From assembly GCA_026874595.1 (NCBI GenBank), contig CM049315.1, positions 12,214,664 through 12,278,663 on the forward strand: a stretch of DNA of 64,000 bases. Reading direction: 5' to 3'. Position 1 is the stretch's first letter; every line of letters begins with the position of its first letter. The position numbers and the translations under genes were made by a program. Below are positions 1 through 64,000 of the stretch, piece after piece. Source of the stretch: Sipunculus nudus. Taxonomy: Eukaryota; Annelida; Sipuncula; Golfingiida; Sipunculidae. The notes beneath the pieces were generated by a model. That model had not been told where the DNA came from. It saw nothing but the letters and a program-made list of their open reading frames with translations, and did no database searches.

Positions 1-365
1 ATGAACTACATTTATTCTTGTACACTTAGTATGGTTAATTCAGATAAGGTAAAAGATCAACATTTTTAGATCTAGCTCATGAAATCACCATTATTTGTGT
101 TATATTAAAATAACTAAAAAATAATAAAAAAATATTGGATTAAAGTACAACATTTTAAAAAGGGAATTCAACCTGCCACAGTACTGATGCAAGGTCTCCA
201 TCCTTGCTTCCATATCCTCATGTTTTATGTTTGTGTGAGTGAGAGGCTATTCAGGTAGCACAAGTGACATATGTAATTAACACTACCATCATGCAGGTTC
301 TGGTATCAAGCTCCTGTGTGAATTATGAGTTTAGGTAAAACTCTCTTAGTCTTATATCACTAAAC
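1..365. other. AT-rich non-coding, presumed FHIP1 intron
   Basis: No open frame, splice-bounded exon or RNA gene is visible here. By position it is upstream of the in-window FHIP1 exons, whose first recognisable one starts in mid-protein, so this is inferred to be intron of that gene. Confidence 0.4.
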
Positions 366-1770
366 TGTACACCTGACACACTCATATTCTTACCTTTACT
401 TTGTACACCTGACAGTTGTCTTGGTTTTGCCTTCCAAGTTGTACACCTGACAGTTGTCTTGGTTTTGCCTTCCAAGTTGTACACCTGACAGTTGTCTTGG
501 TTTTGCCTTCCAAGTTGTACACCTGACAGTTGTCTTGGTTTTGCCTTTAAGTTGTACACCTGACAGTTTTCTTGGTTTGCCTTTCAGTTGTACACCTACT
601 GACAGTCTCATGGGCTTACATTTAAGCTATACACCAGACAGTTTCTTGGTCTTTCCTTCAAGTTGTGTACCTGAAAGTCTCTTGGGCTTACATTTAAGCT
701 GTACACCAAACAGTTTCTTGATCTTACATTTAAGCTGTACACCAAACAGTTTCTTGATCTTACATTTAAGCTGTACACCAGACAGTCTCTTGGTCATACA
801 TTTAAGCTGTACACCAAACAGTTTCTTGATCTTACATTTAAGCTGTACACCAGACAGTCTCTTGATCTTACATTTAAGCTGTACACCAAACAGTCTCTTG
901 ATTTTACATTTAAGCTGTACACCAAACAGTCTCTTGATCTTACATTTAAGCTGTACACCAAACAGTCTCTTGATCTTACATTTAAGCTGTACACCAAACA
1001 GTCTCTTGATCTTACATTTAAGCTGTACACCAGACAGTCTCTTGATCTTACATTTAAGCTGTACACCAAACAGTCTCTTGATCTTACCTTTTAGTTGTTC
1101 ACCTGACAGTCTCTAAGGCTTACATTTAAGCTGTACAATGGACATTTTTTTTTGTCTTTTTGGAAGTTGTACACCTGACAGTCTCTTAGGCGTACTTTTA
1201 AGCTGTACACTGGACAGTTTCTTGGTCTTTCCTTTGAGTTGTACACCTGACAGTCTCACAGGCTTACATTTAAGTTAAAATTTTAAGCTGTACACTGGAC
1301 AGTTTCTTGGCCTTCCCTTTAAGTTGTACACCTGACAGTCTCTTAGGCTTACATTTAAGCTGTACACTGGACAGTTTCTTGGCCTTTCCTTTAAGTTGTA
1401 CACCTAACAGTTTCTTTGGCTTACATTTAAGTTAAAATTTTAAGCTGTACACTGGACAGTTTCTTGGCCTTTCCTTTAAGTTGTACACCTGACAGTCTCA
1501 TAGGCTTACATTTACCGGTAAGTTAAAATTTTAAGCTGTACACTGGACAGTTTCTTGGCCTTCCCTTTAAGTTGTACACCTGACAGTCTCATAGGCTTAC
1601 ATTTACCGGTAAGTTAAAATTTTAAGCTGTACACTGGACAGTTTCTTGGCCTTCCCTTTAAGTTGTACACCTGACAGTCTCTTAGGCTTACATTAAAGCT
1701 GTACACTGGACAGTTTCTTGGCCTTCCCTTTAAGTTGTACACCTAACAGTTTCTTGGTCTTATCTTTAAA
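366..1770. repeat. 36-bp minisatellite with higher-order units
   Basis: About 38 tandem units are anchored by a recurring GTACACC or GTACACTGG core, which contains the palindrome TGTACA. Spacing between cores is 38, 38, 37 and then 36 bp from 441 to about 1120. From 1290 the units alternate between a CTGGACAG and a CTGACAG type, giving higher-order spacings of 72, 85, 91, 91 and 72 bp; the longer ones carry an insertion around TTACCGGTAAG. Because 36 is a multiple of three, both strands stay open across the middle (454-1116 plus, 794-1069 minus), and these frames are repeat artefacts, not genes. Confidence 0.9.
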
Positions 1771-2015
1771 CCATTCTCTCAACAATATCTTGGTTTTACC
1801 TTTATGTCATACATATATGTCTCATGGAAGCTTTACACCTAACCTCTAAATTCTGCACCAGACATTCTGGGGGTCTGATGGTTTCATGGTCTAGAGCTTC
1901 ATCATATTATCATATGGCTATATTAACTTTTCAGGTGGACATGCTTTCAGTTAATCTATTAACCCATTTAATGTCTAATTTCATGTAATCTTCTTCTTTA
2001 CTTATACTTGCACAG

Positions 2016-2060
2016 GACACTCATAAGCTTCCTCCGTCTCTGAGAGACATGTACGCCGGG
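2016..2060 (+). CDS. candidate 45-nt cassette exon of FHIP1
   Basis: A pyrimidine-rich tract ending in TTGCACAG precedes a 45-nt segment that ends in CCGGG|GTCAGT. It is open in one frame only and reads DTHKLPPSLRDMYAG, 15 codons in phase 0 at both ends. The next recognised FHIP1 exon (12037) also begins in phase 0, so this segment could be inserted without breaking frame. I see no match to the conserved FHIP1 protein, so it could be a lineage-specific cassette exon or a chance open segment. Confidence 0.25.
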
Positions 2061-2639
2061 GTCAGTATAATGTTGTTATCACATGCTGTTGTGCTTCTCT
2101 CTCACAACCCCTATCCCCGTATCATGGTATTAATTGTTGGTGTCCTTTGATTACATTTCTGTCAGTGTCTGCACTAAAGTGTTGATAAAGCCAGCTTATT
2201 GTAGCACATACGATCTCCTTCTTTGCTCGCACTTTGTTAATTTAATCTAAAACCGATGTATGGCATCAAGATGAATTAATTTTACAAATACTGATTGCTT
2301 AATCTTGTGATTCATTTGATGTGATCATAATTTATAAGTCTCTCACTGTTCTGTCTGTGGTTTTATTATTTTAATAATTGTAAGGAAAATGAGTTTTCTG
2401 CAATTGGTGTGTTACTGTGTGTAAGACAAAGTCAGATTAATGTTTGATTTACTAGTATAATAAGATTACCAAAGATATTTTTATTTGTATATTGTGTATT
2501 CAGAGAAGTAACACATTAAGATAATATCATGTATCAAATACTAACTTATAGAGTAAATAAGAGTGTGATTAAACTATCTGGAGATAAAAAGAGACTAGGG
2601 TAAGCTACTGGGTAAAAAGGAAATCCAAATAAATGACAG

Positions 2640-3620
2640 CATGAATAACTTGAATAAGTGATAGTAAATGTGAAAAGTATGTAATAAAGTAAATTAAGCA
2701 AGAGTTAATGACCTAGTGTATTACATCAAGAGCTAGTGACATGGTAAATAACACCAAGAGTTCATGACATAGTAAATAACAATAAGAGTAAATGACCTTG
2801 TAAATAACATCAAGAGCCAGTGAGATAGTAAATAAATCATGTGTTTATGACCTTCTATATAACATGAAGATCTAGTGACATAGTAAATAACACTAAGAGT
2901 GAATGACCTTGTAAGTAACATCAAGAGCTAGTGACATAGTAAATAACACCCAAGATTGGGTGACATAGTAAGTAACACCAAGAGTGAGTGACATAGTAAA
3001 TAACACCAAGAGTAAGTGGTAGTAAATAACATAAAAAGTAAGTAACACAGTAAATAAACCAAGAGTAAATGACCTTGTAAATAATGTCAAGAATCATTTA
3101 CCTAGTGACTAACACCATGAGTTCATGACATTGTAAATGATACCAAGAGTTGGTGACATAGTAAATGACATCAAGAGTTATAAACCAAGATAAAGTGACA
3201 CAGTGAATAACACCAAGAGTTAGTGACATAGAAAACATCTCCAATCATAAGTAACAAAGTAAATAACAATAAGGGGAATCGACTAAGTAAATAACACCAA
3301 AATAAGTGATGCAGTAAATACCACCAAATTTGAATGATATAGTAAATAACACCAAAAGTAAGTGACACAGAAAATTTCACCAAGAGTAAATGACGTAGTA
3401 AGACCAAGAGAAAGTGAGAAAGCAAATAACACCAAGAGTGATTGACAGAGTTCATAACGCCAAGAGTGATCGACAAAGTTAATAACACCAAGAGTGATTG
3501 ACAAAGTGAGTAACACCAACCAAGAGTTAGTGATCATAGTAAATAATACCGAGAGCCAGTGATATACCAGTAGTAAATCTAGTATCAAGAATATAGGAAA
3601 TCGTAAATAGCAGTTAGTGC
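2640..3620. repeat. degenerate 28-bp minisatellite
   Basis: Loose tandem copies of a roughly 28-bp unit built from AGTAAATAACACCAAGAG followed by (T)AGTGACAT. Copies differ by substitutions and small indels. It is a different sequence from the 36-bp array 900 bp upstream. The antisense frames at 2733-3588 are produced by this repeat and are not considered coding. Confidence 0.85.
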
Positions 3621-6600
3621 TACAGTTATTAATGTGAAGAATAGATTAGTACTTGGGTAACAAGCTTGTGATTATGTACCATTGTGCATGTTACTGGTAA
3701 TTACCATCCAAGTTTACAAAGGTCAAACAAAATATTTTGTTTGAATAATTACGATTGGCTGCTATCTACCTCTGATATACTTTCATATCTGGCTTTTTGT
3801 GACAAAATTGATAAATTCTGTCAGTATATATTTTCTTACTCCACGTCCTTCAGGTTATTATTGTTTTCACACCAGCGTCATGACACTCAGTGGTCTCTGC
3901 TTCCCTGACTCCTCTGTATCTCATGGGGATCAAAGTAGAATCCTCAGGTCTTACCAGATGAAAAGTGATGACTCAACCATCATAGAAACATTTGCATATC
4001 TGTGTTGTTGCATAAATATTGATTTCAGTCTTTTGCTGGTAGTAGTGATATGCATGTTTTGACTGAGGCGAATGCTGCGTTGGTCAAAAGGGGGCTGTAT
4101 GCTGCTTTTAATTTAATTTGAAAAATTCATATTGTCATTTGGCTTAGACTCTGGCTTTTTTCTCTGCTAGACCTGTTTACTGATAGTTAGTGTCTGCATG
4201 ATTTGAATGAAGGATCACTTGTTGGAAGGAAAAACATCTGCCATATTTTATTCTTTACATAGCGTATTGCCAATTCATTTTTTCTTACCATCATGTAGAA
4301 CTGAGAGCTTGGAGAAAAGGAGACCATTTCTTGAAAAACAGATTGTTATGGGTGAAGAGACCGTCATAAAATGTTGAACGTTAGTAACTTTGAAAGATCA
4401 GATAACATCAGCATTGAGACAGGGACATCTGTTGTTATTGGAACAATATCTGCAGGCTCCAAGTGGCAAAATGATCTACTGGACAGTATGGTCCAGGAAG
4501 GCAGATAATTAACTGGACTCCAAAGGATTTGACCCAACCCCACCTTTCTTTATTGAAAACCCTGTTTTCAGTGATATGTTTGAAAATTTTATTAAACAGG
4601 CTTCGCACAAATTTTACATTTTATTATTTTTTAATGACTTTTAACATAAAGGGTGGCTCACATGGGAATGAACTAGATCAGTCTAGATGACATGACCATT
4701 CTTTTTTGCACAGCAAATAATATTTTACAGGCATTCCCTTGCAAAATTTGACCTCAATCACACCCTGTAAAATAATTACCAGTAAAGGGGGACTGCCACT
4801 GAACAAATTTTTCAGGATCTCCCTTGGGACTGCCAGCAAATTTCAGTGTCTGATACTAATTTTGAGCTCTATTGGCGCACTGGTGGAGAGGGAATAATGC
4901 GGGATGAGATGCAACCCTAGGAATATAGATCTTCATCTGTTTATTATATCACATATTCTTCCAGCAATAAAGATAAATAATCTTGTCAAGTTTTGTGGAA
5001 TACTATATGAGTAACACTGCCAACAATGTAGCTTATAAAAAGGTTTAATGTTTCAAGAAAGTTGGTTATATGCTTCACAGACTTGGTACTTGTAACTTTG
5101 CACCTAGATTTCTTGTCTTTGGAAAAGCTACCATAACATCTTGTTACATATGTCTGTACTGTCCTTATACAGGATGTGAGGAGTTCATTTATTTGCTTCT
5201 CAGTGCCAGCAGTGTAATTCACCTAGGTTTGCAATTTTAAACTTTTTTGATCTTTAAACCCTTACCTTTAACCCCAGCCTCCGGGTAGGACATTCCCTCT
5301 GGTGTCAGTTACCCACAGATATTCATCATGTGGGCTGCTAGCTGTTTCCTATTGGGAAATTTACACATCCTGTACAAGGAAATTGTTGTCTTTTATTGCG
5401 TGTGAAGTGGCACACAACTGTCCTTGTATTACTTGTGGTTGAAATAATATCTATTATAGCTTTCTGCATAATTGTCATTTTATCACATTACATTATAAGT
5501 ATGCCCCTTGAATACCAAGTATTCTTGTAATGTGACAGATTGCTACATGTTCTTTGTTGATATATGTTTACTCTCAACACATTATGTCTAAAAAGGTTAT
5601 ATCTGTTATGATTTCCATTATTATGAAAATTGTTTCATTGGAACATTTATCTCTGTTTATTAGAATTTTCCTGTAATATATATTATGTAAAAGCAAGAAT
5701 GTTTAATTTATAACTCCATGGTTAGAATAAATTCATATAGGTGTTTTTGTTCATATGTCCTCAAAGCAACTGTTGTATCATTGGACCTGTACACATTTTA
5801 TCATCTCAACATTTTAGAGCAGTTGGCACAATGTAATTAAAACAAATGGAAAGATATTGTAAACTGCTTTGTTTAGCAAGTTATTTTCTTGAGTGTGAAC
5901 TGAAAATAGGAGGAAATGTTCATGTTTTATATTTGGCTATTTGATATATTATTTCCCATTGTACAGTTTATGTGAATGATGTTACAGATATTACAATAAT
6001 TGTTTGGAACAAGGATACAGCTTTACTGTTTAATTTGCAGAGGAGAATCAACTTTTTATTGATATATTCAATAATATTATGTGAAGAAATATATATTTAT
6101 TACTGCTGACAGGGCCATCGGGCAGATATTTGATGATTTAGTACTAAAATTTTAGCATAGAGATTGAATCTGTATGTAATATATGTTGTATTCCTTGTTA
6201 TTATATTTTGATACATTTTAGCATACAGAGATTCCCCGTTTTATATCAGCAGAAGCTAGATTTGTGTCATATTATGATCAGGAAGTCCATAAGAAGCCTT
6301 CAGTTCACAAGAATCGCATCGTTCTAACTTGCTTTAACTTATTCTTAAACACAAGAAGTAAATTCATGTTCAGTAAATTTGATAGGGTTGCTTAGTGACT
6401 GGTGTAGCTTTATAATGCTGTAACCATTTATGTGTATCTTGCAAGGTTTAGTATGTGGCTGTCATAATACTGCACTTGTGGCTTCATTAATCCTGATTAT
6501 TTGACAGCATCCTGATATTATATGTTGCTTTATCACATACGGTACACCAGAAATAAAAATGATCAAATGCCATGAGCCACATTGATGTTTATATATTTGT

Positions 6601-9508
6601 GACTAATTTGGTCAGCACTAATTTACAATCATTAACTGTACAGAAGTTGTTAAAACTTCCATGTTTGTTGATATCTGCTTAGAACTTGTTGTAATCAATT
6701 GTCCAAACTATGTGCAGAATTTTGATTTATAAAAATGCAAAGGAAAGTGTAAATTGTACTATGGTTAGTAAATATGTACAGATCTCAGAGAGAACCTGCC
6801 ATTGTATAACACAATGCTCCAATAGCCACAATATAAGAAAAATAAACTAATTACCTGAAAGAAACATACATCTCACCAGGCTTTTGTATGTATAAATACA
6901 ATATTGTAGTTGGGCTTCATTTATCTGCAAAAAAGGTTATATACCAGCATGGTTTGTTGTTTTGTCTTCTGTAGATAAACCAACAATTCACTAACACTGA
7001 GGCAATGAGATTTATACAAATACATAACCATGTCATGCCACAATTATAAACCACAGTTTACTGGTAATAATATCCACACCTGTGACTTTAATTGGTGGCA
7101 TAATTCTTGAATAGTCCCCCTTTTTAGCTCAGCTGACTCTTGGTCGTATGAGCTATAGTGATTACCCTTTGTTGGGCACCCATCCAGCTGGCTGTTTACA
7201 GGGCACAAATGGTAATCATTGGGTTTCTTACTTTATATCTAAGGAGGCCCTTGAAAAAACCCCATGGAAACATAAAATTAGGTCAAGGTGACTAATATTC
7301 TTATTAATGGGCTTGTTTAAGCACCTGAGAATAATGAAAAAAATTCATACAATGCTGCAGTATGTCAAGAATAAATGGCATGGATTGCCATAAATGTTGC
7401 TATGCAAAATCCATATTGATCATGGTGAGTTTCATCAGCTGCTAAAGACTGGTAATGCCACCTGTATTTTTCCTAATTTTAAAATATTTTTTTTATTTAT
7501 TTTTGAAACTGTCAAATGACAGCAATCATATCAGTTACACAGATGTAGTTTCATCTAAATTCCTGCAACCTTTTATATTTATTGATCATGACTAGTTTTT
7601 GCAATTCCTGAAGACTGGTGTGCCACCTGCATTTTTTTCTAGTTTTCAGATTTTATTTCCTCTATTTTTGGGACCCCCAAGTAACAGTGATGGTGCCAGT
7701 CCTTTCAACTTTTGACACATGGATGAACTACAGGGCATAAATCATAATTGTTGGACTTGAAAACTCCTTACTGAATATCCAGGAAGATCCTAGAAAAATC
7801 TTCATTTAAACCCTTGAATAAGAATATGGCCCAGGTATTCTAAATGCTACATGCTATTAACATAGTTTTCAGCATTAAAACCATTATTAAATTTGTAGCC
7901 TTGACTAATATCATAATCACTGGTAGTTTTGCTCATAGTGACCCATACACATGTTTAACTCCACATGGCTAATTAAGTCACCATGACCTCATTTGCATAA
8001 ATTGAAGGATGATATACAGTGCCCTCAAGACAACCAGTACCAAACACATAAATGCATGTAGAATCAGCCAAAACCAGCACGTCAGTCAGCTGAGCGTCAT
8101 GACCAGTGGGTCACTTGTTTAAGTGATCAATCTGAATTTTTTGTTTCTGGTCATTGATACCTTTAAATATGACTGAGTGAAAACTGTATATAAAAACATC
8201 TGATGTGGTATATTGCTTAAAGCTGTATGGTTAAACGCAAAAAAAACAAGCATCCTATTTCTAGGCTTATTTGATTATTTCAGTTATTATCTTTTAAAGT
8301 TAATTAAATGGCTGAACTAGTCATATAAGTATCATGGGTCATTAATCACTTGTTTCATTTAGTGTTGTACCATATGTATACTGTGAAATGTGTGTATATG
8401 TCATGCTGCATAGCACCCAGCTACCATCTGTTACTGTCTATTAGTATCTTCTGGTACTTGATCATGCGTCTTTGCTCTGTTGCAATAAAGTGATTTAAGT
8501 CATAAAATTGACTTTAAACAAGAGACCTTTTTGGAGTCACTATCATAAACAATTTTGCTAGTGGTATTAAGACTAACATCCAGACTTAGGTAAAAAAAAT
8601 AGTTTTATTGCAACAAGCCACCTATCTGTTTGCTAACTGCTGTGAGCTTCATGTGGTCAATGTGTATACAAAACAGTAGCTTAAAAATCAAAGTTAAATT
8701 GTAATTCAAACTAGCTCAGCCTGCTGCTGACAGTGATAAAATTAATGTACAGAACCAGTGTGGCCATCATGTACACTGCGTCTGTGTATTGCACAAATTC
8801 ACACAGTGATAGCTTGGGTAGATTCCTTAAGATGGAAAGAGTTTTATTGGGTCCAGAACTACCCCATTTTTACTGCCACCTTATATGATTTAAGCTTGAA
8901 GTCTTAGGAACACCTAATGCAATTTTGGTTGAACAAGCACAATCCATTCCAAAATACTTATCTCACCCCAGGATTACCACAAATGTTGATTCTATCTTTT
9001 CTCTATGTTATAATGTAAACTGCTCAGAAATTTGAACTAGAGGGATTTTTTTCACCAAGAGTTCTGACAAAGAAGTTATATTGCTTTTGATGTCTTGAAA
9101 AAGTCAATAAACTACACCCATCATACATATCAACAGAGCTATTTCAGTTAAGCATTTATGGCTTACTTTTTCATGTTCTACTTGTGCTCAAGATTACCAG
9201 TACTAGTATTTTATAAACCATATTGTTCTTCATTAAAATCTTCAAGGCACTGGTCATCTTTTTGTGTTGTCCATCAAGGCAAACATTCATATATTCTTGC
9301 CCGGGATGTGTATAAAATGGGTTTAAATAAAGGTGTAATTATGACAGGCAGATAATTTCTTTATTTATTATTGAAGCATGTAAAACCTGGATCATTATTG
9401 ATTACACTTATCCATAAAAGTTACTTAATATGCTGCTGTTTGCTATACAGAGAAGCTTTACTTGTGCAGGGCTTGTTGCGTTATTGTCTGTGCTGTTCTG
9501 TGTTTCAG
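3621..9508. other. presumed FHIP1 intron
   Basis: Nearly six kilobases of AT-rich sequence without a supportable exon. The frames at 3684-4062 and 4986-5222 have no splice context or recognisable protein and lack codon-like composition. The interval holds a degenerate interspersed repeat at 7120-7820 and otherwise nothing I can name. Confidence 0.4.
7120..7820. repeat. degenerate interspersed repeat
   Basis: Begins with TTTTTAGCTCAGCTGA, and its internal segments recur about 500-600 bp apart: 'CAGGGCACAAATGGTAATCA' near 7199 against 'CAGGGCATAAATCATAATTG' near 7732, and 'AAGACTGGTAATGCCACCTG' near 7444 against 'AAGACTGGTGTGCCACCTGC' near 7611. A related start occurs at 20706. This looks like decayed mobile-element sequence of a type common in lophotrochozoan genomes; class unknown. 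Confidence 0.5.
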
Positions 9509-9589
9509 TTGTTTCCGCACTTGTCTCCATTAGATAGGGACGATAGTTCAACCGAGTCTGACCCAGACGGGGAGGACAAGGATATCAAA
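9509..9589 (+). CDS. candidate 81-nt cassette exon of FHIP1
   Basis: A good acceptor (TGCTGTTCTGTGTTTCAG) precedes 81 nt that end in ATCAAA|GTGAGG. The segment is 27 codons in phase 0 at both ends and reads acidic and serine-rich, including DRDDSSTESDPDGEDKD. It lies between the 2016-2060 candidate and the first conserved exon at 12037, which starts in phase 0. Base composition is clearly richer in GC than the flanks. The acidic Ser/Asp run resembles a disordered casein-kinase-type linker. I do not recognise it in known FHIP1 proteins, so it may be an alternative exon specific to this lineage. Confidence 0.4.
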
Positions 9590-11727
9590 GTGAGGCCCCA
9601 TATCCCAGCATGCTCTGGTTCAGCATGGTGCACTGTATATTTCAGATTCTGCTGCATTTTGTGCAAATGTTCATAATCACCTGCTTTTGCTTTGACATAT
9701 CCTTTCATTTTGTGCTAATACATGTTTGTATATTTTGAACTATTGTTATTTCTGAGCATGTTCAAAATTGATGATATAGCAGGCTGGGTGGCCTGTTTTG
9801 GCAAGTTCTCTTCATAATGGAGGGAGAAAACTTGCTTAAGTAGGATGATTAGCCTGTCAGGTGTTGATGTGGTTTTTATGGAAACGATAAGCTTTGTCAC
9901 TGTGACCTATATTTTCTGTGTTATAAGACAAAACATACATTTGAACACTGTGAAAATTAGTATAAATTGATACAAATAGTTTATTTCACATGAGTTACTT
10001 AAGCAGTTGACCTCCGGGTCACTTCCTTGATCTTTACAGAATGTAATAACAAAAGATAAAACGGATGCTGCATGTATCAGGCTGCTTATGGGCTGATGCA
10101 TGCTTACATAGAAATTATTTTTAAAAATGAAAGAGATATTAACAGTAGATATTGTCATAATCATTTTACTAACATGGGAAACATGTATACATCCTCATGC
10201 AAAACAAATGTAGTATTGATAGAATTGATCTTCTAACAGAGAAGTTAATCAAACAACTCTTCATAAATACAGTTTGTTATAGGGTTTGAAATGTTAACAT
10301 CTGATATCCTAATGATAGTTACTTAGGTTAATATGATTAAGAGTTAAAGATAAGATCATTATAATCACTGTTAATTTGAGGTATATATCTGAGTAATAAC
10401 CAAACTGCAATTCATAACCCTATCAATATTAAGGAAATGTGTTAGCTATACTTACAGTCATGTTACCATTACTAAACAAAAGATAACCTTTTAAGTAGAT
10501 GGCTGACTTCACAGTTGTGATAAAAACAATGACATGCAGATGCAGACATGACGTGAAAGAGATACACACAGCAGATATAGTTGTACTAATGGTTATTTAC
10601 TAACATCAAAACATATTCAAAGGCATATAATTACTGATAGTTTATAGTAAGTGTCATTGTTTCATTTAACATGGAAGTCAACTTTATAATCCTTGAGGTA
10701 TGTCAGTCAGGAAATTGCTGATTTGCTGGCCATTATTCACTATCATGGAATCATGCCTTGTTTTATTTAGTGAATAAAGAAATGAAGAATTCACCCACAC
10801 ACTTCCAGACTGGTGTATTTGTCAAATGAAGTATATAGGAATATGCAGTATTGCAGTGAACATGGTGGAAGTGACTACATTCCCTTGGCCATTTTAGCAT
10901 GGAGTATGTCCTACCTATTGCAGAGATTGGGCTATTATTGTCTCTTACATGTAAAATAATTTTCCATGGTATAAGCAATTATGACATTTATTTGCAGGTA
11001 TATTGGGCATTTCTTGAGTATTGCATGTTTACTGGAATTTTGATATACTGATAGTTGTTCGACATTCCATGTACAGTTTCAAACACCTGTGCAGCTGTGG
11101 CAAAGGTCAATCAGTGCACCTCACAATGGCTGTTACATATGCAACTGGCACATGGGTGACAGCTTGCGGCACACTTTACATCATATTGTACTGTATGAAA
11201 GAGCAATGTTGATCATTCCAACAAATATTTCCACCTGTCAGTCCAATCAAGATGGGATTAATGCAAGAATTCACTACCTGTCTCCCTTTCATTAGTTACA
11301 ACTTTTTCCATCAGGTGGCAGCACTAAAGTCTTGTCCACTGTCCTTTTGGCTCATGACATGGATGGTGTTTTACTTTGTGGATTGGGATTCTGTATTGAT
11401 TATTCTCATTGTGCAGTATTTATCAGGTTTTCTCTTATTCATGAATGGTAAAATAAATAAAAACTAACATGTCTTTGTGTGATATGATTTGCATGTTCGG
11501 TTTTTTAACTCTTGATGGTTATTATAATTTGTATAAAATTAGTCAAACCGCTGTACAGCTGTTCAACAAGTGTAAACCAAAGTTAATATAAGTAACTCCT
11601 GAATATTTTATATCTGTGGCTAATTTATGTTCTGCTTGAACATCATAAGAGTCATTAATAAATCAATTTATTCCAGGAATTCTGTAAAGTTGCATGTCAC
11701 CTTGAATAGATATAAGTTAATTACAAG

Positions 11728-11786
<59 letters not shown>

Positions 11787-12036
11787 AATAGGAAAGCATC
11801 AAGTCAATTTCTTAATTGAAAGATTTTCTCTTTACTTGCAATATTTGTGACTTTATTGATTGACAATCTGGCAAACAATTTAATAGTACATACCATAAAC
11901 ATACTGTGTTAATGAAATTGAGTTATTCTCAAGTTGGTTTTATGTACTGTTCTCTTTTGTTATTAGGTAGGGAAAGAACATGTAAAGAAAAGTATTTGAG
12001 ATGGTGGTTAAATAATAAAACTTGTGTTTTTTTCAG
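9590..12036. other. presumed FHIP1 intron
   Basis: AT-rich sequence with no supportable exon; the frames at 9907-10164, 10763-10978 and 11021-11467 show no splice context or recognisable protein. It contains a compound microsatellite at 11731-11787. Confidence 0.4.
11731..11787. repeat. (AT)n(AC)n microsatellite
   Basis: A run of alternating AT of about 30 bases is followed directly by about 26 bases of alternating AC. Located about 250 bp upstream of the first conserved FHIP1 exon in the window. Confidence 0.95.
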
Positions 12037-12204
12037 AGCTCAGTTCAGGAGGTGATTGCTGCCACAGCATATCTTGAGCTGTTCTTACGACGTATCACTG
12101 AACCGATGTTGATGAAGACCTTCCTGCGCTTCATCTTAACCGCCAAACATGATGACATCAACATTCTGGAATCTCTCATCTCACGCATTAACAGTGGGTC
12201 AAGG
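12037..12204 (+). CDS. FHIP1: FHIP1 exon, conserved helical block
   Basis: Acceptor TTTTTTTCAG, donor AGG|GTAGGT; 168 nt, phase 0 to 0. Encodes the block with AYLELFLRRITEP and ILESLISRINSGSR, a helical-repeat segment of FHIP proteins equivalent to roughly residues 290-345 of the human protein. It is the first exon in the window that I can match to the family. Confidence 0.92.
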
Positions 12205-15200
12205 GTAGGTGATAGTTACAGATGTAAACACAAGCTCACATTGTACTAGTTAATCTGAATGTTATTATTATTATTATTATCAGGACAGTAATGATACATG
12301 AAAGATGAATTTTGCAGTAGTTTGCTCAACGATACAGTATTCAGTATGACACGTGTTATTAACAAACTTATTCAGTATTGAAGTCCCGTGGGCCTGAGGG
12401 ACAGTATGATATATCTAACAGCAAGGCAGTACTGAATGAGTCCATTCATAATATTTTATCAAACACACACACATCAACACAATCAACCATGAACAGTCAT
12501 TCTGTGTTCATTAAGTACACAAGTGAACAATTCAGCAGCTGTGCACCTTCACTTGCAGGCTCCTGGTGTCAGTGTGTTGTCAGTGACATTGTGGGAGGTG
12601 TGTCAATGAGCACAGTAACATCACGTCACCCCAGTGCATACTAGCTGGCTAATGCAGCACATGTTCAAGTTATGTTATTAATGACATTACAGTAAAAATT
12701 ACATCACACATTTATTGGGCTGAATATAAAAGAAACCGTATCCTTGCCAATTTCACCCAGGAGCTTTGAAGTGTGTGACCCTTATGCACTCAAGTGGGCT
12801 TATATAAGCCATACTAAGATACAGCAATATGGACTAGCTCATCCAGTTGATAACACATGTGACTAGTTCATAAATATTAGGTATATGGTGCCGAGACATG
12901 AGGCCATACAATATGTCCATGTACAGCAAATCTAAAAAAAATATATAACACCAGTCTTGTCATAAGGTTATCTTCACCCTTTGTCAATAGACAGTGTCAC
13001 CTACTGGCCACCAAAAAAAAATAGTTGAGATGATCATTGGAATGATTTCAAATAACAACATTTTACATGTACAGGTGATTCTTGTGGGGTGTTTATGTTA
13101 AAGGTTGTAGTACATGAATAGTTATCTGAATGGTTTTAAAATGTAGATAGTAAAACGTTTATAGAGTATTTCATGGCTGCTTACACCACCCTGTTTCAGT
13201 GAAGCCCTTTTAAATAATCATTTGAATATACATAATGGCAACAGTTTTTCTGGGGTAATGAAATGTCCATTCAGCATGGGAACGACAAGTTGCTCAATAC
13301 TTCTTATTTTTAAACATTTACTTTGTTGCTGTGTTATCACTTGTACATATTTCCATGATTACACTTATATTAATATTTATGTATTCTCTGTTTATTTTTA
13401 GTTGTGTATGGTATCCCTGTCATTATTCCGTACCATGTTAGAGCTGAACTCTGAGGAAGTTATGTTCCAGCTTGTGTTCAAGTGAGTAAGGCATGGTCAG
13501 TCAGAGAACTGCCTATAGTAACTGAAGTAAATATAGTCACATGCAGGTTCACCCCTTTCCAGTTATAGATGTAAGGCTGCAGAAAAGTGCCATAAATTTG
13601 GTCACATATCACACTAATGGGTCATTCACAAAAACAAAATAATTTGCAGATTAATAAATGTTTCTATATTATGCTTAGATGTGGGTCACATGACAATGCC
13701 TGTTTAAATTGAGTTCATGCCCTTTACTGTTAGTGACCATGACCTTCTAATGGTCCTTTTTCCTCAAATTAAACTGAACATCTTATTTCTCTTAAATAGC
13801 TCAGTTATTCTGCAACTTGGGATGCCCATATATCTTGGTTATCTTTATCAAATGCTTGACTTGCACCACCTTAAGTCTCTTTATTATTGTTGTGCATTTT
13901 ACTTCCACAGGAATGCCATGATGGTGTCAATATTCAATTATTGTATCAAGACCTCCTATAACTTGGTTTTTATAGCATTTATTAATTATGGCTATCAGGA
14001 AGGACTCCATGGATTAATCTGAAACTTTGTATATCCAATAAAGGTTTCCTTTTTGAATTGGACATGACTTATTGCTGGTATTGAACTTTATGTGACATAA
14101 TTTTATTTTTAAGATTACTCAAGAATGGTTCTGTGGAGTTTTATAAATTTTTTTAAGCCCATTTTCATTTGAGAGCTTTATTTGTCAAGAAGACATAATG
14201 CTTCACCTGCAATCTGCTTTTAGTTGAATTTAAATTGTCGCCATTCGTCTGGGTTGACTGTAGGACACAACTTTATTGGTTGACCAAGACCTGTTTTGCG
14301 ATATGTCTACCACATCAGTCAGAGAAAGGAGCCTTATGTAAATGGGCGTCTTGCCCAGATCTAGAAATACAGTGGTATAACTGAATGAGAAATTATTTCT
14401 GTGGAAGATACCAGTGCTGTTTGAGACTTTCATTATAAAGAAATGAACCCTTAGTTGATTATATTGACAGTAGGTGTCAGTAATGTCTGATACTTGACAT
14501 TTATTTTTTACCACATTTATATAGGCTCTTTTCATACATCAAGTATGTTCAAAATAACTTTACATAAAATAAATTAAATAAATCAATGTATAACAGACAC
14601 TAAAATTTAAAAAACCCTAGAATCAAGACTCACTGTAATATGCTTAAACAATTGTATATAAAGATATCATGTTAAAAAGTCAGCTGGACCGGCCTCTCTG
14701 GTATGGATTGGTAGGTTGTTCCACATACTAGATGCACTCCAACTAAGACATTTATTGCCATAGGTAGCTGTTCTGATACAAGGAGTGACTAGAGAGAGAG
14801 AGTCTTGTGACCTTTGACATGTCCGTGTGGACCAGCTATTACTTTACACAGCTGCAGCATGGCTCTTTTTATCTGAACATCTCTAGTGTGTCATTTGATT
14901 CATTGGCTCTGAAATCTTTGGAATTTTATTTTGCAGTATGTTGCAATTTGATATTTGTATACAAATTTAATAATTTACCTGAACATGTTACCTTTACCTA
15001 TGCTGTTTTTAGCAAACCTGTTAGCTTATGTGATGGTGCAGCGTCGTCTGTCCGTCGTCAGCCGTCCGCCTTCCAGGGCTGGCTTTCCGCCGTCCATGGC
15101 TGTAAGTCAGAAACTGTCGGAGCTAGCAGCTCCAAATTACATGTAAGAATTCGTCACATGTGAAACTTGGTGGCCTGGAGCTTATTACACAGTGTCTAGA

Positions 15201-18200
15201 CGTCTGGACACAATGTTTAGATGCAGAATTCCCAGATTATTGGAACTATATCTTTCAACTGTTTGAAAAAACTTGGTTTGCATTTTAAGCGAATCGGGTT
15301 TATCATCAGGTCACATGTGAACTGCTGCGCCTTCATTTTTGGTTGACCTCTGACCTTTCCTCGCTGCCCAGTGTCCATTTGTGCGTCTGTTTCCACACAT
15401 TAACCCACATATCTCGGGAACCGTTTGACCGATCAGGCTAAAAATTTTGCACAAATGTAGCCCTTTGATAGCTTTATAACATACACTAAAAATGGTGGCG
15501 CCACCTGCAACCAATTTTGCACAGCGTCCATCTGTTCATCTGCCTTGGGATAATATAACTCATATCTCAACAGTGGTTTGACTTATCCACCTGAAATTTT
15601 GCAGGTTTATACATCTTGGACAGCTTTCTCGATTTTATGACAGGTGGCCCCACCTACCTTAACATTTACTCTGTAGACATCCAAGCTCATATCTCGGGAA
15701 CCATTTGACCTATTGGGCCAAAATTTTGCATGTGTATAGATCTTACATAGCTCTTCATCATAGGCAAAACTGGTGGTGCCACCTGCAACCACTTATGCAC
15801 AGCGTCCATCTGTTCATCTGCCCTTGGATAAAATCACTCGTATCTCAGCAGTGGTTTGACTTATCCTACTGAAATTTTGCAGGTTTATACATCCTGGACA
15901 GGTTTCTCGATTTTATGACAGGTGTCGCCACCTACATTCACATTTACTCTGCAGACATCCAAGCTCATATCTTGGGAACCGTTTGACCGATTAGGCCAAA
16001 TTTTGCATGTGTATAGATCTCACATAGCTCTTCATCACAGGCAAAACTGGTGGTGCCACCTGCAACCATTTATGCACAGCGTCCATCTGTTCATCTGCCT
16101 TAGGTTAAAATCACTCATATCTCAGCAGTGATTTGACTTTTCCACTTGAAATTTTGCAGGTATTTTACATCCTTGACAGCTTTCTCGATTTTATGACAGG
16201 TGGCGCCACCTACATTCATGTTTACTCTGCAGACATCTAAGCTCATATCTCGGGAACCGTTTGACCGATTGGGCCAAAATTTTGCTTGTGTATAGATCTC
16301 ACATAGCTCTTCATCATAGGCAAAACTGGTGGCGCCACCTGCAACCACTTATGCACAGCATCCATCTGTTCATCTGCCTTTGGATAATATCACTCATATC
16401 TCAGCTGTGGTTTGACTTATCCACCTGAAATTTGCAGGTATTTTACATCATTGACAGGTTTCTCGATTTTATGACAGGTGTGCCACCTACATTCACATTT
16501 ACTCTGCAGACCTCCGAGCTCATATCTTGGGAACCGTTTGACCAATTAGGCCAAAATTTTGCATGTGTATAGATCTCACATAGCACTTCATTATAAGCAA
16601 AACTGGTGGCGCCACCTGCAACCACTTATGCACAGCATCCATCTGTTGATCTGCTTTGGGATAAAATCACTCATATCTTGGCAGTGGTTTGACTTATCCA
16701 CCTGATATTTTGCAGGTTTATACATCCTGGACAATTTTCTCGATTTTATGACAGGTGGCACCACCTACATTCACGTTTAAGCTGCAGACATCCATGCTAA
16801 TATGCAACACACCACGCTCTATTCCCCTTGCCACTTAATCCATGCCTCACTTCACCCGTCCCACTCTGATTTCTGCGGATACACATAGTAGCTTGTCGAC
16901 TACCCATATTCTGGTTTTAAAATGTCCTAGTCCGAAACTTGCAGGTCAGAAACGTCCATTTTGCTGAAATCATAATGACTAAGGAAGATATGCAGGCCTT
17001 AGGAGGATCAATATTAAATTTTAAAAATAAACCTCCATTCATACTCCTAAACTTTGCACAGGTTCACATTGGGCCTGTAGGCCTTGTTATAATTGACCTT
17101 CGGATGTCATTTTGATCCAGTTAAATAAAATTTATGTGGTTATTTTAGATATGGCTCTTGTTTTGTTGATTTAGTGGGTGATTAATTGATACATTTTTTA
17201 GCAGTTTTTTATGGTACTGGATCCATAAAATGACAAGTTACATGTGAGGCTTTTAACTTTATCTGTTCTCATCAAGAACATGCCCCATAATCTGGTCATC
17301 TTTGTAATTCCTAGGTACCTGGTGCCGTGCAACCACGTCATGGTGAGCCAGCGAAGGTCCGTTCGTGACCTTGACATTTATGGGAAGACAGTGGAGAAGT
17401 TCTTGTCACTGAAGCCTGCGTGTTGCCTGAGTGAGGAGAGTGATAATTCCTCCTTAGACGACGGCTCTGGAAGCTCCAGGTATGCTCATATTTACTCTGG
17501 GTTTGCTATAAATATTTGTAAGGCTATACCTATTATTGGACATCCTTGCAGAGTTCCTTCAGTCCATGGAGGAACCTCCCACATCACCATGGCAACTTGT
17601 CATCCCAGACCTGACTGGTTTTCAGTCATTGAAATAATGAATATTTAAATAAATATGCATTTAAATAAATGTTTGAGATATATAGAATTAACACAAAATG
17701 AGTGTTTACTACCTAAGTATTAAGGTTAAGTGACACTCAGTCTTGGCTGTCCAAAACATAAAAAAAACTATCATTAAACCAAAGTCCTGCTATTTAAATA
17801 TGGCTACAGAGGAATACATTTTCATCGTCGGGTCATAACCTGGTAACTTATATGTTTTGACTAGAAATCAAGTGTATTTTGGTGTTTCTGCTTTACACTG
17901 CTTTATTGGGGAATAGACTGCCCATCTTTGTTTGAGTTTAATCTCTCTCTCAGTTTTAACACACAAAAACATTCAGGATAAAACACTGTATGTGTGTCTG
18001 TCACGAGTCTGCTTGGGTTCCTTTTTGTCTGACCTAATACTAACCAAAATGGAAAGGTATCTCATTTGATGAGGTACACTCCAGTTCCTTATTCTTATCC
18101 ACCTGTTTTTTCTTTATCATATTTTATAGAGCCAATTAAACTTTTAACTTATTTTTTCTGAAGGCAGACCCAGAGAAATGTTAAATAAACTTGAATTAAA

Positions 18201-21200
18201 TTAAAATACTTGACCTGGTGACTTCTGTTGAAATTCTGTATTAAAGAAGTTTGCTTCCACTCATTAGTAACATATCGTTTTTGAATAAGGTTTGAAGGCA
18301 GGCATCTGAATGAAAAGTTAAGCCTTACCTTTAAATGGAAAATGGATGAATACTTAAATATTACATTGAGGATGGTGGATTTTATCTATATATATTTATC
18401 ATACTGGGGCACAACACCATCACAAAGCACCAGCAATTTCACACAACTTTGGCACCTGCATGATGTCAGAGATAGCAAAATGCTCCATGCATATATCATT
18501 AAATGAACACAATTTTGTTTAAATAATTTCCTTTGTAATTAATAAATATATTTAACTATAAAGAACTCTCCACTTTCTGTTTAAGGGAGTGATAGTAAAA
18601 GGGGAATATTTCATGCCATTAAATGTTTTAGCAGATTTTTCTGAGTGAGTAATATTCAAGAAGTGTAACATGTAATAAATAGAAATGACAGCTTAACTGT
18701 GCTGTTATATTTTGGAATTTTATTTAATTTCACAAATTACTGTCGACACATATAAGTGAAAATTACATGGACACAGAAATTTCTTGTTGGTAGTAGATTG
18801 GGCATCATAGCTTATACTTTAATTGTCGGGTTTGTACATTTTCTGTAAGTCCATGTTATGGTAAACGTGCAGTACAAGTGACCTGCTACAAACTAGTTTT
18901 CCATACCAATTGTCTATCCTTATTTTTCTTGCTCCTACACAAAGTTTACTTGATTTCATCAGCATGCTAAGATTGGGTTGAGATTCACCATAAAATAAGG
19001 CGACATTAAGGGAAGAAGTAAGCAGGAGTAAAACCAGTATCTGGCAGGACACCTATACTACACATTTACCCATGTTTTCAGGTGTTTGTCCTGTTGAATA
19101 CTATGATAGATGATTTGGGTTGCTTGCTATCATTATTTTACTTAACATTTTGCTTGCAGTTGATAATTATTTATCAGGTGATTAACAAGTGTGTTTCTGG
19201 CTCTCACCCACATGGATTTACGTGTGCTGTAATCAATTCTCAAAGCTATATGTGAGCTAAAGATAACAGGAAGGTGGCATGGTGCAGTCACATGGTCAGA
19301 TCAGATGGATACATGTTTCCTTTAAAGTCGTCATTTTATACACATATCTGTCACCTGCTGCATTGTTTCAGGTTTTAATGGGTTCTCATTTTATGAAAAG
19401 GTTTGGAAAAGTGGAATAAGATACACTTGTAATTAATTTTTCTTTGTCAAATAAATCTGTAATATTTATGAAACTAATATTTTTCTTGTGATAAATTAAG
19501 TTTAAAACTTTACTTGTGGGTGTGTCTTAAACAGCCAGAAACAGACTTTTAGTTATTGTGATATTAACCTCTTGTGGCTGGGCCTGTGCATCGGCATGAA
19601 TGTCCCCATTTTTTCTCCAGTAGCATGCCTGACAGTATCTCTCACGGTAACAGCAGCCCAAACAGGAAACCCAAGCGGAACTTTTTCCGGAGGCGCACTT
19701 CAGGCCAAACAGATAGGTATACCATGTAATTAATATGTAATACTTGAAGTCTTCAGCTGGTGAATCATCACTAACACGCTATTAAGCATGGTAATATGCA
19801 TGATATTTTGCATTGTGACCTTTTTATTTATGGATATTTTTGTATTTTTTATTTATTTTTTTACGAGGATGTATTTTAGATTAGCTGTTTGAATGCTTCC
19901 TGAAACCCTTTGTTAACACACTGATATTAGTTTGAAAATTACTGATACAGAGATATTGCTGTAATATGACCATTATATGGTCTTTTTGTATTCAAGCCTA
20001 TACAGTTGGAATAATCATCATTTTAAATACTGCAATGAGTAAATAGCTCAGAAAGTGTAATTTTATTTTTTGATTTTCAGCAAACTGTATATAATTATTA
20101 TCTTGCCACATAAAATGTATGTAATCCCAAGCACAGTTTTACACACATACCTTGACTCCTAAATGAAACGTTGATGGATGCTCATGCACAGGGATAAACC
20201 TACACTGTTTGCCAATTCCTAAGATAGGTATGGGCAAACTCCAACCTGCGGGTCATGTATGGCCTGCAAAGTCTATTTTTGCTGCCCACAAGTGTTCTCC
20301 CTCGTAGATATGTGGTGTCAGACATTGTTACAGAGAGTAACTCCTTAACAAGAGATTCCATGTCCATGGTTCTATAAAAAAATAGATGATAACAATGGTT
20401 TGAAAATGTTCTAATATATTAACACTGATTTTCTATTTTGCTCTCCTTACAATGAGTGTTAGAAAACATACAAAAAACTGGAAAAGTGATGATGAATGAC
20501 TGTGTGTGCAGCCTGCAAGAGACCTTATTGATGTTCCATGTGGCCCTAAGTTTGCCTACCTCTTTCCTAAAAAATAAACACAGGAGCAGATCCATTGGAG
20601 TTTAGGGGTTTTAAAGTACATCTTGACAGAGAGAATCTTTTCACGGTGTGTTTCTAAAAAATTTTACAGCTGAACTCCCACCCCTTTCTGCAGCTGAAGC
20701 TTTTCTTTTTAGCTCAGATGACAAAGTGATGATCCTTTGCCCATCATCAGTCTGTCTGTCTGTCCATTAGACAGGCATGTTTTGATACTGTTTGACCCAC
20801 TAATCTGAAACTTCATATACTGTTAGATGTACTTAAGTTCTCCTCTTAAACCTGAAACTTGGTCACTTGTTCCCTCAAGAAATTAAGGAGAACTTCCTAA
20901 TTTCCCTTGAAAACCTATTCTTATACTTCAAGACTACCTTATATGAAACCCACTGATATGTGACCAGTATACCAAGTCAGTGATGCTACTCTTACCCGTA
21001 TCAGAGATAACCCATGTGCAGAAGATGTTTAAAATAAACACATTTCATTTTCAGCTGTATTGTACTGTAAAATTGTAGATCAGACATCTTTAATTTAAGT
21101 CACCCAGGCAGGTTTTTGTTTAAAATTGTCACTGACCTGTTTCACTTGGGTTCCTTTGGGTTTTCACTGTAATCTTGACAACCTTCACAAACCAGCAGCA

Positions 21201-24200
21201 TCAAACATTGCACCTGTTTGTAGGTTTGTTAACTAATTGTAATGTTAGCTTTTATTTTGTGTGAACCACTGTTTAGTTTTAGCTGACTCGCAGTTTGCAG
21301 ACCTATAGAAATGCCTCTTTTTCCATCCCAAATCTGTTTCGCTTCAAGTTCAGTGTTGTACATCTTGTTAGCTGATAACACTTAATTAATCACAATATAA
21401 AACAGGGACTGAAGTCTAATTTCATTTTAAATACAGAATGTGTATGAAGAAGACTTTTATTTATCAAATATCAGGTTACTATATTGAAAAGGCAAAAGAT
21501 ATATTCACAGTTCAGATAATTTATTTAGAAATCAAAAGGGCCTTATGATAACACATTTTAAGATAGCCAGAACTTTACTATATATTGAACATTTGTTTAT
21601 GACATAATACATATCACTCATGTTTGAGTTTATGGTGGCCATTTACTTGATATTATGTTATTTTTATCTATATTTGTGTCAGTCATTGAAAAGTATTCAC
21701 CATTAAAACAGTGAAGAGCATGCTTAAAAGCTCATGAAATCAACTACATTCACTAGCATTATAAATATAGGGTCTAATTGAGTATTAATTTACTAAAATC
21801 CATTTTATCACCACTTGTGTGGAAACACCTGGCCTTTGTTTCTGCCCTACCTGTAAAATATGTTGATAATGTTTAATCTCTTAAGCTTCATTAAAAGAAA
21901 GATGTAAGTATTCTGAGGGCCATGAGACTCTTTATGTGATCCTGTCATCTTGTTCATCAAAAACAATTTAGTCTTCATAATTATATAAGGGTACCATGAG
22001 AGACCATAAGAAAAGCTTGAACAAAAGAGAAGCTCATCCTTAGGGATGTTTTGTACACTTTGGGTGACCATGTAAACATAACAGCTGAGCCAAAAATATG
22101 AGTCTTGTATCAGTTCCGTAAACAGCCTTTAAAATATCCATCATCACTGGACACACACAAATATAAACATACTTATTTACCAAGGGAGAACAGATCTGAG
22201 AATAAAATTATATTTACAATAATTGTATGATTATTTTGTCTTATGGAAATAAAATTCCAAACCATGACCCATCAAGCTTACTTGTAACTTCTTTATGTTC
22301 CTAGCGTTAAGATATTTTCAGTATTGGTCATTTGTAATTTCAGGAGCTCATCACCAGATGTGAGAAATTCACCTTCATTATCCAGGAGAGGGCGCTTGGA
22401 CACTAAGACAGACCCATATGAAGTGAGCTATATGGAGTACTTACAAGTCGCACATGAAACTATATCAAATTGTATCAAATCCTGCCAGTGTTGGAGTTTA
22501 CCGTACAACGGTGAAAACCCGTCCCCGGACAGTTTAGTGCTGGACGAACCTCCAGTCGCTGATTTAGACTCTGTTGGTCAACGAACAGGTCTGAGTGAGA
22601 GACCAGATGGAGCCTGTGTGACTACAGATAGCTTAGATCCTGTTGGTCAGAATTCTGCAGGTGTGGATTCTGCTGTCACAGGTAATGTTCAATCAGACTC
22701 TCTTAATCGAGAGGAAACTAACGAGAAATCGACTCCATCAGAAAATGATGTTAATTGTGATAAAGACATCTCTAGCAAGGCAGTGTTGACTGAGAATGTT
22801 GACGAAAACAGTTCTGTCACTCAACCAGCGGAAAACGCGGTGATTGATACAGATAAAAGTGCAATATCAGACACTGAGGGTATTACTGGTCCGACAACGG
22901 AGTGTTCTGAACAAGGATCTGGCAGTGTACAAAAACGTACTCCTGAAGTGAATGGGTCAGATGCTGACAGCACAGTGTCAGTCCGGTCAAATCTCATGGA
23001 CAGGGGATCGTGTGCTAAAGCTGCACCCAGTAACCTACATCTGACCAATGAATTTTCTTCCAAGTCTGACCTTAATGCCTTCCTCGTATTTCTGAATCAT
23101 GTGCAAACCCCAGAAAACATCTGTGATAACATGGAGGATGCTCTCCAGTCATTGGAGGATTTAGTAAATAGTTACACTATCATAAGCAAAATGAGAACTG
23201 ATTCGGAGAGTAGTGGCACTGGTTCTAGTCAAAATGAAATGGATAGGGCTCCATCAGCACAAACGCAAGAAAGTTGCCAAGTGAACAAAAAGAACAGGAA
23301 TAACGGTAGCCTGGAGAGTGGCATCTGTATGGAGAGTGGCCAAGAGGATAGGATGGTGAATGGCGATGGTTCTGAGGATGCCCACCAGGAAGCATTAGAT
23401 GTCACAAGCCAGCAGTTACAGAAGATTAGTGGAGATGTTGTATCTTTAACAAATAAATACCGAACTGGAAAACCAGATATTGGTAAGTGGAAAATTTACA
23501 GTCAGCTTTATAATCAGCATCTTACACCAGGGCCTGCTCTATGGCAATGGGTTAATAATGTTTATGAACTGGCTGGATTTTCATGATGTGGGCACTGGCT
23601 GTATGGGAATTGGAAAGGCACCTCAGGCAAGTGAACTAATCTGGTCTCCCACAACCATGGTCAAATTGAACCATGGTCAACCCTCTAATGAGCCTGTGAT
23701 TTAATTATCTGGAAGTAAACCAGAAACATTCCCTGCAAATTCAGACGATGCAGATAATTTTATATTTTTGGTAACAGTGTATTCTATATCATGTCTTTCA
23801 AATATTTAATCTAACAATAACAAAAAAGGACAATGGTCCCATTCACACAAAAAAAATTTTGCAGACACCATTTTCTATTAGTTGCTAAATATTACCATAA
23901 TATAATCAGTAAGTTAGGTGGAGGGTTTGCTGTGAACAGAAGATGTTATTCCAACAACTAGATGGCAAGAAAAAAAGTTCCAAAATGCTGTAAAATAGAT
24001 ATTTAAGCTAAGATTTCATATGCATAGAGTGCTGATCTTGCAAACAGAATGTGGATAAAAATTGATTTTGACTAAATAAGTGAGATACCATAGGTGCTGA
24101 TCTGGCACGCGGGATGCGTGTCCAGCAAAATGTTTTGCTAAATGTAGTGATTTTTGCCAATTCTGCATGTTATCCCAGAGGGACACATAGGAAGTATCCC

Positions 24201-27200
24201 TGTTGCCATGCCTGTACATATGAAATCTCTCAACACACATTCTGCATTTTGCATTACATGCATATGGAATCTTAGCTTTAATCTTTCATCATTTAAGCGA
24301 AGTTTAGTTAAAAAGGGGCTTAGCACCTGAAAGTTAGACCACATGTGGCTGTAGTCTCAACCAAGGTGTCAGTTGTCCACTTTACTGATATATACCAGGA
24401 TGCTAATCCAACAGTTCACACTTGATCGTATGACTGAATGTTATCTTGATTTGAAGGTCCCTTTCTGATGGCGGTGTTTAACCGCCTGGAGAGCATGATG
24501 ACCAATTCACTGTACGTGAACCTTCTACTGACTGGGCTGGTGTCGCGACTGGCCTGCTACCCGCAGCCACTGATCCGCTCCTTCCTGCTCAATCACTCGC
24601 TTGTCTTTCAGCCAACCGTCCGATCACTAGTTCAGGTTCGTAGTTATATTTGCATTGATACAGACCTAAGGTTAGGGGGTCAGCTTTGAGAGCGTAATGT
24701 CCAAAATTCAAACTCCACTCATTGAGCCTGATCAAATTTATACTAGATCAGAGAAAGTATTTGTCTGTTGGTGAATGAACTGACCTGGGATAGTCATAGC
24801 TCGCATAGAATATTGAAATGTATCTGTTATTTTGTAATGTTATGTTTTTTTATCCACTGTCATATAACTCTGTTCATGCCTAGAAATAGAATAATGTCTT
24901 CTGTTAACTTTACCACAAACCAGTTGAGCCACTGTCTTGCATATCTTTTTCCATTGTACAATTTGTTTGTGACAGTGATGTTCATCATTAGGATTTATTT
25001 AATTGAAGCGTTAAACATATAAATTTCGTAACCAAGCCCCTGGTTGAATTCATTTACCAGATATGTTAGGTATACATGAAATATAGTATTCTGTCTTAGA
25101 AATACATTAGTATCTGCCAAGATTTTATTCTGAGACCACTTCTTGATGCCTACAGATGAAATAAACTTGAACTAGGCATGGTCAGTTGCACTAAAGAAAA
25201 CATAATGTCCTGTACTACTATCCTACATTAAGAAGGTGAAGAATAGTAAAAAATCTAATTCAAATGTGATTTATGACAAGGAAACCTTCCTTCTTTGATT
25301 ACAAGTTTTTGCACAAGTACAGTATGGCATTTTTGGCCTGGTGGTCTTGTTATAGTCGGACACACATGGGTAGTATTATCAACACACAGAACCGAATCAA
25401 GTAATTACGGAAGATGAAAATAATAGTGTCAAGTGGCTAAGTACCTTTAATCAGAAACATTTTACTGGAATCAGATTTTATTGATGGTTATCCAAACCAA
25501 ATTTTAATTGATTAAAATGTAATTTAAGTAATTTAACCAATGTTTGACAGAATTTACCAGTGCAATGAAAGAATTTCATTGATATTACTGCAGGTTTTAG
25601 GATCTGTGAAACACAAAGTGGACTGCTTCTCATACACAGTCAAGGAGTTTGAGCCACTGATGCAAAAGGCTCGCAAATTTCTGGCGTGGCGTGAGGAAGT
25701 GTTTCGTTGTCAGCGTGATGGCAAGAAGAACTGGGCACATCTTGACAGTCAGCTGTCTCAGCTGGAGGGAAAGAACAAAACAGTGACGAATCTGGCTGAG
25801 CTGCACCAAGGTGAGACTTAAGTCAGGTCTTAGTTGTGAAAAATTGCAAATTCTCCTGGTAAAACACTTAAAAGGGGCAGAAAATAAAGATCTGTACAAA
25901 ATCACAGGAAGGCCTACTTTATCAAATTCACTGTGATAATGTCTGCAGATTAAAAATCTGTTCAACATTCACATGTATAACTTATGGGAACAGCAATGTC
26001 TCCTCAGCTCTGAAGTTCAAAGAGATATTATACAGAGACAGCAATGTCTCCTCAGCTCTGAAGTTCAAAGAGATATTATACAGAGACAGCAATGTCTCCT
26101 CAGCTCTGAAGTTCAAAGAGATATTATACAGAGACAGCAATGTCTCCTCAGCTCTGAAGTTCAAAGAGATATTATACAGAGACAGCAATGTCTCCTCAGC
26201 TCTGAAGTTCAAAGAGATATTATACAGAGACAGCAATGTCTCCTCAGCTCTGAAGTTCAAAGAGATATTATACAGAGACAGCAATGTCTCCTCAGCTCTG
26301 AAGTTCAAAGAGATATTATACAGAGACAGCAATGTCTCCTCAGCTCTGAAGTTCAAAGAGATATTATACAGAGACAGCAATGTCTCCTCAGCTCTGAAGT
26401 TCAAAGAGATATTATACAGAGACAGCAATGTCTCCTCAGCTCTGAAGTTCAAAGAGATATTATACAGAGACAGCAATGTCTCCTCAGCTCTGAAGTTCAA
26501 AGAGATATTATACAGAGACAGCAATGTCTCCTCAGCTCTGAAGTTCAAAGAGATATTATACAGAGACAGCAATGTCTCCTCAGCTCTGAAGCTCAAAGAG
26601 ATATTATACAGAGACAGCAATGTCTCCTCAGCTCTGAAGCTCAAAGAGATATTATACAGAGACAGCAATGTCTCCTCAGCTCTGAAGTTCAAAGAGATAT
26701 TATACAGAGACAGCAATGTCTCCTCAGCTCTGAAGTTCAAAGAGATATTATACAGAGACAGCAATGTCTCCTCAGCTCTGAAGTTCAAAGAGATATTATA
26801 CAGAGACAGCAATGTCTCCTCAGCTCTGAAGTTCAAAGAGATATTATACAGAGACAGCAATGTCTCCTCAGCTCTGAATTTCAAAGAGATATTATACAGA
26901 GACAGCAATGTCTCCTCAGCTCTGAAGTTCAAAGAGATATTATACAGAGACAGCAGTTTCTCTTCATTTCTGAAATTTGCTGAGACAGTGCACAGGGACA
27001 ACAGTGTCTCATTTATAAAATTACCTGAGATAGCATAAAAGGGCAGCAATTTTTTCTCATGTAGCCCATGTGATCTCACCTCTCATGTAGTGATATCACC
27101 TGTAGCCCATAAGTCAGGTGAAATATCATGCAGTACATAAGCTCAGTGAGATCACATGAATTCAGTAAGAACTCATTTAGGGATAGCAAACATGCTGTAT

Positions 27201-27647
27201 TTTAACATAGGTCTGTTGGCATGAAGGTGGCAGCATACTCGGGTAATCAACATAATTCTAAAATGTACTGAGATATCATAGGCCAACTGTTGAGAGAATT
27301 TTAATCAAAGTTCACAAACCTTTTAATATATGCTGATTAAATTTTGATTTTGTTTGAATAGAGACAGAGTTTGTAACCAGGTTTTGTTTAAAACAGGCAA
27401 GAAGAGGGGAAGTTTAGGTAACTTCTTGTTCAACCGCAACCAGACCAACAAAAACCAGCAGCAGTTACAGGCTACAGGGAGAGGCTACCAGTTTACAAAT
27501 CGTCACGCGCTGGGTGAGAATGGACCGGAGCATGCAGAACCCATTAAAGTCAAAAACAGCATCTACTGTGCCTTAGTCCTGGAGGAATTTGTCAAAGAAC
27601 TGGCAGCTATATCACAGGAGCATGCAGTACTCTCGTTTACCCACTAG
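12037..27647 (+). CDS. FHIP1: FHIP1-type FTS and Hook-interacting protein, 3' part of gene
   Basis: FHIP1 (formerly FAM160A) joins FTS (AKTIP) and Hook proteins into the FHF complex, which links dynein to early endosomes. Eight exons here (12037-12204, 13402-13481, 17315-17479, 19621-19716, 22344-23482, 24457-24635, 25594-25810, 27397-27647) total 2,295 nt, joining without frame breaks into 764 codons plus TAG. Conserved blocks in order: AYLELFLRR, LCMVSLSLFRTML, YLVPCNHVMVSQRR, YMEYLQVAHETISNCIKSC with WSLPYNGE, a ~300-residue acidic/Ser-rich disordered stretch, SLYVNLLLTGLVSRLACYPQ, FQPTVRSL and a C-terminal VKNSIYCALVLEEFVKELAA. Compared with my memory of human FHIP1B, the first ~290 residues are missing and must lie in exons upstream of the window. 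Identification is by family knowledge; exon limits come from the sequence. Confidence 0.9.
13402..13481 (+). CDS. FHIP1: FHIP1 exon
   Basis: Acceptor TTTATTTTTAG, donor TTCAA|GTGAGT; 80 nt, phase 0 to 2. Reads LCMVSLSLFRTMLELNSEE, matching the family block LCMVSLSLFRTLL. The split lysine codon is completed by the first base of the next exon. Confidence 0.92.
13482..15009. other. FHIP1 intron, 5' part
   Basis: No exon or RNA gene seen. The frame at 13717-14022 is not supported by splice sites or family match. Sequence at about 14540-14800 resembles a decayed SINE/LINE tail ('GGTTGTTCCACATACTAGAT' and similar), which I cannot classify. Confidence 0.4.
15010..16910 (+). repeat. mobile element with ~278-bp internal tandem repeats, copy 1
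   Basis: Five tandem units are marked by ACAGCGTCCATCTGTTCATC-like cores at 15521, 15799, 16076, 16355 and 16632 (spacing 277-279 bp). Each unit carries the 12-bp perfect palindrome GGTGGCGCCACC or close variants, plus 'ATCTCGGGAACCGTTTGACC'. Unique-looking flanks at both ends (15010-15480 and 16790-16910) recur in inverted order at 51178-52571. This architecture, conserved ends around a variable tandem core, is typical of non-autonomous elements such as bivalve 'pearl'-like or Helitron-derived elements; the class is inference. Confidence 0.75.
17315..17479 (+). CDS. FHIP1: FHIP1 exon
   Basis: Acceptor TTTGTAATTCCTAG, donor TCCAG|GTATGC; 165 nt, phase 2 to 2. Encodes YLVPCNHVMVSQRRSVRDLD and then YGKTVEKFLSLKPACC, one of the best-conserved blocks of the family, followed by an acidic serine-rich tail (SEESDNSSLDDGSGSS) where the protein becomes disordered. 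Confidence 0.93.
17480..19620. other. FHIP1 intron
   Basis: AT-rich, no supportable exon, RNA gene or named repeat. The minus frame at 18819-19052 has no family match. Confidence 0.45.
19621..19716 (+). CDS. FHIP1: FHIP1 exon, basic linker
   Basis: Acceptor CCATTTTTTCTCCAG, donor GATAG|GTATAC; 96 nt, phase 2 to 2. Reads SMPDSISHGNSSPNRKPKRN then FFRRRTSGQTD, a strongly basic linker. Being 96 nt with equal phases it could be skipped without frame change. Confidence 0.8.
20224..20563. mobile_element. probable small hAT-type non-autonomous element
   Basis: A 340-bp segment has imperfect inverted ends: ATAGGTATGGGCAAACT at the left and, on the opposite strand, AGAGGTAGGCAAACT at the right. The flanks TTCCTAAG (20216-20223) and TTCCTAAA (20564-20571) match at 7 of 8 positions, as expected for an aged 8-bp hAT target duplication. 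No coding capacity. The GGGCAAAC end motif is typical of several hAT families. Confidence 0.6.
20700..20900. repeat. degenerate interspersed repeat fragment
   Basis: 'CTTTTTAGCTCAGATGACAA' followed by a CTGTCTGTCTGTCC run and a 'GTTTGACCCACTAATCTGAA' motif resembles the repeat at 7120 and the ends of the 15010 element. It appears to be a decayed fragment of the same broad repeat type. Confidence 0.4.
20901..22343. other. FHIP1 intron
   Basis: No exon, RNA gene or named repeat is seen in this AT-rich stretch before the large exon at 22344. Confidence 0.45.
22344..23482 (+). CDS. FHIP1: FHIP1 large exon, disordered central region
   Basis: Acceptor TTTGTAATTTCAG, donor GATATTG|GTAAGT; 1,139 nt, phase 2 to 1. 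The start encodes a serine/arginine segment, then the conserved SYMEYLQVAHETISNC and WSLPYNGENPSPDS block. The remaining ~300 residues are rich in Ser, Asp, Glu, Asn and Thr with no predicted fold, apart from a more hydrophobic stretch near the middle (LNAFLVFLNHVQ ... ALQSLEDLV). Human FHIP1 also has a low-complexity region at this place, but here it is longer. The final residues, NKYRTGKPDI, lead into the conserved GPF block of the next exon. Confidence 0.92.
23483..24456. other. FHIP1 intron
   Basis: No additional exon or RNA gene seen; a short direct duplication of CCATGGTCAA around 23655-23682 is the only pattern noted. Confidence 0.5.
24457..24635 (+). CDS. FHIP1: FHIP1 exon, second conserved domain
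   Basis: Acceptor TTGATTTGAAG, donor GTTCAG|GTTCGT; 179 nt, phase 1 to 0. Reads GPFLMAVFNRLESMMTNSLY and LLLTGLVSRLACYPQPLIRS then FLLNHSLVFQPTVRSL. This matches the family block 'GPFMAVLF..LENMLQNS.YVN.LLTGL...LACHPQPLLRSFLLN' closely. Confidence 0.95.
24636..25593. other. FHIP1 intron
   Basis: AT-rich sequence without a supportable exon or named repeat. The fragment 'GGCCTGGTGGTCTTGTTATA' near 25336 resembles 'GGCCTGTAGGCCTTGTTATA' near 17072, suggesting a shared short interspersed repeat. Confidence 0.4.
25594..25810 (+). CDS. FHIP1: FHIP1 exon
   Basis: Acceptor GATATTACTGCAG, donor CACCAAG|GTGAGA; 217 nt, phase 0 to 1. Starts VLGSVKHKVDCFSYTVKEFE, matching the family's VLGSVKNKIENF, and continues with a basic, helical KARKFLAWREEVFRCQRD segment. 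The donor is followed within 180 bp by the 48-bp minisatellite in the next intron. Confidence 0.93.
25991..26950. repeat. 48-bp minisatellite, 20 near-identical copies
   Basis: Twenty full head-to-tail copies of a 48-bp unit starting CAGCAATGTCTCCTCAGCTC. Almost all are identical; copies 13 and 14 share one T to C change (GAAGCTC) and copy 19 has GAATTTC. Each unit contains GAGACAGCAATGTCTC, a perfect 6-bp inverted repeat with a GCAA loop. As the unit is 16 codons with no stop in two frames, both strands are open for over 1 kb (25973-26983 plus, 25982-27079 minus). It lies in the last FHIP1 intron between well-supported splice sites, so those frames are taken as artefacts of the repeat. Confidence 0.95.
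26951..27060. repeat. diverged edge copies of the 48-bp minisatellite
   Basis: Two to three decayed units follow the homogeneous array: CAGCAGTTTCTCTTCATTTC, then CAACAGTGTCTCATTTATAA, then CAGCAATTTTTTCTCATG. They keep the period but have many substitutions, showing that the array is older than its uniform core. Confidence 0.75.
27061..27396. other. FHIP1 intron remainder
   Basis: Contains several ATCACCTG/ATCACATG repeats around 27070-27150, possibly further decayed tandem sequence, then ordinary AT-rich intron up to the acceptor TTTAAAACAG. Confidence 0.4.
27397..27647 (+). CDS. FHIP1: FHIP1 terminal coding exon
   Basis: Acceptor TTTGTTTAAAACAG; starts in phase 1 and ends with TAG at 27645-27647. 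Encodes GKKRGSLGNFLFNRNQT, a glutamine-rich linker and the conserved C-terminal KVKNSIYCALVLEEFVKELA then AISQEHAVLS. Human FHIP1B continues about 20 residues past this motif; here the protein ends five residues after it. A further downstream exon by alternative splicing cannot be excluded. Confidence 0.9.
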
Positions 27648-29159
27648 CAGCTATGTTGCAGGAGCATGTATTACTCTTGTTTACCCAATAGCAAGTAGTC
27701 CCGCCCAGGGCCAAGTCCACAATATACCCAGTGTCCTAGGTTTCTGTATCTTCTACAAATTTATACAATGCATTTTTAGAAAAACAGAATACATGGCATT
27801 GGTTGATAGAACACATTAAAGTGCTTGTAGTCGCCACTGTCCGGAGGTTAACTTATGCATTCTACTGAGGCAATAATCCTAAAACCATATAGTAAGATAT
27901 ATGTCTTAAGTTGATATCATTTTGCCATCTCTTAAGGTTTTAAGCATCTGTCTTAGTGCACATGGTTATATGTGACTCAGTTTTAATACCATTTGGGTAA
28001 ATTAAATGATAATTAACTTATCAAGAGGCATGACTACATTTTAATAGCAGCAGAGTAAGTGCACATCATTAAGTATTACTTCTCTTAGATATTTCAATCA
28101 TAATCATGCTGACATTCTCAGAGGAATGTAAAAAAACTGGTCACCTTGAACTAAAAGGTTAAATCTGTGGAATTCTAGGATTTTAGGGAATTCCTTAAAT
28201 TCTGAAGTATTGAATATTTTCCCCTGAAATTTTTTGTTTGATACATCAATTGTTCCAACCAAGCTCTCGCAGAGGTTCATAAACTCTTACTTTTGATCTT
28301 CATGGTCAAATCTATTGAAATATATGTTTTTTGTAAAGGCCATTACTTATGAACATGAGTGGATATTAGTTCCTTAAATTCAGGGATGGAGGGACACGGT
28401 GAGGGGAGGGGAATATATTAATTTTGCAACTGCAGAAACAAAGCCATTCTAGATTAGAAATATTCATTTTAAAGGGATTTTTTAATATTTAATGGTTTGG
28501 ATATTAATGGTTATTTACAGAGTCTGATGAGAAGTAAAAGGGGGTTTAGGAGACATGATCATGTGAGATTACTAAGTTTATTTATTGAAACCTTTACATC
28601 TATAAAGTGCATTTTTTTTATGAGTTATACATGCACACATGCACTCCACCATGTATATACTATCCCCTCTAAGTGACAGTTTGTCATATTATTACATCTG
28701 CCTGTCTTGTATGCAGTATACAGAGTATAACAATAGACAATGGTCGGATTAATAAGAGAAAGAATAGATCAGATTAATACAGTTTGGCATGTTTATATAT
28801 GACACCAAATTAAGTAAATACCAAAAAGTTCAATTTATCCAGTTGAGGTAAGAGGAGATATTATGTCAACTTATACAGGTTATGCAATTTGCAAAAAAGG
28901 AATTATTACATTAGAAAACAAAAATAAACATTTGGTTTTTTTTATTCTTCAATGTGTACTGTTAAAAATCTGTGAAGACAGGTACAAAATAACAAAATCC
29001 TCTTTAAGTTGTACCCAGTAATTACTAGCTCCTCATAGTGTAGTTTTTCATTGTTCAGTGGTCCAGTGGTGACTTTAATGCCTTTTATGCTTTTTGACTG
29101 CAAATTGCAGGTGGGTGCAGTTGTACATAGTTCAGTCACAAAGTGGAGTTATACCAAAG

Positions 29160-29600
29160 TGAGATGCAACTCCACTTTTGTACAACAGCAATTCATTCAG
29201 CTGTAGCTATACAAGATGCACATTGGCCTCATTCAGTTATAAGTAGCTCTAACAAAGTGCACTTGGACTTTATTCTGTTGTTGCTGTGCTAAGTGCATGT
29301 TTACTTTGCTAAGCTATTATTGTGTTAAGTGCACTTGTAATGTTCTTCTTAGCCACTTGTGCAAACCCAGCTGAAACTCTGCAAAGTGCACTTGCAGTTT
29401 GTTTAATTGTAGTTCTACATGTACAGTTTTTGTTCACCAGAAATGTCCACTTGAAGCTCTACATGTGCACCTGAACTGTCCATTTGAAGCTCTACACATG
29501 AAACAAGTCCATTTGTTTCTCTTCAAAGTACATTTGTACTTGATCACTTGTGGCTCTACAATGTACAGTTATAATATGAAGTCCAGTGTCATATTTGTTT
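29160..29600. repeat. degenerate tandem repeat
   Basis: Loose recurrences of AAGTGCACTTG, GAAGCTCTACA and 'GTCCATTTG' at intervals of roughly 30-60 bp. The period is irregular and copies are strongly diverged. Confidence 0.45.
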
Positions 29601-32600
29601 TCTGCACTTGTAAAAAATGAAGATAAGGTGACACTGTACAGTAGCTGATGTCATGTTTAACATTTACTGATTATATATGACTGAATCTGCCTCTAATCCA
29701 TAGGTTGCCTCAAAAATTTGTGAATAATCTAAGGAAACTCATTATAAAGGAATATTTTTGAGTTTACACATGCATACATACTGCTTACACTTCCTGTTGG
29801 TCAGTATTATAAGAATTCTTGCCTTTGTGCTCTATCAGCCTCTTGAGTGTACACTTCAAGTGAAGTTTTAGTTATTATCAAACTAGGCTGCAAAAACACA
29901 AATTGTGCCACTTTGTCAGGGTGTTTGTCATTTGTATATAACTTCTTATGTGAATAGTTTCTGTATATTTTGTCAGTAAAGAAGATTTTGACAAGTTATT
30001 TTATTCATACTGCAGGAGCTGATATATGGGGCGGTAAACTTTTAAGACTTCATTGGTTGTTTAATATGAGGATTCCTGTCAATCATTTCGAAGATAGCAG
30101 GTGCTTGTTTTATATATAGTGTACTGGCTACTTAAGTTTTGTTATTGGTGAGGTGTGCTTTTAGAAAAAGTCATATCCCTGATGACAATAGTAACAATGT
30201 GCTTTATATAGTATCTCTTGCAGTATATTGAGAACCATTAGTTGTGTCATGATATTTGAGACTCGCCTCCTTATCATAAAGGATATGCCAGATTATCAGT
30301 TTTATTCCCATTGTTTTAGCTGCTTATATTTTTGCTTCACCAAGTTGAATCCTGCAACTATGAAATAACTTAAATTTTAATGAACAGTTCATCAGCAACA
30401 TCCTGTTTTTTTTGCCTACATGCTGTACTTAATTAAATTTGATATTATAAAAGGTATGTTTACCTTAGAATATTAATATGCAGTGATCTAGTGTGAAAAA
30501 GCTTGTTAAGTAAGATGTTTTCTTTGTGCAGGAATTTGAATATGATACTATGAGAAATTCCTAAGTTTTGGATTTTAGTACCAGATCATGAACAATATAT
30601 GGTCACACAAACATAGACTTTATATACATCCAAGTCAGGTTTTAAATATCATGATATCTGCTGGTATATCAAATGTCTTCTGAATTATCTACCATGTGTT
30701 CTGTCTGATGTGGCGCTGCTCTAACCAGACATACACATTTTCTAGTAGAGTTATTTTTCAGTCCATCAGGATTTTTTTGTGTTCTAATGAATAATTATTT
30801 TTTTTTCAAATGTTATTAAAAGATGTGTATGAAGGTGGCATGTCTTTCAAGTCAATGGCTATTTTTTCTCCCCCACAGTCCAGATCAAACACTTTTTTTC
30901 TTGTCTGTTCTTTCATAATATTAAAATAATATCTAGTCATAAATCCATCATCATCACATTCACGTTGTATATGATCAGTCATTTAATCACTGCAGTCAGG
31001 TGAATCTTTTGTGTTCATGTTTACATACAAATTTGTTTTATTACAATTAGAGTTCATTTTATTGTTTGTAAAATTATCATTATTAACAAAACACGCAGTG
31101 TGACATTTTGTGTTGTCACTTTATTACAAGCAGGAGTCCATTGTGCCTTTAACCATCAGTGTAGCAGGAGATACTGCCCTCCAGAAAGTCCAGCCATAGA
31201 CATTTATGCGTCTTTTTGAACTTTTTTATCGTCATGCCTTGTAAGATAATAGGTTTACTAAGGTGGCTGCAGCTTCACAATTAGATGCATGCTGATGTAC
31301 TTATTGGAAATTAATTAGCACGAATTATATGCAATAAAAAACTTTTGCTTTTTTATTAATTACTATAAATATGGCAGTCAGTACATTTTCATGGGAGAGT
31401 TAGTTTATTTATTCATGCTGGATTAAGATAAAAAACTTGATTAATTCATGGTTATTAACACTATATAATGCTTGTAAGTCTGTTCTCATTGGTTAAGACT
31501 GCTCTTATTTATAGAAGTCCACGGGATCTTTTCAAATCACCCGTAGTTGACATCTGGTTAATGTTATTTTACCTGCAATTTTCCACATTGTTGATCCAAG
31601 CTCTAGGTTTCTTATGTTGCACCTGTGTATATGATGCTCCTTTCTGATTCATCGGTATCATTCTAGAATTAATTCATATTGTTAATGTTAGTAAATAGAC
31701 ATACATCCATACCTTCATAAACTCAGCAGGAAACATGTCAGAACCCCTTTTTGAACTCTGTATATTTCTTGTAATCAGATGAACCTCTATATTTTGTCTC
31801 TTTAGATAATAGATATGTTTGACATAAATGAGAAGCTTGACATTGTAATTAATACTTTGTATAATGAGTTCGAGTTTTTGTTATCATTATTTGTGTAAAT
31901 AAACATTTGTAAGTGTGGAGAGCACTGTACATTGATCATATCATTTCACTCTCTCCATCTGAAGTCACATGATTCCTGCATGTTATTCTCAAGTCACATG
32001 ATCCAGTCACCTGACAATGTCATGTGATCATTGTATGTATTTCATCTGTTGTTGTATATAGTTGTATAAAGTGTATGTACTTATGGTATTTGAGAATCTT
32101 GTTTTAGCTGTGGTTATCCTCAGAGCTCACATTGTTTTTGTTTTATTTTGTTAGATTAATAAAAAGATTAATGAAAATCATATATTGAAAACATGCTGAA
32201 CACCCATGTATATGCATCACACATATTGGTCATATCAGAAGGATAATACAGTTATAGAAGAAATCATGATTACATAATTATACAATCACTACAAGTTCAT
32301 ACCCTAACGCTGTAATGATTTAAATAGATCTTAATTTCATGTTAACTTCAGGAGGTGCATGTAACTTAGCCCTGATTTGCACCAGTGGTTATTTTTTGCA
32401 AATTGGTTATTTTATGTATGGTATTATGATTTAAAGATTTTAGTTCAGATTATTTTAAAGATATTTTTTCCTATATAACCAGAGTGCTTTGAGCCAGACC
32501 CTTTGTTAGATAATTATTTCTTTTACTGGAGGTATTCTTTTAGCTGTCAGATTGTATCAGTTTTATTTTTGTAGTTTTTCATTGTGATTATTTTAAATCT

Positions 32601-33348
32601 CTGATTTCTGTATTTTACTTGATGTAATTGGTTCACTGTATTTGCACTGTGTTCACTCTAACACCTTAACTGATTTTTTACTTTATCCAAAATAATGGTC
32701 TTCCATCAGAACATTTTTCCTGATAATTGTTATCACTCCGTTGTCATAAAGAATAGCATTAGCCATATTGTGCTGTGCAGGAAATAACTAAAGGTTTGTT
32801 TGCACTAGTGGCGTTTTTGTTACACCTTAGGTGACTTCTTACCTCTGGACAAGTGGCCAAGTCAGCTATTTTATGAATTATGTGAAGCAGCTTATCCCAG
32901 GCAGAACCTCATCAAGCATAGCATCCAATATAGTCTGACAGTCAAATTGAACAAAGACCATGTCCGCAGTTGGTTCACAGCTAAATTGGATTATTCTAAA
33001 CTGGTTTACTTTGGTCTCAAAGTAGTACACTTTGCAACCACAATGTAGCTCGATTTACACTAGCTTAAATCAGCTTATTCCATAAAATGTGAGTTTACTG
33101 TCTGCCCTTAATTGTTAATCCAATTTACTGTGCAGCAAAAAGTGACTTTTCACAGGAAGGATTTGATCAGATAGTGGCTAAACTGACCTTGCACAGAAAC
33201 AGATTTTCCTGTAAGCAGGAGGAACTGTAACTGATGAAGATGAGTGTCCTTGTGCAGACAGAGTTAAATGATTCATGATTATTTGCTAGTGCGGATAGGT
33301 TCAAATACACATCTGAAAATTAAACTTTGCTAGTCTTTACTTCAGATG

Positions 33349-33361
33349 TTGGGGGGGGGGG
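33349..33361 (+). repeat. poly-G tract
   Basis: An uninterrupted G run (about 11-12) in otherwise AT-rich intergenic DNA. Confidence 0.9.
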
Positions 33362-34065
33362 GATGCTTGCTTCTTGGCCTTCCTTAAGTAATGGTTTTTA
33401 GACAAAGTGACTTTAAGGAAATGAATTTTAGTTACTGCCAAATTTGGAAAATGATGCTTTATTGAGAAGCTGAGTTCCATGGGAGTGACCATGTTAAAAA
33501 ACAATGCTGGTTCTCTTGCTTCATTCATGATACAATCTGGTTGCCCTGACAGGAGGTAAGCTGTTTTCATGGGTTATGGTATAATCCTGGATCAAGTGTT
33601 CCTTCATGCTCTAAATAATGACAGCCATGTTATTGTCCTGTTTTGAGTTACATCTGCTGGGAAATTTTATATTCCTTAGTCCTAGCATCTCCCAATGATT
33701 TGTGTAAATAGACTTTAGTTGATGACTTCACCTGATACTGAAGTGTTATGTAGTTTATTGGTAATCTAGGATGAGCTGCCATCAAATCAACATAGGTTCT
33801 ACCGGTACACAATGTGCACTATGATACACTTATTATGAAGATAATTTCACTATATCCATGATTTTGGTCTGAATCATTATTCTACTATGTAAAAAAGCCT
33901 GTTCTTGCATTAAATTTTGATTTTTTTCTGTTAAATTATATTCAGTTTTACTAATTATTTGAAAAATTGGACCATTTAAAGCAGAAAAGTGTGATTCCAG
34001 ACAAAACAAAAATATTCAAATGCTGTGCTGTTAGCAAAAAAAATATTGTATTTCAACAGTTCAAA

Positions 34066-34170
34066 GTGGAGGTCACCCTGTGTAGGTCAAATAGTGCAGG
34101 TGACCCAGGGTGGGTCATCTTGTGAAGGTGACCCAGGGTAGCTTAGGTCCTAGTGCTGGTCACCCAGTAT
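34066..34170. repeat. short tandem repeat of GGTGACCCAGGGT type
   Basis: Four imperfect repeats of about 25-30 bp, each with GTCACCC or GTGACCCAGGGT followed by GGTCA. Confidence 0.7.
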
Positions 34171-34497
34171 TCTTCAGAAGAGCACAAAATAGGCCATCTG
34201 TCAGAAATTCTTACCATCTACTACTTTAGGTTTCAAGGAAGGTGCTTGACCAGCACTGTTAGCCTACGAGAAAGCGAAAACAGGCACCCACACACATCAC
34301 TGTTAAACATAGACATAGTACACTGCAAAGTATACAAGGTAATTTATAGAAACAAGCTAAAGATGGGTGCTTGGTTATACTTTAATCTAGACAGTTATGT
34401 TGTTAGTGTCAGTCAGGTCACAGGTTTTGCTCTAGAAAATAAAAGATAAATACAGGAAGATATTTTTGTATTACTAAGATCATGTGGAGTAATTGTT

Positions 34498-34504
<7 letters not shown>

Positions 34505-34551
<47 letters not shown>
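34505..34551. repeat. (TA)n microsatellite
   Basis: Continuous alternating TA of about 46 bases. The short frames across it on both strands (34418-34742) are tyrosine/isoleucine runs produced by the repeat. Confidence 0.95.
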
Positions 34552-34553
<2 letters not shown>

Positions 34554-36096
34554 GGGCTAGTCATGACTTTTTTTAATGTGATAAATATAAATAAATGTGA
34601 TACCAAATCTCATTTTAAAAATTTAATAGAAAACATTAAAATTATATTTGCAAAAAGCTCATCTTGGGACAGACACGGCATAGTGTTAAATTGTTTGTTA
34701 ACGCAAAGTTTTTATCAGATTTCTTGGTTATGCAGAAAGTAGATATAAGTAAATGTATTCAAATTTTTAAAGTGAAGAATATTTTTAGAAATTTCATTAA
34801 CATTATAAACATCAAATAAAAAAATTCATGATTAACATATTAAAATCATATGTTATCTGCAGTATTTCACTTTGACCTGTGCTTTTCATTGTTTTGTCTT
34901 GCTATGATCACTCATACATGGGGACAGTTTTAGTGTTGTGTTTCACCGACAGATGGCGGTGGTGGTAGGCAGGGTTTTACTTGCAGTCAGCTCAGTCTGT
35001 GGAAGCATCACCCAAGAGTGTGGTACTCTGTCATGTTAAGTGCCAAGGGTTGTTTGGGTCTGGTGTTAAACATTTACAATAAATCACATTGCATACTACT
35101 ACGTCTTACTTTTTGTTTGTTTTTGAAACCCTCGTGTGAACAGTATACACATTTGGTGACCAGCTAGAGCACTGGCATTATGCAGCACACAAGATGGCTC
35201 AAGTTTTATATTTATATTTCTCAATGAAAATGTGACTATCATATTTTTGTGTCTATGTGTGTGTCTGAAAACCGTTCTTAGCTGCAGGGCAACACAGTGG
35301 TGCAAATGAAAATGTTCCCCTGCTGTATGAGGGAGGGCTAGTAAAATGGTCCACGAGGGTCCGTCCATCAGTCTCCTGTATGGCCACTGTTTAACCAAAT
35401 ATCTTGAAAATATATACTGCTTTCTTAATGTTTTGCAAGTCCATTAATATCTATCATATAACTGACATTTGATTGAAATCAGATGGTGGTGTCACCTGTA
35501 GTATACTACTGTTTGCAATCCAAAATGGTCATTAACTTTCTTCTGATAATTCAGTAAATAGGAACACTTTAGCCTGTTGTAAATTATATACAAAGATTTC
35601 TTAGAGCAATGGGAATCAAATTAACACTTAATTGTAAAATTTAAATTTTACAGGCCTAATTATTAATGCACTGTCAAGTCATAAACTGGTCAGGTGGGAG
35701 AATTTCAGATTTAATATCACATGAGATGGTCTAATTTTAAATCTACTGGACAAGGGCAGCCAGATTGGGGAACATCTGTGATATATTTCTTGCCTCAGAA
35801 TTAGCAAAAATTGGTTTGTTTTCTTAAGGACATTTTCAAATAAAGTTCATTATGCTTCATATAACTATATTTTCAGGTAATAAAATGATTTTGATATTTT
35901 ATCTTTTTTTATTAAGCTCACAAGTTTAAATCTAAAGCTGGAAAATGTCTTCATTATAACTGCATTACCTCAGTTGGAAAATGTATTCTTTAAATCAATC
36001 TGTAAATTTCAATCTTCTATTATTTCAAGTAAACATATTAAGTCCACTGGGAAATGAATAATAATCAACAGACACACAACAACAAACCCATGATTG

Positions 36097-36102
36097 TTTA
36101 TT
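36097..36102 (-). promoter_or_regulatory. COQ2: candidate polyadenylation signal for COQ2
   Basis: TTTATT on the plus strand gives AATAAA on the minus strand about 1.35 kb past the COQ2 stop. Other candidates are at about 36411 and 36883-36888. If this distal one is used, the 36163-36812 frames lie inside the COQ2 3' UTR. Confidence 0.3.
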
Positions 36103-36162
36103 TTACAAAACATAATAAAAACAGCTTGTTGACAGCTTAAGAGGGATTTAACAGCTTTGAGA

Positions 36163-36345
36163 TTAATCTATCACATCATTGCCATGACGACCCTTCAGAT
36201 AAATCGGCTTCTGTGCATATAAACCATTAACTAACCAGATACATCGGGACGTACAGCTCGCATGACTAGAGTTTTCAGCATGTTGTGCTGCTAATTGGTG
36301 AGCCTGCTGGTAGAAACACTGGTAACCCAGGCAGACCCTGGACAA
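36163..36345 (-). CDS. possible unknown coding exon
   Basis: On the minus strand a good acceptor (CTTCATCTTGTCCAG) leads into an open stretch that reads VCLGYQCFYQQAHQLAAQHA and ends LKGRHGNDVID then TAA. It has higher GC than its surroundings. I do not recognise the protein. It could be the last exon of a small minus-strand gene that starts at 36812 or elsewhere, or simply an open stretch in the COQ2 3' UTR. Confidence 0.25.
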   Translation of the reverse strand: MSRVCLGYQCFYQQAHQLAAQHAENSSHASCTSRCIWLVNGLYAQKPIYLKGRHGNDVID

Positions 36346-36419
36346 GATGAAGTTATAGGGCTGATGAGATATACTGATAAATTAATCAATACAAGAGGAA
36401 TTATCCAATTTTATTTCAA

Positions 36420-36812
36420 CTAAAAAACTAATTGGTCTGAAAAGAACTGATGTGTCATTGTTATCTCTGGGTAAATTTGGGATCTCCACTGAAAACGGAC
36501 ATCCCGTCTCTCCCGATATTTCAAGATAAAGTGCAACTGAAACATCTGGCTTTTGGAGGGATTCATCCAGGCCATGCATGACATATCATGAAACTCAATG
36601 ATTGCAGAATCACTGCTCATCTTAATAAATTTTACTCTTTTGCCATCAAAATATTGGAATTTTACCAAACATGGATCACTGAACCAAGGTTGATCATTGA
36701 TATTAATCTTTCTTAATAGCCCTGGCTGATAAGTGATATTAACCATTATACCCAGCCCTGGATGAACCCCCATCATATCCCCATGAAATTTTGTTTTGGT
36801 AGAGGATGTCAT
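36420..36812 (-). CDS. possible unknown coding segment, 130 codons
   Basis: An ATG-started frame of 130 codons with ordinary amino-acid composition, including GVHPGLGIMVNITYQPGLL, KFQYFDGKRVKFIKM and RFQWRSQIYPEI. It is not repeat-derived and is the longest non-repetitive unexplained frame outside FHIP1, COQ2 and the LINE. It lies 640 bp past the COQ2 stop on the same strand. I recognise no domain. It may be an exon of an overlapping gene, a retained gene fragment or chance. Confidence 0.3.
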   Translation of the reverse strand: MTSSTKTKFHGDMMGVHPGLGIMVNITYQPGLLRKININDQPWFSDPCLVKFQYFDGKRVKFIKMSSDSAIIEFHDMSCMAWMNPSKSQMFQLHFILKYRERRDVRFQWRSQIYPEITMTHQFFSDQLVF

Positions 36813-37453
36813 AGGTCTCTATGAACTGTACAATAACTTGAACTTCTAGATTTATGACACAGAATTAGAAAGAGCAGTAATTTTTATTTGTACCACCACA
36901 AGGGGTCTGTCCCTTACCTTCCCTGTATCCCTTAGAGACCTTCAGTTTATGACATGTCAAAAAATAGAAAAAAAAACATGTTGAACAAGGGCCTAGAGTC
37001 ACAAATGATCCCCCCACCATATGTTTAACTAGGAAAGTGTGGGATCAGTGAATGGATGGGACATACCAATGGACAGATGGACGTGTCCATCCATTTGTCC
37101 CGACACAGACCATTTTAGTAGTCCTTCCTCCTTACGGCGGGGGACAAAAACAAGGAGAGATAAGTAGTACAAGTACTGGTAGGTTGGTAGAGACCAACAG
37201 TGTCAGACACTATACTTAATGAGGAAATGGTAAGTTTCATTACATAGATTTAATGTAGGTTAAATTAGGGCTATTCACAATTCTGTGTCATGAAAAACCT
37301 GAGGTGAACAGATTACAAGGTAAGTAGGGACCTACATTAAGTCCATGTAATGAATGTGCCACAAACAACAATGGATTCTGCTGATGTTGTCTGTAAAGCA
37401 TCAATCCTCTCTTAATTACACTACTGTTTGTTTAAGGCAGGTAAGCTGAGACA

Positions 37454-37618
37454 TCACACATTTGTTCTGTTTTCATTAATTTCACTGCTGTTATCTTCAC
37501 GTTTCCCTTTAAGCAGGTTGGCAACAACAATCCCAAAGAATAACAAAAACCCCAGATTCTTGTTGGACTTGAACTTCTTCAGGCAGTCGTCGGGTTTATT
37601 GATGTCTACTGTATAGAT
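37454..37618 (-). CDS. COQ2: COQ2 exon 7 (last coding exon)
   Basis: Acceptor GATGTATTTCCAG; 165 nt, phase 0, ending in TGA. Reads [20 protein letters not shown], then [19 protein letters not shown], the final membrane helix, and a polar tail. Human COQ2 has the corresponding IYTLDIHRPEDCWNKF and GIVLGNLW. Confidence 0.95.
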   Translation of the reverse strand: MYTVDINKPDDCLKKFKSNKNLGFLLFFGIVVANLLKGKREDNSSEINENRTNV

Positions 37619-40600
37619 CTGGAAATACATCAATGCAATCAGAGACTGAAGCATGTGACGGATTAATACCAGTTGATAAGCAAAGGGATAACATTATTTC
37701 TAAATGATTAATTTTGAATTATAAAACTTAATTTAAGGCTAAATATTTGTTTTTGAAAAGTGATAATCCATCCACAAGGACTTCTCCTGACTTCATTTTG
37801 TTATCAACAAAATTACAGTCTGTATTTCTTTACTCTTGTAATGTCTTTGTTTTTCTTTTTCAAAGTTTCTGTTAATAATATTACTCAAAATGCTTTGAAT
37901 TTCACATAATTTACCACATCACAAAGGAAGATAATTTTGTTAGGGTTGACCCAAAGTCCAGATGCCGATGGAATTTTGCCCAACAAAATCACTGATGATG
38001 GTTTCATCAGGTAGCCTTACTTAATACAAGCTGATGCCTGAACCTTTGGTGGATAAATCAGAAAACAGAGCCACCAAGCCATACTTATATAGCATGAGCT
38101 TTACTTGTAGATCAACAATAACATTTTGACAAATAAAGATTTATTTAATATAGAAAATAAATATATAAATATATATTTTAAGAGCTATTTTAAAGTACTC
38201 TTAATGAAATGATGATTGGTAGATTTTTACCAACAGTAATATCTGTTTTCCCATTTCACTGATGTGTGGGCACAATGTAATTTCCTTGCAAAGGATTAAT
38301 ATTATATCTGATCTTATCTGAAGAAATCATACGTTTACAAAACTTTACAATTAATTTTGTCTGACCATTGAGCATAACAGACTGGTTTTGTGTAGAGTTA
38401 AATTGACAGAGATAACCCACCTGATGAGCAAGGTGAGCAGCTGTCATTCCCAGCGCAGCGAAGTACGGCCATGTCTGATCACACATGACACCGGTGGTAG
38501 CGAGACCCCCTACCATGAGGGATGCAAATGCAGTGAGCCAAGGCTTGGTGCTATCACCGAACATAATCGCTGTCGATTTAACGCCAATCAGAACATCATC
38601 CTCTTTGTCCTGTAGTTAAAACAGTATCCAAGAGAATCAACCTAAATGTTAAAATTGACAGCATCATAATTATTAGGAGCTAAGAAATTACAAGTTTATT
38701 TGGAAAATAACTCAATTAATAAAGTGAACTACCAATAAATTAAATTTAAAATATAAATTTAATCTTTTATATAAATTGCTCCTAGGTAGTAACAGTAGTT
38801 AAATCTGTACAACTGCAATGATGGAGAACAATCAATATTACAATATGCAGTAGAACCAAATATGTTTACAAATATAAGGTACACAGTAGTTATAATAAAA
38901 ATAATCATAAAGAAAACTAATAATAATTACAATCTGAAATTCAAATCTGTCATTATATATATTTTATAACATTATATAATTGTAACAATTATAACACCAA
39001 ATATTATTATATTTTGAATTTCACATATTATAAAACTATGATATTATGATAGCAAATGAGGTTAAAAGCTGTGTCGATTCAACACACAAAGCCAGCTACA
39101 GTGATCTCAAATCAATAACAAGGACACACAGAATATACATGTACAGCATAACAAAAGCTCAAAGCCATGACACACAGTGAAGCTTGTGCTCAGGGTATAA
39201 AGCAGCACACGTTAAAATGGTCACTAGGAATGGCTGGTATGATGTACCAGTGCACAAACAGGGATAGATTTAGGGTGGGGAACAGGGGCAAGTGCCCGCC
39301 TTGTTTGACCTGAAAATATGGGAAACAGAATAATAAGGGCTTAATTTCTTAAAACAGATCCCAATTTTGCATCATGATTCTAATAAAACAACCCAAGATT
39401 AAACCATTACAGCCTAAATTTTAACATGAGCACTGCAAACGTACATAATATGCCTGTTGTGCATCTAGTGACCTTTGACCTCATAAAATATGCGTGAATT
39501 TTGATGAGAAGGTCATTCAGATGAGAAACACTACTGGTTAATATGAATGATGATTTTCAATGAAATCCATTGAATATTTAGGAAGTCACCAAGGTGCCTT
39601 GCAGTGCGGTGACCTCTGACCTCATTAAATATGCCTGGATTTAAATATGTTGGAAATTGAACTTAAGCAAAAAATTTTATTGATAAACATTTCTGATGAG
39701 TTTTATCAAAATTCTTCATATTCTTTGTAAGTAACCGCAGTGACACCTCAAAATAGCCTAGTTACCTGTGACCTTATTAAATATGTGTGGATGTTGCCCA
39801 TAATTGAACTCTGATGAGATAATCTGTTGGTAAGTAGTTCTGGCGAGTTTTGTGAAAATCCATCAAAGCCCCAATAAGTGATTGCGGCAACACTAAAAGT
39901 TAATGGATGGACAGAATGTGGATACACCATCATACTCCTGTCATATGACAGGCGTATAAAAAGGTTCAAGCACCATATAAGGGGTTGGCCACTCACATAC
40001 CCTCCTCCTCTGTTCTCCTATTATTAAAAAAATCCTTGTATCTGCCTCAGACAAATACAACACATTTTGTAATGTTGTATCTTATTAATATACTGAATAT
40101 ATTCGATAATCTGATCAACAACAAAGTTAAACATTAAATATCAGCCTTTCAGCACCATATACTGGTAAGTTAGGTAAGGGAAATGAGTCAGAAATGAGTG
40201 TACTGGTATCTGATTGGCTGTTTGAATATTCATTTTATTTATGGTTTGGAGATGAAGCTTGGTTATAAAGGTGAAAGAAAACTAATGTTGAATTTTGAAT
40301 ATAAAATACCAAATGTGTAACAAATTATCTGTCATACTCAGGGCTGGGGCCAGGTACTTGTACCTCTACCTCTACCTGTACCTAGGTACACTTTTCAGAG
40401 AACCTGTACCTGGCTGTCATGAGTAGGAAGTACCTTGTACCTGTACCTGAACCTGTAATTTAAGTACCTGTACCTGGTAAAAGGTACTCGAGGTACATTT
40501 TCATATTTTCATATCAAGTTTTTTCTCTTTTAGTATTAAATTTGGTTACCTGTAGTGTAAACTAATCAGCAAGCCATCAGTGTGATAAACTACTCATGAA

Positions 40601-43600
40601 TTGAATTGTTATCGCACCTCCAAAATGGTCACATCTGTGAAATCAGCTGTAACCACTAATTAAGCAAATCATTCAATTATACTGTACTTGGTGCACTTAA
40701 TGAACTTTTAGTACACGTATATCATGTTTGTGCAGTATGGTGTCATACTGTACTTGGTGTACTTAATAGACTTTCAGTAGACTTGAATATCATGTTTGTG
40801 GATGTATGGTGTCAAATTTTACTTGGTGCATTTACATGATTTTTAATACACTTGCATATCATAATGGTGAATGTATGGTGCCATACAGATAATAAATTCT
40901 AATAAAATATACTTTAGCAAATTACTTCAATTTTGTTTGATAGAAAAAAGGCATGTCAACTTGCATATACTTGAATTTATGCTGCTATTATTATCCATAA
41001 AAATGTCTTTGAAGTGATCCTAAAAAATATGTACCTGTACCTGTACCTAGGTACTTTCTAAAGTACCTGTACCTGTATCTAGGTACTCTGTGAAAATCAA
41101 GTACCTGTACCTGTACCTGGCCAATTCACAAGTAGCTGTACCTGTACCTAGGTACTTTCACTTGTACCTGGCCCCACCCTGGTCATACTGTGTATTATGT
41201 TACCAGTACATATCATGTCATGGGTATGTACTCTAAAGGCCCTGGTTACAAGTTGACATACATATAGGTATAATAATATATGATAACAGTGTACACATAC
41301 TGACAAGGCCAGCACACTCATATATATACACATTCTGCACTGGACCCCTGTCATAAAACAGATGTTCATTTTCAAAGGAAAATTATATACTAGTATATTC
41401 TCTATAACAAATATTATACAAGTTTAAATATGCATGGTTTCCTTATTTATAGGTGACTGTAAATCATTGGAAATTATATTATTGTACACAGGTGGTCTTC
41501 TCAATTATTGCAAAAGATGACGTGAATGAACAAGCAAAAGTTAAAATCCTAGTGACAGTCAAGGATTCCTTAGTTTGCTGAAGCAAAGCTGTCAATCACA
41601 TAAGAGTTAAAGACATGGCATACATGCTTGTCAGCAGTAAAAAAAAAGTCAAACAGATGACAGTATTTAATGAATATAATGAATTAAATAGTATTTTTAT
41701 TGCTCATAAGCTGTGTATTTGGTAAGTAAATAAACATATCTACAGGCTAATCAGGTTTATTTCAGATGACAAAATACTTGTAAGCTGTTTGGCCTTACAA
41801 ACAAAAAGAAACATTTTGTTTCTTTATCAAGATTTTCACTGCAGTTTTGGATATAACTAGGGCTGTCACTCTGGCAAGTTCACTAGACATTTATCCATAA
41901 GAGTGAAAACACTGCCATAATCATTATCAATGTTACCTTCTGTTATTTAGTGTTAAACATACTAAACCTGTGTGATACTGGATTACTGCAGAAGTCACAT
42001 GACCACATTCAACATAAACTATTTTCATCCTCAAGAATTTTAACAGATGACTGACCATGTGACTGATTTAAGTAAAACATACATAAGTGATAGAAGCTGA
42101 TGAGATTATGGATATATGAAAACTGGAAATAAATGTTAGCAGCTTCATAGCAATACTCTCAAACAAGCCTGTGCCCAAAGCATTGCAGCAATCTGTACAT
42201 GCATTTTGTTAAACCCCAAGAAAATAAACTTGAAAAATGCCATCTGCTTTCACATCCAAGAATAATTTAAAATATCTCAGTGCATATTGTTTTAAGCAAG
42301 TTGAGATTTGCATTTTATGCTAATTAAGCTTGTTCTTTACACTTGAAGGAGTGATACAAGCATGAGAACTCTATGTCAGCCAGGAAATGTTCACTTTACT
42401 CACTTGATGTGCATAGATGGTATCATACACCATCGTCCAAGCAATGCCTGACACGTACAACGGCAAAACCGCACCCCAGTCACATGACCCTGCTACTGCA
42501 GACCAGCCAAGTAGGGCCCCCCAGTTAAACGTCATACCTACAGCGACAAGACAAGGTCAGTACAATAAAAGGCTAACATCAAAGCAACCCAACAACCAAT
42601 GATCCATCAGATCATAAAACTGATCACACAGCAAACCAAGACCCAACATCCAACTCTAGCAGGACTTAAAATCTTAACACAGCAACCAAAGAACCAATGT
42701 CCTTAAAGTCACATGATCTCTGATCATTCTCTGATTGGTGGATCAAAATCACCAAAACAAACTGACTGGCTTGAGACAAGATCAATGCTCCCTATTGGAC
42801 AATCATCAGGTGACCAGTGATTGGCTAATTAGTTTGGGCAGCAGTTCCTATTGGCGGCCTGGCCTCAGGGTAATGCTGCTGCTTTTCTGGTTACATGATG
42901 GTTCACATCACCATGCTGGCTTATAAGTGAAGCTCATATTAACCATTTTACATAATAATACATAGGATTCTTGGTATATTGAAAAACAAGCAAACTGAAT
43001 CACCAGAAAAAGCTGTGAAAATCTTCAACACTCAAACACTACACCATTTTTCTTCGGAACATTCAAATTTGAGCATGTGTAGTAATGAGAACTTCTTTTT
43101 ACTGGGGCAAGCTGTCAAACACTGCAAAAAGGAGATGGAACATGCTTGGGCCCTGTATCAGGTTAGGTTTTACTAGGCAGCCTTCAGGCACTGTTTATCA
43201 CTCATGATCCTTGTTGAGGGGGGTTAGGGGTTAGATACCCAACTGACCGTGGAGCATGATGGGCTGAATCATGCAACTGTGAGACTGGGGGCACTATAGA
43301 TTGATGGGCTCCTGTGGCAGGATGCAGTCAGGGGTGCATATACATGGACAATTTTAATCATTTAATAAGCGTGGTCTCTGTTTAATTATGTACATAATTA
43401 CTTTGTGTTAAAAGCAGAATTGTTCTTATTGTACAACAAAATAAATGTTATTTACATGTTTAAAACTGTACATTAAATGATGCAAACTTTCAGTGCGAAG
43501 GTACTTCAGGTTGGTTGCTGTTACAAAAGACACTGTTTTTGCAGTGAGTGCAGTCTCGGTCTCTCAGACAAATCTCACCAGTGGTCTAATTATAACCCAT

Positions 43601-46600
43601 CAAAAGAAACTCCTTATGCAGAAACTGGGTATGACAGAACAAGAAATGAATGAATGTATTCTGATTGTGTATATGTGTTTCAATTTGTATTGCAGACTGC
43701 TTGACAGGCTTAATGGGAAGGGACCCCCCCCCCAAAAAAAAAAAAAAAAAAAAAAAAACTAGTGCCACTTTAGTGGGTTTCTCAGTGTCATGACCCAGCA
43801 ATTTGAGAGATTGTACACCAAGGACCAACATGTCCTGCTGACACTGAGCCTGGTTAACACCAGGATACACACAAGAAGAAAAGTGTGGAACAGCCCTGAC
43901 ATGTAGTCCAAAATCAAAACTAAACATACTTAAATTAAGAGTTGTGAAATCAGAATTTAAAGTGGAGGCAGTTAGCTGGACCAAAAACTAATGAACGAAG
44001 AGACATGAACTACCACATAAATATGAATATATTTGTTGTGGGCTGAAACAACAGATACAAGACACCAGACATGTGACCAATAGGTGCCAGCAGCAGTCCT
44101 CCATGGAACTAAACAAAAGCCCTGGATCATTCTGCCACATCAACCCAGTGGATAAATATGGCAACATGAGAGGTCCCTGTTACGAGTAAGGTGAGAGTCA
44201 ATGAACATGTCCTGAATTCAGGTAGAGCCAGGAGGAGCCTGAGTGGACACCACAATGGGAATGCAGAGGGGCCTTATACATGCTGCCACGATTCAAAGGG
44301 GCACTAGAAAGTCAACTGGTCCAGGTAACACTTACATCTTCAATTCAAAAAACCTCTGAGCAGAAGAGACCAAGGATTATTGAACACAGAGTTGAATTAT
44401 TCACATATTACTTTGATTTAAGATACTTTTTTTCATCTATGTGTGGAAGGGGACCAGGGGTTGGTTTTAGCTTGAGTTTTGACATGAAAAGAGTAAAGCT
44501 CAAGTCTTTAAAGGAGTCTTGATGGGGAAAGCTCTCAAGGTTTTTTAATTTTTTTTTTTTTGTCATCTTACTGCCATGAGTTTACCTTTTCAATTAATGG
44601 TTTTAAACTTTCCAGTCATGTCCTTCGAGTGTCTGACAACTGAGGAAGTCAGTGATGACCATTTGGTAAAACTAATCCTTCAGTCACTTATATTTGACTG
44701 ATGTCTCAGTCATAAACTACACAGTACAATCCTCCAGTAAACTGGTGCCTAATGCAAAGTGTGTAAACCTGGGATATCTAGGATTCAAAAGACCAAATAT
44801 TACTCCCATCTCACAACACAGGATGACATATAACTCTTTCAAGGCTTTCAACAGAAAGGAAAACTGGAGAGTCCAGGATGCCGAGACCAAAACTTTGGAG
44901 AGTCAAATCAGATTCTGAAACATCCTAAGAGGAAGGTGGTCTGTGTTAAAATATTTAAATTTTGAAGGTTTATGTGAAATTAAATCAAATATTGTCGTAT
45001 TTTACTTCATAAGTATATCAATATATGTTTATATATCATATCATGTTATTGTTATATCTAATGTAATTATATGATTTTCCGTTCAAGTGACTGTCAGGGT
45101 TATATTTAGTTGTCAGCACAGTTTTTGACTGGTTTGCTTGAGGTAGTCCACAAAAGTCAGGGTCTTCTAAAAGAGCTATCAATGGTTCTTTAGGTCCTAC
45201 GGCAAGTCATCTGATTGTACACTCAGACACCCAAAATTAAGAGCCCAAAAGAGATTTTGAGCATCATAGACACTTACCCTTGCATTACTTAATAAAGATC
45301 TGTTCATATCAAATTACTGCAGAATATGTGGTGTCTGAGCCACTCAAAACATAGACACTCCAAAACATACTAAATCGGAGGCAAGAAACCTAGATTTACT
45401 GGAGTTTCAGATTAATACAAGCAAGCAGTTATACATGTGTGGAGGTGTGTGAGTGAGTCTTAAGTGAGGATGAGACTACATGATTTACAGAGGATGATTA
45501 AAACACGGCTATATATATACACATATACGTGTGTGTGTGAGGGCTTCAGCCAATGGTCAAACACAAGTACAAGCCCAGTGCCAAGCTCTGAAGGAAAATG
45601 AAAATAGAGCTTGTCCAGAAATGTGAATTTGCAAGACTCAGCTAGACACAAATTTGAAGTATAGAAAACAATGGTATACACACAAAAGCTTATAGACTAC
45701 AAAAGGCTACATGCAGTGCTCAGCTTTACATAATCTGCACAATTTATTAAGGGAAAACTGAGAAAATAATGTGCAGTTCAGTAAGCCATGCAAAAGTATG
45801 TATACAGCACCTTGCATAATAAGTATACAATAAATAATGATTAATTCATATCTATAAGCCTTTTCTTAATGCATATTCATAAGCCAACCTGGTGGGAATA
45901 GATTGTGTCATAGATCATTGTCCACAGGACACAGGATGAGTACTGAATGACCCCAGCCACAGGGACGCTTCCACAGATTGCGGACCAGGCCAACAGAACA
46001 CCCCAGTTAAGTGTGACTCCTGGCAGACACAAACACACACAGGGTCAAATATATGGTTTAATTACATTCAAGGATTTCTGCCAGTTTCATATTAACAAAT
46101 TGGCAAAGATAAATCAAAGACTAGAATAATTTGCATAATCATTTTGTTTGTGGCTGTCTTGTTGTGAATAATTGAACAGATCCATACTGACCTGATTCAA
46201 TATGTGAAGTTGTCCAAAAAGTGATTACAAGCAAACAATCCATGATGGTTTCTGAATCAACTATAAATAGTATAAAAGGCTTTACACTAATTTTTGAAAG
46301 AACATGCCGAGTTGGAGAAGCAACATCTAAAATTTTATTTACCCTACATGAATTAAACTTGTCCTAAAAAAATCATAGATTGCAGCCACAAGTACCAGAA
46401 GTGTGTTCTGCATGATTATCTTAAACATGATCAAATGTTTGTTATTTGATGATCATTCTTTTTGAAAATTGCGCAGATAAAGATACAGTTAATATAAGAA
46501 GGGGTGTAACATATGATTTAATTTCTCCAAGAAAGAAAATGGCTAACTTAATAAATAATTAAGATTCAGACCTTTGTGAACAGGTTTTTTGTTGGACCTA

Positions 46601-49600
46601 CTTGCTCAGTCAGACAAGTTGGAGCCAACTTTTGGTTGCCCTACTGCCATTTTATGGAACTTTTACTTGCCCTTGGTAAATGGTTTACTGTTAATTTTAA
46701 GCTCTGGTATGTGAATGCTACCAGTTTGACTAGCATGGAGGCATGCTACTTTCACAAGCAAATGTGAGCAACTGACAAAAATAAACATCAAAGGCAATGA
46801 GCTGCAAATTTTATATAACTTCATAAATCTTAACAAGGTCAGGAAACTGGTTTTGCTGCTAAGTATTTGTGAATAATTAACAAAGGATTCATAACAAAAT
46901 GGATGCTTCCTGATAACAAGAGAAAGACAATGCCACAGTCAGCTGATTCACACTGTAGTCAGTGTCACCTGTTGGTGACTATTGAAATCTGGTAGGAATT
47001 TATATTGGACCTAAATCTCATCACACACTTTTACTCTAAAGTGAATGAGGGACAAAAGGGCTGATGTGAGATAAAAACTTTATGAAAATAACTAATATCA
47101 TAGTGTTTTTCTATTTTATTGCATTTCTAAAATCTTTTGTGAGGTATGGTATTGGTTTTATCCAAGGTATTAAGGCTGTGTCTCTTTCCTCACTTGTGTC
47201 TCAAATGGTTTTGGAGGCTGTCTGCTAATTTAAAAATATTTCCAAATATCACTGACCACCCACTGGTGGAACAGGCTGGGCAAGAGAAACTAACAATAAA
47301 TAAATTTTTTAATATATAAATTGAAAGGTCAAATTGTAAGGAAATGTGCTCTGATAACTGGGGTTAGAATGTCTGCCCTAACCTAGCTAACATTTGGTCT
47401 GCTGTGCTTTAAAAAGCCACCACTAGTGAGACACTTACCTAGCACCACCTGTGGCCAGTATGTGAACCGCTTGGCCAGCGGATACAGGATCACCAAGACC
47501 ATGGAGGAGGCTCCCAAGAACACGCTGCAGTCACAGAACATACAACATTATAGGAGGCTCCCGAGAACACGCTGCAGTCACAGAACATACAACATTATAG
47601 GAGGCTCCCAAGAACATGCTGCACTCACAGAACATACAACATTATAGAAGGCTCCCAAGAACACACTGCACTCACAGAACATACAACATTATAGGAGGCT
47701 CCCAAGAACACGCTGCAGTCACAGAACATATGACATTATTGGAGGCTCAACAGAACACGCTGCAGTCACAGAACATACAACATTAAAGGAGGCTCAACAG
47801 AACACGCTGCAGTCACAGAACATACAACATTATAGGAGGCTCCCAAGAACACGCTGCACTCACAGAACATACAACATTATAGGAGGCTCCCAAGAACATG
47901 CTGCAGTCACAGAACATACAACATTAAAGGAGGCTCCCAAGAACATGCTGCAGTCACAGAACATATTACATTATAGGAGGCTCCCAAAAACTCGCTGCAG
48001 TCACAGAACATACAACATTATAGGAGGCTCCCAAGAACACGCTGCACTCACAGAACATACAACATTATAGGAGGCTCCCAAGAACACGCTGCACTCACAG
48101 AACATACAACATTATAGGAGGCTCCCAAGAACACGCTGCACTCACAGAACATACAACATTATAGGAGGCTCCCAAGAACACGCTGCACTCACAGAACATA
48201 CAACATTATAGGAGGCTCCCAAGAACACGCTGCACTCACAGAACATACAACATTATAGGAGGCTCCCAAGAACACGCTGCAGTCACAGAACATACAACAT
48301 TATAGGAGGCTCCCAAGAACACGCTGAAGTCACAGAACATACAACATTAAAGGAGGCTCAACAGAACACGCTGCACTCACAGAACATACAACATTATAGG
48401 AGGCTCCCAAGAACACGCTGCGGTCACAGAACATACAACATAATAGGAGGCTCCCAAGAACACGCTGAAGTCACAGAACATACAACATTAAAGGAGGCTC
48501 CCAAGAACATGCTGCAGTCACAGAACATATTACATTATAGGAGGCTCCCAAAAACTCGCTGCAGTCACAGAACATACAACATAATAGGAGGCTCCCAAGC
48601 ACATGCTGCACTCAAAGAACATACAACATTATATGAGGCTCCTAAGAACACCCTGCAGTCACAGAACATACAACATTATAGAAGGCTCCCAAGAACACGT
48701 TGCAGTCACAGAACATATGACATAGGAGGCTCCCAAGAACATGCTGAAGTTGTATAACATACTATGTTATAGCAAGTTCTCAAGAACATGCTGCAGTCAC
48801 AGAACATACAATATTATAGGAGGCTCCCAAGAACATGCTGCAGTCACAGAACATACAACATTATAGGAGGCTCCCAAGAACACACTGCAGTCACAGAACA
48901 TACAACATTATAGGAGGCTCCCAAGAACACGCTGCAGTCACAGAACATACAACATTAAAGGAGGCTCCCAAGAACACACTGCAGTCACAGAACATACTAC
49001 ATTATAGGAGGCTCCCAAGAACATGCTGCGGTCACAGAACATACAACATTAAAGGAGGCTCCCAAGAACACGCTGCACTCACAAAACATACAACATTATA
49101 GGAGGCTCCTAAGAACATGCTGCAGTCACAGAACATACAACATTATAGAAGGCTCCCATGAACACGTTGCAGTCACAGAACATACAACATAGGAGGCTCC
49201 CAAGAACATGCTGAAGTTGTATAACATACTATGTTATAGCAGGTTCTCAAGAACATGCTGCAGTCACAGAACATACAACATTATAGGAGGTTCTCAAGAA
49301 CACGCTGCAGTCACAGAACATACAACATTATAGGAGGCTGCCAAGAACACGCTGCAGTCACAGAATATACAACATTATAGGAGGCTCCCAAGAACACGCT
49401 GCAATCACAGAACATACAACATTATAGGAGGCTACCAAGAACACACTGCAGTCACAGAACATACAACATTATATTAGGCACCAAAGAACCGGATGCAGTC
49501 ACAGAACATACAATATTATTGTGGGACAACTCAAACCATTCATAGTCAGAGTGATTGACCAGCTGACTGTCTCCAAGGCCAGGAGGAGGCCCATGTACAG

Positions 49601-52600
49601 ACCAATGTCATAAGACAGGCTAACAAAAACACCCCTAAATACGACAACAAACATGAACAACCTAGGTAATGTGAGAGGCTGCCAAGGACACTGGGAAAAC
49701 ATTAAAATAACTCATATATCAAACCAGGAAAATATGTGATTTGGGTGCTGCCAAATTTTAATATTAAAGTTTATTTATATATATGTCACAAATTCTATAA
49801 AGACATGAATAAAAACAGAATAGGACATCCCACCAAAATTAAACAGTTTTTAATGAAGCTGGTTTCCTCAAAACACCTCACAGCATATTTTCACATCTTT
49901 TGACTTTTGTAACAGTATATTTTCTACATCTTTTGACTTTTCTAACAGCATATTTTCTACATCTTTTGACTTTTCTAACAGCATATTTTCTAAATCTTCT
50001 GAACTTTCTAACAGCAAAATTTCTACATCTTATGACTTTTCTAACAGCATACTTTCTTCATCTGCCCGTACTTCCTTTTAGTCTATCACACAGTTTAATC
50101 AGGTGTCAGTTTGACTTGATTTCAGTGAGCTGGTCCGAAACCAAATTAATCTAAAGCTGTCTGTGTATGCACAAGCAACAAAGGCAGACAGTGTGAAAAC
50201 TGGTGATCTCCTCTCTGTATGCTGGCCAGTAAATGTTTTTCATTCATGATAGGCTTCAATGTGCAAAGATTTGTGACTGAAGTTTCCAACAAAATGACAA
50301 ATAACTGCTGTTCATCTTGAAATCAACTTTTTAAAACAAAGTTAGTATATGAACATCATATAATGTGTTTGGACTGAGTAAAATGAGTGGAATTATACAT
50401 ATATGAGAAATTTAAGAAATTCTATTAAATTCACTGGATTTAATATAACTATATCTGCTGAGTTAAATGAATAATGGGGCCATACATAGATAGACTAGTT
50501 TGAAATGACCATGAAAGTATTAGTAAGGGTGGTCCTACCTGTACCAGTTAAATGTAAGCAGAATGGCCAGACTTGCTGAGAGCTGAGCTCCTAGAAACAC
50601 CAGTGCTTGAAAATGAGTCAATGCTCCACTTGCCAGAGGTCGGTCCTTGGTGCGAGTCACCTGGATCATTGATAACAGTAAAAGAAACTAAACATACAGG
50701 CAGTACATTCAGGTAAATGTATACACCAAAGTTACTGAAAGGTACATAAACATTTGCAATAATATGAGTATTATCTCTCACTGTCAGTTCTCTTTGGCTG
50801 TATATAAATTTTCCTTGCAAACCACCCATGTAGGACAGTACTGATGTGGGCATTATGTTTAACAGCCACCATGCCGTGTTGGCACTATGTTTATGCTTTA
50901 CCCTACTAATCACACCAGGTGCAAGTTTATTTCCTATTACTTTTATTGATTACTTGTAAATATTTAATAAACCCATATGATACAGTAATCTATATAATTA
51001 ATACACAGTTTAGTTTTTTCTACTCAATGGTATACCTGCTTCCAATCTGATTTGACTTCAAATTCTGCACATGTCATCTGTGTCTTTTTCAAGGACCAGA
51101 CCTGTTGCCCTACCACCGTTTGACATAATTTTAATGGGTTTACAGGGCTGTTGTTATCTTTATTAACTAGAATACAGGTAGTCGACAAGTGACTACGTGT
51201 ATCCGCCAAAATCAGGGTAGGACGGGTGAAGTGAGGTATGGATTGAGTGGCAAGGGGAAATAGAGTTACATGTGTTACATATTAGAATGGATCTCTGCCA
51301 CATAAACATGATTGTAGGTGGCGCCACCTGTTATTTCAACGAGACACTATCCAAGATGTATACACATGCAAAATTTCAGGTGGAAAAGTCAAACCACTGC
51401 AGAGATATGAGTGATTTTACCTGTGCAAAAATGGCTGCAGGTGGCGCCACCATTTTTGTGTATGTTATTAAGCTATCCAAGGGCTACATTTGTAAAAATA
51501 TTTTTTCCTGATTGGTCAAACGAGTCCGGAGATATAAGCATTAATGTCTGCAGCGTGAACGTGAATGAAGCTGGCGCCACCTGTCAATAAATTAAGAAAG
51601 CTATCCAGGATGTATACGCATTCCGAATTACAGGTAATTTGGTCAAACCACAGCAGAGATATGAGTGATTTTAACCCAAGGCAGACAAACAGATGGACGC
51701 TGTGCAAAAATGGCTGCAGGTGGCGCCACCATTTTTGTGTATGTTATAAAGCTATCCAAGGGCTACATTTGTGTAAAATTTTTTTCCTTATTGGTCAAAC
51801 GAGTCCAGAGATATAAGCATAAATGTCTACAGCGTGATCGTGAATGTAGGTGGCACCACCTGTCATAAAATCAAGAAAGCTATCCAGTGTGTATATGCAT
51901 GCCAAATTACAGGTAATTTGGTCAAACCACTGCATCGATACGAGTAATTTTAACCCAAGGCAGACAAACAGATGGATGCTGTGCAAAAATGGCTGCAGGT
52001 GGCGCCACCATTTTTGTGTATTTATACAGCTATCCAAGGGCTACATTTGTGTAAAATTTTTTTCGAGATTGGTCAAACGTTTCCTGAGATATGAGCTTGT
52101 ATGTCTGCAGCCTTAACTTGAATGTAGGTTGCGCCACCTGTCATAATATCAAGAAAGCTATCTAGGATGTAATGGCATGCCGAATTTTAAGTGAATTAGT
52201 CAAATCACTGCAGAGATATGAGTGATTTTAACCCAAGGCAGATGAACAGATGAACACTGTGCAAACATGGTTGCAGGCGGCACCACCTTTTTTTTGTGTA
52301 TGTTATAAAGCTATCCAAGGGCTACATTTGTGTAAAAATTTTTTCCTGATTGGTCAAACGGTTCCTGAGATATGTGGGTTTATGTGTGGAAACAGACGCA
52401 CAAACGGATGCTGGGCAGAGAGGAAAAGTCAGAGGTCAAGGCCACTTGGTTAGGCAACAGTTCACATGAAAAATCCTTTCAGTAGTCTCAGAGGTGTTCT
52501 TCGGACACGAACGCGGCGGCGGAACCCGGTCAAAAACATAGTATTCGCTAAAACTTCGTTTTGGCGGATGCAATAATTATCTTTTCATGTTAACCATGGT

Positions 52601-55086
52601 CTTAACAGTTCAGCAAAGGGTTGTTCAAAAAGAAGTCTCACAACTGAAACACAGTTAGGGGGGGGGGGGGGGTGCACATATTTTCTTTAGCATTCTCAAT
52701 CTCCAGGGATGTTCAAAACATATTACCAGTACATCTTTACATTTATATATAGAAATTCCAATAACAAACTAGACTATATAATCTTAGCCCAGAAACCTCT
52801 CCCAGAATCTCCTTAAATTCATGTTCATGTGTACACCTTTCATGTGTAAACACTGTCACCAGGAGTGACGCAGGTTCACCTGGTTAAGTGGCATAACAAA
52901 TACATAAGAATGAGTTGCTTCTACACAGAAACAAAGTAATCATCTTTTAGCATAATGTAACCAGTATATCATTATTATATTGTGATTTTGATAACCTCCT
53001 AAATTTAATGGATTATCCATACAATTTATTCTAACTATCAACAAAATCTGTACATAACTTTTGGCATTAATGTAATTAGAGATAAAGCAAAAATAGATGT
53101 TAGCATGCCTTTTTAATTGGGAGAGTTGTGAGTTTTCAATAAGACATGTTTATTCCATGATAATCAATAAAGGCCAACCTGTAATACTTTTGAATCTATT
53201 TTAAAAGTTTTTTACTCTGCCTGTTCTTTCTCAACGGCAGCTACATGTTGCATTTTACGTGCAACAGCCTTTAACAACATACAAGCATGTGTCTGTTAAC
53301 AAGCCTAATACTAAAGTGAACTTATAACTAAAACCATAGTTTTTCATGATGTCTTCATATTTTTTGCAAAGTATCTTCCTAAAACTTTCACTTTACTATA
53401 TAGCTATATAATTCATTCCAATTATTTTCTGACAGGTTTCTGTAAACCACTGTTACATAATTATCATATTGTCATCACTCCAGAAATTATGACGTAGTAC
53501 AAATGTTGTGTATTTGAAAAAAAAACAGTCTCACCTAAAATCTGTACACATTATATAATATATGCTTCAGTCTTTTTCTCCAGTGTAGTTCTTTATGCCA
53601 TATCCTTAATATCATTATTTGGAAAATTCTAGCCCTAATGATCCTTATATCATGTATGTGGACCACATGCAAAAGTCCCAGCAAAAAGCTCAGGTTTAAA
53701 ATATATGACATTCTGTCCCAAACAGCTCCTAACAAAACTGTTTATCTTACAGAACTGTGGATTTTTCACAGGTACATCTAGTACATTAATAATTACATAT
53801 GCTGACACTGACTGCTGAAACAAAATGGAACTTACTCTTTTGTCAAAGTCATGATCCCACATGTCATTAATTGTACACCCGGCCCCTCTCATCAGGAAAG
53901 CCCCAAGACCAAACAGCGCTAACATCTGCAGGTCTGGAAGGCTGCCAGGGGGCGCTGCCAGTCCTATACTCCACATACAAGGTATATACAACAGCCAAGT
54001 CCCTGTAATGATGAAAAATTCACCAACTGATGTTCATGACATGCTGTCTGCCACTCTGCCTTGATCTATCTGACATTTTAACTATGACTGTATTGGGTCT
54101 CTTCTGGTGTCTTTTCATATTCTCATATTTTCATATCTACATCTGTGTTAGGGTATTGATCACCATTACTGTATCACATCAACTTTGTTTTACTTTCAGC
54201 CTCCATGTACTCTTTCAGATATCATTTTGATTATGATATTATTATTATGTAACCACTGTGTAATACCACAGGTTTTATATATCAATCTGAAATTATCCAC
54301 TCTGTTAAACCACTGGTAATTTCATACAATAAATGTCAGAGCATCTGTAAAGCTTATTTTCTGTTTTGTTCCTACAGGTACTCAAATAGAATACATGTCT
54401 CCCTATAGAGCAAAGTAGAATATATCATGGAAGAAAAATTACTAAAATATGTGAGCACTACCACTACAACACTACTACACTGGTCACATGACACCAACAT
54501 TATTGCCAAGCCATTAAATAAACACTTAACCATATGACTTCTACTTACCGATTGGTCGATCAGCTCTCATTAAACGGAGGTAAGGCTGCATGTAGTTTGG
54601 TGACGAATCCACTAAAGCTTGTGGCGAGAAGCTCAGCTCTCTGTGAGGGGACCTGGTCAGACTGATCCGTTCAGATGATGTGTTTGTAAACATGTGATTC
54701 CTGGTCCAGCAGGAATGCCAGCGTTCATGTCCAGTCACAGGTCCCTGACCAGTGGTCAAGTTACATTTAAGGAGTGAATGTTGGTTAACATTCTCTGGCC
54801 TAAATGTGTCAAATTTATTTTTGTTCATACAATGTACAGCTGTTGTAATAGTTCCTAATAATTTTCTGTTGTTCTGCAGCAACACATTTTTCATGCACAA
54901 ATTGTGGTATTTACACACTGTACGTATTTTGTCTGAATGTTTTGTGGACAGTAAGGCTGGCCTTGTTATACGGGCCATCACTAATTTTGTAAAGTTTCTC
55001 TGACACTGTGTTAACATCCTGGTCTTACAAGACATTTTAAAACACAGTGCTGAGTACTGTATCATTCTATTAATCCCTGCATCCAT
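37454..55086 (-). CDS. COQ2: COQ2, 4-hydroxybenzoate polyprenyltransferase, complete, with two alternative exons 5
   Basis: COQ2 is the mitochondrial inner-membrane UbiA-family enzyme that attaches the polyprenyl tail to 4-hydroxybenzoate in ubiquinone synthesis. Exons on the minus strand: 54549-55086, 53836-54002, 50539-50660, 47439-47524, then either 45889-46019 or 42404-42537, then 38421-38609 and 37454-37618. With 42404-42537 the protein is 466 residues, with 45889-46019 it is 465. The first Asp-rich motif [11 protein letters not shown] is in exon 2; the second, YDTIY(A/S)HQDKEDD, is formed across the exon 5/6 junction, so the alternative exon contributes half of an active-site motif. The N-terminus is long, basic and rich in Ser/Thr, as expected for mitochondrial import. 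All junction phases agree, including the split codons. Confidence 0.96.
37619..38420. other. COQ2 intron 6
   Basis: AT-rich intron with no repeat or RNA gene recognised. Confidence 0.7.
38421..38609 (-). CDS. COQ2: COQ2 exon 6
   Basis: Acceptor TTTTAACTACAG, donor CATCAG|GTGGGT; 189 nt, phase 0 to 0. Starts [19 protein letters not shown], which completes the second Asp-rich motif begun by exon 5, then [20 protein letters not shown] and [15 protein letters not shown], two membrane helices. Directly comparable to human [20 protein letters not shown]. Confidence 0.96.
39240..39990. repeat. degenerate interspersed repeat in COQ2 intron
   Basis: The phrase GTGACCT(T/C)TGACCTCAT with AAATATG(C/T) recurs at about 39470, 39610 and 39770 (variant GTGACCTTATTAAATATG), giving decayed units of 140-160 bp. 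It resembles the GTTTGACC-type repeats elsewhere in the window but I cannot classify it. Confidence 0.45.
40331..41189. mobile_element. hAT-type non-autonomous transposon with 8-bp target duplication
   Basis: The 843-bp element at 40339-41181 starts CAGGGCTGGGGCCAGGTAC; the opposite strand of its right end reads CAGGGTGGGGCCAGGTAC, so the inverted ends match over ~18 bp with one base missing. It is flanked by perfect 8-bp direct repeats, GTCATACT at 40331-40338 and 41182-41189. CAGGG ends plus an 8-bp duplication are diagnostic of the hAT superfamily. Inside each end are arrays of ACCTGTACCT and the palindrome GTACCTAGGTAC, likely transposase-binding subterminal repeats. The AT-rich centre has three diverged tandem units ('ATACTGTACTTGGTG' at about 40679, 40746 and 40811). 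It encodes no transposase and lies in the COQ2 intron between exon 5 (proximal) and exon 6. Confidence 0.92.
41190..42403. other. COQ2 intron downstream of proximal exon 5
   Basis: No gene or named repeat. One TGCATG (minus strand; CATGCA at 42198-42203) lies about 200 nt past the donor of the proximal exon. Confidence 0.5.
42404..42537 (-). CDS. COQ2: COQ2 exon 5, proximal version (ubiquinone type)
   Basis: Acceptor GTCTTGTCGCTGTAG, donor CATCAA|GTGAGT; 134 nt, enters in phase 1 and leaves in phase 0. Reads [20 protein letters not shown], then [20 protein letters not shown] and HQ. This closely follows vertebrate COQ2 ([18 protein letters not shown] ... YDTIYAHQ), including Phe in TFNWG and Ala in YAHQ. 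It is therefore taken as the canonical, ubiquinone-making version. Confidence 0.95.
43725..43759 (+). repeat. poly-C/poly-A tract
   Basis: About ten C followed directly by about 28 A, with a single-strand purine/pyrimidine bias. Could be the decayed 3' tail of a retroposed element, but no element body is recognisable next to it. Confidence 0.85.
45710..45792 (-). promoter_or_regulatory. two TGCATG splicing-enhancer candidates downstream of distal exon 5
   Basis: CATGCA at 45710-45715 and 45787-45792 on the plus strand reads TGCATG in the transcript. UGCAUG is the binding site of Rbfox proteins, which from general knowledge promote inclusion of an exon when bound within a few hundred bases downstream. 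Function here is inference. Confidence 0.35.
45889..46019 (-). CDS. COQ2: COQ2 exon 5, distal version (rhodoquinone type)
   Basis: Acceptor TGTGTGTTTGTGTCTGCCAG, donor CACCAG|GTTGGC; 131 nt, phase 1 to 0, equivalent in position and framing to the proximal exon. Reads [20 protein letters not shown], then [20 protein letters not shown] and HQ. Relative to the proximal version, TFNWG becomes TLNWG and YDTIYAHQ becomes YDTIYSHQ, while the middle ([13 protein letters not shown]) diverges freely. From memory, the helminth COQ-2e exon needed for rhodoquinone carries the same F to L and A to S changes. The open, conserved ends argue that it is functional and not a dead copy. Confidence 0.93.
46020..47438. 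other. COQ2 intron 4
   Basis: No gene or named repeat recognised. Immediately upstream of the distal exon the transcript has a UG-rich tract. Confidence 0.6.
47439..47524 (-). CDS. COQ2: COQ2 exon 4
   Basis: Acceptor CTGTGACTGCAG, donor GTGCTAG|GTAAGT; 86 nt, entered in phase 2 and left in phase 1. Completes NWYS from exon 3 and reads [20 protein letters not shown] then TYWPQVVLG, matching human ALGAGSLLLVITYPLMKR and YWPQLALG. Its first ~20 bases and its acceptor are the template for the 47-bp array that follows immediately on the plus strand. Confidence 0.95.
47505..49520. repeat. 47-bp minisatellite made from a COQ2 splice acceptor
   Basis: About 42 tandem copies of a 47-bp unit. On the plus strand each is AGGAGGCTCCCAAGAACACG, then CTGCAGTCACAGAACATACA, then ACATTAT. 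The first unit begins inside COQ2 exon 4 and runs across its acceptor into the intron, so each copy, read on the minus strand, is a ~27-nt intron end (TTGTATGTTCTGTGACTGCAG minus its first base) plus the first 20 nt of the exon. Variants include CTCAACAG for CTCCCAAG and CACTCACAG for CAGTCACAG. A distinctive unit containing TGTATAACATACTATGTTAT occurs at 48751 and 49218, about ten units apart, showing block duplication. Frames at 47426-49101 arise from the repeat. Confidence 0.95.
49521..50538. other. COQ2 intron 3 remainder
   Basis: Includes a small tandem repeat at 49880-50070 (about five copies of a ~33-bp unit with TCTAACAGCATATTTTCTAC and ATCTTTTGACTT). Otherwise unremarkable AT-rich intron. 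Confidence 0.6.
49880..50070. repeat. ~33-bp tandem repeat
   Basis: Five imperfect copies of a 33-bp unit (AACAGCATATTTTCTACATC then TTTTGACTTTTCT). The plus frame across it, a leucine/threonine repeat, is not considered coding. Confidence 0.85.
50539..50660 (-). CDS. COQ2: COQ2 exon 3
   Basis: Acceptor ATGATCCAG, donor GGTACAG|GTAGGA; 122 nt, phase 0 to 2. Reads [20 protein letters not shown] then [20 protein letters not shown], matching human [20 protein letters not shown] and FLGGQLTLALG. Continues the first active-site loop after [11 protein letters not shown]. Confidence 0.96.
50661..51177. other. COQ2 intron 2, 3' part
   Basis: Non-coding; no named repeat before the element at 51178. 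Confidence 0.5.
51178..52571 (-). repeat. mobile element with ~278-bp internal tandem repeats, copy 2
   Basis: The inverted counterpart of the element at 15010-16910. Four units are marked by GTGCAAAAATGGCTGCAGG-like cores at 51423, 51702, 51981 and 52259 (spacing 278-279 bp), with GGTGGCGCCACC in each. The end 'GTAGTCGACAAG' to 'GGACGGGTGAAGTGAGG' at 51178-51240 matches the opposite strand of 16850-16910. Short inverted ends are visible: ATCCGCCAAAA near 51199 and TTTTGGCGGAT near 52560. I found no clear target duplication. It lies in the COQ2 intron between exons 2 and 3. Confidence 0.75.
52572..53835. other. COQ2 intron 2, 5' part
   Basis: Holds a G14 tract at about 52659-52672 and otherwise plain AT-rich intron. 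Confidence 0.5.
52659..52672 (+). repeat. poly-G tract
   Basis: Uninterrupted run of about 14 G in intronic DNA. Confidence 0.9.
53836..54002 (-). CDS. COQ2: COQ2 exon 2, first Asp-rich motif
   Basis: Acceptor TCATCATTACAG, donor AAAAGA|GTAAGT; 167 nt, phase 1 to 0. Reads [20 protein letters not shown], then [20 protein letters not shown] and MWDHDFDKR. The NDxxDxxxD pattern is the Mg-diphosphate binding motif of UbiA prenyltransferases. Nearly identical to human COQ2 over [13 protein letters not shown]. Confidence 0.97.
54003..54548. other. COQ2 intron 1
   Basis: 546 bp, no repeat or RNA gene recognised. Confidence 0.8.
54549..55086 (-). CDS. COQ2: COQ2 exon 1, mitochondrial leader
   Basis: Donor CCAATCG|GTAAGT. 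The ATG at 55086 is the first in the open frame and gives 179 codons before the junction; internal ATGs at residues 8 and 18 are alternatives. The first 50 residues have many Lys/Arg, Ser and Thr with a single early Asp, consistent with a mitochondrial presequence, and the end [16 protein letters not shown] is the conserved start of the enzyme (human PYLRLMRLDKPIG). The leader is longer than in human and is not otherwise conserved. Confidence 0.85.
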
Positions 55087-56084
55087 CCTATAAAGTTCTA
55101 TAACATCCTATAACACAGTAGACTTCATTCAATGACAGGCACTTACAGCAGTCAATATCACCTGATCCTTCCTTCAAACTGAAATCATCTGTAAAATAAA
55201 ATACAGGAACTATAAATGATCAAGAAATAACTGTCATGGCAAAAAGTTCTAATCAAGCTAACTAATGAGCCATTTTTTTAATTTATTTTTAATGAGCTGA
55301 ATAAGTAAATGATTGAGTACATCACATCCATTGTTATTGTAATAGTTGAATAAAGCATAATAACTGTACATATGATTAAAAAGACAACTTGAAAAACAAA
55401 ATTGATTGTTAAGTAAAAGAATATGTGTTGTAGTCAAGTCCGTAAAATCCAAGTCCAAGTGCAAGTCATTAGTGCAGGCCTGTTATTTCCAAGTTCTAGT
55501 CAGAGTCCTTCAGGTTCAAGTCCAAGTCCACTTCCTTCTCGGAGTCCAGGACTTTTGCAAGCTAAGATGAGTAAACTAAATCTTTATTCCAAGAGCACAT
55601 TAATAATTGTGATTGGAAAGAATCATGTATATTCTTGTCAGTTCAAAAAATGCTTTTTTTCTTTCATGTAGAACATTAGTAAATGTGACTAGAAATAATC
55701 ATGTGTAATTTTGTCAGTTTATACAGGTTTTTTTCTTTGCTTGTTGAGATGTTATTGCTGAAGACATTTTTCATAAAATGAAGAGCACTTGTATCACTGT
55801 ACATTGTAAACTTTACATTGTAAAGAATCAATAACTGAATCAAATTTAAGGGCCCTAATAATTCACAATGATTTCAGATTTCAGCAGATTCGACCTTGTA
55901 GATCAAAGCCAATGGAACCAGATTCTGCACTCCTCAGAGAACATGACAAAAAGAACTGGTGTGTCAAATTTGAGGGAAAAACCTTCAGTTCTCCTGAAGT
56001 TATGGGGTCACTATAATCCTAGAACTGCCCAGAGTGGAAGGTCACCAAACTCTTCCCAAACTTGGCCAGACATGGTCTATACAG

Positions 56085-56225
56085 TTGTTCTATTACTATT
56101 ACTATTACTATCACTTTCAATTTCTGATATTACTATTACTATTACTATTACCACATTTTATCTTCTATTACTATTACTATTACTATTACTGGGGTATCTA
56201 TTACTATTACTATTACTATTACTTA
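56085..56225. repeat. TATTAC hexanucleotide arrays
   Basis: Three blocks of perfect (TATTAC)n or (CTATTA)n separated by short unique segments, together about 140 bp. A second set lies 2.2 kb away at 58318-58480. Confidence 0.95.
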
Positions 56226-57029
56226 AACTGATGGGATGATTCTAGACCTTGCGCAGCCATGAGTGCTATAAACTAGCACCACAATCACATGTTTAAATAA
56301 TATAACAAGCACCTATATCATCCAGTTACCAACACAATTTTATTATACTGTGTCTGTCATTCACAAGAAGCCTAAAGATACTGGAGACCTTAATTATTTC
56401 AGCTTCTTTAATTCTGTTATTTTATATTTTGAAACCACAATATTCGTTACTGGGATGTTTTTTTTATATCTTTAAACCTTAATGATCATTATTGAGGCTT
56501 TCAAGTTAAAATTATAAGATAATTGTATGAACTCTTGAATACATGTAATTTAAAATCAACCTATTGTAAAGGCCCTGGCACATGTAAAATATTGATGTAT
56601 AATTATATGCATACTTGTACATTTTATATTATTTTCATTTATATTTCACATAAGTTTATTTTATAGTACATAGTTCCGTTTAGATTTTTTCTTTATTTCT
56701 CATGGTTAATAAATAAAGATTTTCAATGTAACTAAAAATTGTCTCCAGAGGAATTATTCATGATTATTGCATATTATTATTTAGTATCAAAGCTGAAAAT
56801 TTAGTCCTTTATGTATGTATCAGGAGAGGAATTTATGTAGGCCTGTGTCATGTTTCCATTGTTATAAATATATCCAATAAATATACTGTTTACTTCAAGA
56901 TTCTGGACAGAACCAAACTGGAGACAAAAGTATCCTCTTCTCTGGTGTATATGTTCATTTGGATGTGATGCCATGTTTTATACCACCACATAGTACATCT
57001 TGAGAGTGAACAGAGGTGGTAAACTTTAC

Positions 57030-57325
57030 AAGGTGTCATCCCAAATGGATGGGTTTCTGATAGACAGGTTGGATATTTTCGATCCCATCTGGATGGGTCC
57101 CAGCCTGACAGGTCCCAGTTGGACGGGTCCCTGACAATAATGAATGGGTTTCAGAAATATTGAAGGCTTCAATCCCTGGCTATTTTTGTGTGTAATAAAG
57201 TCGCATAAATATAACATAGCTTCTCAACGGAACCCATCCATCTGGGACCCGTCTAACTCGGACCCATCCAAATGGGACTGTCTAAATGGAACCCGTGCAA
57301 CTGGCACCCATCAAACTAATGCGTA
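57030..57325. repeat. imperfect foldback of GGATGGGTCCC-type repeats
   Basis: The left arm (57045-57135) has repeated GGATGGGT and GACGGGTCCC; the right arm (57225-57320) has the reverse complements GGGACCCGTC and ACCCATCC. About 90 bp of unrelated sequence separates them. It could form a long imperfect hairpin or be a small foldback transposon. Confidence 0.7.
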
Positions 57326-58317
57326 ATCCTTTACAAAAATGGTAGCATGCATGGCTTTTATTCTTCAGGCATGCCCTTCTTCATTGCAGCAAAACCAGCA
57401 TAGGATATTTAGGAATATGGAGAGTGATTTAAACTTACATCAGTTTTACAAAACAAATACCATATTATTTAAAGCACTTTCACAATAAACTTGGCATTAA
57501 ACAATCTTGTACTTTAAATTTTGTACATAACAGGATCTAATTATTTGATATCAAAATTTCAGAAATTAAATAATAAAAAATTTACAGTTACTTATATTCT
57601 CATATTTTATAATCAAATAAATTAAAATCGAGATAAAAAATGGTTCATTTAATTTTCAAAATATAAATTAACATAATTTTACATACTGAATGAAGGTCTG
57701 TAAAATTGGTACTATGAAATAACAGTCATGTATTAAAAGAATAGTTTTAAAAGAATATGTATATAAATTAACTAGATAAAACATGTGTCTGCAGTATGAC
57801 TTTATCCAAGTGACTGTAGTACTTGTGTAAGTTTATAGCATTGTAGGCTTCAATACATTATGCTTAAGTAATGAAAACACCATAAGCTTATTATGAACAT
57901 TTTGGGTCTACACTGTATCTGGTTCCATATCATATTTTATTTAAATGTATGGTATTGCAATCTGTATGATTAAAATGCAAACTGGCTTGGTTCATTTCAA
58001 AATATGCCTATGGATTGATGGATGTGAGATAAGATGCACATGTCACAATATTAATACACTAATCTGTCTCTTAACATCAAACATGCCTCTGTTTATCCAT
58101 GATTTATTAATCAAAGGTCAGATTGTGCCAGGTAACTCATAAGGCTGTGACGTACTCTGTCCAGTACTCTTATGTAATTAGCACCAGTGGTCACCAGCAT
58201 GTGGCAGCTCGCCCATGCTTGCCTCAACAATAGGCACATCCTGGGCAATTACTGGATAAGAACTGAGTCTGTTCGGCATTATTTGCTGATACGCTTCATG
58301 ATCAAGGGGCTCACAGG

Positions 58318-58480
58318 AAGTAATAGAAAGTAATATGTATTACTCTATTACTTTGCCTTCTGTTTCTATTACTATTACTATTACAGCTCAAATTTTTGAG
58401 TCTATTACTATTACTATTACTATTACATAGAAAAAGCTGTAATAGTCTATTACTATTACTATTACTTATTACTATTACCC
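58318..58480. repeat. TATTAC hexanucleotide arrays, second set
   Basis: Several (TATTAC)n blocks, including inverted junctions GTAATAGTCTATTAC and AGTAATATGTATTACT, so units occur in both orientations. Next to it, 'TGTGTGTCAAATTTGACAG' resembles 'TGGTGTGTCAAATTTGAGGG' near the first set, suggesting a shared larger repeat. Confidence 0.9.
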
Positions 58481-59343
58481 CATGTCTGAACTTGGCGGAA
58501 ACAAATTGTGAATTTGTGTGTCAAATTTGACAGAAAAAAATGCAATACTTCATAAGTTATTACATTCACAATAAATCCTAGAGAAGTAGACCCAATTGTG
58601 GCTCTGTCATTAACACAGGTTGCTGCCTTCATTTATCTAGTGGACAGAAACACATGCACTGTTAGACGATGGTGAGCCGGGGTGACTGTTTTAGCTAGCG
58701 GTGTGCAGTGCACAGGTTACATCATCACTGCTAACTTCCTGACCTACCAGCTGAAATGTGACACATACATCTGGCCAGCTTAAACAATCCAGTGTGTTAC
58801 CCTGGTGACAGCCTTTGTAGCCAGTGGTCTTGTGTAGCCAGTGGGCCAGTTACAAGGACACAGAAGTGATGATGTAATACATGCACAACTTAAAGATAAG
58901 ATGTACTTAAACTGGGTTCATCATCATAAGATGCATGCTTTCCCGTTAGCCAGATAAATGAAGGCAGCGGCCTGTGGCTCTGTGTTTACAACAAATCCAC
59001 AACTGGGTCTACCTAGAGAAGATCAGCTGAAATTGGTCCTATCTGACCTTGAAGATCCTGGACCAGCTCACTGGTTTTTCGAACTCATCAAAGAACCTGG
59101 CTGAAACAAACTTTGAGCAAAATTCCAGGTCAAAATGTGCAACACTTTAAATATTCGGGGTTCACAATAATTTCACATTTGAAGAATTCAAGGTCATTTT
59201 CACTGGCTTAGTTTTTCAAACCTATCCAAGATTTTAGTAGAAACAATTTGTTTTCAGATTTCAGGAAAAAATATCCTACAGATGACGACCAGCCAAAGAC
59301 TGATGACACCAGCCAGTGACAATGAAAATAGCTCTTCTGTAGA

Positions 59344-59465
59344 AGGGGGGGGGGGATATACGTGTAAGTTTATTTTCTTAGATAAGAGCACTTCCTAATC
59401 CCTAGGATTCTGATGATGTGTTCGCAGTCACTCTGTCTCAGGTCTATAAGTGTGCCCCCCCCCCG
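59344..59465. repeat. G-tract and C-tract pair
   Basis: A run of about 11 G at 59346 and a run of about 11 C at 59453 stand about 100 bp apart and are complementary, so they could pair across the intervening segment. Confidence 0.85.
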
Positions 59466-59934
59466 TCCAACAGGTCAATAAAATACCGAATATGTATGGT
59501 TGTGCTTTTAATCACAGAAAATTTCACTTCCCTATTATCGCCCGCCGGGTAATTTACACATTTGTTTCATTTTCATTGTTCATGTATCGCATAGATTCTT
59601 TTCTATTGTGTTTATAAATGTATACTTTACCTGAAATATTTAGATGATATTTCGTAGTAGCTAGCTGAAGCACGTCGGCGAACTCCTTTCCCGGAGCCCT
59701 GTGGATGTTGTTGATCACTTAATCACAAAATGTCAGTTTTCTGATAGTAAAGGTATCAACTACCAGAGGGCAGCAGCAAACAGGGATCACTGTCCTCTTC
59801 TTTTGGTCGATTTTGACCGGATTTATAAAGTGAAATTTAGTTTTGATTTTTTTAAAAATATGGATGAAATGATTAGTGTTGTTTCTGGTGTCCCTTAATT
59901 TGCATGCTGCTCGTACCAACTGAACAACGACACA

Positions 59935-60340
59935 AATTACTGTTTCTTCAGTAACATACTACTAGGAGCCTACAACAACAACTACTACTACTAATAATAA
60001 TTTATTATTTATATTGGCATTATTTACGCTAATACTAGGTACACCTGCTCACAAGTGCATTACAATACTTTTGTTCTCAAATAGATAATGATTGACTAAA
60101 ACAGTTAAATCACAATACTAAATTAGGCCTAGGTGTAGATCTCAAGTTACCACTGTAAAATCAGATTCAGAAACTGATGTAAAAAGTCTAATGAGATTAT
60201 CCGACTTCAATCGAGAAGTTAACTTTATGCTACTCTAAAAAGGTATGTTGTAAGGTTCTTTTAAAATACCAAGATGGTGTTGGCGGAACGAATATCTTCA
60301 TGCAGGAATAGAATTCCATATCATTTTGGAGCAGCAACTG
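59935..60340. repeat. possible decayed SINE/LINE-tail fragment
   Basis: An AT-rich run of (ACT)n/(AAT)n followed by 'CTCACAAGTGCATTACAATA' and ending in 'GGAATAGAATTCCATATCAT'. Similar wording occurs at 14540-14800. Class uncertain. Confidence 0.3.
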
Positions 60341-60798
60341 CAAAATGGATTATAGTTTAGCCTATATATAGGCCTACATATAAGAAACAATTGATGCTGT
60401 CTTCTTCAAATAAGATTTTTTTTTTATTTTCGGGCCTGTATTTTTTTATTATCAAATTGAAAACCCAATCTCTGGCCTTGTCTGATATATATATATATTT
60501 ATATATATATATTACTTTTTTTAATGAATTTTTATTTCCCAAAAACAATACATAGATTAGGAAAATCTTCCTATATGTTGTCCTGCACACCTGTTTGTTC
60601 AAAACTACAAAATACATCGTTACATACTAAGCAAGACGATACAAATCGACAAAATATATGGGTATACATAAGTATTTTGATGTATACTACTATGTATATA
60701 CCAATATACATAGAAGTTAAAAAAAACAAGCTTTATACACTTACATGACTGTTTGTGTAAATAATATGTTATACTTCTCTAATTAGTTTAACAAAATG

Positions 60799-61891
60799 TT
60801 ATACCTTAATAGAGTGCCACCTGTCATAGAAAAGATCTGTGTTTCCTTTTCGCACAAATATATTAAACTCAATATTTCGAATATTATTCAGGTATTTTTT
60901 TAATCTGTCAAATGATAGTTTTTGATTCTGTGGCCTGCTCTGATAAATGTAACACTTGGTTAAGATAATGAATAAATTGATACTAACACCATAATTAGGA
61001 TTCCCCAAGAGTACATCATTTTTGTCCAGAATATAATTTTGCTCAGATTCTGAATAGATAGGTATTGATTTCTGCCAAATGTGTTGAACACATAAACAAG
61101 ACCAGTAAAGATGCTCAACAGTCAGTCTCCAGTTGACAAAATGTACAGAGATTATTATCTATTATTCCCCATTTGTTTAACCAATAAATATTAGCTGAAA
61201 TATTGTGCAATATTTTAAACTGAAAACATCTGGTTTTAGTATCTATACAAACTTTGAAAGCTAACTGAAAGACTTTCTCCCAGTCAATCTTTTCCAAACT
61301 ACATGTATCACAAAATCTAAAAATTCTTGGGACAAGGTGTTTACATTTAGAATCTACTGAGCTGACCAATATTTCATAAATCTTTTTTGAATTACAGGAT
61401 TTCAGATCTAATACTTTACCATTATCAAGTTCACCTAAAGTAAAACTAGGAATTTCTTCCTTTGAGTTAATCCTCTCTGTTTCTAGATACATACATGAAC
61501 TTTTTACTTTTTTAACAATTGCCCTCCATTTTATATACTCTAACAATTTAACACCTCTATTCTGCCATGTGATGAAGGGCACAACATTTCCATTATTATC
61601 AAATGCATCTTTAACATAAATCAGCCCATCCTCATACAAACTCTTACTGAAATAAACTTTGCTGCATGAGCCTATATTCTCATTAAAACAAATGACTTGA
61701 TGCATGAAGCTTTTCTTGTATCTAACTTTATTCCAGGCTTTTAAGAGATCTATATAGAATATATTTACATTAAGCATTGAAATAAATTCATTACTACATT
61801 CACATTTTAACAAAAGGCTCAGATCCATTCCATTATCTTTAAATATCTTATCCCAAATAATCATCAGCTGATTCTCTCTATTTTTTTTCAT
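60799..61891 (-). pseudogene. LINE C-terminal region with Cys-rich motif, frameshifted
   Basis: Frames 61115-61891 and 60799-61008 are successive parts of one protein: the first stops just after CTFCQLETDC and the continuation (EHLYW) lies in another frame. The WLNKWGI...CTFC pattern is typical of the region after the reverse transcriptase in L1-like elements. One frameshift near 61117 separates the parts. Confidence 0.85.
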
Positions 61892-62256
61892 ATTTTTTCA
61901 GCCATGAAATTAAATATGTTTGTATCACACTTTCTGTATGAGGTACATTCAGTCCTCCATATTTTATTGGTTGTATCATTAAAGTTCTTTTAAGTTTTTC
62001 CTTTTTTGAGTTCCATAGAAACTCAAATATTGTTCTGTTTATTTCCAACAGATATTTTCTGGGTACTGTGATGCATGTAAAAATATACTGGAATTTGGAT
62101 ATAAGATATGACTTAATTATTTGTATTTTACCAATTAAGGTCAAATTTCTAGTTTTCCAGATCTGGGCAGCTATTTTTATCTTCCTTATTATCTCATCGA
62201 AATTCAGATGGACAGCTTTTTCTACATTACATGAAAAATATATACCTAATATTTAA
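61878..62256 (-). pseudogene. LINE post-RT region, broken frame
   Basis: Contains LIGKIQIIKSYLISKFQYIF and FEFLWNSKKEKLKR with YGGLNVP, all usual in the thumb/post-RT region. An in-frame TAA near 62251 separates it from the RT segment, and a frame change at about 61885 from the downstream part. Confidence 0.85.
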
Positions 62257-62772
62257 ATACCATCTTCTGGCCATTTTATATGTAAGGGTTTTGTGAGTTC
62301 ATTTCTTTTTGAGCCTATCCACATTGCTTCCGTTTTATTAATATTCAATTTTAATCCTGATACCTTTCTAAATTTGTCTGCTTCTCTTAATAATTCTTTT
62401 GCCGATTCAATATTTTTAACTACTGCTATTATATCATCAGCGAATAACATCAGCTTTATTTCTCGACCATAAATATCTACTCCTATAATTTTTTTTATTT
62501 TTTCTAATCTTTATTGCTAAAAGTTCTATGCACAGAATAAAGAGATATGGGGATAAAGGATCGCCTTGGCGCACTCCTCTCTTTACGGGAAAATATTGGG
62601 AAGTTGTTCCATTATTAATGACACAGCTGCTTATATTGTTATATAGGGTTTTTATCCAGGTAATAAAGGATGCTCCAAAATTGAAAAATTTTAATACAGA
62701 AATTAAAAAAGGCCATTCCAAGCTGTCAAAAGCTTTCTCATAATCTAATGCAAGAATTAGGCCTTCCATCAT
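62253..62772 (-). pseudogene. LINE reverse transcriptase core, frameshifted
   Basis: Motif A (ALDYEKAFDSLEW) and motif B (RGVRQGDPLSPYLFILC) are in the frame 62437-62772; motif C (LFADD) and motif D (GLKLNINKTEAMW) are in 62253-62450. The frame changes between them at an A/T-homopolymer near 62490. All catalytic aspartates are still present, so decay is recent or mild. Confidence 0.92.
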
Positions 62773-63491
62773 ATGTTCTTCTGTATGTAAAATTACTTCA
62801 TTTAGTAGCCTTATATTAGTAAATATATCCCTTCCTTTTACGTAACCTGTTTGATTTAAATGAATTTATTTTGGAATAACCTTTTGCAATCTGAGAGACA
62901 ATGCTTTCGCTCCAATTTTGTAATCCACATTTAGTAGTGAAATTGGTCTCCAATTTTGTATCTTTGTGCGGTCTTTATTTTTATCAATCATAGTAATAAT
63001 AGCTTGTCTTTGCGAAGCTGATAGTTCACCAATTTCACTTGAATAATTAAAACAATCCACTATGTATTTTCCAAAGATATGCCAAAATTTTTTATAGAAT
63101 TCAGCATTAATACCATCATTTTCTGGGCTTTTATTTGTTTTCATTAACAACAGTGCTTTATAGCATTCTTCTTGGGTTAGTTTCCCATCACACTGACTCT
63201 GATCTTCATCATTCAGGATCGTTTCATTATCATTATTCATATAATTTTGTATTGGTGATTCATGTTCATTCAATGTGGATGAATATAACTTTTCATAATA
63301 ATTGGAAGTCTGATATAAAATATCATTTTCATTAACAACAATCCCTCCATCTTCCAAAATAATTTCTTTATGGTCTTTTTAGCGGAGTTCCTTTTTTCTA
63401 GATTTAAAAAATATTTATTATTTTTCACCCCTAATTCATACCACCTTATTTTGGATCTTAGTATTGTTCCTTCTATTTTTTTTATTTTCAA
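62773..63491 (-). pseudogene. LINE region between endonuclease and RT, broken
   Basis: Frames 62866-63357 and 63270-63491 contain RWYELGVKNNKYFLNLEKRN, a NSAKKTIKKL stretch and, closer to the RT, TQEECYKALLLMKTNKSPEN with DGINAEFYKKF and NWRPISLLNVDYKI. These are the usual N-terminal RT blocks (motif 0/1). At least two frame breaks are present, near 63300 and near 62860. Confidence 0.88.
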
Positions 63492-64000
63492 TTATTTCTA
63501 ATTCTTGTTTTTTCTCATCTATTTTCTTTTCAAGGGATTCAATCTCTATCACATCTCTAGCTATAGCAATTTGGTTTTGTAATAACTGAATATTTTCTTG
63601 TAAATCCTTCTCCTTGTCCTTTTTTATTTTTGCTTTTTGTTTTCCGTATCTGATTGAACATTGTCTTATCTTATATTTCAGGAATTCCCATATTATCCTT
63701 GGGTCTTTAACTGATTCTATTTCTTTAAGCCAATTTGTTTTACTGTCGATTATAGTTTTAATGTATTCAGCTTCCTCTAAAAAGGATGTATTTAATTTCC
63801 AAAGACCCTTTCCTTTTTTGATTCAACTTGATGCCCCACAGACAGAATAACTGGATTGTGATCACTGTGTCTGGTATACAAAATATTAACATCAATGATG
63901 GCATCATACATATATCTAGATATGAACCAATAATCTAATCGTCTATATATTTTAGACTTTCTCCTACTCCATGTGTACCGTCTTTCATTGGGATATTTCA
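63492..64000 (-). pseudogene. LINE endonuclease C-terminal part
   Basis: Reads YTWSRRKSKIYRRLDYWFIS and then ILYTRHSDHNPVILSV, the signature end of an exonuclease-endonuclease-phosphatase domain. A stop follows shortly at about 63796, upstream of a lysine/glutamine-rich coiled segment, so this copy is inactivated here as well. The catalytic N-terminal half lies outside the window. Confidence 0.85.

What the first reader, a model, noticed from the sequence alone, without database searches (positions are those of the whole stretch)
42404..46019. Two phase-locked, mutually exclusive versions of COQ2 exon 5
Seen: 45889-46019 and 42404-42537 encode the same segment of the enzyme, each with good splice sites, both entered in phase 1 and left in phase 0. 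Lengths are 131 and 134 nt. Including both, or neither, shifts the frame, so exactly one can be used. Known: helminths that make rhodoquinone use alternative coq-2 exons (the 'a' and 'e' forms) to choose between ubiquinone and rhodoquinone precursors. Inference: this animal can make rhodoquinone and controls it by splicing.
Basis: partly seen in the sequence, partly recalled or inferred. Interest (0 to 1): 0.92.

Follow-up and report, generated by a model that had tools for sequence, protein, structure and literature searches.

The report
Peanut-worm COQ2 gene with exon switch
A marine peanut worm's gene for making coenzyme Q carries two interchangeable versions of one exon, the pattern that other worms and molluscs use to choose between electron carriers for breathing with and without oxygen; it extends a known mechanism to another animal.

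Summary
The minus strand codes for COQ2 in seven exons (55086-37454), and exon 5 exists twice: 5e (46019-45889, 131 nt) and 5a (42537-42404, 134 nt). Only transcripts with exactly one of them stay open; both, or neither, give an early stop. Both isoforms exceed the cut-off for 4-hydroxybenzoate polyprenyltransferase. 5a has Phe and Ala, 5e Leu and Ser, at the two positions by which Tan et al. 2020 separate the UQ ('a') from the RQ ('e') exon.

Contig statistics match Sipunculus nudus (Annelida). A search found no second animal COQ2. Exons like TDO, KMO, kynureninase, HAAO and AOX are present, so the precursor route to RQ is probably there.

This is a new member of a known kind, published for nematodes, flatworms, molluscs and other annelids; no held paper joins rhodoquinone and sipunculans. 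Splicing and rhodoquinone are not shown here. By-product: the intron before exon 4 holds 31 extra copies of exon 4's splice acceptor, all unproductive.

The parts
54549..55086 (-). COQ2 exon 1 (from the first in-frame ATG; long N-terminus, true start uncertain), donor GTAAGT
   Evidence: the UbiA match begins further in
53836..54002 (-). COQ2 exon 2, holds the first Asp-rich motif (NDMWDHDFD; motif name recalled)
50539..50660 (-). COQ2 exon 3
47505..49519 (-). 47-bp minisatellite (43 copies by TRF) at the end of intron 3; its last unit runs 20 bases into exon 4; the unit copies exon 4's 3' splice site plus the first bases of exon 4; 31 decoy acceptors by one pattern, each followed by a stop
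47439..47524 (-). COQ2 exon 4, common exon before the switch, ends after one base of a codon
45889..46019 (-). exon 5e (131 nt), e-form: [12 protein letters not shown]...IYSHQ; Leu and Ser at the two marker positions
   Evidence: criteria from PMC7434440
42404..42537 (-). exon 5a (134 nt), a-form: [12 protein letters not shown]...IYAHQ; Phe and Ala at the two marker positions
   Evidence: criteria from PMC7434440
38421..38609 (-). COQ2 exon 6, common exon after the switch; its first Asp completes the second Asp-rich motif (YDTIYxHQD; motif name recalled)
37454..37618 (-). COQ2 exon 7 with stop codon

Best explanation
This is the COQ2 gene of Sipunculus nudus, with the a/e exon switch. One pre-mRNA is spliced to include either 5a or 5e. 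COQ2a prenylates 4-hydroxybenzoate and leads to ubiquinone. COQ2e has a remodelled core of the same enzyme, accepts 3-hydroxyanthranilate from the kynurenine pathway and leads to rhodoquinone. Messages with both exons or neither hit an early stop and would be destroyed or yield a truncated protein. Shown here: the exons, the frames, the stops, the marker residues, and exons of the pathway genes. Inferred from homology: that both isoforms are made, their substrate preference, RQ production and any oxygen control.
For: Exact exon borders and phases. Both spliced isoforms exceed the NCBIfam equivalog cut-off (275.45) for 4-hydroxybenzoate polyprenyltransferase, at 391.4 and 384.5 bits, and match Pfam UbiA. 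Phe-to-Leu and Ala-to-Ser at the two positions named by Tan et al.; these lie 39 residues apart in 5a, as 204 and 243 do in C. elegans, and the Ala is third from the exon's end as described in PMC12403961. Of 56 differences between 5a and 5e in 44 codons, 28 are at third positions (one-sided p = 0.007), as expected if both copies were kept as protein. The other two host genes that matched UbiA look by eye like COX10 and UBIAD1 (the latter best matches MenA-type models), and a COQ2 query found no second animal copy. Exons matching TDO, KMO at two loci, kynureninase at two loci, below that model's cut-off, HAAO and AOX are present. The same switch is reported in other annelids (PMC7434440, PMC12403961).
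Against: No transcript or quinone data. 5e is one codon shorter than 5a, whereas both C. elegans exons are 134 nt. The Ser of 5e is a weak marker: PMC12403961 reports no clear pattern for it in its annelids, and the archaeal enzyme 4od4 has Ser at that place in the alignment. Siboglinid annelids keep the e exon although most of their kynurenine pathway was not found, so the exon alone does not prove RQ synthesis. None of the 12 kynureninase matches passes the curated cut-off, since they come exon by exon, and that model also rang below its cut-off in 4 of 14 control genomes, so related enzymes are not excluded. AFMID was not searched. Species identity rests on assembly statistics.
Confidence: 0.88

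Rival explanations
1. The two exons are used mutually exclusively, but the e-form serves another purpose (tissue-specific tuning of ubiquinone synthesis, or a different aromatic substrate), and S. nudus makes little or no rhodoquinone.
For: Siboglinids keep the e exon without a complete kynurenine pathway (PMC12403961); no held paper joins rhodoquinone with sipunculans.
Against: Both marker residues fit; exons matching TDO, KMO and kynureninase are present; in C. elegans removing exon 6e leaves essentially no detectable RQ (PMC7434440).
Confidence: 0.09
2. 5e is a relic: a duplicated exon that is no longer spliced in, kept open by chance.
For: Its donor is the weakest of the gene's seven (6 of 9 matches to MAG|GTRAGT, the others 7 or 8); no RNA evidence.
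Against: Open in the used frame and in no other forward frame, intact borders, third-position bias, motif YDTIYxHQ kept and both marker residues kept. A weak donor is also common for a regulated exon (recalled).
Confidence: 0.03

Closest known systems
coq-2 exons 6a/6e of C. elegans and the matching exon pairs of parasitic helminths, molluscs (Crassostrea virginica, Biomphalaria glabrata) and Capitella (Tan et al. 2020, PMC7434440; outline, passages and section 8 seen)
   Same: Same enzyme segment, homologous exon pair, Phe/Ala in a and Leu/Ser in e; as in C. elegans (134 nt each) the lengths are 3n+2, so exactly one fits the frame
   Different: 5e is 131 nt, one codon shorter than 5a; the animal is a sipunculan; no RNA or RQ data here. 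Exon lengths in the other species were not seen
COQ2 e and a exons of Alvinella and siboglinids (Lamellibrachia, Paraescarpia) (PMC12403961; passages seen)
   Same: Annelid gene with tandem e and a exons
   Different: S. nudus has exons matching TDO, KMO and HAAO, which were not detected in siboglinids; here the Ala/Ser position also follows the rule of Tan et al., for which that paper saw no clear pattern

Membership tests
COQ2 a/e mutually exclusive exon switch | Gene is COQ2 (4-hydroxybenzoate polyprenyltransferase) | tested here: met
   TIGR01474 391.4 and 384.5 bits against cut-off 275.45; UbiA
COQ2 a/e mutually exclusive exon switch | Two homologous internal exons for the same segment, with splice sites | tested here: met
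   25 of 44 residues identical, far beyond 2000 shuffles; AG/GT borders
COQ2 a/e mutually exclusive exon switch | a-form exon keeps Phe204 and Ala243 (C. elegans numbering) | tested here: met
   MTFNWG and IYAHQ, 39 residues apart (rule)
COQ2 a/e mutually exclusive exon switch | e-form exon has Leu204 and Ser243 | tested here: met
   VTLNWG and IYSHQ; the Ser is a weak marker by itself
COQ2 a/e mutually exclusive exon switch | Only one of the two exons fits the frame | tested here: met
   Spliced in script: both exons or neither give an early stop
COQ2 a/e mutually exclusive exon switch | Mutually exclusive inclusion in RNA | not testable with these tools
   No RNA reads held
Animal rhodoquinone synthesis via the kynurenine pathway | Genes that make 3-hydroxyanthranilate (TDO or IDO, AFMID, KMO, KYNU) | tested here: inconclusive
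   TDO: 5 exon matches, 2 over the cut-off; KMO: matches at two loci on C3; KYNU: matches at two loci on C5, 0 of 12 rows over the cut-off; AFMID and IDO not searched; expression unknown
Animal rhodoquinone synthesis via the kynurenine pathway | Rhodoquinone present | not testable with these tools
   Needs mass spectrometry

The most novel reading that the evidence does not exclude
The 2-kb array with 31 decoy copies of exon 4's own splice acceptor, in the intron just before the exon that feeds the a/e switch, acts as a length-variable rheostat. Each decoy leads to a stop, so the repeat number in an individual sets how much productive COQ2 message is made and perhaps which exon 5 is taken, coupling quinone choice to a hypervariable minisatellite.
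Probability: 0.06. Interest if true: 0.65.

Novelty: new member of a known kind. Interest (0 to 1): 0.42.

Why it matters
Sipunculus nudus is a classic animal for anoxia physiology (recalled). The gene makes it directly testable whether its anaerobic mitochondria use rhodoquinone and whether oxygen sets the exon choice. Sipunculans are usually placed among the early annelid branches (recalled); an intact e exon there favours presence of the switch in the annelid ancestor, which bears on the question, left open by Tan et al., of one origin or several in animals. If both forms work, the switch tolerates a one-codon length difference.

Tried and rejected
Host identity: I first took the animal for a mollusc. 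A combined pattern for the mollusc miRNAs miR-1984/1985 gave 0 matches (no positive control was run), molluscan haemocyanin gave none and the annelid erythrocruorin linker gave none; both family searches rang in 0 of 14 control genomes, so they show little. The match came from contig lengths against PMC10212961. Urechis unicinctus also has 17 chromosomes but 1,138.6 Mb and N50 68.3 Mb (abstract), which does not fit. A search for the mitochondrial genome by COX1 gave only bacterial-looking genes and one short match on C5.

KMO: a degenerate pattern for a recalled KMO motif gave 0 matches with up to 1 mismatch; the protein query then found two loci, so the pattern was a false negative.

RNA pairing across the introns that could force exclusive choice, as in Dscam (recalled): 17 inverted-repeat pairs, 11 of them poly(A)/poly(T); no shuffle control was made, so this is inconclusive. 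Bacterial source of the gene: rejected, since the gene has introns and lies in an 80-Mb chromosome.

Full report
OBSERVATION. The minus strand of 55086-37454 codes for COQ2 in seven exons with AG/GT borders at each intron. Exon 5 is present twice: 5e at 46019-45889 (131 nt) and 5a at 42537-42404 (134 nt), both after exon 4 (ends 47439) and before exon 6 (starts 38609). Both are entered after one base of a codon and left at a codon border. Joined in a script, 5e alone gives 465 aa and 5a alone 466 aa. With both, the stop is bases 4-6 of 5a; with neither, a stop comes within the first 14 bases of exon 6. By these coordinates introns of 1419, 3351 and 3794 nt separate exon 4, 5e, 5a and exon 6, so spacing does not prevent joining 5e to 5a; the frame does the excluding.

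NOT CHANCE. The two peptides share 25 of 44 aligned residues; the score is 139 against a maximum of 38 in 2000 shuffles. Of 418 open AG..GT intervals of the right phase and size in the window, only 5a, 5e and one border variant of each resemble 5a. A tblastn of both peptides against the window found no third copy; beyond the two exons the best E-value was 0.059, inside the minisatellite described below. Of 56 nucleotide differences in 44 codons, 28 are at third positions (one-sided p = 0.007 against one third); third positions may be saturated, so this is a floor.

WHICH FORM IS WHICH. Tan et al. (PMC7434440; passages, section 8) name two positions, Phe204 and Ala243 in C. elegans, that become Leu and Ser in all e exons they examined. 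In 5a, Phe and Ala lie 39 residues apart, the same spacing; in 5e they are Leu and Ser, with one residue fewer between them. The Ala/Ser position is third from the exon's end, as PMC12403961 describes (passages). That paper finds the first position more diagnostic, and the archaeal enzyme 4od4 also has Ser at the second in the alignment, so the Ser alone should not be given much weight. Both isoforms keep YDTIYxHQ plus the Asp of exon 6, which I take for the second Asp-rich motif (recalled), so both look catalytically competent. They score 391.4 and 384.5 bits against TIGR01474, cut-off 275.45.

ORGANISM. G000 has 17 contigs over 60 Mb, together 1,396,941,356 of 1,426,538,692 bases (97.93%), with N50 80,869,746 (lengths; sums). 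I saw the lengths of only some of the other 136 contigs, but together they hold under 30 Mb. The published Sipunculus nudus assembly is 1,427 Mb, 17 chromosomes, 97.91% anchored, scaffold N50 80.87 Mb (PMC10212961, abstract). I take the window to be from S. nudus, which NCBI places in Annelida, Sipuncula. The identification rests on these numbers, not on a sequence match, and the anchored share differs in the second decimal.

GENE COPIES AND PATHWAY. The UbiA search listed 30 matches: 2 from this gene, 2 from one gene on C2 that looks by eye like COX10, 1 from a gene on C15 that looks like UBIAD1 (best models are MenA-type), and 25 on contigs from C61 upward that I take to be bacterial. A COQ2 query found no second animal copy among 20 matches; the tool warns that a missing match does not show absence. 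Exons matching TDO lie on C10 (5 rows, 2 over the cut-off). Exons matching kynureninase lie at two places on C5, with none of 12 rows over the cut-off and the model ringing below its cut-off in 4 of 14 controls, so this assignment is the weakest. KMO exons lie at two places on C3 (11 of 14 rows, best 64% identical to human). HAAO lies on C3 (3 rows over the cut-off) and AOX on C12 (4 rows over the cut-off); these two models rang in 0 of 14 prokaryote controls. Thus the precursor 3-hydroxyanthranilate can probably be made, unlike in siboglinids, where TDO and KMO were not detected (PMC12403961). AFMID and IDO were not searched.

MECHANISM. The best reading is the known one: exon 5a gives an enzyme for 4-hydroxybenzoate and ubiquinone; exon 5e gives an enzyme for 3-hydroxyanthranilate and rhodoquinone. 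In C. elegans deletion of 6e leaves essentially no detectable RQ, and in Ascaris and Strongyloides the e share rises in the host. For S. nudus, splicing, substrate and oxygen control are inferred. The 5e donor (CAG|GTTGGC) is the weakest of the gene's seven (6 of 9 to consensus), which would suit regulated inclusion but equally a decaying exon.

LITERATURE. 'Sipunculus nudus' with 'rhodoquinone', and 'sipuncul' with 'rhodoquinone', gave 0 papers in the held open library; most subscription papers are not held, so older biochemical work may exist. 'Annelid' with 'rhodoquinone' gave 16 papers (listing seen, two of them read in passages). In the genome paper a search for 'coq2' and 'quinone' found neither in the main text.

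BY-PRODUCT. The last 2 kb of intron 3 is a 47-bp minisatellite, 43 copies by TRF, whose last unit runs 20 bases into exon 4. Its unit contains the acceptor of exon 4 and the first bases of exon 4. The pattern GCAG before [CT][GA]TGTTCT finds 32 sites, one of them the real acceptor; each of the 31 others runs into a stop before exon 4's end. Other patterns count 25, 20 and, for a strict 32-base match, 4 sites. The acceptor itself seems to have been caught up in the amplification.

VERDICT. Observation confirmed, interpretation supported, a new member of a known kind.

Noticed in passing
window 47505-49519 (minus-strand intron 3 of COQ2): 47-bp minisatellite (43 copies by TRF) made of copies of exon 4's own 3' splice site and exon start: 31 decoy acceptors by one pattern, each leading to a stop.
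   Followed up: partly
G000 contigs such as C61, C62, C66, C72, C74, C75, C89: The assembly holds bacterial-looking contigs (C61 is 2.17 Mb) that look like several strains of one bacterium. One of its UbiA-family proteins, by eye a haem O synthase, is at best 58% identical to the 4 relatives found in genome contigs, all MAGs. C89 holds two copies of this gene and of a COX1-type gene about 2.04 Mb apart.
   Followed up: partly
G000 C3 (28.97 and 73.58 Mb) and C5 (7.58 and 73.41 Mb): KMO-like and kynureninase-like exons, the two steps that make 3-hydroxyanthranilate, occur at two loci each; the kynureninase matches are below that model's cut-off.
   Followed up: no
window 25872-27082: A tandem repeat of a 16-residue unit (DSNVSSALKFKEILYR) open for over 340 codons in three frames, two on the plus and one on the minus strand; probably a minisatellite, and its weak Pfam matches look like repeat artefacts.
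   Followed up: no
window 60799-63822, minus strand: LINE-like element in several open pieces, one with a reverse transcriptase domain (RVT_1, E 1.8e-18).
   Followed up: no
window 22288-23586, plus strand: 432-codon open stretch without obvious repeats and with no Pfam match at E 0.001, perhaps a large exon of a neighbouring gene.
   Followed up: no
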